DNA from: Hericium rajendrae
Taxonomy: Eukaryota > Basidiomycota > Agaricomycetes > Russulales > Hericiaceae
Reading direction: 5' to 3'
Length of the DNA: 64,000 nucleotides
Assembly (NCBI GenBank): GCA_033439255.1
Contig: CM065878.1
Location: forward strand, 4,836,001-4,900,000
This document shows positions 1-64,000 of this stretch, one piece after another. The position numbers and the translations under genes were made by a program. Position 1 is the first letter of the stretch. Each line of letters begins with the position of its first letter. The notes below the pieces were generated by a model, which saw nothing but the letters and a program-made list of their open reading frames with translations, was not told where the DNA came from and did not search any database.

Positions 1-128
1 CCACCTGATGTGGTGGAGCTCTCGCACATCATCGCAATTCATAGTGTGCGCGCCTTTCAATCAATCCGTAATGTCCTTCCAGTTCCGACCGAACGTACCC
101 TCGTGTAAGTCATTGTGCTGCTGCAGAG

Positions 129-3100
129 TTGCCGCTGCGATCGCTCACCAATCTGGACAGACGACACCGTGCCAAAGAGATTCGCTTTCCGATCGGCATT
201 GAAGATCGCACATTTGACCTTGCCGTAGAGTATGTGAAACTCATGGACTACTCTGGGCCGCTCGGGCTCGCATGCGATGATACAAAGCTGTTGAAATCAT
301 TGCGACCATACTATGATCCGGTGAAAAAGGGCCATTATATTCTGGGTGGGACAGGTAAACCTATGAGAGTCCTCAATCCCGAGGCCCTGAACAGGATGCT
401 AGATGCATGTGAGATTATCATGGCGGAGAAGGTGAATCCTTCTTTACATTGCTAGCATAACATGATCTGACGATTATGTTTCCTGTAGATTCGTCTCTTT
501 TGCCTTCAGATACCTCTTCCGAAAGTGACAACACTGGTGCTCGCAGCCATACCGATAGCTGGAAATCTATCGGCAGATGAACTCGAAGGCTATTCGATAC
601 AGATTATTTTTGGCCTCCTCGACCGCGGCCTTGCGATTGCAGGATATGCTGCTGATGGAGCGGCGACTGAGCGAAAGGTTCAGCGTCAGTTATCCGCGAA
701 GGCTGCGCATTTTCAAGACCATTATATTTCCCATCCTAGTCGTGAGCGTCGTGATATCAATTTGCGCATACCATTATTTGGCCCTCAGCGACAACCAATT
801 GCAATGATCCAGGATGCGAACCACGGACGCAAGACTTACCGTAACAACGGATTTTCTATGTCACGTACAATGACCCTTGGTGACTTCCCCGTCTTGTATC
901 CCCACTTTCGAGCTATCGCTTTCGAAGGTGGGCCAATTTATCCCAGAGACGTCGAGAAACTCGATCGACAAGATGACAATGCGGCCACTCGTCTGTTCTC
1001 CGGTCATACGCTCCAATGGCTCAGCAAAAACCATAGTGATTGGCTAGGCTCTATTATCTACCTGTTCATCTTCGGTGAACTCATCGACGCCTATCAAAGC
1101 CGCTCAATGTCCATCAGCGACCGCGTCTATCTCGCCTTGCGCACTCTGTTCTTCATGGAGATGTGGGAAGACTTCCTGATCAAGATGGAGTATCCCAAAT
1201 CTCAGCACTTCCTTTCTCATGAAGCAGTCGATATCACACAGTTCCTCATCTTTGGTTTGTTACAACTGGTCATTATCTACCGAGATCATTTTGGCGGCAA
1301 ATATCCCTTGCTTCCCTGGCTCCTTGGTACTGAGACTTGCGAGCATGTCTTTGGCTTATGTCGGCAGATTGTCAAGGACTTTACTATGCTCGACTTCCAG
1401 TATATGGTGCCGAAATTGCATGTACGCCTTCGGGAGCACTTCTTCTTCAATCAGAGCTCGGACGGTAAGGCACGCGCCAGCGGGTATAATCACACCTACA
1501 CCGACTCGCATGGTATTAATTTTCAAGCCCTATCAACATATCCTTCTGATGATGATATTCATAACATGTCATCTGCAGCTTACGAAGAGGCAGCGGGCCT
1601 TTGGGAGATTCTCGGTGTCAAGATCTCAGCTGCAGATGAACCCGTATCACGACGCTTTCCACCCATTAATACCTGGTTCCAGAGTGACCACGGTACTGTG
1701 GACTCACCTGTGCAAGCTCGCCCTGAGCCCAGAACTGATGCGGATGAAGATTCGTGTGGAGAGGAGGATGGCGACGGCGAAGGAGAAGATGACACGTCGC
1801 TTTGTTCGCAGACTTTCAAGATGATGCGTGTCCTAGAGAAAGAGACAGCATCAGACTCGAAGGAAGAAGAACGTTGGAATGGTCTGGCCTACGCAGCCGC
1901 CGCGCTCGCTGTCCAGGATACTATGACAATGCGAGTCGTACGATTGAAGTGTCTTACAGTTGCTGATTGACTTGTGCAGACTCGAGTTACCGGATGATGA
2001 TGGCGACAGGACTGCTGAGAGGAAGAATGTGGGCGACGCACTAGCAGATTGTCTAGCTGGCGTGCACGATCCGAACGAACGAGCGAGTCTGAGCGACGCA
2101 CAGCTAATGTCGCTGAGCCTGGACGGTTTGGTTGATCTTCGTCTGCGGCATCAGACTAAGCACGCAGATAAGGGGATTCGTCGGAAGGCCGGACTCACCA
2201 TGGATGGTCTCAAAGGTTCTGCAATAGCAAAGCCCATCGACAAAGGTATGCTCGACCGGGCGAGCGAAGTCACGATAGGAGACTCGGAAGATGCGCTGCG
2301 CGCTGAAGGCGCCGAAACGCTCGCTATCGACGAGGCGCCCAAAGAACCTCCTTCTGACGCCGCACTCTTCCGCCACTACACTAACATCCTCAAAGACCGC
2401 GCGGACAGAGGTATCGGCACAGGCGCGGTGCGTATCCTGCTACAGTGGCGAAACCCTGCGCCGGGTGGTCGTGGCAGCGCCAACTCGGCGGCACTGCCTA
2501 CTGGTTCGACAGCTAATGCAGCGGCCGTCGCGAAGACCGTTGCAAGCAAGGTATACCTCCGTTTTTCCTAAGGGTCTGGCATCTGAACCTGAAGTACCGA
2601 TATCCAGGTTCAAACAAAGCGGACAGCAGTTATCAAGAAGCACAAGCTGCCCGTCTTCGTCTCCCGAGCGAACATCGATAGGGAGCGGCCTTTGTCCGCG
2701 GCTGAAAGCAGTGATGTCGGCGGCTCGGGCTATGGTTTTATCTTGTACCGAGAGGGTATCTGGTTAGCAAAAGGTATGTGCACACATATATTCCTTATCT
2801 TGGATGACTGAAGAACATGGCTCCTTGTCCAGTTCTGTCCGTATCCTCTAAAACGGCGGGCAAGGGTGTGATGAATGCCTGGGTGTCAGACTCCTCATCC
2901 ATCACAGCCGTGTCTTATATGTCAGTGCAAGCATTTCGGCCCGTTTATGGACAGCAATTCTCAGCTGTTGGGTCGATTCGAGGCATGCCCAACCTGCGCT
3001 TTGCGCGAGTGAAGCCGAACGAGTTCTTATTCACGCTCAACTCACCTCCGAAAGCAATGGGACAAAGCGTGGTTGTCAATGCTGAAGATAAGGAGGCTCT

Positions 3101-3206
3101 CGCCGCATTGCACAAGAGCACAGTGAAGACGATTGCATCTGCCGTCAAGGAGCTGAACAGCCGGGTGTCCAAGCATGTGGAGACTCAAGGTAGTGATAGT
3201 GAATAG
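129..3206 (+). CDS. P-element/THAP9-like DDE transposase-type protein, 5'-partial
   Basis: I read five exons: 129-431, 489-1910, 1960-2550, 2608-2773 and 2833-3206. The introns are 57, 49, 57 and 59 bp and the phases agree; together they give about 950 residues. The pattern fits the large basidiomycete family of RNase-H-fold transposases resembling P-element/THAP9. In order one sees YSGPLGLACDDTKL, GYAADGAATER (candidate first Asp), QDANHGRKTYRN (candidate second Asp), LDRQDDNAATRLF, a helical insertion, and GTETCEHVFG with the candidate catalytic Glu. After this come an acidic linker, a LRLRHQTKHADKG segment and a C-terminal domain from residue about 770. The second intron is the least certain. 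An open frame at 2-103 suggests coding sequence continues upstream, but no good junction to 129 was found. I see no terminal repeats, so this may be a degraded transposon or a settled copy. Confidence 0.6.
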
Positions 3207-3870
3207 GAAGCTTATTGTGGTGTCTCTTGCAAGAAAATCGAGCAGGGCACACTTCGTAGATAGGCAGGGATAGCAATACAATTTTCTGGCATTTAAATCG
3301 ATTTTTTTGAGAGGTCTATTCCCGGGCGCGGTAACGGATCGCCCAAACACTATCACGGCAGACAACGGGCCATATGTGAAGATTACATATTCATTACAAA
3401 TGCGTTGCAATCGCGTCCCTATATCGGAGCCTCGGCCGCAATAACATATCCACGTCCATATTGAGACTAAGCCAACGGCTATAAAAGTGTGAGATCGGCA
3501 TAGAGATATTCAACCGATGATTACCTACCAAATGTACCATATTCCTGCACATATATAGTACCTCACAATAGCCGTTATCAAAGTTTCGGTATTGAAATGG
3601 CTGTTTAAGTCTAGACTATGCTTTAACAAGCCTAGAATATGGGTTCGTAACATATTCATTGTAAAAGATTGGCTAAGTGACCATTACATATTTGGCCATT
3701 GGATCGTTTCCATACCCTTTGCCGTATTGAGGATAAGGACAAGGCTATGTAACGAGAACAAAGCCTTTCGCGAAAGGTTGACTATATCATGTGAACATAG
3801 CCGCTGTAAGGATTGCATCCTTACTAGCCTCGCATACGACGGTATCGCGCCCACGTGAAGACATACGACG
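3207..3870. other. AT-rich intergenic stretch
   Basis: No convincing gene. The stretch is AT-rich and repeats words such as ACATATTCATT on both sides of short inverted segments. It could be the remains of a small non-autonomous element, but no clean termini were found. Confidence 0.4.
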
Positions 3871-4380
3871 TGTCGCGACGCGTTCTGGTACGCTTTCGGT
3901 TTAGCTTCATTTTCTTGTCCTCATGCCCGCCTCGTTGTGCTTACTGTACGATTAATTGACTCGTGTTTCCTGTTCCCCTTGACCTGATTGCTTATCTCTT
4001 TCACTCCATAGATTTCACACTACGATCACCCCTTTACTTACTTTGTGCTGCGAGCCTCGTGCTCATTTCTCTTTCCTTTCCCTTTCTCTTGTTTCAGTCC
4101 TTTGTCTCGAAAACGACTCATTTCCTCTTACTGTACAGGCCCGAGAGCCTCACTTTCCGTAGTATAAAAGCCTCGGATTCGACTTGTAACTGGATCATGA
4201 TCTCCCGAGCCATTCAGTTTGCTTCCGTTTTCTTGCCCTCCGACGCCCGACTCAGCCGTTCAGACGACACGACCGCCTTCGACGTACCGCCGCGATCGCT
4301 TCCGTTCCGTCTCGCTAGCTTCGCTCTCATCACCCTCTTCTCTCTCGATCTCGGACTCTCCCCTTGGGTCGAAGTCAACA
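3871..4380 (+). mobile_element. Possible solo LTR of a Gypsy-type element
   Basis: The block starts TGTCGCG, exactly as the LTRs of the two large Gypsy elements in this window do, and could end in ACA at 4380. Its composition is LTR-like: a pyrimidine-rich first part, a TATA box (AGTATAAAAGCC near 4161), then about 200 bp of CG-rich leader. I found no clear target-site duplication, so the right boundary is a guess. An ordinary promoter is an alternative. Confidence 0.3.
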
Positions 4381-5085
4381 ACTCGCACTCACCTTCACCG
4401 CGGCACTCAGTGGCCCCACTCAGTGGTCCACTAGCGGTCCACTTAGTTAACGGGTTCTTAACAGTTCGTGATGCCGGGATGAGAGCGGGCGGGGGTTGTA
4501 TGATAGTAGGTCCGTGGCGGGTAAGGACTCAAGGCGGACTCGTACGGGTGCGATGGGGAACGGCGCGCGGAAGACATCCATGTAGAATGAGGGCATGGGT
4601 GTGTCCGTAGGGATCGATATCTTCTTTTTTGAATCCATATTGCTTCATCGCGCAAAATGACGTCCGATTAATACACTCGCCACCGTCAGTGTCGCCACCA
4701 ATGAATGCTGAGGCGCAAGATAAGCGATTCGCGACTCGTAGATCATGTGGGAGTGCGAGCATCAAGCTGGGGGTAGGTTGGGAGATGGAGTAGAGGGAGA
4801 GAAAGGTAGAGTGTGGATGGAGACGGGCGATTGAAGAGGTGGTAGGAGCGCCGCACTAGTGGTAACCTCGACCAGTCGAAAACATTGGGAGTCGCCGCGG
4901 TCGGTGGCCTGTCGAGCGGGATCATGGTGCGAGGACGGGCGGGTGATGTTACTTACAAACACTGTGTGTACATAGCCAGTGAATCTTCCTACTCGACACA
5001 ATGAAACCCCATGCCACATTTATCCTCTGGTAATCCTCGAGCATCGGATGAGAAATTTTAACGAGAAGCATGCCACCCTCCCAAT
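4381..5085. other. Intergenic stretch, nothing recognised
   Basis: Open frames here are short, overlap on both strands and show no family motif or splice-supported structure. I see no repeat shared with the rest of the window. Confidence 0.4.
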
Positions 5086-5670
5086 GTCCTTCCACTTCCC
5101 AGTTTCCTGCTCGCCCTAGAGTGTCGTCTCCGCGCCATATTACTCGCTGGAATGGCGTGAATGGGGAGGAGGCCGATAAGTTCAACGTGCAAGTAGAGCT
5201 AGAATCGACGTGAGTCAGAGCTGGCTGTAAGCTACAGTGCATACTAACATTATCAGGGCGTGCTCGAAGGCCAAAGCTGGAAAGTCTATCCTGACTTTGT
5301 CTGCGAGGGCGGCGCCAGCCCTGCATTGAACAGTGATTTTTTGGCGGCAAAATTAAACCCAGAGAGTCGAATTAAGGCGTATCAATCCCTCATGAACAGC
5401 CATTTTCGCTCAGGTTTCCGAGATTTCAAGACCCGCGCTGAGCCGCGACTGTGCTTGAAGGCTAAGGACACGAAGTGGACGTCAGCGGACTTCCGCTGGC
5501 TTCGTACTGACCTGTGCCTGCAAAGAGACACTCCGTCGCCAAATATGCTGGAGCTCAAGCCTCGCAGTGAGCATGAAGACCTGCTCCAGGTCCGAGCAGT
5601 CGAGGATGACAGGTTACCGCCAATGCGCCCAACGCGGTCGCGCGGTCTGGACTACCGGTTGTACTTGTAG
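5086..5670 (+). pseudogene. Possible degraded two-exon gene of unknown function
   Basis: There is a textbook fungal intron at 5210-5256: GTGAGT donor, a perfect TACTAAC branch-point word, and CAG acceptor, 47 bp. The frame open downstream (5257-5670, about 137 residues including WKVYPDFVCEGG) does not match the phase of the long open frame upstream, which begins near 5081. Either the true first exon is very short or the gene carries a frame change. I do not recognise the protein. Confidence 0.3.
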
Positions 5671-6053
5671 GAGGCGCGCGTGTGGTGGAAAGTGAGTGAT
5701 CCCCGCTACATCTAGATTGCAGAAAATGCTCACCTTGTCATGCATCCTTATATGTTTTCTTGCCTGTTCCTCTCACCGGAGTGTTCCTGTTCCCGCTCCC
5801 TCCCGCCCACGCGATCTGAGAAATCGCCACTGCCAGAATGAACCACCGTCCCCTTTTTTTGTGATACCCATAGCTACACAATTCTAGCGTGCCATGCAGC
5901 TTGATGTCTGAGTGACCATGGCTATGGTAAGCCGAGCATAGTCCCAAGCCAACATCTGCACCATGAAAACTCCGCTCTGTGCGAGCACACAAAATCTAAT
6001 AAGTCATGGTAAAGTATATATTTTCTACAAACATTTCCCATGATAACTGCGTA
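5671..6053. other. Intergenic, 3' flank of the Spt5-like gene
   Basis: No gene supported. This lies just past the stop codon of the minus-strand Spt5-like gene and probably holds its 3' untranslated region and polyadenylation signals. Confidence 0.4.
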
Positions 6054-6215
6054 TTAAGGATCTTTCACCTCGACAACCATAGGTTTATCAACTACCAGAA
6101 CCCTGGCAGCGTGTACTCTCACGGTATATTGATATTCATGTTCTTCAACGACGTCGCCGATCTCTCCTGCGAACTCGCCACCTAGGATAAGAACGGGAAG
6201 GCCAACGCAGACCGC
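6054..6215 (-). pseudogene. Severed 3' end of the Spt5-like gene
   Basis: Minus-strand codons run openly from the insertion site at 6215 to a TAA at 6056-6054 and include VVEEHEYQYTVRVHAARV. The four bases next to the LTR (CCGC, 6212-6215) are the target-site duplication, repeated at 20014-20017. Counting the duplicated bases once, the reading frame that leaves the last exon on the far side of the element continues here without a shift. This is therefore the C-terminal 50-odd residues of the gene at 20014-22591. Separated from its promoter by 13.8 kb, it is unlikely to be expressed as part of that protein unless the element is spliced out. Confidence 0.8.
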
Positions 6216-6510
6216 TGTCGCGTTCACAAAAGGTTTGTAAACTCGATCATGGACTCTCTCTAAAAATCTACCCTGCTCTCGTTTGCACGCTTAATCCAGT
6301 ATCTCATAAAGATGGCTGACTCCTGAATAGCTGAAGGCGGGTTCGGATCGGCATTCATTAGGTCAGCACTAAAAAAGAAAGAAATTAAACATAGACCTCA
6401 ATGTTTTATAATGCTATGACTCACGGAAAGTTGACAAAGTTACGTGTTCCAGCTAGCCTCAACTGGACAATTTGGGTGCCCTAAAAGAGGAGGATTGAAG
6501 GGTAAGCATC

Positions 6511-7881
6511 ATGAATAGAAAATCATCGGAGAAAAATGAGACTTGCATCGCTTTGGATGGCAGTCGACCGAACCTTGCCATGAATTATTTCACCCGTCGA
6601 GTCCCAAAAATAGACCCACTGGCCGTTCTAGCAGGGGACAAGCATGTCAGAAATCTCAGCATATATTCAAGCCAAAAGGATCTGCACTTGAAAATTGAAC
6701 AGAGGATTGGCAACATCCATAGCCCGAGTAGTAGTAAGATGAGAGTCGTCCGGAAGAGATATTGGAACGTGCATGCAGCATTGCATATGCCTCAGCCACC
6801 AATTGAATCGGTCCAGACCGGGCAAAGTAACGGCAATCGAAGCATACGCCACAGTAACAGAAGAAGATCTCGGTTAAGCATACCTTTACGTGTGATGGGG
6901 ATTTCGAGCCAAGAACAGCTAAAGGACTTCCCTGACGAACCGAGACACCAATCTTTCCCTGTAACCACAATGTTCTTTCTCCGTCGTCACCCTCACAGCG
7001 GATCCCCTCAGCCTGAAGATCAGCTCTTAGTTCACGTCGAGCGTCAAACCCACACGACCGTGGAAAACATCTCCCTTCTTGGTCCACGCTTCTCTCTGCA
7101 ATACGATCCGGTAGAAGACCGAATGCATCTTGAAACACCTCCCCCTATATATCAGCCGCCTAATTCACCATTTTCTTGTATCCTACATCCTGATCAGCTC
7201 GTCCGCTTTCTCATTCCAGACTACGTCCTGACAGATCAAATCATGATTCCCACCCAGCCGGGCAAGCCAAGCGCAAGCCTCATACGTAAGGAGTGCCCCT
7301 TGGGTTCATTCTACTCCATCAGCGCTCCTCACGACCTCCCATTCATTTTCGCCTCTGCGGATCTAATCGAAGAAAATGTGAACAATCCATGGGTCTGTGT
7401 CGTCCGTCCAACACGTGACATAGCCGTGGGAGAGAGATTGGTAATAATGAGTGGAGAAGAGGGATATTGTGTATCAGGGATAGTGGAGGAGTTGGTCAGT
7501 GCAGGATCTAGCTGGATGCAGTTCAAGGTCAGACGAGTCCCTGAGATCATCAATACGCACGGGCTTAGGTGGGAAGGAAATCATCTGTTCGTCTTTGTTC
7601 CCCGCATCTGGAGCATCACGCCGTCGTCACTCGCATCATGCCTCATCGCCTGGAAGGGGTATGGGAAGATGGACATACTCGGTCGGTTCAACCCATACGA
7701 TCACATCCACACCTACTTCCCTCCTCATCACAATTCATCGATCCCGCTGCCGCGGACCACCGCGTTCTTCTCCTACGTCAAGAGGATGGAAGGAATCAAA
7801 GCAGCCCAGATCCTGAACCGCGAATCAAGGTACTACGTCAATCTGGAGGGATGGGCAAGGATCCGGGGCAGGCAAGCTTAA
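6511..7881 (+). CDS. LTR-borne (U3) protein of E1, 5' LTR copy
   Basis: Open reading frame of 456 residues lying wholly in U3. The first third is basic and low-complexity (HSNRRRSRLSIPLR). The C-terminal half from about residue 270 looks folded: DLPFIFASADLIEEN, PWVCVVRPT, SGEEGYCVSGIVEELV, FKVRRV, VPRIW, FNPYDH. The stretch around GERLVIMSGEEG resembles a KOW/SH3-like barrel, but that is inference. The same landmarks in the same order occur in the LTRs of E2 (PWISVVKPT, SDIEGSCAYGAIKELL, WRVRRM, VPRHW, LKPYDP). It carries no retroviral enzyme or capsid motif. The copy in the 5' LTR lies upstream of the TATA box, so it would need its own upstream promoter. Confidence 0.75.
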   Translation: MNRKSSEKNETCIALDGSRPNLAMNYFTRRVPKIDPLAVLAGDKHVRNLSIYSSQKDLHLKIEQRIGNIHSPSSSKMRVVRKRYWNVHAALHMPQPPIESVQTGQSNGNRSIRHSNRRRSRLSIPLRVMGISSQEQLKDFPDEPRHQSFPVTTMFFLRRHPHSGSPQPEDQLLVHVERQTHTTVENISLLGPRFSLQYDPVEDRMHLETPPPIYQPPNSPFSCILHPDQLVRFLIPDYVLTDQIMIPTQPGKPSASLIRKECPLGSFYSISAPHDLPFIFASADLIEENVNNPWVCVVRPTRDIAVGERLVIMSGEEGYCVSGIVEELVSAGSSWMQFKVRRVPEIINTHGLRWEGNHLFVFVPRIWSITPSSLASCLIAWKGYGKMDILGRFNPYDHIHTYFPPHHNSSIPLPRTTAFFSYVKRMEGIKAAQILNRESRYYVNLEGWARIRGRQA

Positions 7882-7905
7882 TGGGAAAGATATCCCAGTT
7901 TGGGT

Positions 7906-8163
7906 AAGTGCTTATTCATAAGGGCTTACATTTGCTTATTCATTCAAAGGAGATTTGCTGAGTCGTCCTAGTTCGATTACAGATTTACCTTTTGCTTATT
8001 CATCCTCTTCAAATACGCTGAGTCGTTCAGTTTTTCTGCTGATTCATGCAGTTATTCGCTGAGTCGCCTGGTTGGAGTTTAGTAATATGTTCCTTTTCTT
8101 ACAAACCGAGTTTTTAGTCGATTGGTCATTCACGTACAGCCTCATTTCCTCTAGTATATAAAG
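7906..8163 (+). promoter_or_regulatory. E1 U3 promoter: TGAGTCG/TTATTCAT repeats and TATA box
   Basis: Three TGAGTCG words (7959-7965, 8019-8025, 8060-8066; reverse complement CGACTCA) alternate with three GCTTATTCAT words (near 7908, 7934 and 7994). A TATA box, TATATAAAG, follows at 8155-8163. CGACTCA is one base from the Gcn4/AP-1 bZIP site TGACTCA. The same arrangement repeats in the 3' LTR at +11,597. Confidence 0.6.
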
Positions 8164-8420
8164 AGCCAGAAATAGGGAAGAAAGTTTCCCTTCGAATACA
8201 CGCTATTCACCCTTGCATTAAATAAGTGCAAACAAAGACTGACAGACTGCCAGACTGCCTGTCCTGAACAAATTCAGGAATATATATAGATATATCCGAT
8301 TAAGTGTGCGACGAGCGCAAAATCAGAAAGCTATATCCTCCCATTGAACCACTAGGTGTACTTGGGAAAGACCATAACCCAGCTCATCTAGGCTGATAAC
8401 ACAATTCAGCGCGACATCTT

Positions 8421-8438
8421 TGGAGCCCACCGCGAGGG
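8421..8438 (+). other. E1 primer-binding-like site
   Basis: TGGAGCCCACCGCGAGGG begins 4 nt after the 5' LTR. E2 has the same 18 bases at the same distance (43225-43242). It would pair with a tRNA ending CGGTGGGCTCCA; I cannot say which tRNA. Confidence 0.6.
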
Positions 8439-8769
8439 AGGTTATTTCTGAATTTTGCTCCGCGCCACGATCCGACACCACGGCCTCTCCAATCATCTTC
8501 GAGGGCATCAGGACATCCTCACCCCCGGGACAGTCTGAGTCCGACGAATCCATCTCTGCCCCAAGCACGATTTCGAGCCAAAGAAGTTCTCTGAGAACCC
8601 CAAGTCCCATCGTTTCCAACTCCGAACTGCAGTATCTTATTCCAACGCTGACACTGAACTCCGAACCTGAAATGCCCGTACACCCGACCGAACAGACCTC
8701 CGCTGGAGAGGGACTCTATGGTAGCTATGGCTACAACACTGATGAATACCGATACACCCTAAACACGAC

Positions 8770-11700
8770 TACGATGCCCGCAGCAAGTGGAACGACAACC
8801 ACGCCAATCCTGTCGGTGCTCACTATGCCCCTTCCGGGAACTAAGAATGCCCCTCTTAAGTTCAAAGGCGAATACAATTATGTTGAAAGATTCATAGAAC
8901 ATTTCGAAAAACTTTGTGTTCAGAACAACGTAGTTTCGAACAAGGAACGATGCTCCGCGGTGAAACAATACTGCTTCCCGAAACGTTACGGAAGTAATCG
9001 AAGGACTGTCGAGCTACCGAACACCTGACTGGGAGGGACTAAAGAAAGACCTTCTTACCTATTTCGATGCAGACCTGTACGCTCAGCGATTCAAGAAAAG
9101 GGACCTCATCAACTTCACGAAGAAAACCAAATTAAAACGGATGAATGATTTGAGCTCCTGGAGGAAATATACACGTGGTTTCGTGAAGGTAGCAGGATGG
9201 CTAAGGGACAAGGACAAGATATCCGATGCTGAGGAAGCCATATATTTTTGGGCTGGAATCGGAAGAGGGCTTAGAAGCATTATCGAAGCAAGATACCTGT
9301 CCACTCACCCTACTGCCGACCGCTCGAAGCCGTTTCCCATCACTGACATATCAAGCATCGCCGAAAAGATCCTCCAACGAAATAAGTTCGACGATATATT
9401 GGAGGACGATAGCGACGACTATGGAACTGATTGGTCAGGAGAAGATGAAAGCGAAGAGGAAGACTCCTCAGATGATGACTTACGGTACGATAAGCAAAGA
9501 TGGAAGGCCGGGAGGAAGTCCCATAAGAAACGAATAGCATCTAAAAAGAAGAAGAGAGTTCAGTATGAGGACGACCGAGACGAGGAAAATATAGTCAAAC
9601 CTAGGCGAACGGGCACACCACCGGCACGAGAAACCGATCCAGACGAAGTAGAGGGTTTGGTACGGCAGCTCAGCCTGATGAAACTTAACGATCCAAACTA
9701 CGCGTTGGTCTATTATCGGGCCCTGCGCATGGACGAACGAATCGTTAACGTGGTAGCAGCACCCTTCATTGGACAAGCCGCAGGAGAGGGGAATGATAGG
9801 GAACAAGGTTGGTCAGTACCGCGCGATAACGGATGGAGTCGCGACCCACCTCCTCACATAGGCTCTGCCGTGCCTAAACCCCCGCAAAACACCATGTTTC
9901 CTCCAAACAGGGCGAACAACTTACGATGTTATGGATGCGGAGAAACAGGACATGGTCTTGGAACCTGTCCGAAAGTAAGCGATCAAATCAGTCAAGGACT
10001 CATAGGACGAGACCCATTGCGACGCCTGACCCACGGAAACGGAGCTCCGATTCGCAGACTAGGGAATGAGTCAATACTCGACGCGGCGGCAAGAGAAAGA
10101 GCAGAGGTAAGTAGACCTACCGGCAACGAACAAGGAAGAGTGCACAGCAACCTAGTAATGGTCCATGAAGTAGAAGAATCAGAAGACGACGACGCCGACC
10201 CGGTGTTCTTGGTAGCTAACGACTCGGAGGAGGAATACTACGTGTACCCTGCAGAAAGAAGCCCAAAGACAACCACAACGGCCAGACGTCGTGCGTTCGA
10301 TGGTGTGTATCCTCCAAAACGGTCCGCGACGGGAGCAAGCCACGGGAAAAAGGAGACATCACCATACGTACCCAGGTCGATGCAAACCCCCAGAATCCCC
10401 GGCGAGCGAGTTGGTCATCCTACAACAAAGAAGAAACCTGAGATCAGTCAGAAAGAAGCACCACAAGATAAGGGAATCAAACCCGTGCCGAGCAACACAA
10501 AAAGCAACGACCCAATTCGGGATGAAGTACCCATGGATTGGCGTGCCACGAATGAAGAGGATTCGTCAGAGAATGACGAATCAGATGAAGGCGAACGCAC
10601 CTTGCGTAGGATGCAGACGCGAATGCGCGCCAGCAATGTACAGCCGAGCCAAGAGGAACCGGAACCCACGCCAATTACGGTGCAGCACCCGATTGACACG
10701 AGAAAAGCTTCTTTCGACCCACATGACGATAAACTCGTGATAGAAGACACGACCAGCAGGCCTCGAAAAAGTCAGGCGGCCGGAAAATTTGCTGGAAAGG
10801 AGAATCGGGAGAAAGTGATAGTAAACCGGAAGTCAGCCATATTTGTGGATCCTTCGAAAATCCTCGGACAAATGCTAAAAACTCCTATGCAATTGTCTAT
10901 CGGGGACATCTTGGGGTCTTCTAAGGAGTTACAGAATATCCTTGCAGAAAACATGAAGAAGAAATCAGTAAGCGTGGTAAGGGAATCTCGGGGCGACGTA
11001 CATCATACCACATTCACCGCACCGCGGGGCCCTCTAATTAAAGTTACCTTCCAATACAAGGGTCAGGGGATCACTGCGATAATTGACACGGGATCGCAAC
11101 TGAATATCTTAAATCTGCGAGTATGGAAAGATATCGTGAAGTTACCTATGGACCTAACGAAAAATATCGAAATGCACGATGCGAATGGTGGGGCAGAGAA
11201 ATTAGAAGGTTTGGTCCGAAACGTCCCACTGACGTATGGAGGAGTCGTGACCGAAGCTGACCTATATGTCGGGGAACACGTCCCTTTCGCAATGTTGCTA
11301 GGACGGCCCTGGCAGCGAGGAAATTATGTTAGCATCGACGAACGACCCGATGGAACGTACCTGGTGTTCAAGAACCCCGACCAGCCTGAAACAGCCCTAT
11401 ATGAGGTCTTAGTTGACCAAGAACCGCGCGAATTGGGAGGAGTATTTTTGAGCCAAGCAGATCAAGAGGAAGAGGAAATATTGCGAACATACCTCGTGCT
11501 GGAAAAGGCCTATCGCGACTACAGACCCGAGATGCCAACGCACCAAGAGAAACGTCATTCTGAGGCTAGAATCCACGATGCCCGCTTGGAATCGCGCAGC
11601 GACGCTGTCGAACGTCCTGGAATCCACGATACCGATATCAGTCAGCAAGATAACGAACAAATAAAGAGTGACGCACGCCTTAAGAGTAGCGAACATATAA

Positions 11701-13970
11701 AGGCCAGGGAACGGGACCGGGAAATACAGCGAAATCACCCACTGAGAACGCTACCCGCAATGCAGACCCCGAACGACTTCCCCATTCTTAACGACTTCTC
11801 CGCCCCAATCTACAACCCCATAGTGCCAGGCATACCGCCACCTATGCGCATTCCGTTCAGAGGTACGTACATTCTAGACAACGACGAAGAAAGCCGGCTC
11901 ACCAGTTCGAATCTAGCATGGCCCGAGCTCGATCCTCACGCGATTCGAGGAGCGATCAATCGAGGCATCGATCGCTTCCATGACCTGAACGAGCAGCGCT
12001 GCTTCTTGTCAGTGCAGCTGCTCTCGAACGAGGGTCTAAACCTCGGTACCGGCTGGGACGGTGCCACCCAGTACCGCGATGTCCTGATGCTGAATGCGGA
12101 GTTCAGCTGGCAGGATATGTTCACGCATACGTTAAGAGGGGTTGAGAGAGGTCATGTTCATATGCGAATGTTCAACTTACCTCTCCTTGTGCCGAGGGAC
12201 CCTAACGAAGTGGAGGCGGATCCGGCCTTCCCCCATGGCGCTTTCTCTCCGGGGCCAAGGGCCAGCGCCCCAACTCAGACCGGCCGGCCGGTCCAGGGAT
12301 ACTCGGTCGACCCTGACCTTCCAACTCAGGACCACTCGGCCGGAGAGATGGCCAACTCGGGGGACGTTGGTAGCCAACCCGCTCTCGAAACGGCTCGTTC
12401 GCTTCCCGGTCAGCCTAATTCGGCCGATTTCATCACTCTCGACGGAATTCCTGGCAGGTACGGACTTCGTAGTTCCGTCAGCCTTCCCTCTCTCCTTGCG
12501 CCAAGCCTGACCATGCTCGCCGACGGGCCTCCCCCTCTCGAAGACGACGATGGTCGTCACGTCCGGCTGTTCACTACAAGGAATTCCCAGCGGCGACTCA
12601 CGTCTAGCAGCGCCACCTCCGACTCATCAGACAGCCCCTTCAACCTCGAATATCCCCCTTCCCTATATTCCCTTCCTCCGTCTCCCAACTCGCCTGCTTC
12701 TGAGCACGACTCGATGCCATCTCTCGAGACGGATAGCTCATCTGAGTCGGACTATAGCTCGGATAGTAATAGCGAGTACGAGTCCTTTCCCGGAACCCCG
12801 CCACGGAGAAGGTCATGCGGGACAAAGCCGTTCAAGTCCGCCCGGTCGAAGAAGACCTGGGGATCCCGACGACGGGTGAGAGGTTCTGCTGGGGAAACGA
12901 GCCGCTCGATCCTCGTCTCAGGGCCACCTTTCGGGCGAAGAAACCATCCTATCCGAAGCTCCAACTCCCATCGGGTCCTCGACATAGCTCCCCGGCAGAG
13001 ACGCAGTCGTCCGAGGCACCGGCAACTCAGATCATTGGCGCTGACACGAACGACGTCGAAATGCTCAATCCAAGTGAGTCAAAGCCGACTAGTTCGCCCT
13101 CGGAGTCCAGTTCCGTTAACAGCCCTCTTTCGGACTTAGACCCAGTCTATCCAGGACAGGACGACATCGCAACCATGGTCGCGGCCCTGCGCGCCGTCCA
13201 GCCGCCTATCCACCACCCCCTGAAATCCCAAGCGCCACCTCCCGCGGTACTCCCGATCCAGCCAAAGAAGCCCCTATCTAGAGTAGATGCGCTTGTGCTG
13301 GCACACGGCCATAACCTCGCGGACGAGATTCCGAGATCGACTGACTACGTCAGCACGGAGACGCAGGATGAGTGCGAGCCGCATGTTCTGACCATCCGAG
13401 CCATGGAGTACCCGCGTGATTTTGTCCTACCACGGATCTACGAGAACAAACTTCAAGGCTCCCAGGAATTCCTTATCCCGGGAAGGCGCAGCCTCGCCGA
13501 GGACCCTTTCGATGACAAGGCCGTTCCAATGTACATGTTCTGGCGTCAGGTCTTTCAGACCCTCCTCATGGTCATCAAAGACAACATCGGGGGCTCACGT
13601 CGGCATCGTGATGAGAGCGTCAAGGAACTCGAGGAAATCTTCGGGGAAGCGGCCGTCGAATTCATACAGGACTTCTCGATCGACGAGGCTCACCTGCCCC
13701 CAAGCGCCCTGCTTAGGCCCTCCGAAGCCGGGTTTCTCCAGTCAGCCGCGGAGTTCTTTCAGATTCAGGGGCGCCGCAAATACGCCATCGCATCTCGTCG
13801 TTTGCTCACTATGCATTTCGCCGATGACTACCTCATCTCACGCACCGTCGCTACGGGACTACTTGACGGGCTTCAACATCCGGGCCTCATCGTGTTACAC
13901 GACCGAGAATTCAACGAGTGGCGAGGAATGGTTGACGGATATATCGTCGACGAGAAGATTTATCTCTAAG
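8770..13970 (+). pseudogene. E1 gag-protease region (fossil)
   Basis: Capsid-like N-terminal part (PLPGTKNAPLKFKGEYNYV and YTRGFVKVAGWL), a CCHC zinc knuckle CYGCGETGHGLGTC near 9925, and a retropepsin core IDTGSQLN near 11085 with LLGRPWQRGN after it. A long disordered, Ser/Pro/acid-rich stretch and a conserved C-terminal helical domain ending near HFADDYLI and HDREFNEW follow. Not whole: a few breaks compared with E2. In E2 the same region is one 2,065-codon frame. Confidence 0.8.
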
Positions 13971-14008
13971 GTTCGTTTTCCTCGAAATTCGGTTCAGGTT
14001 CTGTCTAA

Positions 14009-14021
14009 ATTCCCTGCGGAT
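14009..14021 (+). promoter_or_regulatory. E1 internal copy of the pre-3'-LTR motif
   Basis: ATTCCCTGCGGAT, 40 bp after the gag stop, is the same 13-base word found at 17801-17813 at the edge of the 3' LTR. E2 has its own version, AAGTTCCCCGCGG, at the matching gag-pol position. Confidence 0.6.
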
Positions 14022-14561
14022 AGGAACGGCGACCTGCGAACTAGCCTTGGGGCTGCATGTCCGGGGCGCTTCAATGACTCTGCTAACACGAAATGCGATC
14101 GAGCGGCACGGCGAGCGCTCGATCGAGACGGTGCGACGATTTTCTGCCCTATCTCTATAATGTTCTACCCTTCATTCACGGAATCCACGCCCGCGTATCT
14201 TCTTAGTTCAACTACGCGGCCTGCTATCACATTTTTGACTCTAGGCACCCATCTTCGTTCTCAGCCCCCACTCTTTCGTTCCCCGGCTTCCTCGCCCCCT
14301 CCATCGTACGAGACCGTATCCGGTATATTGACTTGTCCTACGTACACTTCGAGTTTCATAAGTACGGACGGGCCGGACACAGGATCCGAGCCTAAGTCCC
14401 ATTCCATACAATTGCATAAATTTGTTGAAGAAGAGAATATCGAATGTTTCCCTTCATACGAGTCAGTCCGAAACGCGAAAGCTCGGTGTTTCTTCATTAA
14501 AGAGTATCAAGAAAGGGTATCACGAGACCTTGCACCTTTTGACCCAACACGATACTTTGCG

Positions 14562-17500
14562 ATGACTGCGTACAAACGAGTCGATAAGAAAATCAAGCCC
14601 GTGGCAGGAACATTTCCGGAATCCGCACGTGTTCATCGGCGATTTCCAACGAATCCCCTTCGAAATCTCCCAGCACTGTCGAAGACACCTCCCGAGTTCG
14701 TGCCTAATGGGCGAATTACAGCGGAACGGCTCAAGCTACTCGATATTAACGCAGACGGATTCCTGTGGCCTGAAGAAGAAAAGCTGTTTGCGCACATTAT
14801 GGTTCTAAACCAGGATTCGTTGGCCTTTGAGGAAACACAGCGCGGTACGTTGAAAGAATCATATTTTACCCCTTATATTATTCCGACAGTACCGCACATC
14901 CCATGGACCTACAAGAACATTCCCATACCACCGGGAATCAAGGACAAGGTCCTTGAACTCCTTAAAGAGAAAATAGCGGCAGGTGTGTACGAACCTTCCC
15001 AGTCAGCCTACAGATCGAGGTGGTTTTGCGTACTCAAGAAAAATGGTAAGTTACGTATCGTCCACGACCTACAGCCATTAAATAAAGTCACGATCCGAGA
15101 TGCAGGAGTACCTCCGATACTAGACAATTTCGTTGAGCCTTTCGCGGGCCGAGCATGCAGCACGGTATTTGACCTTTTTGGGGATTCGACGCACGAAAAG
15201 TAGACCCCGGAAGCCGGGACTTCACTGCATTTTTAACTCCCTTGGGATTGTTGCGTATCACGTCGATGCCAATGGGCTTTACAAACTCACCAGCCGAATT
15301 TCAGAACTGTATGACGTTCATACTCCAGGACGAGATCCCTGAACATGCCAACATCTTCATAGATGACCTGGCAGTCCGAGGGCCCAAGACTCAATATCTG
15401 GATACTGCGGGCCGGCCGGAAGTCCTGAAAGAGAACCCAGGTATTCGCAGATTTATTTGGGAACATGCTGTTGACGTACACAGGATCATGCATCGAATTA
15501 AGGAGGCAGGTGCGACATTCGCTCCAAACAAAGTACAGCTCTGCAAACCTGACGTTGTAATACTGGGACAGACATGCACGCCTAGCGGGAGAATACCAGA
15601 AGACAAGAAAGTCGATAAAATTCGTGGGTGGCTGCCTCTAAAGAATCCAAAAGATGTTCGAGGATTCCTGGGGCTCTGTGGGACGGTGCGCATATGGATT
15701 CCCGGATATTCTGCGATCATTAGGCCTCTGACGGAATTAACCCGAAAGGAAGCCGAGTTCATATGGGATGAACGACGGGCAAGGGCATTCGAACACCTAA
15801 AACATCTCGTCTCCAGTGCACCTGCTCTACGATCCATCGACTACACCTCATCCAACCCAGTAATTCTGTCGGTTGATTCAAGTTACATTGCGGTAGGATT
15901 TATCCTGTCCCAACTAGATGATGAAGGAAGACGGCGGCCTGCCCGATACGGGTCGCTCCCAATGTCCGAAGTTGAGTCACGCTACTCTCAGCCCAAACTA
16001 GAACTGTTCGGACTGTATCGGGCACTGAAGCACTATAGCCTGTATATCATCGGGGTTAAGAACTTCTACGTCGAGGTCGATGCCAAGTATATCAAAGGTA
16101 TGCTAAATTCTCCTGATCTGCAACCAAATGCAGCCATTAATCGCTGGATCCAAGGGATTTTGATGTTTGATTTCACGCTTGTCCATGTCTCAGCAGAAAA
16201 ATTTCGAGGTCCAGATGCACTTTCCCGTCGGAGTCCTGGAAATGGAGAAGAACCTGAGTTCGATGAAGATTCATGGTTAGATAATATAGCATTATATGCA
16301 ACAGCAGAAACATCTATGGATCTCAGAAAGGGTAAGAATGTGCAAATCTCCTTAAGGTACTCTCCGAATGAGCTCCCATCTTCATTCCCTATCACAAGCC
16401 GACTGGACGACAGTCTAAGTGATATCTTCCGGTTTCTCACCACGCTGCGATATCCTGACCATGTTGAGACCACCCAGGATGACGCAAGATTCATTCAGAA
16501 AGCCTCCAAATACTTCGTCAAAGAGGGGATAATGTTCAAACGAAATGGAACACGTCCTCCGACCAAAGTCATCTTCAAAAAGACTGATCGGATTGAGCTA
16601 ATGACTAAAGCACATGAAGGGCTAGGGCATCGAGGAGAGCAAGCTGTTTTCGAAACACTTCGTCTACGATTCTTTTGGCCACATATGCGAATCGATGTCC
16701 ACCATCACGTTCAGTCATGTCATGAGTGTCAGCTCCGAAGTCTAAAAAGGATGCAGATTCCGCTAACTGTGTCAACTCCTTCAGCATTGTGGGTAAAGGT
16801 ATATATAGATCTAATGAACATGCCTAAAACCTCCGAACGAAATGGATTCACTTATATTGTGGCAGCCCGAGATGATCTTTCACGTGCATCGGAAGGAAGG
16901 GCCCTCAGGAACAAAAGCTCAGCAGGGATTGCAAAGTTCCTCTGGGAACAGATATACTGTCGCTATGGTGCAATAGGACAAATTGTGACCGACAACGGAT
17001 CAGAGTTTCAACTCGCCTTTCATGAACTGACAGAGAAGTGGGGAATACCACACGTCACAATCTCACCATACAACTCTAAGGCTAATGGTGTAGTCGAGCG
17101 GGGACATTATATAATTCGGGAAGCTATAGTCAAATCCTGTGAAGGAAAGATAAATCTGTGGCCAAGCAAAGTAGCTCACGCCTTCTTCGCAGATCGAATA
17201 ACAGTAAGCCAAGTCACCGGATTCTCGCCTTATTATTTGCTCCATGGCACGCATCCAGTCCTTCCCTTTGATCTCACCGAAGCCTCCTTCCTCGTTGAAG
17301 GATTCAAAGCAGGAATGAAGCCTGAAGATCTTCTGGCATTAAGAATTCGACAGTTAGAAAAAAGACCTCTGGATATAGCAGCGGCTGCACTCTGTCTGAA
17401 GAAATGCCGATTTCGGTCAAAAGAAAAATTTGAGAGGAAGTTTGCCAAGAAGCTCCAACGTGATCATTATCAGCCAGGAGAATTAGTCTTAATTCGCAAC

Positions 17501-17755
17501 TCAGCAGTAGAACAAAGCAAGAACAAAAAGGCTAAACCTCGATATCTTGGTCCATTCATAGTTGACCGACGAACTCAAGGAGGATCTTACGTTCTGAAGG
17601 AAGTAACGGGGATAGTCAAACGAGATGCGGTTGCAGCATTTCGACTTCTGCCTTACATATCCCGTGAAGGGACAAAACTCAGACAACTTGCCAAAGAGTT
17701 AGCTAACCGAGAAGATGGAGACTCTGATACTGAAGACAGTTCAGGAGAAGACTGA
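14562..17755 (+). pseudogene. E1 pol region: RT, RNase H, integrase (fossil)
   Basis: Begins with YKRVDKKIKPVAGTFPESARV. The reverse transcriptase has the catalytic word NIFIDDLAV. RNase H has LSVDSSYIAVGF and the tail HVSAEKFRGPDALSRR. The integrase has HEGLGHRGEQ with CHEC, IVTDNGSEF and NGVVERGH (D-D-E). A C-terminal SH3-like part (KPRYLGPFIVDRR) is followed by an acidic end, with no chromodomain. Close to E2 pol throughout. Not whole. Confidence 0.85.
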
Positions 17756-17776
17756 ATACAAAATTCAAGAAGGTAG

Positions 17777-17812
17777 GCAACCAGAGACGGTTGCAATCTA
17801 ATTCCCTGCGGA
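17777..17812 (+). other. E1 hairpin plus motif abutting the 3' LTR
   Basis: A short hairpin (GCAACC, loop AGAGAC, GGTTGC; 17777-17794) is followed by ATTCCCTGCGGA (17801-17812), directly against the LTR. This occupies the place of the polypurine tract but is not purine-rich. E2 has a hairpin and a matching motif at the same place. Confidence 0.5.
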
Positions 17813-20013
17813 TGTCGCGTTCACAAAAGGTTTGTAAACTCGATCATGGACTCTCTCTAAAAATCTACCCTGCTCTCGTTTGCACGCTTAATCCAGTATC
17901 TCATAAAGATGGCTGACTCCTGAATAGCTGAAGGCGGGTTCGGATCGGCATTCATTAGGTCAGCACTAAAAAAGAAAGAAATTAAACATAGACCTCAATG
18001 TTTTATAATGCTATGACTCACGGAAAGTTGACAAAGTTACGTGTTCCAGCTAGCCTCAACTGGACAATTTGGGTGCCCTAAAAGAGGAGGATTGAAGGGT
18101 AAGCATCATGAATAGAAAATCATCGGAGAAAAATGAGACTTGCATCGCTTTGGATGGCAGTCGACCGAACCTTGCCATGAATTATTTCACCCGTCGAGTC
18201 CCAAAAATAGACCCACTGGCCGTTCTAGCAGGGGACAAGCATGTCAGAAATCTCAGCATATATTCAAGCCAAAAGGATCTGCACTTGAAAATTGAACAGA
18301 GGATTGGCAACATCCATAGCCCGAGTAGTAGTAAGATGAGAGTCGTCCGGAAGAGATATTGGAACGTGCATGCAGCATTGCATATGCCTCAGCCACCAAT
18401 TGAATCGGTCCAGACCGGGCAAAGTAACGGCAATCGAAGCATACGCCACAGTAACAGAAGAAGATCTCGGTTAAGCATACCTTTACGTGTGATGGGGATT
18501 TCGAGCCAAGAACAGCTAAAGGACTTCCCTGACGAACCGAGACACCAATCTTTCCCTGTAACCACAATGTTCTTTCTCCGTCGTCACCCTCACAGCGGAT
18601 CCCCTCAGCCTGAAGATCAGCTCTTAGTTCACGTCGAGCGTCAAACCCACACGACCGTGGAAAACATCTCCCTTCTTGGTCCACGCTTCTCTCTGCAATA
18701 CGATCCGGTAGAAGACCGAATGCATCTTGAAACACCTCCCCCTATATATCAGCCGCCTAATTCACCATTTTCTTGTATCCTACATCCTGATCAGCTCGTC
18801 CGCTTTCTCATTCCAGACTACGTCCTGACAGATCAAATCATGATTCCCACCCAGCCGGGCAAGCCAAGCGCAAGCCTCATACGTAAGGAGTGCCCCTTGG
18901 GTTCATTCTACTCCATCAGCGCTCCTCACGACCTCCCATTCATTTTCGCCTCTGCGGATCTAATCGAAGAAAATGTGAACAATCCATGGGTCTGTGTCGT
19001 CCGTCCAACACGTGACATAGCCGTGGGAGAGAGATTGGTAATAATGAGTGGAGAAGAGGGATATTGTGTATCAGGGATAGTGGAGGAGTTGGTCAGTGCA
19101 GGATCTAGCTGGATGCAGTTCAAGGTCAGACGAGTCCCTGAGATCATCAATACGCACGGGCTTAGGTGGGAAGGAAATCATCTGTTCGTCTTTGTTCCCC
19201 GCATCTGGAGCATCACGCCGTCGTCACTCGCATCATGCCTCATCGCCTGGAAGGGGTATGGGAAGATGGACATACTCGGTCGGTTCAACCCATACGATCA
19301 CATCCACACCTACTTCCCTCCTCATCACAATTCATCGATCCCGCTGCCGCGGACCACCGCGTTCTTCTCCTACGTCAAGAGGATGGAAGGAATCAAAGCA
19401 GCCCAGATCCTGAACCGCGAATCAAGGTACTACGTCAATCTGGAGGGATGGGCAAGGATCCGGGGCAGGCAAGCTTAATGGGAAAGATATCCCAGTTTGG
19501 GTAAGTGCTTATTCATAAGGGCTTACATTTGCTTATTCATTCAAAGGAGATTTGCTGAGTCGTCCTAGTTCGATTACAGATTTACCTTTTGCTTATTCAT
19601 CCTCTTCAAATACGCTGAGTCGTTCAGTTTTTCTGCTGATTCATGCAGTTATTCGCTGAGTCGCCTGGTTGGAGTTTAGTAATATGTTCCTTTTCTTACA
19701 AACCGAGTTTTTAGTCGATTGGTCATTCACGTACAGCCTCATTTCCTCTAGTATATAAAGAGCCAGAAATAGGGAAGAAAGTTTCCCTTCGAATACACGC
19801 TATTCACCCTTGCATTAAATAAGTGCAAACAAAGACTGACAGACTGCCAGACTGCCTGTCCTGAACAAATTCAGGAATATATATAGATATATCCGATTAA
19901 GTGTGCGACGAGCGCAAAATCAGAAAGCTATATCCTCCCATTGAACCACTAGGTGTACTTGGGAAAGACCATAACCCAGCTCATCTAGGCTGATAACACA
20001 ATTCAGCGCGACA
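17813..20013 (+). repeat. E1 3' LTR
   Basis: 2201 bp, every landmark offset from the 5' LTR by exactly 11,597 bp, with no indels or substitutions noticed on reading. It is followed by CCGC, the duplicated target, and then by the Spt5-like host exon. Confidence 0.93.
18108..19478 (+). CDS. LTR-borne (U3) protein of E1, 3' LTR copy
   Basis: Identical 456-codon frame to that at 6511-7881. In a transcript starting at the 5' LTR TATA box this copy lies after pol and before the R region of the 3' LTR. It would therefore be the last gene on the genomic RNA, the position held by env in retroviruses and by the LTR-encoded superantigen of mouse mammary tumour virus. No signal peptide or membrane segment suggests an envelope. 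Function unknown. Confidence 0.75.
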   Translation: MNRKSSEKNETCIALDGSRPNLAMNYFTRRVPKIDPLAVLAGDKHVRNLSIYSSQKDLHLKIEQRIGNIHSPSSSKMRVVRKRYWNVHAALHMPQPPIESVQTGQSNGNRSIRHSNRRRSRLSIPLRVMGISSQEQLKDFPDEPRHQSFPVTTMFFLRRHPHSGSPQPEDQLLVHVERQTHTTVENISLLGPRFSLQYDPVEDRMHLETPPPIYQPPNSPFSCILHPDQLVRFLIPDYVLTDQIMIPTQPGKPSASLIRKECPLGSFYSISAPHDLPFIFASADLIEENVNNPWVCVVRPTRDIAVGERLVIMSGEEGYCVSGIVEELVSAGSSWMQFKVRRVPEIINTHGLRWEGNHLFVFVPRIWSITPSSLASCLIAWKGYGKMDILGRFNPYDHIHTYFPPHHNSSIPLPRTTAFFSYVKRMEGIKAAQILNRESRYYVNLEGWARIRGRQA

Positions 20014-22591
20014 CCGCACGTGGTTCAAGAAATCGTATGGGGACAGATTTCTTCTGAGGAATTTTGCTATTGATACGTGCCATTGAGACGAGAATTTCAG
20101 TGCGGTCGTATACCGTCGTCTGATCCTTGGCTGGTAAGGCTGTGGCGACAAAATCTTCATACTGTCCGCCCTCAAAGCCATTAGGACCCTTGGTACCTTT
20201 GATTTTGAAGACGGCCTTCCTGTTGAACAGGTCGCTTGTAAGGGGCATGTCACGTACATACGCTGCGAACAAAATTTAGCAATGGCGGAGTGTATAAAGC
20301 GATGGACTACCTTGAAGTACGGATTCCTCGCCTAAGTCAAGTGCTTAGACACGGTGGAAGGACAGATAACAATCAAGTGATATACATACCAGTTAAGTTT
20401 GAGGGATCCCATACACCCGCGGAGACTGCCGAATCCTGAGGCGGGGGAGTCGAAGGCCTAGCTACCTCATCCAAGTGGCTTTCTAGAGCTTGCAAATGCT
20501 CGGCTCTAAAATGACAGATGAGCACCTACAACGCATTCTAGTATCGATGACTCACGAGAATGAAATATGATCGCGAGGTAATGTATGGTTCCGATGACTT
20601 GAGGTCATTTTCGCCTCTAGCTCGACGATAAAATCCTGTTGCGTAACTGCCTTAACCAGGGCTCTGTACCCTTTGAAATTGCCCTTAATGACTACAGCAG
20701 GTTTGCCAACTAATTCAGAATCGAGATGTCCTCCATAGAAGCGTGATGTGCTAGCTACTTCGTCGTGGCGACGCAGGTCCCCCCGCTTAACTTGAACCTG
20801 AAAATGATATTAGCAAACACATTTGGCACTGAGCTAGAGACATGCCTGTTTACCGTCGGCATCAAGCTTTAAAACATATATTGTTGTGCCCGCTACTCCA
20901 ATTGCTGGCCCCTCGGCCTCTAGCTGTGTCTGCCCATCTCCTCCAGCCTGCCCATTCATGTTGGATCCGGCCGTAAAGATGCGAACAACTGTGCCAAATG
21001 CTCCATGACACGACACATGATTCCCGACCGAGATATTTGAGAGGTTGAAGAGAAGTGTTGGCTCAAAAAATACGAGGCGGTCGATCGCCGCTTTAACCTG
21101 TTTGATTCTACCTTAGATTGCTTCACGTCTGAGTAGATCGGCATACGCCTACCTCATGATGCGTTAGGCGATCGAGGAAGATCAGAAAATCTCCTTCAAT
21201 CGTGACGACTAGCCCATCCTCATGTCCGCCTTCAATTTTTACACTATCTCCAGGACGGAACGACCTTCGAAGGGAGGCAATTGGCACCTGGATAGACAAC
21301 GGGAGTGAAGCATCTTTAGTCTCAACTGTTGCAATGCCGTGCTCAATATCGATGATGTTCCCCATTAGTCCGGTCTGATCGCCTGAGATAATGGCCACTC
21401 TGTCTCCCGCACACAGCGAGTCTTGCGACCTCTTGAGAAGGGCTTGTAGATGGAATGATGCATCAATGTTCAGCTCTCGCACTGCTAAGAAGGTGCCTAT
21501 TGCCTCAGCATGCTCCAAGCTGTCGACTAATTTGACCGCGACGATGTCAAATTTCTTGAGTATGATACCATGAACGTATGTTTCGTTTCGGAATTGAAAC
21601 TTCTCTGCACTTCCCTTGATTTGAGACCCACATTCGTCCAAGGCCAATTGGAATGGCCAGATGCGGGCTTCAGGGCGTGACGACCGCTTCCGTTTCTTGG
21701 TCTCCGGATACGTTTGCAAGTCGGCTTCAGATTTATTCTTCCGCTGGATCCGAGGCACCAGTGCCAATGTCAGAGCAGATGCATCGGTATCCTTCACATA
21801 CCCGACATCTCCCTTATACAGGCCGCATAGCACGCGCACCCACTGCCCCGCCTGAATTGGTTTGTCTGCCCTGCAAGCAAAAAGCGCTGCCCGCTCTCCG
21901 ACAGGAATGAGAACGGGTGGCTTCTTGTGTCAGACGGTAACGAACTTGTCAAGAACGGACAGTACGTCCGGTCGGCTGCGTGCTTCGACAAATATCACGC
22001 CTGGGATCTGTGGACACTCGAATGCAGAAAAAACACCAGGATGGCTTTTGCTCATGACTCGGTTGAAAACTTGCTTGACGACGTCAATCTCCGTTCCGCG
22101 CTTGTAAATAGTTTGGTAAGGGAACTGGTCATCTTCTGAATGCTCCCACACACCTTCACGTTGACAAGAAAGATACCCGGATCGCGATCAGATGGATTCC
22201 GTACTAGGAACGATTCCTCCACATCGAACCGCTGCAAATTCTGGTTGTCTGCGGCTGCTCGTTCGCGATATGCGCGAGCTTTGTGCGATAATATTTTGGA
22301 TTCATCGTCGTCCTCGCAGATAAGGCTCCTGACCCTTGGAGGCAACATTGTGATATCCTCATTGTCATCAAAGAAACCTGCGACGATGGTAAGCATGTGA
22401 TATTCAAGACGATGCACATATGCACACATACCGCTCGTATCCTTCTCCTCCTCCTCTTCACTGGTCTCACTGTCATCGATTGTTGCCTCGATGTCCAAAA
22501 AGTCTTCAACCTGTTCGCCATCAGATGAGGTAGCTTTATCGTCACTTAATGTCAGAAAGCCCACCGTAGATCTCCTCTTTTTGCTTGACAT
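20014..22591 (-). pseudogene. Spt5-like NGN/KOW transcription-factor gene, split by a retroelement
   Basis: A nuclear protein of the Spt5/NusG type, which in related factors rides on RNA polymerase II. Exons on the minus strand are 22591-22432, 22377-22154, 22100-21153, 21097-20846, 20797-20556, 20505-20390, 20331-20311 and 20262-20014, with the end at 6215-6054. Summed with the duplication counted once, the coding length is 2370 nt, a multiple of three. The N-terminus is acidic (DFLDIEATIDDSETSEEEE). An NGN-like domain (RGTEIDVVKQVFNRV to about PGVIFVEAR) is followed by KOW-like segments (VRVLCGLYKGDVGYV, GDRVAIISGDQTGLMGNI, PAVVIKGNFKGYRALV). An in-frame TGA at 21932-21930 is a nonsense codon unless a 75-bp intron (21945-21871) removes it. 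The intron at 20845-20798 uses a GC donor. Basidiomycetes often have several Spt5-like paralogues, so this need not be the essential copy. Confidence 0.75.
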
Positions 22592-22752
22592 GGCTGGATA
22601 TGCAAGCTGCACGAGAGCAAGGTGGATGGAAGGAACGGCAAAAGGCATGCGGCGAACTCGCGGTCGCATTCGCTTACATAAACGGACAACAATCCGTACA
22701 TCGGAAACAGGTAAATACACCCAAACATTGATATCCACCAAGTCCTGCAACC

Positions 22753-24815
22753 TCACTTGCGAGTCTTTAGCTCCTGGTAGCGTCGTCAAAATGGATAGTA
22801 TCAATTATATATCATGACACTCACCAGGACAGGCAACGGCTCTACACTTTTTACACAGAGTTCATTCATCTCCCATTTGGACAAAGTCCTCAGCCACTGA
22901 GGGTTATAAAAATTCACGGGGAGACCCTTCACTTTGGGTCTAGTGTCGTCAACCGTGTTTGCAGCGAAATGGCGAGGGTATGGCTTGTTTCCACCGGAGC
23001 CTGCTCGGGAATTGGGATAGCTCTCCACTGCTTGCCATAAGCGGGCCAGATCTTGGTTCATCCAGCCGATAGCCACACGATGTACTCTCTTGTCCCGATC
23101 GTTGATTGCCTCCCCGTCAGTCTCGTCATCACTTACGCCTTTATCTGTAATCAATTCAAACACTGACGAGATATGGCTCCATAAGACCTCGTTTTGGTGC
23201 ATGTTCGAAATAATAATCTGTGCTCGACGAGTATGTGTCTTCATAAAAGTGATCAATGAATGGTGATAGAACAACAGGCGAAACGTACCGAAATGCGCCG
23301 TTGGAACCTCCGCCTGGCAATAGCGCTCTTCTCCAGCTTCGCCTTGACCTCTGCTTTCAGTTGTGCTTCATATTTCGTCATGTCACGTCACAATTTGCTG
23401 ACGCACGATGTGCGCAATTTAGCCGCGGCCATGATCTGCTCATCGTATACAAGTGGAGGGAAGCTGTCATTCTTGACGAGTGTGATGAAGTCGTCCGTGA
23501 CCATGCCGATGACGAGTCTATTCCATGGTGAGCTGAACTTTTCCTGCCAGTTTACTCTCGGGGCATTGATGTCGGGTCCAGGACCGGTGGAAGATAAAAA
23601 TGCCTCCACTGCTTCTCTCGATGGAGGCTCCGGGATTGGTGCACTCTTCTCGCTCATCATACCCTTCTCCCGTAGATAATCTCTGAACTTTTTCTGATTT
23701 AACCCAATCAGATATGTAAAGAAACACAAATGATATGAAGAACGTACGTCGAGCAGTTTCTTCTGTGGGCTCCGACGCTTTACGCGGCGAATAATGCGTT
23801 TCGGATCCTGAGAAAGAGCATCATCGGCTTCGTCCGTATCGTTCATCGCGTCATCGGCGTAGTCCATCTCATAGGAATCATCCCCACCATCATCGCCGCG
23901 CGGGTAATCAGGCTTCTTCATCGTCCCAGCCTTAGCGGTAGGCGCGTTCTTCGTCCCATTTGTGGCCGCGCTCGCGGACGGCGGCCCGTGATTATTCATG
24001 ATATGCGCCAGGCCTTCAAAGACGGCTGCACGAGCAGCATCATGAGCAGCCACTTCAACCACACGAGATATCTCTGCCATCAGGGCTGGAGTAAGACGAA
24101 CTGAGCGGCTAGCTGAGTGAGATGAGCGAGGTCAATGAAAACATTTACGGCACCTTCTGCCGCAGACGTGGACGGTGACGCCAAGCCTTCAAAGACGGCT
24201 GCACGAACAGCGTCACGAGCAGCCACTTCAACCGCACGAGATATCTCTGCCATCAGGGCTGGAGTAAGACGAACTGAGCGGCTAGCTGGGTGAGATGAGC
24301 GAGATCAATGAAAACATTTACGGCACCTTCTGCCGCAGACGTGGACGGTGACATGGATGGACCCGGCGCATGCGCTATACATTCCAATCAGGGCTGATCC
24401 ACGATAGGTAAGATATAAGTCAAACTCGGACTTACGAGGCATAGGGGCTGGCGTCACGACTGGTGTCCCCTCAACTGCATGTGGAGGCGGGGGCCTAGCA
24501 CCTCCATCAGCGTAGAATCTGGGACCGCTTTGATCCCAACCAGGGAGACCTTCGTCAGGCCCTAAACGCTGTGAATTGCAATTCTTGACGATGACATGGG
24601 CATATATCAAAGCTCACTGTGACGTGGTCCAGTGTCGTCCCCGAACAACCCGTGTCCGGTCGCATGTGAAGGAAGACCTTGCTCGTTCGCCTGTAAAGAA
24701 AGGACTTAATACTCAACGGCAACGAATGTGAACAGAGAATAAGAATACGTACAAAATGGGTCTGAAAATTCTGAGGCCCGTTCATGGAGATATCGTTATC
24801 CTTAGGGTCAGACAT
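22753..24815 (-). CDS. Basidiomycete-specific hypothetical protein
   Basis: Starts at ATG 24815 (MSDPKDNDISMNG). First exon 24815-24753, intron 24752-24691. Later exons include two copies of an Ala-rich 35-residue exon (ALMAEISR..AVFEGLA). An intron at 23747-23694 and the last intron 22824-22774 are well phased, giving the final residues ELKTRK and TGA at 22755-22753. The middle is acidic then basic (RIIRRVKRRSPQKK). The C-terminal part has KGLPVNFYNPQWLRTLS, a motif I associate with a common family of unknown function in mushrooms. Two places are not resolved: the junction near 24.57-24.63 kb does not phase, and an in-frame TGA lies near 23388 unless a further intron covers it. The gene may be decaying. 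It ends 161 bp before the Spt5-like start, same strand. Confidence 0.55.
24006..24351 (-). repeat. 173-bp tandem duplication of an intron plus exon
   Basis: Two head-to-tail copies, about 24006-24178 and 24179-24351, differing at few positions. Each contains a 68-bp intron (GTGCCGTAAATG..TACTCCAG) and a 105-bp exon of 35 codons. Both copies keep splice sites and phase, so the protein gains 35 residues in frame. Confidence 0.85.
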
Positions 24816-24892
24816 TGTTATGGAACCAGTGATTGCACAAGGCGTTATATACTCGTACAAAAAACGAATTCCTCCATACCAAGGTCCAGTTA

Positions 24893-25487
24893 GTTCCCAA
24901 GGTGGGCCACGCGCAGGCTGTGAAACTGGATACCACGGATAGGAAAACAAAAACTGTTCGTGATGAATGAGCGAATGCCAAGATCCACAACCGATGGAGC
25001 TAGCAAGTGGTAAATCAGAACGGAAACAAAAGAGCATAGCAACCCACACCTTCTGCCCATTTCATCGACAGCCCGAATGCCATCTGCTTCAGCACGATGT
25101 CCATAATGACGATCCTGCCTCTCAATTCAGTAGTCCCTCCGTCGCATTGTTCTTCCTGCTTCTATTGTTGACGCCCCTATCGTCAGCCCTGTGTGCCATC
25201 CACGCTTTTGTTCTAGTTGTTCTATTGCAGATGGAGGCGACCTTATTTCTAACGAATCACGGTTCAACTGATCTATGAATACTACTACTGACACTACAAA
25301 CTGAACTATTCTATGCTTCGACGGCGGTCGGCGAGCGTGTCCAGCTGCAGTACGTGCAGGTGGGAGGGTGGAAAGAAGGGCCACTGACGCGTCGACACCA
25401 GTACATAAAGGTCGCCACTTGAGGGCAGTTTGAACTCTCCCACGCTCGGCCCTGCTCGGCTCAGCCGGCTCGCGGACACTGCCCGGC
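24893..25487 (+). repeat. Left arm of a 595-bp inverted repeat
   Basis: Matches 30252-30847 on the opposite strand with high identity. The outer part (24893-25235) is not in the 60.6-62.1 kb repeat copy. The inner part (25236-25487) is the end of that dispersed repeat, including half of the 123-bp palindrome. The duplicated unit therefore spans a repeat-flank junction. Confidence 0.85.
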
Positions 25488-25537
25488 ACTGCCGAGCTTG
25501 GCCCACGCGTGGGAGAGCTCAAACTGCCCTCAAGTGG
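25415..25537. mobile_element. 123-bp palindromic MITE-like element, copy A
   Basis: Outer 31 bases (starting CCACTTGAGGGCAGTTTGA) are near-perfect inverted repeats around a GC-rich core of about 60 bp. The copy at 61782-61904 has the same 123-bp length. A half copy sits at the inner edge of the right arm near 30252. Family unknown. Confidence 0.6.
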
Positions 25538-26072
25538 ACCGCTATATTAGTGGCGACGCGCCGCTGACCACGCCTTCTTTTCTCCCTGCATCCACGACTG
25601 CCACCATACGTACATCTGCGACCCCTCCATAAGCGTACGATATCTTCCATAGTAGTTACATGAGCGATAGTAGAATTGTTAGTAGTAGGATTGACAAATT
25701 CGCGAACGTGAGCATGACGACGCAAACTGCGAAAGTAAAAGTTCGTCTGTGCCCAAAACAAAAAGAAGTCCCTGCCGCTGTATGAGAAGGGCTGGAGATG
25801 GTCGTACGAACATAATAATACCATGTGGGCTATGGTGCCCAGGCGAAACAGGATACGTTCATGTTCTTTTTTGTCGTCCCGGAGCTGATGATCTATTGCG
25901 CTGCCGCGACAGACTTGTACGAGCGGCGTAGATCCCTCATCTACCATTTGAAGTGGATCGCTTCGCGCGAAAGTCACAAGGTAGTCGCACCGACCGGCGC
26001 ATGAAAGCCAATCTGGGTACGTCCTTTGTTTCCACGTTATTGTGTTCTATCATGGTTGACACAAATGCTAGT

Positions 26073-26304
26073 ATCTCCATTCGCTGTTCGCCACTGTTGT
26101 CCTCGGAATTAATGCGCCGTAGGCAAGTCTGCGCCTTTTTTTTTGTTCACCACTGAACAACCTGTTGTGCTGCCGCGACAACCCTAGAATCTCCATTCGC
26201 CATTCGCAACCGTTGTCCTCGGAATTAATGCGCCGGTAGGCAAGTCTGCGTGCTTTTTTTTTTGTTCACCACTGAACAACCTGTTGTGCTGCCGCGACAA
26301 CCCG
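26073..26304. repeat. Tandem pair of 116-bp units with poly-T runs
   Basis: Two copies (from 26073 and 26189) begin ATCTCCATTCGC. They share TTGTCCTCGGAATTAATGCG, a T run of about ten and a CTGCCGCGACAACCC end. More diverged units continue to about 26700. The reverse-strand counterpart is near 61024-61255. Confidence 0.7.
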
Positions 26305-26787
26305 TACGGGCAGCGTAAATCCTCGTCTTCCGTCCACAACGGTCGCTTTGCACGAATGTCGTCCCGTCCGGCGCAAGGAGCTTAGCCTGCGCAGGGCTTG
26401 TTTCTTTGTCTGCGCCTTATTGTGATGTCGCGATGGCACGGGCGCCCACGAACGCCAGTGTCTTCATCAGCCGCTGCGACCGTTGTCCCGGGGACTGGTG
26501 CAAGGTAGGCAGCTTTTTCATTCTGTTGTGTTGCCGCGACGACTCATACGAGTAGCATAGGTCATTGCCTCCATTCGCGACCGTCGCGCCACGTGAATGT
26601 CGCTCTGACCAGCACAATCTGTGCATGGCTTTTTTGTACCAACTTAATTGTGCTGCCGAGCAACACGAGCCTCAGTGGCAATCGTTCGCCCTGGGAGTGG
26701 TTCAAGGTAGGCTCCTGCATATGTTGTCTATCTTACGGGCTAGCTAATTTATGGCAATGCCGTGACGATGTGGGCGCCACCGATGGC

Positions 26788-26794
26788 TATAAAA
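26788..26794 (+). promoter_or_regulatory. TATA box of the 26908 gene
   Basis: TATAAAA, 114 bp upstream of the ATG at 26908, in an otherwise non-AT-rich region. Confidence 0.5.
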
Positions 26795-26907
26795 GCTACG
26801 GTTCCCTTCATCTTCCCCCTCCGCATCCTTTCGAAACCCTACCTGGTACGCTCTTTTTTCTTCCTCAGAGCTGAGGCCTCTGACACAGACTCCCTTCTCT
26901 GACTAGC

Positions 26908-28350
26908 ATGGCTGCTTCAGAGGTGACATCGAGCTGGCTTGAAATCGTGAAAGAGCCGGAAGAGGGCTTCGTGTTTCGGAGGGCGCGTGCGATGAAGCGG
27001 GCTCCGATCTTCAAGTTCGCATCCGTTAAAACCGAGCATGCGATGGATGCTTCGAAAGCCTCGCGTGCCTGGGAGAGGATCAGTGAACTTTTGATGAACC
27101 TTCTTCACTACCTTGTCGAGGTGGTTCGGATGGCCCAGGGTCCTTTAATGTTCCCCCTGGCTGGCTTCCTTGTCGCCTGGATCGCCATCATCCTATCGCA
27201 TCTCGTATTAGCCCACGTTTGGGCAATCTCCTCCCCGTTTTTCATGTCCTTAGCCGCGGTCGGAGAGTTGGTGCATGGAGCAACAGGGCACGTCTCCACT
27301 GCAGTATGCAGCGCCCCCGTCCTTGGAATGATGTGCCCTGCCAACGGCAACCTCACTGTGTCATGGACGGTCTGCGAACTCCCCGTGTTCAAGGCATTTT
27401 GCACGTCGACCTCTCTCTCTGCGCCGGCCCCTCGCGCGGATTATCCACGGTTGATCGACATCCAGACTCGTAATTTGGTGCCACTGCTCGATGAAACCAT
27501 TCATGGGCCCGGTCTCTCGCTCGAGATCAAGAAGGCAGAGATGGCGGCTATCGACATTTCCAGCAATATCCGTAACAGCGCATTACCTAGCCGAACTGCA
27601 TTCGCGGATCATCTCTTGGCATTTTGTCAAGAGGCTCGGGAAGCTCAGCATGGATTACAAAGATTTAGTTCGCATTTGACTAGCGCATTGGAACGGTGAG
27701 TACAACACTTTATGGGAGTTATGTATTCCGAACTTATTATTCGCAGTGTGCTCAACATCAACGATTACGCTTTGCGCGCCATTCGCAGGGCCCGATCACG
27801 CGATTGTCAAACCTGGCCCTTCTCCTGGTTTGGATGGTGCGAGCACAACGTCGAAGAGGTCGTATCTAGAACCTTCGCCTTAGCCTTGGACGTTGTTGTG
27901 CGGAACATGGAGCGCTTGGTCCACGAAGCAGAGTTGAACTTCGACAATATCGGCAGGCTGGAGGAGCACTTGAACGCAATCGCCCAATTGCATGCGTCTG
28001 AAAGTATTTCCGTTACATCAATGATGGCGACCTTACAAGACGACTTCTGGACAAGGCTGGGTTTGAACGGAGCTGCTGTGCGCGGAGTTCATGGTCTGCA
28101 AGCTTTACTGACTGTTGTAGGCCAGTCCCGTCAACACGCGCACGCACACGTGGTCGCTGTATTGCAGACGCTGCACGGTATGAGTGCCGATATGGAGGAA
28201 CTCAGGGAGCATCTTCACGCGCCTGACTCGATTGGCGACACTATCCCCGTCGATATACAGATCGAAAGTCTGATGAAGGGTATCGAACGGCTGAAGGCAA
28301 GACACATTATGGTAGTGGAAACGGTTTTGACACTGTCCGGGGAGAATTGA
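26908..28350 (+). CDS. Fungal-specific membrane protein, hypothetical
   Basis: Two exons, 26908-27695 and 27747-28350, with a 51-bp GTGAGT..CAG intron in correct phase; about 463 residues. An N-terminal soluble, basic part is followed by a strongly hydrophobic segment around residues 85-120 (FPLAGFLVAWIAIILSHLVL), probably one or two membrane helices. A long, mainly helical C-terminal part rich in Leu, Ala and Glu (EEHLNAIAQLHASE, MEELREHLHAP) suggests coiled coils. No enzyme motif is visible. The layout matches a large family of unknown proteins common in Agaricomycetes. It lies between the inverted arms next to two smaller genes on the same strand. Confidence 0.75.
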
Positions 28351-28653
28351 GGACAAGAGACAAATTGTAGTGGCTCAGTGATATATATTACTTCTGCGCA
28401 CGTTTCATTTTCTCTTGTTGTAACAGTACTTTCTACTTCTTCAATTGGTCATGACTCGGGTAACATTTAAATTGTATCTCCATGAGGGATGTCGGCATCC
28501 TGATTACCGGTGACATCGGATGACTTCCTTACATACAGTAGACGACACTCGCAGCCTAGCTTCTCAGGACAAGCGCGGAACCCTCAGCACTATAAAATCT
28601 GCTCATTTGAAGGCTAACATCTTTTCCTCCCCACCAAGACCCACTTGCACGTC
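28351..28653. other. Intergenic, promoter of the next gene
   Basis: Contains a TATA box (TATAAAAT from 28591), 63 bp upstream of the ATG at 28654. Nothing else recognised. Confidence 0.5.
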
Positions 28654-29086
28654 ATGGCCCAAAATCCGTAAGTGCCGCCTATATCATGTATGATGTCTAT
28701 TCATGCTGTAAATAGGCCTGCTGTTGCCGGTAACTGCTACCCTCACGGCCGTTGCACCACACACTAACATGGTTTTGACAGGCCCTCCTTTTCAGACCGT
28801 GACCGTTATCGCGACACGCGTCAGTGATATATTTCATGTGTGGAGGCTTATCAGCACTCCGCGCCCGCTGAGACTCGGCGACGTAATTATCGCCCACGAC
28901 AACGATGGGCAGCAGCTGCTACATGGCCAAATAGTCCAGTTCGCAGGCTCCGCCAAGGCGTTCCTCGAGGTCACCGTCGATGGTGAAGTGCAGGCTAGCC
29001 TCATCATGCGATGGAATCAAATTGAGATGCCGATAGACATGGCGAAGGCATTTATTTTGTTGGAATCGCTGCCGGAGTCAACTTGA
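28654..29086 (+). CDS. Small hypothetical protein, 110 residues
   Basis: Three exons, 28654-28667, 28716-28729 and 28782-29086. The introns are 48 bp (GTAAGT..TAG) and 52 bp (GTAACT..CAG). The lengths sum to 333 nt, a multiple of three, and the TATA box at 28591 supports the start. The protein begins MAQNP and has a compact, strand-rich body (TVIATRVSDIFHVWRL, GDVIIAHDNDG, HGQIVQFAGS). I do not recognise a domain. A small beta-barrel would fit, but that is a guess. Confidence 0.65.
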
Positions 29087-29531
29087 GAATTGGACGAAGG
29101 GCAAGTTTTGGACCCGAACCTCTTCCCGAATGATGCGGATTAAACATTTATCTTTGCTGTCTTGCAATGAAGATTACCTGTTTTCTTGTTTCATTTGTAC
29201 TGGCTCTCAGCTCAGTGCTCTTAATCTGTGTTGAGACTGTGTTTACGTGAGGTTGATCGAGCGCGATCTCTCCTTGTGACGCTTCGCCATGGTTAGTCTG
29301 CGCCCTAACCTCATTCTGGGTCCCCAACTTATAGTACGGTCGCCACGCGAGTTCAGTCTCGCAGACGAAGCGGAACCCTTGTCAGGAGTGAGATGCTAAC
29401 CGCGGCTGTCCGCCGTGGCTGGTCAGTGCTATCTCGGATCCTTCTGCCTCGACGCGGGAGGTATAAGAGTTAGAGTGCGGCGAGACTGCATGTGCCCTAG
29501 CTTCTCTATTCCTCCCAGGCTTGTATCGTCA
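29087..29531. other. Intergenic stretch
   Basis: No gene supported. A possible TATA (GTATAAGAG) at 29461 precedes the doubtful gene that follows. Confidence 0.4.
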
Positions 29532-30063
29532 TGCTCGAGGAGCCCCGCACCATTGACTATCTCTTTCGCAGAGTAGTCTAGAACATTTTGAATTATTTAC
29601 AGGCTCGCTCCGTCGGTCAATACCTCTTAGGGTTTGCCAATCAAGTCGAGCCCTTTTTCCCCCACATTCGCGCTAATCGCAACAGCTCGTCGCTCGCATG
29701 CCTGCGGGCTGTACCAAGTGCCTGGGCTCCGCCGTTAATCGCCACCCGCTCGCTGTGGACGACTTGCACCACCTGGGCAAATTAACGTGGCCTGATCATA
29801 TCCCATCCTGCGACTGGCGCAAAGTGATCACAACCGTGCGCATTGACGCCGCGAACTTCCGATATACCCTACCGGCACACAAGGCCGACCGCTTCTTCGA
29901 AGGAAGCACCATCGTCATGGGGCAGTGCAACGGTGAGCCAAATAGATCCCCGCCGCGTCTTTATGGAGTACCTTACTTCTCGCGACTCCTTGTCCCCTGT
30001 CATGCCTGCGCTCTGGCTCCAGGCTTTCAAGGGGCGCCGCTTTGCCTTATTTCTCCCGCCTGA
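29532..30063 (+). pseudogene. Doubtful small gene or gene remnant
   Basis: An ATG at 29532 opens MLEEPRTIDYLFRR and soon stops. Downstream, two different frames look protein-like (QYLLGFANQVEPFFPHIR, then VRIDAANFRYTLPAHK and FFEGSTIVMG). I could not connect them with introns of plausible size. It may be a broken member of the small-gene cluster to its left. Confidence 0.3.
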
Positions 30064-30251
30064 AGCTCTTCCGATGTAGCCCTCTAAAAATGAAGTGGCC
30101 GATTATCTATAGAGACTCCCCATTCATGTACTCGGTCCGAATCCATCCTGTGGCACCGTCTTCCCAGGTATGACTAATTTGTCACCAATGCGCTCAGAGC
30201 CATTGTGTAAGGGAGCCGACGTCACTTGATCACTTGATCGCCTGCACCCTG

Positions 30252-30847
30252 CCGGGCAGTGTCCGCGAGCCGGCTGAGCAGAGCAGAGCCGAGCGTGGGA
30301 GAGTTCAAACTGCCCTCAAGTGGCGACCTTTATGTACTGGCGTCGACGCGTCAGTGGCCCTTCTTTCCGCCCTCCCACCTGCACGTACTGCAGCTGGACA
30401 CGCTCGCCGACCGCCGTCGAAGCATAGAATCGTTCAGTTTGTAGTGTCAGTAGTAGTATTCATAGATCAGTTGAACTGTGATTCGTTAGAAATAAGGTCG
30501 CATCCATCTGCAATAGAACAACTAGAACAAAAGCGTGGATGGCACACAGGGCTGACGATAGGGGCGTCAACAATAGAAGCAGGAAGAACAATGCGACGGA
30601 GGAACTACTGAATTGAGAGGCAGGATCATCATTATGGACATCGTGCTGAAGCAGATGGCATTCGGGCTGTCGATGAAATGGGCAGAAGGTGTGGGTTGCT
30701 ATGCTCTTTTGTTTCCGTTCTGATTTACCGCTTGCTAGCTCCATCGGTTGTGGATCTTGGCATTCGCTCATTCATCACGAACAGTTTTTGTTTTCCTATC
30801 CGTGGTATCCAGTTTCACAGCCTGCGCGCATGGCTCACCTTGGGAAC
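30252..30847 (-). repeat. Right arm of the 595-bp inverted repeat
   Basis: Reverse complement of 24893-25487 at high identity. Its inner end falls inside the 123-bp palindromic element and its outer end at CTTGGGAAC. The two arms bracket about 4.8 kb with two or three genes. Confidence 0.85.
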
Positions 30848-31113
30848 TGGCTGGGCCTCAATCAGATTTCTGGCAAGGTCACAGAGCTAGGATCTAGGTT
30901 TTACGAGATATCGCCCGCCGCCTCCTGAGCCACGGACCGAATCAATGATCATTCTATAAGTGCGAAGATTAAGCTAGTGGCTTGTTTTCGACATGCTGTG
31001 ATGGTCGGATATTTCATGTTCTGCTCGGACCCGCATACAGACGTTTCGGGCTCTGAGCTGAGGCATGTCATGAAGAGATCCGTCAGGCCCCTTTTTTAAA
31101 TGCTTTGACCAAA

Positions 31114-31954
31114 CTACTCACACACGAGTCTCAGGTGGTCTTCGTATTTCAATATATGTTCCAAGTCATCCGATGTGATGAGCCCCGGTGTATACGGATA
31201 CAACGGCTTGAAATTTGATGGGTCAATAACCTGGAGAGATGTCAGTCATGGTGATTGTTATAGAACGTGGGCTTACTTGACATGGCGCGGTCATCTTCAA
31301 TATCTTGCACAGTGCCGCAAGATCGAGCTCTCCACTTGGACCTAATGGGATGACGACCCTTTTCTGTGGGTTCCAGTCGGTCGCATGCTCGTAGAGCGCT
31401 ACGCAAACCGTTCTTTCATTGTTGCTGAGTGTCTTCCTCCGCTTTCTAGCCGTTTGCCCTTGCTCACTCTCCGGTTCCCGTGCACGCTTTAGGAGTGCTC
31501 TTGGACTCCGGTCAGGCAGTTTCACAAACCCCTGTATTGCGCTTTGAGTACTGCCTACATTCATGCACGTCTGGGGATTTTCGGATTGAGGGATAGTTGG
31601 CTCCCCTGCTTCAACCTCGATCATGTCGACGTCTTCCGAGTCCGGTGCACATGCTGAGCGTTTGGGAAGAAAGTATGGTAGTCGAATCTTAAGGCTGGTG
31701 CGTGTTACATGCTGTTTCGGTCAGTTATACGTCTTGACCTCATAGTTCAGACTCACGTAGTCAGCGAGGGCTTCGATGTAGTCGCGTTTTGTTGGTTCCG
31801 GCCTCGTACAAGTTACTGTTATATTGCGATCTTCGCATAGAGTTTTCAGGACATCCCGACGGTATTTTACGAAAGCAGATTTCTTAAGCGGCTTGTTGCT
31901 TATTAGCTTTTGTGCAGCTTCTTCGTACGCGGATTGCGACCTTGGGAAGGGCAT
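31114..31954 (-). CDS. SAP-like nuclear protein, hypothetical
   Basis: Three exons, 31954-31757, 31687-31277 and 31230-31114, with introns of 69 and 46 bp; all exons are multiples of three, giving 241 residues. The N-terminal 66 residues (SAFVKYRRDVLKTLCED and KRDYIEALADY) have the helix-turn-helix spacing of a SAP-type DNA-binding motif; this is my reading, not a confirmed hit. A likely nuclear localisation signal, TARKRRKTLS, lies in the middle. The C-terminal third (WNPQKRVVIPLGPSGELDLA) is of unknown fold. The gene is transcribed away from the F-box gene that starts about 300 bp to its right. Confidence 0.7.
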
Positions 31955-32255
31955 TTGGACGAAGACGGAGTAATCTCAAGCATTTTCCACGAGCAGCATT
32001 CTTGAATGTGCGTGCGTTTTTGTTCAATTGTGTTCTCAACTGAATGCTGAGCATGCGTCACTACGGCGACAATGCCTTCCGTGTGTAGCGCCGGAGCGCC
32101 TTGATAGACGCCCACTAGGACCTACCCCTTTAAAAGTGCGTCCACAGGAGCTGTCTAGGCAGAATCGCCGGCCGACATCCTCTACCTCCTCCTATCCACA
32201 GTGCTTCCTCAATTCTAAACAGAGCCTTCCAATTTGCCAATCACACCCCCTCATC

Positions 32256-33738
32256 ATGAAGCGACCCAATGACAGGGATCTAGCCCCGTCAGCGAAGCGT
32301 CTGAAGGTCAGTTCGCTTTGAATTAGCGTCCAGGTGTAGTGAGCTCAGCTTGGTTGAATATTTCATAGCTCCACATAACGGGCCCATTGCTCCCTATTGA
32401 ATTACTTCTCCTTATCGCTGGTTGCCTTGACCTTCCCGACCTGCTACTCTTTGTCCTAGTCCACCCGCTTCTCAGCGGACTCGTCATTCCAACGCTCAGA
32501 CAACTTGGTGTCGGAATTGTACAATATTCAGATAAGGTTTCTGTTTCTGTAGGCGTGTCCGCAGCGTATGGCGCATTGGCTCTCTGGAGGACATCGTCAT
32601 CCTTCCGCGTTCCGGACACGCTATCTTGTTGGATCCCCTCCGATGCCCATCTCGAGGATGTGAATGCCTTGTCCTCTTTCTTCCAGAGTCTCGATACGCA
32701 TTGCTCCATCCATAACATTTTTGTCCACTTCGCAGGAGACATCTCTCTGTTCCATTCCCTTCTCGCGGAGATACCATCGACCGGATGTAGCAGTTTGCAG
32801 CTCTCGGGGTCTCTACCTAAGGATGGCCTTCGCCCACACATCCCTCTTCGCCGTTCCCCATTCAAACACCGACCCTTCATATCTCTCACCCGTCTTACCA
32901 TTACAACTGATTATGTCTTCACCCGTCCCATCATCCACTGGACACTGGATGTCATTAATCGAGCGCCCATCGAGAGCCTTCAAATCTTCAGCCCAACACT
33001 GACACCCACACAGTGGAATCTTATGTTGAAGCGAGCCACTTTACGAAAGCTGGAGTTCCTTCATCTTCAGGGCGAATTACCTTTGAACGGTGTGCTTCGC
33101 TTCCTCGGTCGTCATCCCAAGCTCTTGGATATCATGATTGGGGAGGTACTGCATCCCATACAAGGCAGTGGACGGGACTCGTCGATATCGTTACCGCAAC
33201 TTATGAGCATCGACGCCCCTGTGTCTTTTCTGGTACCTCTCATATGGTCCATGCAATCGACGGATTCGCTTACGGTGGTGTGGGCGTCCTTATACCACGG
33301 AGGGGATTACAAGGAGAACGCAGTCCTCACAGATGCGCTGCTCGACATCTTAGGAAGCGTTCACCGTCTCTACTCCTTGAGGTTGCCCGTCCACGAGGAT
33401 CTTCGTTTTCTCGAAGCCATTTTTCCAGCTAACAGGGCGAACAATAATATACTCATACGCCGAGTACGATATCTCACCCTTCAAAGTCAACACCCATCTG
33501 TCTTTCCCGAAGGCAGTACGGTACGTGATCCCATCATCTGGCACTTCTGCATCTCAACTCGTTAAACCCACAGCCCCTCATCGTGCGGTGGTTGAAGCTT
33601 TTTCCCGATCTAGAACGTGTCAAGCTGAGGGAAGACGGTTACTGTGACAGGCAAGACATGATGATGGAGATTCGTAGGGCAACGCCGACACTCTCGAGAA
33701 TAGAGATCCATTCGAGCGATTTACTTGTGCACGGGTAG
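32256..33738 (+). CDS. F-box/LRR-type protein
   Basis: Three exons, 32256-32306, 32369-33520 and 33574-33738, all multiples of three, with introns of 62 and 53 bp; 455 residues. After a short basic lead (KRPNDRD, SAKRLK) comes an F-box-like helix set: LLPIELLLLIAGCLDLPDLL. The rest consists of irregular leucine-rich segments (LRKLEFLHLQGELPLNGVL, HRLYSLRLPVHEDLRF) typical of basidiomycete F-box proteins, which as a family bring substrates to SCF ubiquitin ligases. No frame damage seen. E2 inserted 166 bp after the stop codon, so its 3' untranslated region or terminator may now include LTR sequence. Confidence 0.8.
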
Positions 33739-34091
33739 TCGCTGTTTACCGTGGCACTATTATCATAGTTTACCATAGTGATATTTGGGCCTGGATATAG
33801 GATATAGTACACTGCATAACACGGCGCTATCCGATACAACCAAGTGGAAGGAGGGAAGGAAGTTTCATTCTGTAGCGGTCCTAATGACACTTGAGGAACA
33901 ACGCTGTCGCGCTTGCAACATGTTTTGAGCGCTAACATGAAGAAAAGGGCGGCGCATCACTCATTTCGCTTATAAGATGAGAAGAAGCAACGTCATATAA
34001 GAATTTGCCAACCTGCATCAAAAGCATCCCACAAACACGCTGCACTCTCTCTAAAAGCCCCCATTCACGCTCCCTCTTGACTCCGCCCTTC

Positions 34092-35360
34092 ATGCTCCAA
34101 CGCATCATGGCCTGGTTCGATTCTCTTCTTAATCCTGCTCCCGAACTTCGCCGGCCTGCTCCCACCGAGAATCTCCCTCCTCTCTTCCTAGCAGTCCATC
34201 ACGATTCCCTGCGAAGCGTCACTACCGAGAGACTCAATTTTTACCTCGGAGGGAATCTCATCACTGCCAACCCCAGATACCGTCTAACGGTTCTCGACGG
34301 GCCAGAGCCACCTGACCCTCGACGAATTCTTGAAGGTATGCAGGACATCGCCGACCAGATATCCATCGCTGCACGTCGTCAGGAGCAGGAGATCGAGACC
34401 GAACTCATCTTCAATGACCGTTCTTTTGTAACGTTGACTGATACGGATGTAGGGGACCTCCGACTGGAGGTAGAAAGGCACGAGAATGACGACATCCCCA
34501 ACATCATGGCCGCTGCATTCCCTGCCACGCTCTCTGCTGCCCAATTCCCTCCTTCCATTCTGGCTGCTCCGAGCGCTCCCGCATTAGTTCCACCCCGCCT
34601 ACGCCAACACTTCCTGAGATCAGTGCCGACCCGACATTCCGTGCCCCGGTATCATCACCGTTATTCCCGAAGGGCCCTTCGGCCACATCTATGCTCGACA
34701 GTTCCATCAGTGCACCGGCTACGTCTGGGCCCCCTCCTCTGTTGATCTCCCTTTTAACTTCATGACCGTCCGGCTCATCACTGGAAACCTGCACTTCCCC
34801 TGGATCTCAGTCGTTAAGCCGACGATGCCCATTCGCAAAGGCCAGTTCATCTTGTTGATCTCGGACATCGAAGGATCCTGCGCCTATGGCGCTATCAAGG
34901 AACTCCTCTCGGTGACGGATACCTGGGCCGTTTGGAGAGTAAGACGTATGAAGGTTGTGGACGATCTCGGGCCTGATTGGGGGGAGGAGCCGGCCAGCCC
35001 TGATCCCGATTCCACTTATGGATCTGGGTGCATCATCATGGTCGTGCCACGTCATTGGTGCATCGGAGAAGGAAGAGAGAGGCAGAGGCTTACCAGAGAT
35101 GGGGCAGAGGCAAAGGATCGGCTCAAGCCTTACGATCCACTGGATCTTTTCCACTGCGTATACGAGGCCTCCACATATGCGACATCCTACAGCGGCCACT
35201 GCGAGCCTGCAGTCTTTGATCACATGCGCAAGGCCTGCCAGATCAAGAAGATCGCCATCGAGGCTGGAACCGCGAGGATGGATGTCGATGTAAAGGAGTG
35301 GGTTCGGAACGAGCCTCCTCAGGCCGAGTTTCATCCGACCATAGGAGACCCTTACGCCTA
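34092..35360 (+). pseudogene. LTR-borne (U3) gene of E2, 5' LTR copy (fossil)
   Basis: Coding-like region related to the 456-residue LTR protein of E1. It shares PWISVVKPT, SDIEGSCAYGAIKELL, WRVRRM, VPRHW and LKPYDP in the same order, preceded by a Pro-rich linker. Not cleanly open in this copy. Function unknown; a KOW/SH3-like module in the middle is inferred. Confidence 0.6.
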
Positions 35361-35465
35361 AAAGGGACTGGTCATGTTCTTTGTCGTATGTTTCCTGCAC
35401 TTTGTCTTCGTCATGATGCTACATCACCTATGTTCTCTCATTTTCCTCTTGATTTGTTTGGTCTC

Positions 35466-35670
35466 TGACTCATACGTCTGAGCGTTGACTCATTATGACT
35501 CTTACCTTCGTTTGACTCTTCCTGACTCACTATCCTGACCGACTCATCTCCTAGTCACCTACTTCGACTCACCCTTACTATACATGACTAGGAATGACTC
35601 ACTCGTTTCATCTATCCTTTTTGATACATTTCTTACCCGCGCAGCCATAGGAGCTCTTAGGGTATATAAA
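35466..35670 (+). promoter_or_regulatory. E2 U3 enhancer of TGACTCA repeats plus TATA box
   Basis: Within 136 bp (35466-35601) there are four TGACTCA, two CGACTCA and two TGACTCT words, then TATATAAA at 35663-35670. TGACTCA is the consensus site of Gcn4/AP-1 bZIP factors. The 3' LTR repeats the cluster at 55213-55348 with TATA at 55410-55417. Confidence 0.65.
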
Positions 35671-35925
35671 GGCTGTTCCTGTAACACCAAATTCAAGTAT
35701 CTTTGCCCCCAGTTTGTACGTCAGAATCCTCTAAGGTTCTTTTCTACAATCAAATCCTGGTCAAGTTGCTTCACAAGCACTTTCAATCCACGTTATTCTA
35801 CGAATTCACGTTGACGTCCAATCCACGAAGATACAAATCCAAGCAGTTATCATTCCACGTATACGCACGTCCAGTCCGATCATCAATATTCACGTCCTAC
35901 GAGTCATCGTACTTTTGATCATTGT

Positions 35926-36348
35926 TGTCAAGACTTGGTCGTAGACAGCAGAGAACCACCCAAGTCACCAGCGATGATGGGAGCGAGAGAGCAGAGAGCG
36001 ACTAGCAGCGCAGTGACCTGTATTGGAGGTACAGTACGGTACAGACGAAATGGACAATCTAGGGAAATAGGCGAGCGACAGGGAGCCTATAAGTACTGGG
36101 ACGACAATGGAAAAAGAACAATGGACACCATAACGGGTCGAACAATAGAGTGAGAACAATGGTGGCCAAAAGGAGAACAATGGGAGGGAGAACAATAGGA
36201 TGTCCCAAAGGGGAACAAGGGCATGGGTGAAGGATAGCCCCAGGTCATGTGAGGAAGTGAACATGTGATGGGGCTGCTGGAACACATGACCGACGCGATG
36301 CCTTGATGGCAGAGAAGAAGGCGGAGAGAAATGGAGCGATCCGTGACA
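35926..36348 (-). repeat. E3 3' LTR
   Basis: 423 bp, in element sense TGTCACGG to CTTGACA. Same length as its partner and identical as far as I could read. In element sense its start is preceded by the purine-rich tract AGAGAGGGGGTGA. Confidence 0.9.
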
Positions 36349-36359
36349 TCACCCCCTCT

Positions 36360-39300
36360 CTAAGACGCACTTTCGCCTGGAGTGCGTGATGAGCATGGAC
36401 GGGGTCGAGGTAGATGAGTCCACGAAGATTGGGAGCCTTGAGTGCATGCGGATGGCGGGTGTAGAAGTCGGTGATTGCACCATGGGCATTGGAAAGGGAG
36501 GTACGTGAAAGCCACTGATTTTCCGAATCAGGGTAGCCTGCCCATTTGACGAGATATTCAATGCCGCGTTTGTTCCGGGTGAGACGAGCATCGAGGACAG
36601 ACTCAACTTCGTACTCTTCCTCGCCCTCCACAAGGTCAGGTGGTGGTGCTGGGAAGTTGGGACCATGAGCGTCGGTTTCCTTGTAAGGGGACAACAGGGA
36701 CGTGTGGAACACCGGGTGGATACGCCAGGTGGGCGGTAACTTCAGTCGATAAGAGACTGGGCCCAGGACGTCAGTGATTTCGAAAGGTCCCAGGCGTCGA
36801 TCAGCAAGCTTAGCTTTGGGTCGCGTGGTTTTGATGTTTTTGCCATCGAGCCAGACCTTGTCACCAACCTGGAAGTGGATGGTGTCGTGCATATGGTCCT
36901 GGTTGTTGCGCTTCATGAGATCAGCAGCTGTTTGAAGGCTGGCCTGGACCTCAGTGCGAAGTTGTTCGAGGTGACGGAAACGATCCTCAACGGCGGGTGT
37001 AGATGATGTGGGGTTGACAGTGGGGATGGCAGTGGGAATATAGCCGAGGAGCATTTCAAATGGAGCTCGGTTAGTGGCGCTGTGGATACGGTGGTTGTGC
37101 GAGAACTCAGCATAAGGGAGCCATTGGACCCAATCATCCTGACGGTAGTTGCAGAAGGTACGAAGGAACTGCTCGAGTTCTTGATTGACGCGTTCTGACT
37201 CGCCGTCGGTCTGTGGATGATAGGCGGTGCTGAGGGAGGACTTGATACCAAGTTTGTCAAAGACGCCACGCATGACTTTGCCTGCATACTGTGGGCCACG
37301 ATCAGAGATGAGGCGTTCCCAGAGGCCGTAGTTCCGATAAATCCTGTCAAAAAGGATGTCGACTGTGCCATCACTGGTAATGGTCTCTTTACAAGGAGTG
37401 AAGGAGACGTGCTTTGTAAAACGGTCAACGACCACATTGATGGAGTCATAGCCTTGGCATTCTGGGAGTTTGACGATGAAGTCCGAGGTAATGTCTTGGA
37501 AGGGACGGGTAGGGATGGCATTGGGAATGGTTTCAACATGAGAGCGGTGATTTTGAACCTTGGTGGCCTGGCAGGTAGCACAGCCATCAACATAATCACG
37601 AACAAAGACAGACATACCGGGCCACCAGTAGTTGCGACTGAGGAGCTCATAGGTCTTGTAGCGTCCTGGGTGACCAGCCATGGGGGTGTCATGATGCAGC
37701 TTGACGATGTCCCGACGAAGGTCCTTGTCAGCAGGGATGTAGACTTTGCCACGAAAGAGGATGAGGCCATCCTCGTAGTTCCATTCTTGGAGGTTCTTGA
37801 CGAGGGAGCGAGGACCATTGTTCAGGATCACATCAAGGGCTTGAACAACCTCAATGTCCTTGGTCTTGGCATTGCGAATGCGTTGGCGAAGATCAGCATT
37901 GCCAATGGACTTGACAGCAGCTGGACGTGTAGCACAGATCTGGAAGTACTTGGGGTCGAGGAGGACACGATCGGAGTTGTCGTCGTCCACCCCCTCTCTA
38001 TGGTCAGGTCGTCTCGACATGGCATCTGGCCGGTGATGAATACCGGGTTTGTGGATCAGGGTGAAGTCGAAACGAGTGAGGAAGAGAGCCCAGCGAGCTT
38101 GACGACGACTCAGCTTTTGGGCAGACTTGAAGTATTCCAGGTTCTTATGGTCGGTCCAGATCTCCACAGTATGGGGAGAACCTTCCAGGTAGTGGCGCCA
38201 GGCTTCGAGGGCGCGGATGATGGCCAGGAGTTCCTTGTCATAGATGTCATAGTTGCGTTCGGGGGCGGTAAAGGCCTTGGAGATGTAAGCAACAGGGTGC
38301 CATTGCTCATCCTCCCCACGCTGGGATAGGATACCTCCTGTAGCATAGTCTGAGGCATCGACCTCAACCAGGTAGGGTTTGGACGGGTCAGGCATGATAA
38401 GGACTGGGGACGAGGTGAACGCAGCTTTAAGAGCCTCAAAGGCATGTTGACATTCAGCAGACCAGGCCCAAGGATGGTCTTTCTTGGTAAGGTCAAACAT
38501 GGGACGAGCGACTTTGGAGAAGTCCTGGATAAAGCGTCGATAGAAGTTGCCAAAGCCAACAAAGGACTGGACGTCCTTGACGTTACGAGGGGCAGGCCAT
38601 TCAGCAATGCCTGCAACCTTGACGGGGTCCATGGCGAGCGTGTTATGGGAGACGATGAGACCAAGGAACTCAACTGAGGGCTGCTCGAACGAGCACTTCT
38701 CTGGTTTAAGGAAGAGGTCATTGTCCTGGAGGCGTTGGAGGACCTTGCGCACAAGGTCGCGATGTTCTTCGAGGGTTTCGGTGAAAATGAGGATATCGTC
38801 CATGTAGATGACGACTTTGCCCGTATCGATGAGATCCTTGAAAAGTTCATTCATCATTCCTTGGAACGTGGCAGGGGAGTTGGTAAGACCAAAAAACATC
38901 ACCAGGGGTTCAAAGAGACCGCGGTTGGTTTTGAAGGCGGCTTTCCATTCATCGCCCTCCTTGATGCGAACGTTGTTGTAACCCCAACGAACGTCCATCT
39001 TGGAGAAGACTCTGGCACCCTTGAGCTTGTCAACGAGTTCAGAGATGAGGGGCAGGGGATATTCATTCTTGATGGTGCCTTTGTTGAGGGTGCGATAGTC
39101 CTGGACGGGGCGTAGTTTTCCATCTTTTTTCTTGATAAAGAAGAAGGGACTCGCCATAGGGGATTTGGAAGGACGGATGTAGCCTTTCTTGACCTGGTCA
39201 TCAAGGAATGAATCGAGGTCCTCCTGCTCAGTAGGAGCCATGGGATAGACCTTGCATGAACGGGGTTCAAAACCATCTTTCAGGTCAATGGCGTGATCCC

Positions 39301-39720
39301 AAGGGCGACGTTCGGGGAGGCGATGGGAGGATTCCTCGTCGAAGACAGGTTGGAAATCCTGATACTGAGGGGGAACCATCTCAGCAAAGGACTTCTCTGC
39401 AACACGAGTGGCCACACGCTCCGCCAGTTTCTGAGCATTGGTGAAAGAGCGACGGATACGGATGGTGTGTTGATAGTCAGGGTCGTCGTCTGGTGGGGGT
39501 GGTGTGTCCCAGTCAGGGAGAACACCAGCTAGACGAAGGCCCTCTTCAACCCAGTCATCATTGACATTAGGTCGGGGGTCATCGTCCTCGGTGAATAGAT
39601 GTGCAGGGACTTTGGACAGGTGGATGCGGCGAAGGCGGACACCTTGGACTCGGCGAGCGGGGATCACGTATTTGGGAAGTGGAGCAGCGACAAATGGTGG
39701 GGGCAGTGGGAGCAATGGAG
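36360..39720 (-). pseudogene. E3 RT, RNase H, integrase and chromodomain region (fossil)
   Basis: Reverse transcriptase with VVIYMDDILIF. RNase H with VEVDASDYATGGILSQRGE. Integrase zinc-binding GHPGRYKTYELL with CATCQ, catalytic LISDRGPQYAG and HPQTDGESERVNQ. A GPF motif (RRLGPFEITDVLGP) and a chromodomain near the C-terminus (EYEVESVLDARL, EYLVKWAGYPDSENQW) follow. The chromodomain places it among the chromoviruses, unlike E1 and E2. One long open frame. Confidence 0.9.
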
Positions 39721-41363
39721 GGGGCAAGGTGGGGGGAGCAGTACTGCAGCAGCGCTGAGGACTGGTGGACGAGGGGCTGAGTGGCGGCGTTCAGTGCGAG
39801 TGGACAGGTTCTTGACCGGGGGTTTATTCAGAGTGCAAGAGGGAGGGCAGCGAGTCATGTCGACACGACGAGAGACCCAATCAATTTCAGGGTTGTGTTC
39901 CTGTAACCAATCAGTCCCAAGGATAATGTCATAGTCGCCAATGTCAACGAGATAGAACTCAGCTGTCTCCTCATGGAAGGACGTCGAGTCCTTGGCGTAA
40001 ATGCGGATGTTCTGGTTGACTGAATAGCGGACCCAGCCCATGATGTTTTCGGAGTTGTCCACATTGCGAACGGGAAAGGGTTTAGGGAGTTTCTTGAGGG
40101 GGAACTGGTGTTTCTTGGCAAACTCGGGGTGCATAATGATGCCTTCTGCACCACTATCGAGAAGTGCCTCAGCGTCGATTTGTTTCTTGATCGGGGTAGT
40201 GATAATCTTGGCCTGGAGCGTAATGGATGGTGTCTGACGGTTGGGCGTGATAGCGGACATGCGCAAAGACGATGGATACGATTGCTCACAGGGGTCGGAT
40301 AGTACAGAGAAGCGATTCGACGGATCAAAGAAATGTTTCTTGCCACCCACGGACGACGTGACCGGGGGGCGCTTTAAAAACCCTCAACCATATCCTTTAA
40401 TGCAGCCTTTGCCTCTTCCCTCTCTTCCTCGCTCAAGTCCTTCAATTGCGACGATAAGTCGGCGATGGACCTGGTGATGGCGGGGACAGCGAGGGCGGCG
40501 GCTGCATCTTCTGGAGCTACTCCCGGGGCAGAGCCGGTTTCTAGCGCTCGGACACGAGGGATTGGGGCACGGGGGTTGGAGTCGGCATTGAGGGGGCAGT
40601 CGCGGAAGCCATGGCCCTTCTGGCGGCAGCGGAAGCAACCACCCTCACGCCTGAGACGCTCACGGTCAGGCTCCGAGAGTTTGGGCAGTGGGGCACTTGT
40701 AGCAGCAACTGTGCGGGATCGGCCAGTAGATGTGGACTGAGGGGAGCGAGTGCTCACCGGGGTGCGCCCAGTTGTAGGGCGGGGACTCTGGAACCGGGTG
40801 CGCATGAGGTAGGCAGCATTCCTGTCACGGGCCCTCGCCTTCCACTCATCCAGGGTGGTGGGCGTGGGGTAGCTGCGCTGGCAATCATCCCGCAAAGCGC
40901 TGTTGAGGCCACGCAGGAACCAATCGATCAGGGCCACATCGTTGTAGCCGGTGCGAGGAGCGAAGGACTCGAACTCGGTGATGTAGTCGACTACCGGGCG
41001 CGTACCCATCTGGAGGGTCTGGATGGCATGGGAGGCGTCCTTGGAGTCGTCAAGGGGGGAGAAGTCCAAATTGAAGCGAGTTCGAAGGGCAGCGAGGTTG
41101 GCGTAGCGAGGGACGTGGGCTGGAGATGTGTTTGCAGCCACAAGATCGTCATCCTCAAGGATCTCCTCGACACGCTGGGTGGCCCACTGGCCGGCAATAG
41201 GGCCCTGGCAGAGGTCGAGGAAGAGGGAGATCTGGGCGGTATCATCTTTATACCGGGTAGAGTTGGCGCGAAGGAATAAGCGAATACGCAACTGGAACTC
41301 CTTGGACTTGGAACGATCTCCCTCAAAGGGAGCAGGTTTGATGCCAATCTCGGGGTTGGACAT
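39664..41363 (-). pseudogene. E3 gag and protease region (fossil)
   Basis: Gag with FEGDRSKSKEFQLRIRLFL, a capsid-like helical core and a CCHC zinc knuckle CFRCRQKGHGFRDC. A retropepsin-type segment with LLDSGAEGIIMH and IILGTDWL follows. The frame relation between the parts is not simple and could reflect damage or frameshifting used by the family. Confidence 0.8.
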
Positions 41364-42588
41364 GTCGTCGGGTGGCTGAACAGGGGGAGCTGGGGCGATG
41401 ATCGGTTTGACGTTGACGGTGGATGTGGATGTAACAGTGGTAACAGGTGGAGCGGGTGAGGGGATTGGTATCGGGGTTGGGATGCGAGGGGGTAGCGGTG
41501 AGCGGAGGACTGCGAGCCGGGTAACTCGCTCTTGCTCGCGGGCTTCTAGGACTTGGTGAGAGAGAGCGAGTTCAGGTTCAGTGATGAAAACGCTACTGGC
41601 CTGCCAAAACCACTGATCTCTTCCTTCTACTAGGTTTGGTCTCCAGCCAACGACTAGGCGTCGAGAGTTGGAACGGTATGCGTAGTACTTCCTGGTAACG
41701 GCGTTGAAGATGATACCTGTTGGTACAAAGAGGGGTTCGGTGCGTGCAGGAGGGGAGTCGATACTAGGAGGGGCGACGGTGGGGAGTGGTGGAGTGGCTG
41801 GGTGTAGGCGGTGGTGTTCTTCTCTGGCAACGTCGAAGTCGACGAGTTCGAGGTAGGGGAAGTCTTCACGCTCAGTGAAGTACCACTGGCGGATAGCAGC
41901 GTCTTGGTGAGAAAAGTGGATCCGGGCGATGCCAGCAAGGGTGTAAATGTGGTAGTCCCCAAGTGACTCGAAGATCCCGAGTGGGAAGGGTGCAGTGGTC
42001 TGGAAGCGGGGGTCGGTGGAATCAATGGTGACAACCTACAGGAAGTCTGCCGCAACTGGACGACGTCCAAGGGCACGAGGGTACAAGGTGGTGGAGTACG
42101 GGGTTCTGAGGAATCGGTGGCCGAGGCGTTCTCTGGCCCACACAGGCTCAGGCGAGGGTTCTGGGGTGAAGAAACCTAGTGTGCAAAAGGGGAATGAGGT
42201 CGATGGCAGGATGATCGCAGGGGATCCTCGGTTGGGTTGGCGACAGTGGTAGGCGATGTCCGAGGCACCAAACGTGAATTCTTGCAAGTCGACGTCAAAA
42301 GCAACTCGAATTCGAACGTATAAGGCAATGGAGATAGCACCTGCACGTGGTTTCCACGATCTCAATCGAAACCAAACTCCTTCGGCTTCCCAACGCTTCA
42401 CAGCACAATAGCGGAGGAGGGGAATGAGTGCACTGCCCTCGATGGTGTTGGCGATGGGGAAGGGGAGATGAGGTTGATGGAATGGATGTCGAGATTCGGT
42501 GAAGATGTCGGCGGTGAAGGGTTCAAAGAAGAGAGGTATGATGGGCGATAGTAGGGAGGTGAGGCGGGTGTATGAGAGATTGTCCAGG

Positions 42589-43011
42589 TGTCAAGACTTG
42601 GTCGTAGACAGCAGAGAACCACCCAAGTCACCAGCGATGATGGGAGCGAGAGAGCAGAGAGCGACTAGCAGCGCAGTGACCTGTATTGGAGGTACAGTAC
42701 GGTACAGACGAAATGGACAATCTAGGGAAATAGGCGAGCGACAGGGAGCCTATAAGTACTGGGACGACAATGGAAAAAGAACAATGGACACCATAACGGG
42801 TCGAACAATAGAGTGAGAACAATGGTGGCCAAAAGGAGAACAATGGGAGGGAGAACAATAGGATGTCCCAAAGGGGAACAAGGGCATGGGTGAAGGATAG
42901 CCCCAGGTCATGTGAGGAAGTGAACATGTGATGGGGCTGCTGGAACACATGACCGACGCGATGCCTTGATGGCAGAGAAGAAGGCGGAGAGAAATGGAGC
43001 GATCCGTGACA
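42589..43011 (-). repeat. E3 5' LTR
   Basis: 423 bp partner of 35926-36348. It is followed on the plus strand by the duplicated target ATTGT and the remainder of the E2 LTR. Confidence 0.9.
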
Positions 43012-43016
43012 ATTGT

Positions 43017-43220
43017 CCATCGAGTGACAGTGTTCTACGAGCTTCTTCATCGCATCGCATACCCTCGACCTCCGTCTCCCACAGCCATAATCCTTGGCAA
43101 GTCGGATTCACACCAGAAGTAGAAGACAAATCCATCCCTCATCGAACAACTAGGAGTTCTCGGAAAAGTTACCAGAAAACCCAGACACCCCTAGGTCGGA
43201 AACCGCTTTTCCGCGTGACA
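43017..43220 (+). repeat. E2 5' LTR, second part
   Basis: The last 204 bp of the LTR, same length as the corresponding end of the 3' LTR (55673-55876). It ends GCGTGACA, followed by TCAT and the primer-binding-like site. Confidence 0.9.
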
Positions 43221-43224
43221 TCAT

Positions 43225-43242
43225 TGGAGCCCACCGCGAGGG
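43225..43242 (+). other. E2 primer-binding-like site
   Basis: TGGAGCCCACCGCGAGGG, 4 nt after the LTR end, identical in sequence and position to E1. Confidence 0.6.
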
Positions 43243-43651
43243 AGTTGGTTTGTTCTTCTGACTGGTAAACAATTCGAAAGCCAGGAACACGGCTTCATCA
43301 TCGTTCAGCTTATACCGTGCCCCATCACCATCTGGATCTTCTGATACCGAAGTCCCGTCCAGAAGATCGACTCCGACAACACTCGCATCAGATCTCATCA
43401 GTTCTCCAAGCTCTCTAAACCCAACGTCCGGCTCAAGTGAAGCAGGAATCAGTACCCTTCCATCATCAGGATCATCACCGAGTTCGGTACCTCTGAGTAC
43501 CCTTTCAAACTCTCCACCATCTGCAGGAGCATCAATCTCACCAGTCGGGAGCCCTGCTTCTCATCCTAGTCCAGTCCAGAATCCACCCGATTTATCCCTA
43601 GTCACTCCATTACCACCATCACCTCCGCCTACACCACCAATCCTAGCCACA

Positions 43652-46600
43652 ATGAACGTGAACATCCCAGCAGGACAGGGTATCGGTCCAGCAGTGAATC
43701 CAAATATAGGAGGTGCACCTGTAGCTCCAGCAGGACAAGGAGTCCAGCCACAAGCTGGGCAAGGTGCTCAAGCTCAGGTTGGCCAGGGAATGCAACCCCA
43801 AGCAGTAGCCCCAGTACCGTCAATCTTGACTCTCCCCCTTCCAGGAACGAAGAATGCCCCGATCAAATTCAAGGGAGAGTACAATTATGTGAAGAAGTTC
43901 GTAGACCACTTCGAGCGGCTGTGCAATCAGAACAATGTTGTCCTAGATGCTGAAAAATGTGTATCTATCACTCAGTACTGTTCACGAGAAGTCACCGAGT
44001 TCATCGAGGGTCTGGAGAGTTATCGAGCGAACAATTGGAACAATCTCAAGTCTGATCTGCTCAAATATTATGACGCAGACCTATACGACCAGCGATTTAA
44101 GAAGAGGGACCTAGCAAAGTACATCAGCCAAACTAAACGTAAGAGGATGGGGAACCTAGCCTCTTGGAAGAAGTACACCCGGGGATTCGTCAAGATTGCG
44201 GGATGGCTCCTCCAGAAAAACAAAATCACGCAAGCAGAGCATGCAGCATTCTTTTGGCGAGGGATCGGACGGGAGTTTCGCAAAATAATAGAGGCGCGAT
44301 ATCTGTCTTCTCATCCAAATCACAACCGTTCCCAACCCTATGACATGCAGGCAGTCGAAGTTATCGCGGAAACCATGTTGACCCGAAATCGTTTTGATGA
44401 CATCCTTGATGAAAGTAGTGATGAGGACCCCACAGACTGGAGTGGGAGCGACGACTCAGAAGATGAAGACTCATCAGATGAAGATAACCACCTCAATGAG
44501 CACCGGCGTGGCAAGAAAGCAAGGCACAATCGCAAGAAGATGACTCCTAAAAAAAAGAGAGTCAGATACGCAGACGATGAAGAAGTGGAATACAAAGCTC
44601 CACGGTCGAACACGCTGCCTCCACCCCGACAAGCCCCAAATAATCAAGACACCATGGAAGACCTGATCCAGCAACTCAGTCAGCTCAGCATTAATGACCC
44701 TCAGTATGCAATGGTTTATTACAGGGCCTTACGGTTGGACAAGATCATAACTGAAATTATGCCACCTCCAGCAGTAAAGGGCCAGGGGGCAACTCTGAAT
44801 GCTGAGCCCAGACGGTTACCCACTCCACCTCCAAGAACCCCGTGGCCGAGAGACCCACCTCCACACATAGGAAACAATAATTCAGGAGGATCTGGGAGTA
44901 CCACATTTCCACCCAACCGCAGAAATGAGATGACTTGCTATGGATGTGGAGACCAAGGACATGGACTGAATAACTGCAGAAGGTTGGAGGAATTAATCAG
45001 CCAAGGAACATTAGCCCGTGATGCTCAGAGAAGGATCACCCATGGGAACGGAGCCTTTATTAGACGATTCCAAGATGAAACAATCATCGCAGCAGCAGCG
45101 CGAGAGCGGGCTGAACAACAAGCACCTGCGCAAAGCACACCGATCGCACGAACAAACCTGATTCAAGTGATCGAGTATGAGCGAGAATCTGACGATGAAG
45201 ATGGAGGAGTGTTTTTGATGGCAGGAGATACCGATGAGGAGGACTATTTGGCCTATCCAGTGGAACGATCCCCAAAGAGCACCTCACAAGCTCGGCGAAC
45301 CACCTTTGATGGAGTATATCCCCCAAAGAGACCTGTAACAGTGAAACCCTCTGGAAAGGCTACGGGAAGTACACCTACACCCAAGAATGTGCCTCGTACT
45401 TCTCAGGCCCCACGAATTCCAGGCGAACGAGTAGGACATCCAAGAAATGGTCCTATTACGCGAAGTTCAAGGAATGAGGAAAAGGGAAAGGCACCAGAGC
45501 CACGCACAGAACGTGAGGATGTGCCAATGGACTGGCGAGCAACCAATGTGGATTCGGACTCTGACGAAGAAGACCCATTGGACAAGAAGAGGAGAGAAAT
45601 GAAAGGAAAGCCGCTCATCCCACGCATCGAGCCGAGCCCTAGTAATCCTTCCGGACAGCAGCCCATCGATACCCAGGATCGGCTGTTTGATCCTGGAGAC
45701 GATGACCAGATCATGGAAGATGTAACTCCAGCCACTGCACAGTTGAAACGGGTCAAGCCATCAGCTAGTGCAAAAGGAGAAAATGAGAGGAGAAAGCCCG
45801 CACCTCGCAAATCCGCTATATCGGTGGATCCATCACAAGTAGTTAAACAAATGCTGCGTACGCCCATTCAGCTCTCCATTGGTGACTTGTTAGGATCCTC
45901 ATCGGAAATCCAATCTGTCTTGTCCGAAAGCATGAAAAAGCGAAATCAAACAATGAATACTACAATAATGGGAGAAGGAGCTGGTGTACATTCGCTTTTT
46001 CGGCCACCCCGAGGACCTTTGATTAAGGTACAATTTCAATATCGGGAAAAGGACATAACAGGCATCATCGACACTGGCTCTCAGCTCAATATTCTAAGTC
46101 TTGAAGCTTGGAGAAAAAAGGTCCGTTTACCCATTGACTTGAACCAGAAGATAGAGATGCACGACGCAAACGGGGGAACGGGTCAACTCATTGGCTTAGT
46201 CCGAAAAGTGCCCCTGTCTTTCGGCGAAGTAACAACTAAAGCGGACTTGTATATTGGGGAACAGGTACCATTCGAGATGCTGCTGGGAAGGCCATGGCAA
46301 AGAGGAAATTTAGTCTCGATTGATGAACGAGAAGACGGGACTTACCTCGTACAGAAAGATCCCGAGCAGCCCGACCGAGCCCTATGGGAAGTGCTAGTCG
46401 AAGAAGAAACAGCGCACTTTGGACCATTTTTGGTGGAGGCAAGTGACCCTCGAGAAAACACAGACGTTAGGACCTACTTTGCGAGCATCGGGGGATCAAC
46501 GTACCCTGTTGTTGGTGAAACAACTCGAACTCGACTTTGGAACGATGAAGACGAAGCTCTGAATGCAGAGGTCATGGTCACTGAAAGTGATGGTACCGTC

Positions 46601-49600
46601 TCAGACACGAGAAACGGAGTTGCTGCTGATTTGCCTGATCCCGGCAAAGACTCGGCGGATGCGGTGGATCGAGTCAGATGCGAAGTCGGCAGGACGAAAA
46701 ACCATGGAAGAGTGTACCTTGGAATATCCAAAATCGGTGCCCCTGTCCGCGAAAGTGCACTTGACAGCTTGAAGCATCGAGCACCTCTGGCGATCGGTGA
46801 AGTCGTGAGGCTACAGCTCGAAAATCAAGGAATTAATGTGTCGAATAGTGAAAGCAAGACGCGGGACGAACGCACCTCGAAGGATAAAGAGATCGAAGAT
46901 ACTAAGGGGAGCGAGGGGGCGCGCCATACCACCAATGAACGCGAAAATGCGTTCACTCGGAAAACGGTAATGGAAACGTGTTACAACGACTTAGGGGGGA
47001 AAACACGGCCCTCGAGTGATAAGGAAAGCGCCGCCCATCCAGAACAAAAGAGCGATGATCGCAGAACTATGGCGCGATCCTGCGAGGACGGAATCCACTC
47101 GCCAAATGGCAAAGGAGAACCACGGGCAGAATATAACTTGGGAAATGAGCCTGACAGGCTCGCTGACGCGAATAACTTGGCACGTTATAGCGCTAGCGAC
47201 GCGAGCCATGCGCGAGATTGGGGAAACATCAGAAGGTCAGACTTCGAAGAATGGGAGAAGCAGGGACTCACCTTTGCGAACAACGTGTCCGCCGAAATGG
47301 GGAAAGTCGCAGATAGCCCGCCCGGGTCTCGAACCTGCGTTACCAAGGAGTCCTTGCAGAGGGTCAAAAGCCCAGTGAAAGGAAAGCATGTTTCGGGGAA
47401 TATGAGCATGCTGCGCAATGTCGGAATCGAGTCAGCACAATGCGCCACTCATGGAAAAACCTGCTCGCGAGACAGAAACGGCGAAGTTAGTCTCTCAGGA
47501 CGCGGGAAAGAACGCCGCGGGATACTCACCGCGGACAGGGAGATCCGTCGTTTTGGTGGTACGACGGGCGAAGTAGGCTGTGTCGCGGGGATTGTGGGCA
47601 AGCCGCAAGGGCGTAGTAAGGAGGGTTACACCTCCGGGGCTGGGAAGAATCGAGAAAACATGATAATCCGAGCTGACAAGCTCGAGGTCTCCTCAAGCAC
47701 GAGCAAGGAATTAGAAGACGACGCTCAGTATATAAAGGCGCGATCAAACAGAAAAACGTACTCACCTCAGGTTCCAGCATCCTCATCGCTCCCGCGCCAA
47801 CCATCACTCTTACTCCTCGAAACTCCATCCTCCCTATACGTGATGGGCAGCGAATTACGCGTATGCCCCATCATGAGCAGCCCGCTTCGAGGTATTCTCC
47901 CCTCTGTCGTGTCAGAGAACGTTCGAGGACTTACCCTAGAATCAGACGTGAATGGAGCGGACTACCACGAGCTCCTTGGCGTCCTCCAGCGTGCGAAAGC
48001 ACGATTTACTGAAATTCGTGACGCGGGAGATCTCCACGGCACGACCGTAGTCACCGACAAAGGTATCGTTGCAGGGATGGGCACAGAAGGACACGCAGGC
48101 CTTCCCTACATCGACATGGCGCTCGTCAACAGCGAGCTCCGAGTCCACTTACCTGGAGTGGGGAATTGTGCCCATTACATCGGCCACGGCATAATGCGGT
48201 ATTACCTGGACGAGCTCATCACCGAAAGGACGCGGGAGCTCGAATCGGACGACGACGACGAAGCTCCGGACCGTGGACACGAGTGGTCCTTTCAAGACCT
48301 TCGGCCCTTTCGTGAGAGATCGGGCGTTGTCAGCGCCAGCACCCCTCCCGAGACGGATCCCGCACCCTCTCTTAACTCCAGCCCCACGGGAGGTCTCACT
48401 TACCCTCCCGAACCCCTCAGAACTCCCGAAGCCTACGCCGCACTCGATCATTACCCCGCATCAGCGAATTTTTCTTTCGGCCTTCCTCCGGCGGGATCCC
48501 CTTCGCTCGACGGCACCTGCACGCAAGTTCCACCCCCAACTGGAAAGCTCGCTCACGCGCTCACCTGGGCACAAGCTGCGCAAGATCAAGAGGAGGACGT
48601 TGAAGGCACTGGAGCTGAGGGAGAGGATTTGGTGGAAAAGGGAGGACGGCTCAGTGGGTCCGATTCCGCAGGATCGTCCTGCCCATCTCTCGAGTCCATC
48701 GCGAGCGACGAGATCGACGCATTAGTATTCGGTCTGGGGCATCTCTGCGAAGGTACGCTTGAGAAGATTACTGAGCTATACCGCGGCGCCGGTATCGCTA
48801 TTCCCCCGCCCGACACCACCTACAAAGTCGAGTCGATGCTGGCTCTCCTCACCCCTACCATCCTCGACGAGATTCGATGCACGACCGCCGATTCTGACAC
48901 CACGTCCGAGTCCTCTGCGAGCAACGACTCTCTGCCCCAGGTAGTCATACCTGTCACCCCGCCTTCTCCCGACACACGCTCCCGAATCGAGGCCTACATC
49001 GCGACTCACGTCGGATCGGACGCCGACATATCCGAAACGCAGTCCACTATGTCCATTGCCTCGAGCCGCGAATACAGGACGGCCATGGAGATCGACGTGC
49101 AGGACGATTCCGACGAGGAACGCGCTGTCGAACTAACGGAAGCCCTCGATCAGCAAACCGACGACACCCCCAGCAGGTTCGACGGCGACCACGTCTATCC
49201 CGTCAACCCTCAGATCTCACTCCCAGGATTTCGTGCTCAAGCCGACGGGTCAGCGCGCGCAGATTCGCTCACCTACCCCCACTCCTTCATGGGATTGAAG
49301 CCCACAACTTTCATCACCGGCGAGCTTCGCGACCGCTTTCTCGTACCCGACCTCATCGCGCTCGCTGACTCTCCATTCCATTTTTCGGCACTCGGGACTT
49401 ATTACTATTGGCGCGGACTTTGCAGGATGGTCATCCTTTGTGTACGCGACAACGTCACGCTGATCCGTCGACACTTCGATCGAGGAAACCCCGAGCTTCA
49501 AGATGCTCTCAACCATCCAGCCCTCAAGTTCATACGGGAGTACGCGGGATCCCCGGATGCGCCGCTAAGCCCACTCTTTCGCGACTCCGAGGCTCGGTTC

Positions 49601-49849
49601 CTACTCATCACCGCAGACTTCTTTCGATCCCAGAGGCGTCTCGAGTACGCCAACGCACTCGAGCAACTCGTATCGATTCACTTCGCTGACGATACACTTA
49701 TTCGCAATGTCATCGAAAGTGGACTGGTCGACGGACTTCAACTCCCCATGCTTGCCAAGCTTTACGATCGTGAATTCAAGGAGTGGTATGACATCGTCAA
49801 GGAATACCTCATCGACGAGCGTACTATCCTTGAAGAAAATGACGACTAA
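43652..49849 (+). CDS. E2 giant gag-protease polyprotein, 2065 residues
   Basis: One open frame. Residues 1-60 are Gly/Pro/Gln-rich. About 60-260 is capsid-like (PLPGTKNAPIKFKGEYNYV, YTRGFVKIAGWL). An acidic-basic stretch comes next, then a CCHC zinc knuckle CYGCGDQGHGLNNC near residue 430 and a retropepsin with IDTGSQLN near 805-812 and MLLGRPWQRGN after it. Beyond the protease are about 1,100 further residues: a charged disordered stretch, a short ordered block (VTDKGIVAGMGTEGHAG), another disordered stretch, and a conserved helical C-terminal domain from about 1840 (FLVPDLIALADS, SIHFADDTLIRNV, LYDREFKEWYDIV). The C-terminal domain is shared with E1. Most Gypsy gag-protease parts are far shorter. 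It ends 575 bp before the likely pol start. Confidence 0.85.
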   Translation: MNVNIPAGQGIGPAVNPNIGGAPVAPAGQGVQPQAGQGAQAQVGQGMQPQAVAPVPSILTLPLPGTKNAPIKFKGEYNYVKKFVDHFERLCNQNNVVLDAEKCVSITQYCSREVTEFIEGLESYRANNWNNLKSDLLKYYDADLYDQRFKKRDLAKYISQTKRKRMGNLASWKKYTRGFVKIAGWLLQKNKITQAEHAAFFWRGIGREFRKIIEARYLSSHPNHNRSQPYDMQAVEVIAETMLTRNRFDDILDESSDEDPTDWSGSDDSEDEDSSDEDNHLNEHRRGKKARHNRKKMTPKKKRVRYADDEEVEYKAPRSNTLPPPRQAPNNQDTMEDLIQQLSQLSINDPQYAMVYYRALRLDKIITEIMPPPAVKGQGATLNAEPRRLPTPPPRTPWPRDPPPHIGNNNSGGSGSTTFPPNRRNEMTCYGCGDQGHGLNNCRRLEELISQGTLARDAQRRITHGNGAFIRRFQDETIIAAAARERAEQQAPAQSTPIARTNLIQVIEYERESDDEDGGVFLMAGDTDEEDYLAYPVERSPKSTSQARRTTFDGVYPPKRPVTVKPSGKATGSTPTPKNVPRTSQAPRIPGERVGHPRNGPITRSSRNEEKGKAPEPRTEREDVPMDWRATNVDSDSDEEDPLDKKRREMKGKPLIPRIEPSPSNPSGQQPIDTQDRLFDPGDDDQIMEDVTPATAQLKRVKPSASAKGENERRKPAPRKSAISVDPSQVVKQMLRTPIQLSIGDLLGSSSEIQSVLSESMKKRNQTMNTTIMGEGAGVHSLFRPPRGPLIKVQFQYREKDITGIIDTGSQLNILSLEAWRKKVRLPIDLNQKIEMHDANGGTGQLIGLVRKVPLSFGEVTTKADLYIGEQVPFEMLLGRPWQRGNLVSIDEREDGTYLVQKDPEQPDRALWEVLVEEETAHFGPFLVEASDPRENTDVRTYFASIGGSTYPVVGETTRTRLWNDEDEALNAEVMVTESDGTVSDTRNGVAADLPDPGKDSADAVDRVRCEVGRTKNHGRVYLGISKIGAPVRESALDSLKHRAPLAIGEVVRLQLENQGINVSNSESKTRDERTSKDKEIEDTKGSEGARHTTNERENAFTRKTVMETCYNDLGGKTRPSSDKESAAHPEQKSDDRRTMARSCEDGIHSPNGKGEPRAEYNLGNEPDRLADANNLARYSASDASHARDWGNIRRSDFEEWEKQGLTFANNVSAEMGKVADSPPGSRTCVTKESLQRVKSPVKGKHVSGNMSMLRNVGIESAQCATHGKTCSRDRNGEVSLSGRGKERRGILTADREIRRFGGTTGEVGCVAGIVGKPQGRSKEGYTSGAGKNRENMIIRADKLEVSSSTSKELEDDAQYIKARSNRKTYSPQVPASSSLPRQPSLLLLETPSSLYVMGSELRVCPIMSSPLRGILPSVVSENVRGLTLESDVNGADYHELLGVLQRAKARFTEIRDAGDLHGTTVVTDKGIVAGMGTEGHAGLPYIDMALVNSELRVHLPGVGNCAHYIGHGIMRYYLDELITERTRELESDDDDEAPDRGHEWSFQDLRPFRERSGVVSASTPPETDPAPSLNSSPTGGLTYPPEPLRTPEAYAALDHYPASANFSFGLPPAGSPSLDGTCTQVPPPTGKLAHALTWAQAAQDQEEDVEGTGAEGEDLVEKGGRLSGSDSAGSSCPSLESIASDEIDALVFGLGHLCEGTLEKITELYRGAGIAIPPPDTTYKVESMLALLTPTILDEIRCTTADSDTTSESSASNDSLPQVVIPVTPPSPDTRSRIEAYIATHVGSDADISETQSTMSIASSREYRTAMEIDVQDDSDEERAVELTEALDQQTDDTPSRFDGDHVYPVNPQISLPGFRAQADGSARADSLTYPHSFMGLKPTTFITGELRDRFLVPDLIALADSPFHFSALGTYYYWRGLCRMVILCVRDNVTLIRRHFDRGNPELQDALNHPALKFIREYAGSPDAPLSPLFRDSEARFLLITADFFRSQRRLEYANALEQLVSIHFADDTLIRNVIESGLVDGLQLPMLAKLYDREFKEWYDIVKEYLIDERTILEENDD

Positions 49850-49889
49850 GGTGCGCGCCCGAAATCTCTTCGAGCCGGACTCAATATTT

Positions 49890-49902
49890 AAGTTCCCCGC
49901 GG
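49890..49902 (+). promoter_or_regulatory. E2 internal copy of the pre-3'-LTR motif
   Basis: AAGTTCCCCGCGG, 41 bp after the gag stop; the same 13 bases recur at 53637-53649, one base before the 3' LTR. E1 has the equivalent pair at 14009 and 17801. Confidence 0.6.
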
Positions 49903-50423
49903 TCAGGCCTGTTTTGCCACTTTCCCCTATCCTCACCTATCGCTATGACTTTTCGCATCTGCCGGCGTCGATCGCTATCTCGGACCTGTCTGAATTTGTA
50001 CGTCTACGTTTGCCCCTTGCTTTTCGAATAATCCATAAAACCCAAAAACATCACTATAATCTATACTTAAAAATCCAAAAACATCTTCCTTCCAGTCTTC
50101 ATTCCTCAGATCCTCTGTATGATAACCTGTCGGTGCCTCTTCCCCTTCCCTATGCCTCTTCTTCTCCTACTATGAAACCCCTTGTGTTAACCTTGGACTT
50201 TCGGGCCTCGGACCTTTGCTTTATTTCTTTGTGTAGCGCTCCTTGCCATCGGATATCTGGGATCCCCAATGACACGTATTGCGCATCATTTGATTCACGT
50301 CCTGCGGCAACCTGCCTCTTCGCATCGACCTTGCTCCATGGGAATAATAATCCTACTTGCAGGACAGGTGGAATAACTTCGGTACTTCTGAACTTGGTCG
50401 AAAGTCATGCACAATCCTTCACC

Positions 50424-53400
50424 ATGTACAAACGCGTTGACAAGAAGGTTAAACCAGTGCCTGGGACATTCCCGGAATCTGCACGAGTCCATCGACGAAT
50501 TCCCGAAGATCCACTTCTGACCCTGCCACATTTACCAAAGCTACCGCCTGACTTCCAGCCGACGGCACGTATCACCGAAGAACGTCGTAACATCCTAAAA
50601 ATCAATACGGAGGGGTTCCTATGGCCAGAAGAGGAGAAGCTCTTCACGCACATCATGGTGCTAAATGAGGAGGCCCTTGCCTTTGAAGAGACTCAGCGCG
50701 GGACCCTCAAAGAATCCTATTTCACGCCATACATTATTCCCACTGTACCTCATAGTCCCTGGGAGTACCGAAACATACCGATCCCACCTGGAATAAAGGA
50801 CAAGGTCATCACACTAATCAAAGAAAAAATTGCAGCCGGAGTATATGAGCCATCTCAATCAGCTTATCGTTCCCGCTGGTTTTGCGTATTGAAGAAAAAT
50901 GGCAAGCTCCGTATTGTACACGATCTTCAGCCACTCAACAAGGTGACCATCCGAGATTCAGGAGTCCCACCTATCTTGGATAACTTTGTTGAACCTTTTG
51001 CAGGGCGGGCATGTAACACTGTCTTTGATCTCTTCTGGGGATTCGATGCACGAAAAGTTCATCCTGAAAGCCGTGATCTCACTGCATTTCTGACGCCGCT
51101 TGGACTTCTCCGCATCACATCAATGCCCATGGGCTTTACCAACTCCCCAGCTGAATTTCAGAATTGCATGGTGTTCATCCTGCAGCCTGAAATCCCTGAA
51201 CATGCCAACATCTTCATTGATGACTTGGCAGTTAGAGGGCCAAAGACTCAGTACCTCAATGAAAAAGGAGAACCAGAGGTGTTATCGGAAAATCCAGGAA
51301 TTCGGCGATTCATCTGGGAACATGCGCAGGATGTTCATCGGATTATGCACCGCATCAAGCATGCCGGAGCGACGTTCGCACCCAACAAGGTTCAGATTTG
51401 CCGCCCGAGTGTGGATATTCTGGGGCAGACGTGCACACAGGATGGACGCATACCAGAAGATAAAAAGGTTTCCAAAATTCTCAATTGGCCCCCACTAAAG
51501 ACCCCAAAAGACGTGCGAGGATTTTTAGGTCTATGTGGCACAGTCCGCATCTGGATTCCTGGATACTCCCAGATCATCCGACCACTCACTGAACTTACTC
51601 GAAAGGAAGCTGAGTTTATTTGGGATGAACGGCGGCAAAAAGCCTTTGATCAGCTGAAGAAGCTTGTCACAACGGCACCTGCTTTACGAGCTATCGACTA
51701 CTCATCGGACAAGCCTATCATATTATCAGTTGACTCAAGTAAGCATGCCGTCGGATTCATTCTCTCCCAGTTAGATGAAGAAGGCCGACGAAGACCTGCT
51801 CGATATGGATCATTGCCCATGAGCGAAGTAGAGTCTCGTTACTCTCAGCCAAAGCTGGAATTATTCGGGTTGTACCGAGCCCTCAAACATTACAGCATAC
51901 ATCTTATTGGTGCCACAGATCTTTACGTCGAGGTTGATGCCAAGTACATCAAGGGAATGTTAAATGCCCCAGACCTTCAGCCGAATGCCGCTATCAATCG
52001 ATGGATCCAAGGAATCCTCATGTTCGACTTCACCCTTGTCCATGTACCGGCGGATAAATTTAAAGGGCCAGATGCTTTGTCACGACGAGAACCTGCTGAA
52101 GGGGAACACGAAGAGGAGGATGATGATTCATGGCTGGACAACATTGCACTCTATGCCACGATCTCTAAAACATCCCCATCTGTTCCACATCACTATTCGG
52201 TTAGGAAATTGCCGTCATTCATATTTTCAGCCACCATTCGACTTGACCAGGAGCTGCAGGATATTTTCAGATTTCTGAAGACTCTTCAGTATCCTGCCAA
52301 AGTCAAGACTGTACAGGATGATCGACGCTTTCTACAAAAGGTAGCTCGGTTTTTCGTCAAAGGAGATTCCATGTATCGAAGGAATGGAAATGAACACCCC
52401 TTCAAAGTGATCTTTGGTCACGATGAGCGTACAAAGTTGCTTACTGAAGCACATGAAGGACTTGGACATCGAGGGGAGCAATCTGTGTTCGAGACACTTC
52501 GACTCCGATTCTATTGGCCACATATGAGGCACGATGTACGACATCATGTGCGTTCTTGTCACGAGTGCCAAATTCGAAGTCTAAAGAGAAAGGTCATTCC
52601 ACCCACGATCTCGACACCCTCAAACTTATGGGTGAAGGTGTACCTTGACCTAATGGACTTACCACAGGTAGGAGGAGACAATGGGTTTCAATACATAGTG
52701 GCAGCACGAGACGACCTTTCCCGAGCCTCGGAAGGGCGAGCCCTTCGCAACAAAAGATCCGAGAATCTTGCCAACTTCCTCTGGGAAGAAATATACTGCC
52801 GATACGGAGCAATTGGCCAGGTGGTCACAGACAATGGAAAGGAGTTCCTGGGCGCATTTCGCAAGCTGACAGAAGAAATGGGAACACCGCACGTTACCAT
52901 CTCCCCTTATAATTCTCGAGCAAATGGAGTTGTAGAACGCGGGCACTTTATTATCCGAGAAGCCATTATCAAATCCTGTGAAGGAAAGATTCATAAATGG
53001 CCTCAAAAAGTCGCACAGGCATTCTTTGCTGACCGAATTACCGTTAGTCAATCAACAGGATTTTCCCCCTACTACCTCCTTCATGGATGTCATCCGGTAC
53101 TTCCATTTGACCTCACCGAAGCCACATTCCTTGTTGAAGGATTTAAATCAGGAATGGAGGAAGCCGATCTTCTAGCACTTCGAATTCGCCAATTGGAGAA
53201 GCGGCCATCAGATGTAGCCAAAGCAGCTTTGACCCTCAAGCAGCATAGATTGGGGTCAAAAGAGAAGTTTGAACGACGATTTGCACGAAAAATGATAACA
53301 GAATACTATCAGCCCGGAGACCTAGTCCTGATGCGCAACACAGGCATAGAGCTTAGTGCTGATCGAAAGGCAAAGCCTCGCTATCTTGGTCCATATGTCG

Positions 53401-53606
53401 TGGAAAGAAGGACAAAGGGAGGTTCATATGTGCTACGAGAACCAAGTGGAGCATACCTTAAATATGCAAGTGCAGCCTTTAGGCTCCTACCTTACATCGC
53501 TCGATCGGGATCAGAGCTTCCCAAGATAGGTCGAAAACTTGTGGAGGCCGAAAGTTCGGATTCTGAGGAATCTTCTTCCGAAGATGGATCTTCTCATGAC
53601 GATTAG
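50424..53606 (+). CDS. E2 pol: RT, RNase H, integrase, 1060 residues
   Basis: Start chosen at MYKRVDKKVKPVPGTFPES because E1 aligns from the same point. The frame is open further upstream but that part shows no similarity. RT has NIFIDDLAV (residue about 263), so Phe replaces the usual Tyr of YxDD. RNase H begins near 433 (LSVDSSKHAVGF) and ends near PDALSRR. Integrase HHCC is at about 676-711 (HEGLGHRGEQ, CHECQ), with the DDE triad near VYLDLMD (738), VTDNGKEF (801) and VVERGH (835). An SH3-like tail (KPRYLGPYVVERR) and an acidic end close the protein. There is no chromodomain. How pol is translated from a frame well downstream of gag is not evident. Confidence 0.88.
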   Translation: MYKRVDKKVKPVPGTFPESARVHRRIPEDPLLTLPHLPKLPPDFQPTARITEERRNILKINTEGFLWPEEEKLFTHIMVLNEEALAFEETQRGTLKESYFTPYIIPTVPHSPWEYRNIPIPPGIKDKVITLIKEKIAAGVYEPSQSAYRSRWFCVLKKNGKLRIVHDLQPLNKVTIRDSGVPPILDNFVEPFAGRACNTVFDLFWGFDARKVHPESRDLTAFLTPLGLLRITSMPMGFTNSPAEFQNCMVFILQPEIPEHANIFIDDLAVRGPKTQYLNEKGEPEVLSENPGIRRFIWEHAQDVHRIMHRIKHAGATFAPNKVQICRPSVDILGQTCTQDGRIPEDKKVSKILNWPPLKTPKDVRGFLGLCGTVRIWIPGYSQIIRPLTELTRKEAEFIWDERRQKAFDQLKKLVTTAPALRAIDYSSDKPIILSVDSSKHAVGFILSQLDEEGRRRPARYGSLPMSEVESRYSQPKLELFGLYRALKHYSIHLIGATDLYVEVDAKYIKGMLNAPDLQPNAAINRWIQGILMFDFTLVHVPADKFKGPDALSRREPAEGEHEEEDDDSWLDNIALYATISKTSPSVPHHYSVRKLPSFIFSATIRLDQELQDIFRFLKTLQYPAKVKTVQDDRRFLQKVARFFVKGDSMYRRNGNEHPFKVIFGHDERTKLLTEAHEGLGHRGEQSVFETLRLRFYWPHMRHDVRHHVRSCHECQIRSLKRKVIPPTISTPSNLWVKVYLDLMDLPQVGGDNGFQYIVAARDDLSRASEGRALRNKRSENLANFLWEEIYCRYGAIGQVVTDNGKEFLGAFRKLTEEMGTPHVTISPYNSRANGVVERGHFIIREAIIKSCEGKIHKWPQKVAQAFFADRITVSQSTGFSPYYLLHGCHPVLPFDLTEATFLVEGFKSGMEEADLLALRIRQLEKRPSDVAKAALTLKQHRLGSKEKFERRFARKMITEYYQPGDLVLMRNTGIELSADRKAKPRYLGPYVVERRTKGGSYVLREPSGAYLKYASAAFRLLPYIARSGSELPKIGRKLVEAESSDSEESSSEDGSSHDD

Positions 53607-53613
53607 GACGGTT

Positions 53614-53650
53614 GCAACTGGGGACAGTTGCCATTCAAGTTCCCCGCGGA
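53614..53650 (+). other. E2 hairpin plus motif abutting the 3' LTR
   Basis: A perfect 7-bp hairpin (GCAACTG, loop GGGA, CAGTTGC; 53614-53631) is followed by AAGTTCCCCGCGG and one A, then the LTR. It has the same order as in E1 and is not purine-rich. Confidence 0.5.
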
Positions 53651-55876
53651 TGTCGCGCTTGCAACATGTTTTGAGCGCTAACATGAAGAAAAGGGCGGCG
53701 CATCACTCATTTCGCTTATAAGATGAGAAGAAGCAACGTCATATAAGAATTTGCCAACCTGCATCAAAAGCATCCCACAAACACGCTGCACTCTCTCTAA
53801 AAGCCCCCATTCACGCTCCCTCTTGACTCCGCCCTTCATGCTCCAACGCATCATGGCCTGGTTCGATTCTCTTCTTAATCCTGCTCCCGAACTTCGCCGG
53901 CCTGCTCCCACCGAGAATCTCCCTCCTCTCTTCCTAGCAGTCCATCACGATTCCCTGCGAAGCGTCACTACCGAGAGACTCAATTTTTACCTCGGAGGGA
54001 ATCTCATCACTGCCAACCCCAGATACCGTCTAACGGTTCTCGACGGGCCAGAGCCACCTGACCCTCGACGAATTCTTGAAGGTATGCAGGACATCGCCGA
54101 CCAGATATCCATCGCTGCACGTCGTCAGGAGCAGGAGATCGAGACCGAACTCATCTTCAATGACCGTTCTTTTGTAACGTTGACTGATACGGATGTAGGG
54201 GACCTCCGACTGGAGGTAGAAAGGCACGAGAATGACGACATCCCCAACATCATGGCCGCTGCATTCCCTGCCACGCTCTCTGCTGCCCAATTCCCTCCTT
54301 CCATTCCGGCTGCTCCGAGCGCTCCCGCATTAGTTCCACCCCCGCCTACGCCAACACTTCCTGAGATCAGTGCCGACCCGACATTCCGTGCCCCCGGTAT
54401 CATCACCGTTATTCCCGAAGGGCCCTTCGGCCACATCTATGCTCGACAGTTCCATCAGTGCACCGGCTACGTCTGGGCCCCCTCCTCTGTTGATCTCCCT
54501 TTTAACTTCATGACCGTCCGGCTCATCACTGGAAACCTGCACTTCCCCTGGATCTCAGTCGTTAAGCCGACGATGCCCATTCGCAAAGGCCAGTTCATCT
54601 TGTTGATCTCGGACATCGAAGGATCCTGCGCCTATGGCGCTATCAAGGAACTCCTCTCGGTGACGGATACCTGGGCCGTTTGGAGAGTAAGACGTATGAA
54701 GGTGTGGACGATCTCGGGCCTGATTGGGGGGAGGAGCCGGCCAGCCCTGATCCCGATTCCACTTATGGATCTGGGTGCATCATCATGGTCGTGCCACGTC
54801 ATTGGTGCATCGGAGAAGGAAGAGAGAGGCAGAGGCTTACCAGAGATGGGGCAGAGGCAAAGGATCGGCTCAAGCCTTACGATCCACTGGATCTTTTCCA
54901 CTGCGTATACGAGGCCTCCACATATGCGACATCCTACAGCGGCCACTGCGAGCCTGCAGTCTTTGATCACATGCGCAAGGCCTGCCAGATCAAGAAGATC
55001 GCCATCGAGGCTGGAACCGCGAGGATGGATGTCGATGTAAAGGAGTGGGTTCGGAACGAGCCTCCTCGGGCCGAGTTTCATCCGACCATAGGAGACCCTT
55101 ACGCCTAAAAGGGACTGGTCATGTTCTTTGTCATATGTTTCCTGCACTTTGTCTTCGTCATGATGCTACATCACCTATGTTCTCTCATTTTCCTCTTGAT
55201 TTGTTTGGTCTCTGACTCATACGTCTGAGCGTTGACTCATTATGACTCTTACCTTCGTTTGACTCTTCCTGACTCACTATCCTGACCGACTCATCTCCTA
55301 GTCACCTACTTCGACTCACCCTTACTATACATGACTAGGAATGACTCACTCGTTTCATCTATCCTTTTTGATACATTTCTTACCCGCGCAGCCATAGGAG
55401 CTCTTAGGGTATATAAAGGCTGTTCCTGTAACACCAAATTCAAGTATCTTTGCCCCCAGTTTGTACGTCAGAATCCTCTAAGGTTCTTTTCTACAATCAA
55501 ATCCTGGTCAAGTTGCTTCACAAGCACTTTCAATCCACGTTATTCTACGAATTCACGTTGACGTCCAATCCACGAAGATACAAATCCAAGCAGTTATCAT
55601 TCCACGTATACGCACGTCCAGTCCGATCATCAATATTCACGTCCTACAAGTCATCGTACTTTTGATCATTGTCCATCGAGTGACAGTGTTCTACGAGCTT
55701 CTTCATCGCATCGCATACCCTCGACCTCCGTCTCCCACAGCCATAATCCTTGGCAAGTCGGATTCACACCAGAAGTAGAAGACAAATCCATCCCTCATCG
55801 AACAACTAGGAGTTCTCGGAAAAGTTACCAGAAAACCCAGACACCCCTAGGTCGGAAACCGCTTTTCCGCGTGACA
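53651..55876 (+). repeat. E2 3' LTR
   Basis: 2226 bp, uninterrupted, which proves that E3 inserted into the 5' copy after E2 was in place. TATA at 55410-55417. Followed by ACGC, the duplicated target also present at 33901-33904. Confidence 0.93.
53838..55107 (+). pseudogene. LTR-borne (U3) gene of E2, 3' LTR copy (fossil)
   Basis: Near-identical to 34092-35360 and related to the E1 LTR protein. A long part is open, but the whole is not. It lies after pol and before the TATA box, so it would be the last coding region on the genomic RNA. Confidence 0.6.
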
Positions 55877-56090
55877 ACGCGAGCGGCAACGGAGATCGGG
55901 GCTACACTAAGGTATTTGGTCGTGTTGTTGCTTGGTAAGCATCCCATGTCTAAGCTTCAGCTTCGCCGCTAACGCTTTCACCGTGTTTAACGTTCAGCGC
56001 TCAGCAACGAAGGATACACTGTCAATGGAGCTCTCGAACACTAACAACACGAATAGCAGCCATGTTTGAGTTTCTTAATTCCACCGGGTG

Positions 56091-57491
56091 ATGTCCAAAG
56101 TCATTAACATCTCAGAATCACAGATGATGCCTGCGGACTTCTCCGTCGACGACGCGCCCCGTGTACTTGCAACCAAGTGGCTCTCTGGAGAGCAACTGCG
56201 GGATTTCACTGTGAAGACAGGTATACTGTTTTCTCTTTTTTCGACGTTATAATAAATGTACCCCAGCAAGTGCTAATGTCGTTTTAGGTCTGGCTTACAA
56301 ACAAGGCGTGTTTTCGCCTGATGAGAACAACGCGTTGCAGGGCGGTATCGATACTTGGAAAGCAGTACGTGTTTTTGTCTCAGTGTATTTCTACTGACCA
56401 TTGGCCTGCACAGAAAAAGTGTCTGACAGATGATGATATCCTGGAAATCATATTCGCAAGGGAGACTCATAACGACTTCTGGATAGAACTCGGTACGTTA
56501 ATGTCGGCTTCTGATTTACATGCTCCCAATGGCCTTCGGCCAGCGAGTACAGTACCCATGCGCCCGGTGCGCTCGGTGTACGATCATATTCGTCAGAAAT
56601 ACCACCCTCTGGGCCATCAAGGCAAGTGGACAAAGGTTCAAGATGATGAATTAAAGCAGTGAGTTTCGACTGGACAATCATGTTCGTTGAGTTCATTTAT
56701 GTTTTGAAATCATTTTGTCAGGACTGTGGCTGCTCTTGGTGAAGATTGGGAAGCTGTTAGTCAACGCGTGGGTCAGGCGGCTGGTGACTGCCGTGATAGA
56801 TTTCGCAACAGCGCAGCACCGTCCGACATGAAGAAAGGTCGGTCTATTCATACCACTTCCATATCGCTCATTGATTGGCAGCACAGGCCGTTGGACACCA
56901 GAGGAAGAGCTAAAACTGACGAGGATCGTAAATGAGTTGACAGAAAATACTAGTGACGTCCACAATGTGCCATGGGTCGCAGTCGCCAGAGAAATGGGAA
57001 CGCGTACCCGTCAGCAGTGCCGGAATAAATGGTATGCACTTTGGCTGGTCTTGTCACTATGGTTTGACGCCGAATTGCAGGCTGGACTCCCTCAAGGTCA
57101 TCTCTCGCAACGGCGGTCGTAAGGCAATGTGGAGCGAGGCCGATAACTACATCCTATATAACAAGTAAGTGCAGCAACACAGGTTGGTGAAGCCAGCCCA
57201 GATAATGTTTTTTAGAGTAGTAGTGGTCGGCGCAAGCAACGAAAAGGAGATTGCTTGGAATACATTCTCAGATATCGGATGGAATATTTGGACCGCGCAT
57301 ATCTTGCAGACTAAGTGGGCCGCTCTGAAGCAGCGGGTCCCGGATCATGCATCGTTGTCTCACCCAGGTAAATGCATAGTCCATTCGATCGTAAGATTTG
57401 TTTTAATTAGACATCCGTCACAGAACTGGTCCATAGGCTCGCTGCCTTCGTGAAGAGACCTGACGCCGCTCCGGCTGGGACCTCCAGCTGA
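56091..57491 (+). CDS. Reb1/TTF1-like Myb DNA-binding protein
   Basis: Nine exons: 56091-56220, 56288-56364, 56414-56492, 56544-56658, 56722-56837, 56887-57031, 57081-57164, 57216-57367 and 57424-57491. They total 966 nt in frame (321 residues) with introns of 49-67 bp. Three Myb/SANT-type repeats can be seen: GKWTKVQDDELKQ..WEAVSQRVG with DCRDRFR; GRWTPEEELKLTRIV..WVAVAREMG with RQQCRNKW; and MWSEADNYILYN..IAWNTF with LQTKWAALK. An N-terminal segment (DDDILEIIFARETHNDFWIEL, shown in part) precedes them. Fungal Reb1-type proteins bind specific DNA sites in promoters and rDNA terminators; that role is inferred from family resemblance. The short N-terminal arm makes this a compact member. Confidence 0.8.
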
Positions 57492-57849
57492 TTGGTCAAG
57501 ACTTCAAGCACCAAGTTCGACTGAGGTACAACTGTAGGCGGATCTAAGGGGCAGCATGAAGTGGAGCGCAGTGCTCGATTGGGCAAGTTCGTGTCGGGCG
57601 GAGAGGCACTGCGAAAATTCTCTAATTGTCTACTCAGATGTAATTGTAGCGGTTCGTTACCATGGTTCTTATTGTGTCGTCTTTTCCAAAAGCAAAATCG
57701 GATGTTACAACTTGGGTAACCGGCTGTATCTAGAAGCCCATCCAAACAATAGACTAGCATCTCACTAGTGAACAGCCTCGTTTCCCGTGGCTATCGCCCA
57801 TGTATAAGTACACCCTTTGTCTCTGTTACTCGTACCAAAAGAATCCCTC
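57492..57849. other. Intergenic stretch
   Basis: Separates two same-strand genes; holds the 3' end of the Myb gene and the promoter of the next. No strong TATA and no repeat seen. Confidence 0.4.
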
Positions 57850-58537
57850 ATGCCGAAAGCTACAACACCTCGCCATTCGTTCCAGCGCCATTTCTCTCCC
57901 TATCTTCTGAATGCCGTCTTCGGTCCCGAGAAGCGGTTCCCTCCTCCGAACCACCCCTTGCGAATAGTTTATGATACGGAAACTACTTCATGGTCGCCTC
58001 CGGTTGCCTCTCTCATCCCGAGGCCATCCGGCCCTGCTGGACGCCCATCGAGAGGCGGCTTTAGTCTTCGTCAGGAGCTTAAATGGGACGATAGTCACTA
58101 CGAAACGGTCAAGGTCTGTTTCCGCAATTTCATGTTTTTTATTGCTCACTATTTGCAGAGCGCAGTCAAGGATCTTTCTGAGGAGCATCTTCGGTCGGAT
58201 TTGAGCTATACTTTGCAAGACGAACGTTGCCTTCAACAAGTTCGCGAAGTCGTAAGTATCTGTCCGCAGGGTCTCGTATACTGTCAGTCTCAATGTTTCA
58301 TGCTCAGCTCTTGGACCGCTTTCCCTTTCTGCGCGAGTATGAGAAGGACTGGGTTGTTGATGAATTCATCAAAGCGAAGTTACATAATCTTAAAGAAGTC
58401 AAGTCGAAAGGCAAGAAGAACATCGAAGCTAAGGTACGTTACGATTCTCGCAGTCACAACTGTTAGCTAATCTTTGCGCCATACAGCCAGCATCGTCGTC
58501 CTCCAAGCCGGATAAGGTTACTCGGGCGTCGAAGTAA
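57850..58537 (+). CDS. Small basidiomycete hypothetical protein, 177 residues
   Basis: Four exons, 57850-58113, 58159-58251, 58308-58433 and 58487-58537, every one a multiple of three, with introns of 45-56 bp. The N-terminal half is Pro-rich and basic (PEKRFPPPNHPLR). The C-terminal half is helical and charged (VKDLSEEHLRSDLSYTLQ, FPFLREYEKDWVVDEF, IKAKLHNLKEVKSKGKKN). I do not recognise a domain. Similar short proteins are frequent in Agaricomycetes. Confidence 0.65.
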
Positions 58538-58944
58538 ATAGGGGATTGCTTATGACTTGCTTGCCTTTCATCTCACCTTTGTCTGTAATAACATGGTTGG
58601 AACCATAATTATAAGACAGCTTTTCCAAGGAATCATGATTCATCGAGAAAATATTTAGCATTTTTACCCACGAGTTCCAACAGTTTCTATCCATGTACCA
58701 AGCCCCTGACTTCGTAATCAAATAACCATTTCCCTTCACTCATCGAACATATGAATTCTGTTTCCGGCTGTTATCTCCATCCGTCTACCAAGAAACTCCA
58801 ATAGTCAATGAAAACTTCAGGTCATACACATGCCCAAGATTTGATCAGAGACTGTACAGAGGACAGTGTGTCTGGCTCACCAAAGGCATAACAGAATACG
58901 AGATTGGATGGTGCCTTTTTGTTCGAACTCGACACGTGTTTATT
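58538..58944. other. Convergent intergenic stretch
   Basis: Lies between the 3' ends of a plus-strand and a minus-strand gene. No gene or repeat recognised. Confidence 0.4.
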
Positions 58945-59772
58945 CTACGGTTGGGCACTTTTAAAGGAACTGAGGTGCGACACGGAAGTTACTGTAGACT
59001 GACCTGTACCCTTGAGGCAAGAAAGTACAAGGAAATCCAATAAGGCATACAAGGATGGCCACCAGTTGTCCGGGTGTTCCTCCTGCGATGCTTGAGAAAC
59101 GGCTTGGCTTGGTGTTGAAGCGATAGCTTCGATCGATATTTTGGAAATAGCTTCGATGGATGATGTGGTTTTTTGGGGCGGCTCGGCAGGGTGGGAGGAG
59201 ATTCCTATGAGGAGAGCGACATTTGCGTGTTCGTCCTGCGATGCTTGAGAAATGGCTTCGCTTGGTGCTGAAGCGATATCTTCGATCGACATTCTAGAAA
59301 TAGCTTTGACGGACGATGTGGTTTGGGGCGGCTCGGCAGGGTGAGAGGAGATTCCTATGAGGGGAGCGACATTTGCATGTTCGTCCTGCGATGCTTGAGA
59401 AATGGCTTGGCTTGGTGTTGAAGCGATAGCTTCGATCGATATTTTGGAAATAGCTTCGATGGATAATGTGGTTTTTTGGGGCGGCTCGGCAGGGTAGGAG
59501 GAGATTCCTGTAAGGGGAGCAACATTTGGGTGTTCGTCCTGCGATGCTTCAGAAAGAGCTTCACCTGGTGCTTTAGATATTGCTTTGTCGGGTGCCTTGA
59601 TATTTTTTTTGTCCAATCGAGCAGTTTCTTGCGGCGGATCGGCAGGGCGAGAGGACATATTTGTCAGAGGTAGGAAAAAAGGCGCGGATGGCAAAGTGGA
59701 ATCTCGGAAATGACATTCTTCTGATTCGGCAGATGTGAATGTAATTATTGGGTTGTAGCTGGCATCATCCAT
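58945..59772 (-). CDS. Repeat protein with 51-residue tandem units
   Basis: Intronless frame of 275 residues, starting at ATG 59772. After an N-terminal segment of about 80 residues come three full tandem units of 50-51 residues and one partial, each with QDEHANVAPLIGISSHPAEP, then a Ser/Ile-rich part (SIEAISKISIEAIASTPS). The units are also near-identical as DNA, so they arose recently. The end has a short hydrophobic run (WWPSLYALLDFLVLSCL) that could be a tail anchor. A TATA box (59836-59830 on the minus strand) lies about 58 bp upstream of the ATG. No known domain. Confidence 0.65.
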   Translation of the reverse strand: MDDASYNPIITFTSAESEECHFRDSTLPSAPFFLPLTNMSSRPADPPQETARLDKKNIKAPDKAISKAPGEALSEASQDEHPNVAPLTGISSYPAEPPQKTTLSIEAISKISIEAIASTPSQAISQASQDEHANVAPLIGISSHPAEPPQTTSSVKAISRMSIEDIASAPSEAISQASQDEHANVALLIGISSHPAEPPQKTTSSIEAISKISIEAIASTPSQAVSQASQEEHPDNWWPSLYALLDFLVLSCLKGTGQSTVTSVSHLSSFKSAQP

Positions 59773-60611
59773 GATTTTAGCGGGACAGTGCGGGAAAGGG
59801 TAGGAACCTCACAGATGAAAGAGCGGTGACTTTATATGCTCACCTCACCTTCTTACCTCCTTTCGTCATCACATCATTCCTAGTTTGTACAAGACCGACA
59901 GCTTCTGCGTTCTTGTTACGGCAGCTCTCGGCTGCAGTCTGTGACGCGATTTAATTTGCGTGGCCGTGGCTAAGGGATTGGTAGAAAGATGTGCCTTCCG
60001 ACATCGGGTGAGAAGAGTGCTGGGAGAGTCTCAGTACAAGGAAAAGCTCGAATTTGCAGCATGTTGAGCATATTTGGTCGTTTCGATCATACTATACCAC
60101 TCACCTCATCTGCTGACGTAGACATCCCAGCCTACCAGATATATGCTTGGGAATGGGCAAGTAGACAGGGTGATCCTAAGGATCCCTGTTGGTATCGATG
60201 TTATCAGCCACGACAACGCTGGTCGGCGAAAACAATGCTAACATACCCGCGAGATCTAGAGGTTACTAATTAAAACGATAGAGGTTTTCGCAACCACCCG
60301 ATATAACTCGTCTTACGCTCAGCTCGTCACCCACATCTGCCCCAGTCGCGTCGAGATTCGAATCCGGCAGCGGTGAAAATACTACCGATATCCCAGTCAG
60401 ACTCGGATACATGTTCGCAAAAAAAAAAAAGGTCGTCGTTATGAGAACTGGCGTGCTCATGCAATAAGAATGAGCTCCTCTGAACAGGCAACAGCAAATT
60501 CGCAGAGAAGAGAGACGCTGGAAGACAATCGGTCTGCAGATAAATCGATGGCACTAATTGGCCATATCGTAATTAGTCGCGGAAAAAAAAAGGAGAATGC
60601 AAGCCGCCTAA
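59773..60611. other. Gene-poor stretch
   Basis: Contains the promoter of the 58945-59772 gene (TATA at 59830-59836) and A-rich runs near 60419 and 60584. A 94-codon frame at 59989-60273 has no support. The second copy of the dispersed repeat starts at about 60612. Confidence 0.4.
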
Positions 60612-62086
60612 CCCTGAACCACTCCCAGGGCGAACGATTGCCACTGAGGCTCGTGTTGCTCGGCAGCACAATTAAGTTGGTACAAAAAAGCCATGCGCAG
60701 ATTGCGCTGGTCAGAGCGACATTCACGCGGCGCGACGGTCGCGAATGGAGGCAATGACCTATGCTACTCGTATGAGTCGTCGCGGCAACACAACAGAATG
60801 AAAAAGCTGCCTACCTTGCACCAGTCCCCGGGACAACGGTCGCAGCGGCTGATGAAGACACTGGCGTTCGTGGGCGCCCGTGCCGTCGCGACATCACAAT
60901 AAGGCGCAGACAAAGAAACAAGCCCTGCGCAGGCTAAGCTCCTTGCGCCGGACGGGACGACATTCGTGCGAAGCGACTGTTGTGGACGGAAGACGAGGAT
61001 TTACGCCGCCCGTACGGGTTGTCGCGGCAGCACAACAGGTTGTTCAGTGGTGAACAAAAAAAAAAGCGCGCAGACTTGCCTACCGGCGCATTAATTCCGA
61101 GGACAACGGTTGCGAATGGCGAATGGAGATTCTAGGGTTGTCGCGGCAGCACAACAGGTTGTTCAGTGGTGAACAAAAAAAAAGGCGCAGACTTGCCTAC
61201 GGCGCATTAATTCCGAGGACAACGGTGGCGAACAGCGAATGGAGATACTAGCATTTGTGTCAACCATGATAGAACACAATAACGTGGAAACAAAGGACGT
61301 ACCCAGATTGGCTTTCATGCGCCGGTCGGTGCGACTACCTTGCGACTTTCGCGCGAAGCGATCCACTTCAAATGGTAGATGAGGGATCTACGCCGCTCGT
61401 ACAAGTCTGTCGCGGCAGCGCAATAGATCATCAGCTCCGGGACGACAAAAAAGAACATGAACGTATCCTGTTTCGCCTGGGCACCATAGCCCACATGGTA
61501 TTATTATGTTCGTACGACCATCTCCAGCCCTTCTCATACAGCGGCAGGGACTTCTTTTTGTTTTGGGCACAGACGAACTTTTACTTTCGCAGTTTGCGTC
61601 GTCATGCTCACGTTCGCGAATTTGTCAATCCTACTACTAACAATTCTACTATCGCTCATGTAACTACTATGGAAGATATCGTACGCTTATGGAGGGGTCG
61701 CGGATGTACGTATGGTGGCAGTCGTGGATGCAGGGAGAAAAGAAGGCGTGGTCAGCGGCGCGTCGCCACTAATATAGCGGTCCACTTGAGGGCAGTTTGA
61801 GCTCTCCCACGCGTGGGCCAAGCTCAGCAGTGCCGGGCAGTGTCCGCGAGCCGGCTGAGCCGAGCAGGGCCGAGCGTGGGAGAGTTCAAACTGCCCTCAA
61901 GTGGCGACCTTTATGTACTGGCGTCGACGCGTCAGTGGCCCTTCTTTCCGCCCTCCCACCTGCACGTACTGCAGCTGGACACGCTCGCCGACCGCCGTCG
62001 AAGCATAGAATAGTTCAGTCTGTAGTGTCAGTAGTAGTAGTATTCATAGATCAGTTGAACCGTGATTCGTTAGAAATAAGGTCGCC
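60612..62086 (+). mobile_element. Dispersed repeat, copy B (about 1.47 kb)
   Basis: Reverse complement of 25236-26708 at high identity, including the 123-bp palindrome and the poly-T/poly-A tandem units. Flanks on both sides differ from copy A, which sets the unit's limits. No transposase; a 143-codon open frame (61372-61800) is shared with copy A but has no recognisable motif. Confidence 0.7.
61782..61904. mobile_element. 123-bp palindromic MITE-like element, copy B
   Basis: Same length and termini as 25415-25537 (CCACTTGAGGGCAGTTTGA and its complement). It lies inside the dispersed repeat. Confidence 0.6.
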
Positions 62087-62556
62087 TGCTCGGTAGTGTA
62101 ACAGATCACTCCATGAGTTCAGGAGGGGTCTGCACTCCGAAGATCTGGAAGTTATTAGATAACTTTATTGTCTCGAACTTGCGTGACCGAGCAGTCATAG
62201 CGGTTACCATGGCCCTAAGTCTTATTCTTCTTAATCTCGCTATCTCCATCTGATGATTTCGTTTGCAAAGGACCCCCAGTTCCTAAGACCACGTATGTGG
62301 TACCCTGCCATCGGAGGCGCAGGACGCCCACAGCCAACACAAAAAGCTATAGCATTTGGTGATGTAAAGAGGACAAATTGTGGTGTTACGCCTACTACAA
62401 ATTTATGTGGTATGCTTGGCGTTACCATGCAGATGTTCAGAACAATAATCTGCCTAGCGTCAGGAGTGGACGAATTACAATTGAGGGGCTTCGCTTCCCG
62501 GATGTCGAGTATTTAAAGGCCTGCGCCATCGGAAGTAAATATTCAGTATAAACAGC
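62087..62556. other. Promoter region of the WD40 gene
   Basis: A TATA-like box (TATTTAAA, 62510-62517) lies about 40 bp before the ATG at 62557. No gene supported upstream of it in this stretch. Confidence 0.45.
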
Positions 62557-64000
62557 ATGTCTCATTTTACAGAACCGTCTGTGAGCACGCTGTTTCAATT
62601 TCATACTCATCAACTCCATACTCACCTACTAATGCATTTCAGTTCACTCTCAAGAATATCCTCTCCGGCCACTCAGATGCTGTCAATGTCATAGCTGCTA
62701 GCGAGGACGCACGATTCTTGCTGACAGGAGGTATGTTCAGATGCTTGTTGCTTTATTCTTATCGCGTTTTTTTTTCAAATGTCTTATTCCTCATACAGGG
62801 GATGATTCGGTGTTCGTCATCTGGTCTTTGACCACAGGCGAGAACCTCCAACGTGTTGAATGTTATTTTGAGGGAGCCATTACTGCCGCAATATGGGTTC
62901 CGCAGCCAGAGAGTGATACGTACCTTCTGGTCGTCGGCTTCTCGAGCGGATCCCTGTACGTCTATCAACGTCAGCTGCAGGAGGTCAGGATGATATCCCC
63001 AAATCTTTGCTGTCATTGCTCTGACAAGTGTTAGACCGAATTTAAATTCATCACTTCGGTTCTCGGTCACGACGGGCCCGTACAGGATATGGCATACGAT
63101 TCGAATCACCGCCGACTTGCTTCTGTCGGCGGTGGACGTCTGCAAGTTTGGGAAGTGTCCAAAGATCCGGTGCTTCAGAATGTGATGCCTGAAGTTGCTC
63201 GCGCTTCATGCATTGCTCGCAGCATTCACTTCTGCGACGGTGGTTCTAGCATCGTCGTTTGTCATTTGGAGGACCATACCGTGTACGTTCTTCAAGCTCT
63301 GTCTCTCGGTTATCTAAATATATATGTGATGGCATAGGGTCTGCTATACCATCCAACCGTGGGCCAAGAGATGGGAAAAGCGATTGGAAACCAGGATGTA
63401 TGTTTGTAGTTTTATGTCATGAAATTTATGTTCAGACTAATCCTTTCACAGAGGAGATTCTTGCCTGAGCTCGGATGGAAAGTCGTTGTTCGTCACAAAT
63501 ATGAAGGACGGCATCGACGAGTACTCTTTCCCTCAGCTGGAAAAGAAACGTATCTACACTCACATGATCCAGACCAATTGTATCATTCAAGTCAATACTC
63601 TACGATTTGATCGGTGGATCATTGCAGGTGGTGATGATGGCTACGCCAGAGTTTTCGACCACGACTCTGGCCACCTGCTTACTCGTCTAAATCACGGTTC
63701 CGGTGTGTTTTTTTGTCTTTTTACTGTCTTTTTTGCGCCTTCATGCATTATTTTTCAGTCGAGCAAAGCGAACGGATTCAGGTGGTCCAAGTATGTACCA
63801 TCTCTTGGTCAAGGTCACGAAATTTGACCCGCGTTTCCAGTGTTTTTCCACCGGCAATTGTTCGGGTGTCGTTACCGCATCTCGCTCCACGCCATTCGAG
63901 GTCAAGATTTGGGAACATGCCAACACGGTATGTTGAGTCTTTCATATAGTTTTTCTCTTCCTCAAAAGTCTACACACAGAAGTTCACAAGTCCAGTATAT
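62557..64000 (+). CDS. WD40-repeat protein, 3'-partial
   Basis: Exons: 62557-62580, 62643-62730, 62799-62983, 63035-63282, 63338-63397, 63452-63702, 63759-63790, 63841-63927, and one starting at 63980 that leaves the window. All introns are 50-68 bp and every junction phases. WD40-type blades can be picked out: LSGHSDAVNVIAASEDARFL with DDSVFVIWSL; VLGHDGPVQDMAYDSNHRRL with GRLQVWEVS; then SLFVTNMKDGIDEYSF; WIIAGGDDGYARVFDHDSG; and VVTASRSTPFEVKIWEH. WD40 propellers act as protein-binding platforms; nothing here tells the partner. The type, with a short MSHFTEPS start, is common in mushrooms. Confidence 0.8.

Follow-up and report, generated by a model that had tools for sequence, protein, structure and literature searches.

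The window, a stretch of 64,000 nucleotides from contig CM065878.1 of Hericium rajendrae, contains two Gypsy (Ty3-type) elements in forward orientation, E1 and E2, and a chromodomain Gypsy element nested in the 5′ LTR of E2 (Table 1). The span under study, 6511..19478, concerns E1 only. The two LTRs of E1 have no differences across 2201 bp and have the ends TGTCGCG...CGCGACA. CCGC flanks E1 at both ends, as ACGC flanks E2, and the 4-bp target duplications are exact in eight of the nine testable cases, with one mismatch in the ninth. In both elements, pol has the order RT/RNase H then integrase, and protease is found in the preceding frame, below the Pfam cut-off. The 15-base core of the presumed primer-binding site of E1, TGGAGCCCACCGCGAGG, has 79 occurrences genome-wide, against 0 for the reversed control. 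No purine-rich tract precedes the 3′ LTR of E1 or E2; the motif TTCCC(C/T)GCGGA is present there instead, as TTCCCTGCGGA in E1 and TTCCCCGCGGA in E2, and plus-strand synthesis may use an unusual primer. No Rfam family or tRNA was detected when the window was scanned, and comparison of pol with viral contigs gave no confirmed match.

Table 1. Features of the two gene-bearing elements and of the nested element (positions in the window)
Feature	Position	Strand	Remarks
E1 5′ LTR	6216..8416	+	2201 bp, identical to 17813-20013
Open 153-codon extension of the 456-codon ORF	6511..6969	+	15 indels vs C14; stops in relatives
LTR gene of E1, 5′ LTR copy, supported coding part	6970..7881	+	303 codons + stop; 0 indels, third-position bias, dN/dS
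TATATAAAG, presumed TATA box of genomic RNA, E1 5′ LTR	8155..8163	+	3′ of gene
Presumed primer-binding site TGGAGCCCACCGCGAGG	8421..8437	+	15-base core repeated in genome
E1 gag-pol frames	9141..17755	+	9141-13139, 13416-15203, 15242-17755; Pfam protease, RT, RNase H, integrase
TTCCCTGCGGA, adjoining 3′ LTR of E1	17802..17812	+	Not a purine tract
E1 3′ LTR	17813..20013	+	2201 bp
LTR gene of E1, 3′ LTR copy, supported coding part	18567..19478	+	Identical to 6970-7881
TATATAAAG, E1 3′ LTR	19752..19760	+	3′ of gene
E2 5′ LTR, left part	33905..35925	+	Continues at 43012-43220; split by nested element
E2 LTR gene, 5′ copy, frame-broken	34092..35361	+	
TATATAAAG, E2 5′ LTR	35663..35671	+	3′ of gene
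Nested chromodomain Gypsy element, 423-bp LTRs, inside E2 5′ LTR	35926..43011	-	ATTGT duplication
E2 5′ LTR, right part	43012..43220	+	LTR comparison
E2 gag-pol frames	43652..53606	+	43652-49849, 49707-53606
E2 3′ LTR	53651..55876	+	2226 bp
E2 LTR gene, 3′ copy, frame-broken elsewhere than 5′ copy	53838..55108	+	
TATATAAAG, E2 3′ LTR	55410..55418	+	3′ of gene

Both E1 LTRs contain an open reading frame of 456 codons (6511-7881 and 18108-19478), which the initial annotation took as one gene in U3. The frame is indeed open in both, but only its last 303 codons are supported as coding by the sequence comparisons. Within this 909-bp core there are no indels between E1 and its relatives C14, C2, C3, and C4, while 36, 37, 18, and 15, respectively, lie outside it. 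For E1 and C14 (0 of 36 indels in the core), this has a probability of about 4e-9 if indels are spread evenly, and the differences in the core are distributed as 26/11/84 among the three codon positions. The dN/dS of the core is 0.097–0.162 over six pairs (0.10–0.14 for the pairs including E1), against 1.2–4.2 in wrong frames. Change between sub-families is thus strongly non-neutral, contrary to one of the two refuting outcomes named in the initial annotation, and these divergence values place the core under purifying selection. Codons 1–153 show a different pattern, with 15 indels relative to C14, none of them a multiple of 3, and with stops in relatives, which led to the rejection of the full 456 codons as coding. 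Because these codons are without support as coding, the start of the gene is probably position 6970, or 18567 for the 3′ LTR copy, and 6511..6969 is probably an untranslated leader or promoter. A chance reading frame in a young LTR pair could give the same picture, since the LTRs of E1 are identical and one accident would appear twice. This explanation stands for the first 153 codons, which do look accidental. For the core it is already refuted by the conservation and dN/dS between sub-families and by the homologues in three families, and as an account of the long frame it is extremely improbable. That a conserved coding gene lies within U3 is virtually certain.

The presence of a related coding region in the E2 LTRs, first proposed from shared landmarks, is confirmed: all five landmarks occur in both families, and the E1 and E2 proteins match with E = 1e-15 and 25% identity. 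Between E2 and its C7 relative there are two indels (15 bp and 1 bp) in the 1269-bp frame and 15 outside, with dN/dS of 0.12 and 0.20 for two parts of the frame. Among the 18 listed full-length LTRs of the E2 family, 13 have an unbroken frame of 423 amino acids, and one of these is a solo LTR flanked by a duplicated GCGC. One of the 15 pairs within E2 has a dN/dS of 1.43 (CI 0.60–6.2; 4 synonymous and 19 non-synonymous changes). Broken copies are also found among relatives of E1: in the C8 relative, the core is interrupted by four one-base indels and the match to all 456 codons includes seven stops, and in the sister E1 element 20 bp are inserted into the core in one of the LTRs. The C5 element has an in-frame TGA common to both LTRs. 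Some copies have thus transposed although their gene was broken, and not every cycle requires the gene in cis.

The LTRs of three Gypsy families of the 46.8-Mb genome, E1, E2, and E3, contain related genes. Homologous frames are thus present both in other copies and in a third family, and the second refuting outcome named in the initial annotation, their absence, did not occur either. The E3 gene, for a protein of about 280 amino acids, is present in LTR pairs around pol, the LTR starting with TGTCGCG and TATATAAAG lying 3′ of the gene. In E1 and E2 the frame is placed wholly in U3, before the TATA motif, and in E3 it is likewise before TATA, in LTRs whose right end was not reached. An intron in the E3 gene, and with it a spliced retrocopy, is ruled out, since the copies L066 and L069 differ by an in-frame deletion of 72 bp. 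The gene is found at most 4 kb downstream in 29 of the 31 pol hits of the clade and in one of the 26 others. By this distribution it marks one pol clade, which fits the earlier proposal that a lineage of fungal Gypsy elements has an accessory protein. The trees of the integrase and of the gene show the same three groups. E1 and E2 are 71% identical in integrase and 25% in the C-terminal part of the gene, and between E1 and E3 the identities are 63–65% and 16–18%, respectively. The synonymous divergence of E1 and C14 points to an exchange that took in the 3′ end of pol and the LTR; hence, gene and pol may not always be inherited together. In the sister clade, the presence of the same gene outside the LTR was considered and rejected, as 2.5 kb of the ~4.5-kb 3′ region has antisense frames of 185, 128, and 258 codons, the first and last of which have no Pfam match.

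The protein encoded by the LTR gene has no convincing match in Pfam or PDB, and that of E1 hits no Pfam family at E ≤ 1. Searches of 5.8 billion proteins with the protein and with a 12-member alignment found no relatives, whereas pol finds 1383 in the same set; a polyprotein of Phanerochaete sordida (Polyporales) has 59% identity to the pol of E1. The VPRIW stretch weakly resembles the IPRID stretch of SPT5 KOW1, but homology with KOW was rejected (profile comparison to KOW1, P = 0.21, probability 0.3%), and Pfam scans of the 12 members contained no KOW at E ≤ 1. Two structure models made from window sequences are poor (mean pLDDT of 32 and 36), and Foldseek searches with them gave no match at E ≤ 0.001. 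Selection on the gene is demonstrated by sequence divergence; its expression and, because the structure models are poor, its function are what we infer. No fungal counterpart was found in searches of the open-licence literature, which excludes most subscription journals, and the suggestion that the protein may be undescribed is in line with this result.

An ancestor of the elements might have captured a host gene, in which case the single-copy relatives would be the host originals and the selection would partly reflect host use. There are three E3-related frames, of 281, 294, and 226 codons (at C5:355k, C3:145k, and C2:4449k, respectively), without a high-identity copy elsewhere and without pol hits nearby, and no TGTCGC start precedes those at C5:355k and C3:145k. 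However, the two single copies that were fetched join the E3 side of the tree (support of 100 for the group and 65–70 inside), a placement that also fits the take-up of a retroelement gene by the host, or old lone LTRs. No homologue was found outside this genome in the searches of 5.8 billion proteins. Capture from the host is unlikely on this evidence, though a serious contender.

In E1, TATATAAAG lies after the gene in both LTRs, as the initial annotation had noted, and a genomic RNA started there would include the gene solely as part of the 3′ end, following pol. This part of the earlier reasoning holds, but expression from the 3′ LTR only is not a necessary consequence. Under that explanation the 5′ copy would be silent, and expression of the 3′ copy would rely on splicing of the genomic RNA or on a promoter situated where pol ends, as for MMTV, for which a review describes a sag mRNA that is spliced once and a promoter immediately ahead of the 3′ LTR (PMC12789967). 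Because pol stops 45–57 bp before the LTR, read-through or reinitiation would need to cross between 187 bp (E2) and 754 bp (E1) of LTR before the gene. The LTR sequence ahead of the start codon (249 bp in E3) may include a promoter in the 5′ as well as in the 3′ LTR, and therefore 3′-only expression is not forced; with only 187 and 249 bp in E2 and E3, a promoter there would be equally close in the 5′ LTR. Solo LTRs also keep intact frames, although this would be expected of a young solo LTR in any case. Expression solely from the 3′ LTR thus has a credible but minor chance of being correct.

The reading that we prefer is that a clade of fungal Gypsy elements carries a fast-evolving accessory gene wholly inside the U3 of long LTRs, which would be transcribed from its own promoter at the LTR start into a short mRNA ending at the poly(A) site of the same LTR. 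Each LTR, solo LTRs included, would then be a self-contained gene cassette, and the TATA motif 3′ of the gene would start the genomic RNA. TATA-like and CT-rich stretches precede the E2 gene and as a promoter are only suggestive. The arguments for and against a promoter of its own are evenly balanced, and a conserved coding gene in U3 and its own LTR promoter, taken together, have about an even chance of both being right.

LTRs of retrotransposons normally hold only control signals; protein genes lying entirely within LTRs occur in retroviruses, as does the sag of MMTV, which encodes a type II membrane protein. In foamy viruses, bel1/tas is a family-specific trans-activator gene near or in U3 that has a second promoter; any likeness to the LTR gene would be a functional analogy only, as trans-activation is here hypothetical. 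The entire sag frame lies in the U3 of MMTV, and part of nef in that of HIV-1 (PMC12789967). These are likewise protein genes placed in U3 and, on the genomic RNA, downstream of pol. The resemblance to sag is one of position only, and the gene is here carried by a fungal retrotransposon without a recognised env, and in three families both LTRs have it between their start and TATA. Among retrotransposons, aORFs between pol and the 3′ LTR are described for the plant elements Grande, RIRE2, and Retand, and for fungal Boty (brtn) (PMC7264820). They are also extra conserved genes at the 3′ end of the element, with no assigned function. However, aORFs sit in the internal region, whereas the fungal LTR gene is located inside both LTRs, in sense orientation, and was for this reason rejected as an aORF.

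Because the protein diverges between families much faster than integrase, it would most likely act in trans for its own family, either as a regulator of element expression or as a shield against host silencing. Such a family-specific trans-acting role is tentative, at somewhat less than an even chance. The p22 protein of Ty1 is a self-inhibitor that limits copy number. If solo and full LTRs here kept making an inhibitor of their own family, the gene dose would increase with every new insertion and persist where only a solo LTR is left, and family-specific divergence is consistent with this, but the idea draws on analogy with p22 and is improbable.

A more far-reaching reading regards each LTR as an autonomous cassette with two promoters, one driving the genomic RNA and the other a family-specific protein that acts in trans; the single-copy relatives would be host genes made from it. 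Because the LTRs of the one sister family checked are ~173 bp, the LTR would have grown more than tenfold by taking in the gene. With a single U3 as the template of both LTRs, and with the gene retained in solo LTRs, the protein would outlast the element. This combination is distinctly unlikely, but if true it would provide a lasting, dosage-dependent genomic memory of the family, helping or restraining later copies. The occurrence in one fungus of closely related gene-bearing and gene-less (short-LTR) elements offers a tractable test of the role of an accessory gene without env. If the gene is expressed, an LTR can act both as a switch and as a gene, solo LTRs would not be inert, and annotation pipelines that mask LTRs would hide a fast-evolving protein family.

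The E1 LTR, from one of three Gypsy families (E1, E2, and E3) with a related protein gene inside their LTRs, was aligned to nine LTR pieces from relatives in the same genome (46.8 Mb, 19 contigs; the window is C1:4836001-4900000). The last 303 codons of its frame (LTR positions 755-1663), here called the core, show no indels relative to the copies on contigs C14, C2 (3′ LTR), C3, and C4, which are ~80-82% identical to the E1 LTR and have 36, 37, 18, and 15 indels, respectively, in the aligned stretches outside the core. Under an even spread of indels, such a core has P = 4e-9 (C14), 3e-6 (C3), and 2e-7 (C4). Core differences from E1 at codon positions 1/2/3 number 26/11/84 (C14), 24/12/89 (C3), and 28/15/73 (C4), and the dN/dS of the six pairs among E1, C14, C3, and C4 is 0.097-0.162, a non-neutral pattern. 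The two wrong frames of E1-C14 and E1-C3 give 1.24 (with a confidence interval including 1), 1.62, 4.15, and 3.79, and dN/dS in the integrase piece is 0.023 for E1-C14. The C6 copy has no core indels among the pieces aligned, and the one at C1:112600 carries insertions of 3 and 6 bp, both in frame. Frames are broken in the more distant C8 copy (68% identity; four 1-base indels in the core, codon bias still 59/40/135), in a sister E1 element (a 20-bp insertion in the core of one LTR), and in the 5′ LTRs on C14 and C2; these are lone copies, which can have decayed after insertion.

The initial annotation had proposed an open gene of 456 codons in each E1 LTR. The frame is indeed present in both, and 303 codons of it are left as a gene. 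Coding throughout was rejected because codons 1-153 have 15 indels relative to C14, none in multiples of three, and relatives have stops inside this region. A similar ATG context occurs at the gene start in E3 and in one single-copy relative. We place the putative start of the E1 gene at 6970 and 18567, for a length of 303 codons.

The related coding region reported for the E2 LTRs is confirmed by the alignment of the E1 and E2 proteins (E = 1e-15), a C5 copy being intermediate. Among 18 full-length E2-family LTRs, the 423-codon frame is unbroken in 13, has a stop in three, and a frameshift in two. In a comparison with its C7 relative, two indels (15 bp and 1 bp) fall within the E2 gene and 15 beyond it, and dN/dS is 0.12 (294 C-terminal codons) and 0.20 (133 N-terminal codons). 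Six intact E2 copies give 0.09-0.40 in 14 of 15 pairs and 1.43 in the other (CI 0.60-6.2). Both E2 gene copies in the window are frame-broken at different sites, which would fit decay after insertion. Homologous frames are found in the LTRs of E1 and E2 relatives and in the third family, E3, where pairs of gene copies on the same strand, 13-17 kb apart, enclose pol (e.g., C2:4693048/4707027 and C8:549143/562953). The E3 LTR, covered short of its right end, starts with TGTCGCG and has TATATAAAG 814 bp past the stop codon. Protein searches of the genome gave at least 59 (E1), 96 (E3), 57 (E2), and 60 (single-copy L064) matching stretches; these sets overlap, and the counts are lower bounds. Single-copy relatives without a nearby pol match have frames of 281 (C5:355k), 294 (C3:145k), and 226 codons (C2:4449k); possibly they are the host original of the gene, an element gene adopted by the host, or old lone LTRs.

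Features of the E1 and E2 elements and of neighboring sequence in the window
Feature	Position	Observation
E1 LTRs, 2201 bp	6216-8416, 17813-20013	pair identical; ends TGTCGCG...CGCGACA; CCGC on flanks
456-codon frame	part of each E1 LTR	open reading frame
TATATAAAG motif	8155, 19752	3′ of gene in each E1 LTR
E1 pol	13416-15203, 15242-17755	two frames
TTCCC(C/T)GCGGA-like sequence	17802-17812	abuts 3′ LTR; no purine tract
E2 LTRs, ~2226 bp	33905-35925 + 43012-43220; 53651-55876	5′ LTR in two parts
238-aa frame	21126-21839 (-)	right of E1; SPT5 KOW2 domain match above Pfam cut-off (E = 1.2e-8)
Inverted copies outside E1/E2	25235-26712, 60606-62087	98.7% identity
Inverted copies outside E1/E2	24882-25488, 30250-30858	97.4% identity

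The E2 5′ LTR is split by a nested chromodomain Gypsy (423-bp LTRs, ATTGT duplication). The pol of the E1 window copy may be broken; in relatives, the corresponding region is a single open frame of 1236-1468 codons. The sequence abutting the 3′ LTR of E1 also abuts E2 3′ LTRs (stretches L041, L044, L047, L049, L051, L053, and L055), and plus-strand priming may be unusual in these elements. Target duplications, read from the LTR flanks of E1, E2, L041-L049 (L045 included), L051-L052, and L055-L056, are of 4 bp with a central CG on one or both sides (CCGC, ACGC, GCGG, GCGC, GCGT, GCGA, and ACGT); they are exact in eight of nine testable cases, with one mismatch in the ninth. E1/E2 copies are nested in E3 genes or LTRs at C10:1195455-1200102 (L045) and C1:5176801-5194238 (L002 and L004), and gene-bearing LTRs serve as targets for related elements. 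The E2 copy at C10:1197271, with an intact frame, reads as a solo LTR, because GCGC lies at each flank and it is the sole E2 LTR listed on C10; it interrupts an E3 gene.

The gene follows one pol clade. The E1 pol has at least 57 matches in the genome (54 of 451 candidates scored), which were compared with 92 gene places from the E1, E3, E2, and L064 searches, short second fragments left out. A same-strand gene lies within 4 kb downstream of 29 of 31 pol matches at 59% identity or more, versus one of 26 at 48% or less (these are pol matches, not elements, a few of which give two), in agreement with an accessory gene of a fungal Gypsy lineage. The clade matches without the gene are C3:2401982 and C10:1171733. 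The one low-identity match with a gene, C10:1157640, lies 1.5 kb from an E3-type gene, possibly another element's, and at C10:1195455 the nearest gene is the nested E2 solo LTR flanked by E3 gene halves.

A related, gene-less sister family has LTRs of ~173 bp. At the left end of a sister element, ~220 bp alone are common to at least 22 other copies (40 of 263 candidates scored), and a 181-bp LTR query gave at least eight pairs ~11.13 kb apart, at least six enclosing a sister pol match (40 of 178 scored). The sister pol and 3′ LTR are separated by ~4.5 kb, of which the 2.5 kb examined contain antisense frames, like the aORFs described in plant elements and Boty (PMC7264820). In L043 (4112-6000, +), two of the antisense frames of this region (185 and 258 codons) have no Pfam match. 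Seen against this sister family, the long gene-bearing LTR looks like a derived state. A host sequence present in multiple copies (L070, 1-989; at least 17 other places, 74-86% identity) has one sister element at its end, an insertion point that may reflect site preference.

Database searches found no convincing match for the protein. The E1 protein matches no Pfam family at E ≤ 1, 12 gene members gave four weak, scattered Pfam matches (best 0.016), and the best PDB sequence match has E = 1.5. Two poor AlphaFold2 models from window sequences alone (mean pLDDT 32.4 and 35.9) have five strands at core residues 142-211, which could form a small barrel; Foldseek gave no match at E ≤ 0.001. Among 5.8 billion proteins, there was no match for the E1 protein (E ≤ 10) or the 12-member alignment (E ≤ 1). 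The E1 pol has 1383 matches there at E ≤ 1e-10, so related elements are represented; the sole named relative among 120 matches listed is a Phanerochaete sordida polyprotein (59% identity), which suggests a basidiomycete host. Because the gene diverges fast, the null protein search does not show that related elements lack it. By position, the closest match is MMTV sag, a whole gene in U3, nef lying partly within U3 (PMC12789967). A collection of 5.39 million open-licence papers, outside which most subscription papers fall, yielded no retrotransposon, fungal or other, whose LTRs fully enclose a conserved gene, in agreement with the suggestion that the gene may be undescribed.

The integrase tree (302 columns, eight sequences) and the gene tree (C-terminal part, 13 sequences) recover the same groups: E1, E2 with C5, and E3. 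The gene diverges much faster than integrase, with identities of 25% versus 71% between E1 and E2 and 16-18% versus 63-65% between E1 and E3. Between E1 and C14, the synonymous difference falls along the element, from 0.81 in gag and 0.94 where the integrase piece begins to 0.36 where that piece ends and 0.39 in the gene (integrase codons 1-240 versus the remainder plus gene, P = 2e-16). This mosaic likely arose by exchange of the 3′ end through template switching, synonymous-site constraint in the LTR being the alternative. Given a 3′-end mosaic, the LTR may pass from one element to another as a module.

In E1 and E2, TATATAAAG lies ~270-300 bp past the stop codon, and a genomic RNA starting from this TATA motif would carry the gene solely in the 3′ U3, as first proposed for E1. 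Its translation from that RNA is unlikely, because the LTR begins 45-57 bp beyond the end of pol and a further 187 (E2), 249 (E3), or 754 bp (E1) precede the start codon; a short mRNA would be needed. We favor a promoter in the leading portion of the LTR. It would work in 5′, 3′, and solo LTRs alike, and the mRNA would terminate at the element's own poly(A) site. One U3 would be copied to both ends per cycle, making the two gene copies identical at the outset, as in E1. An element can apparently transpose with a broken copy, because the same TGA is common to both LTRs of the C5 element, and this fits a trans-acting product. Most likely, the protein would be a trans-acting factor of its own family that serves as a regulator or counters silencing.
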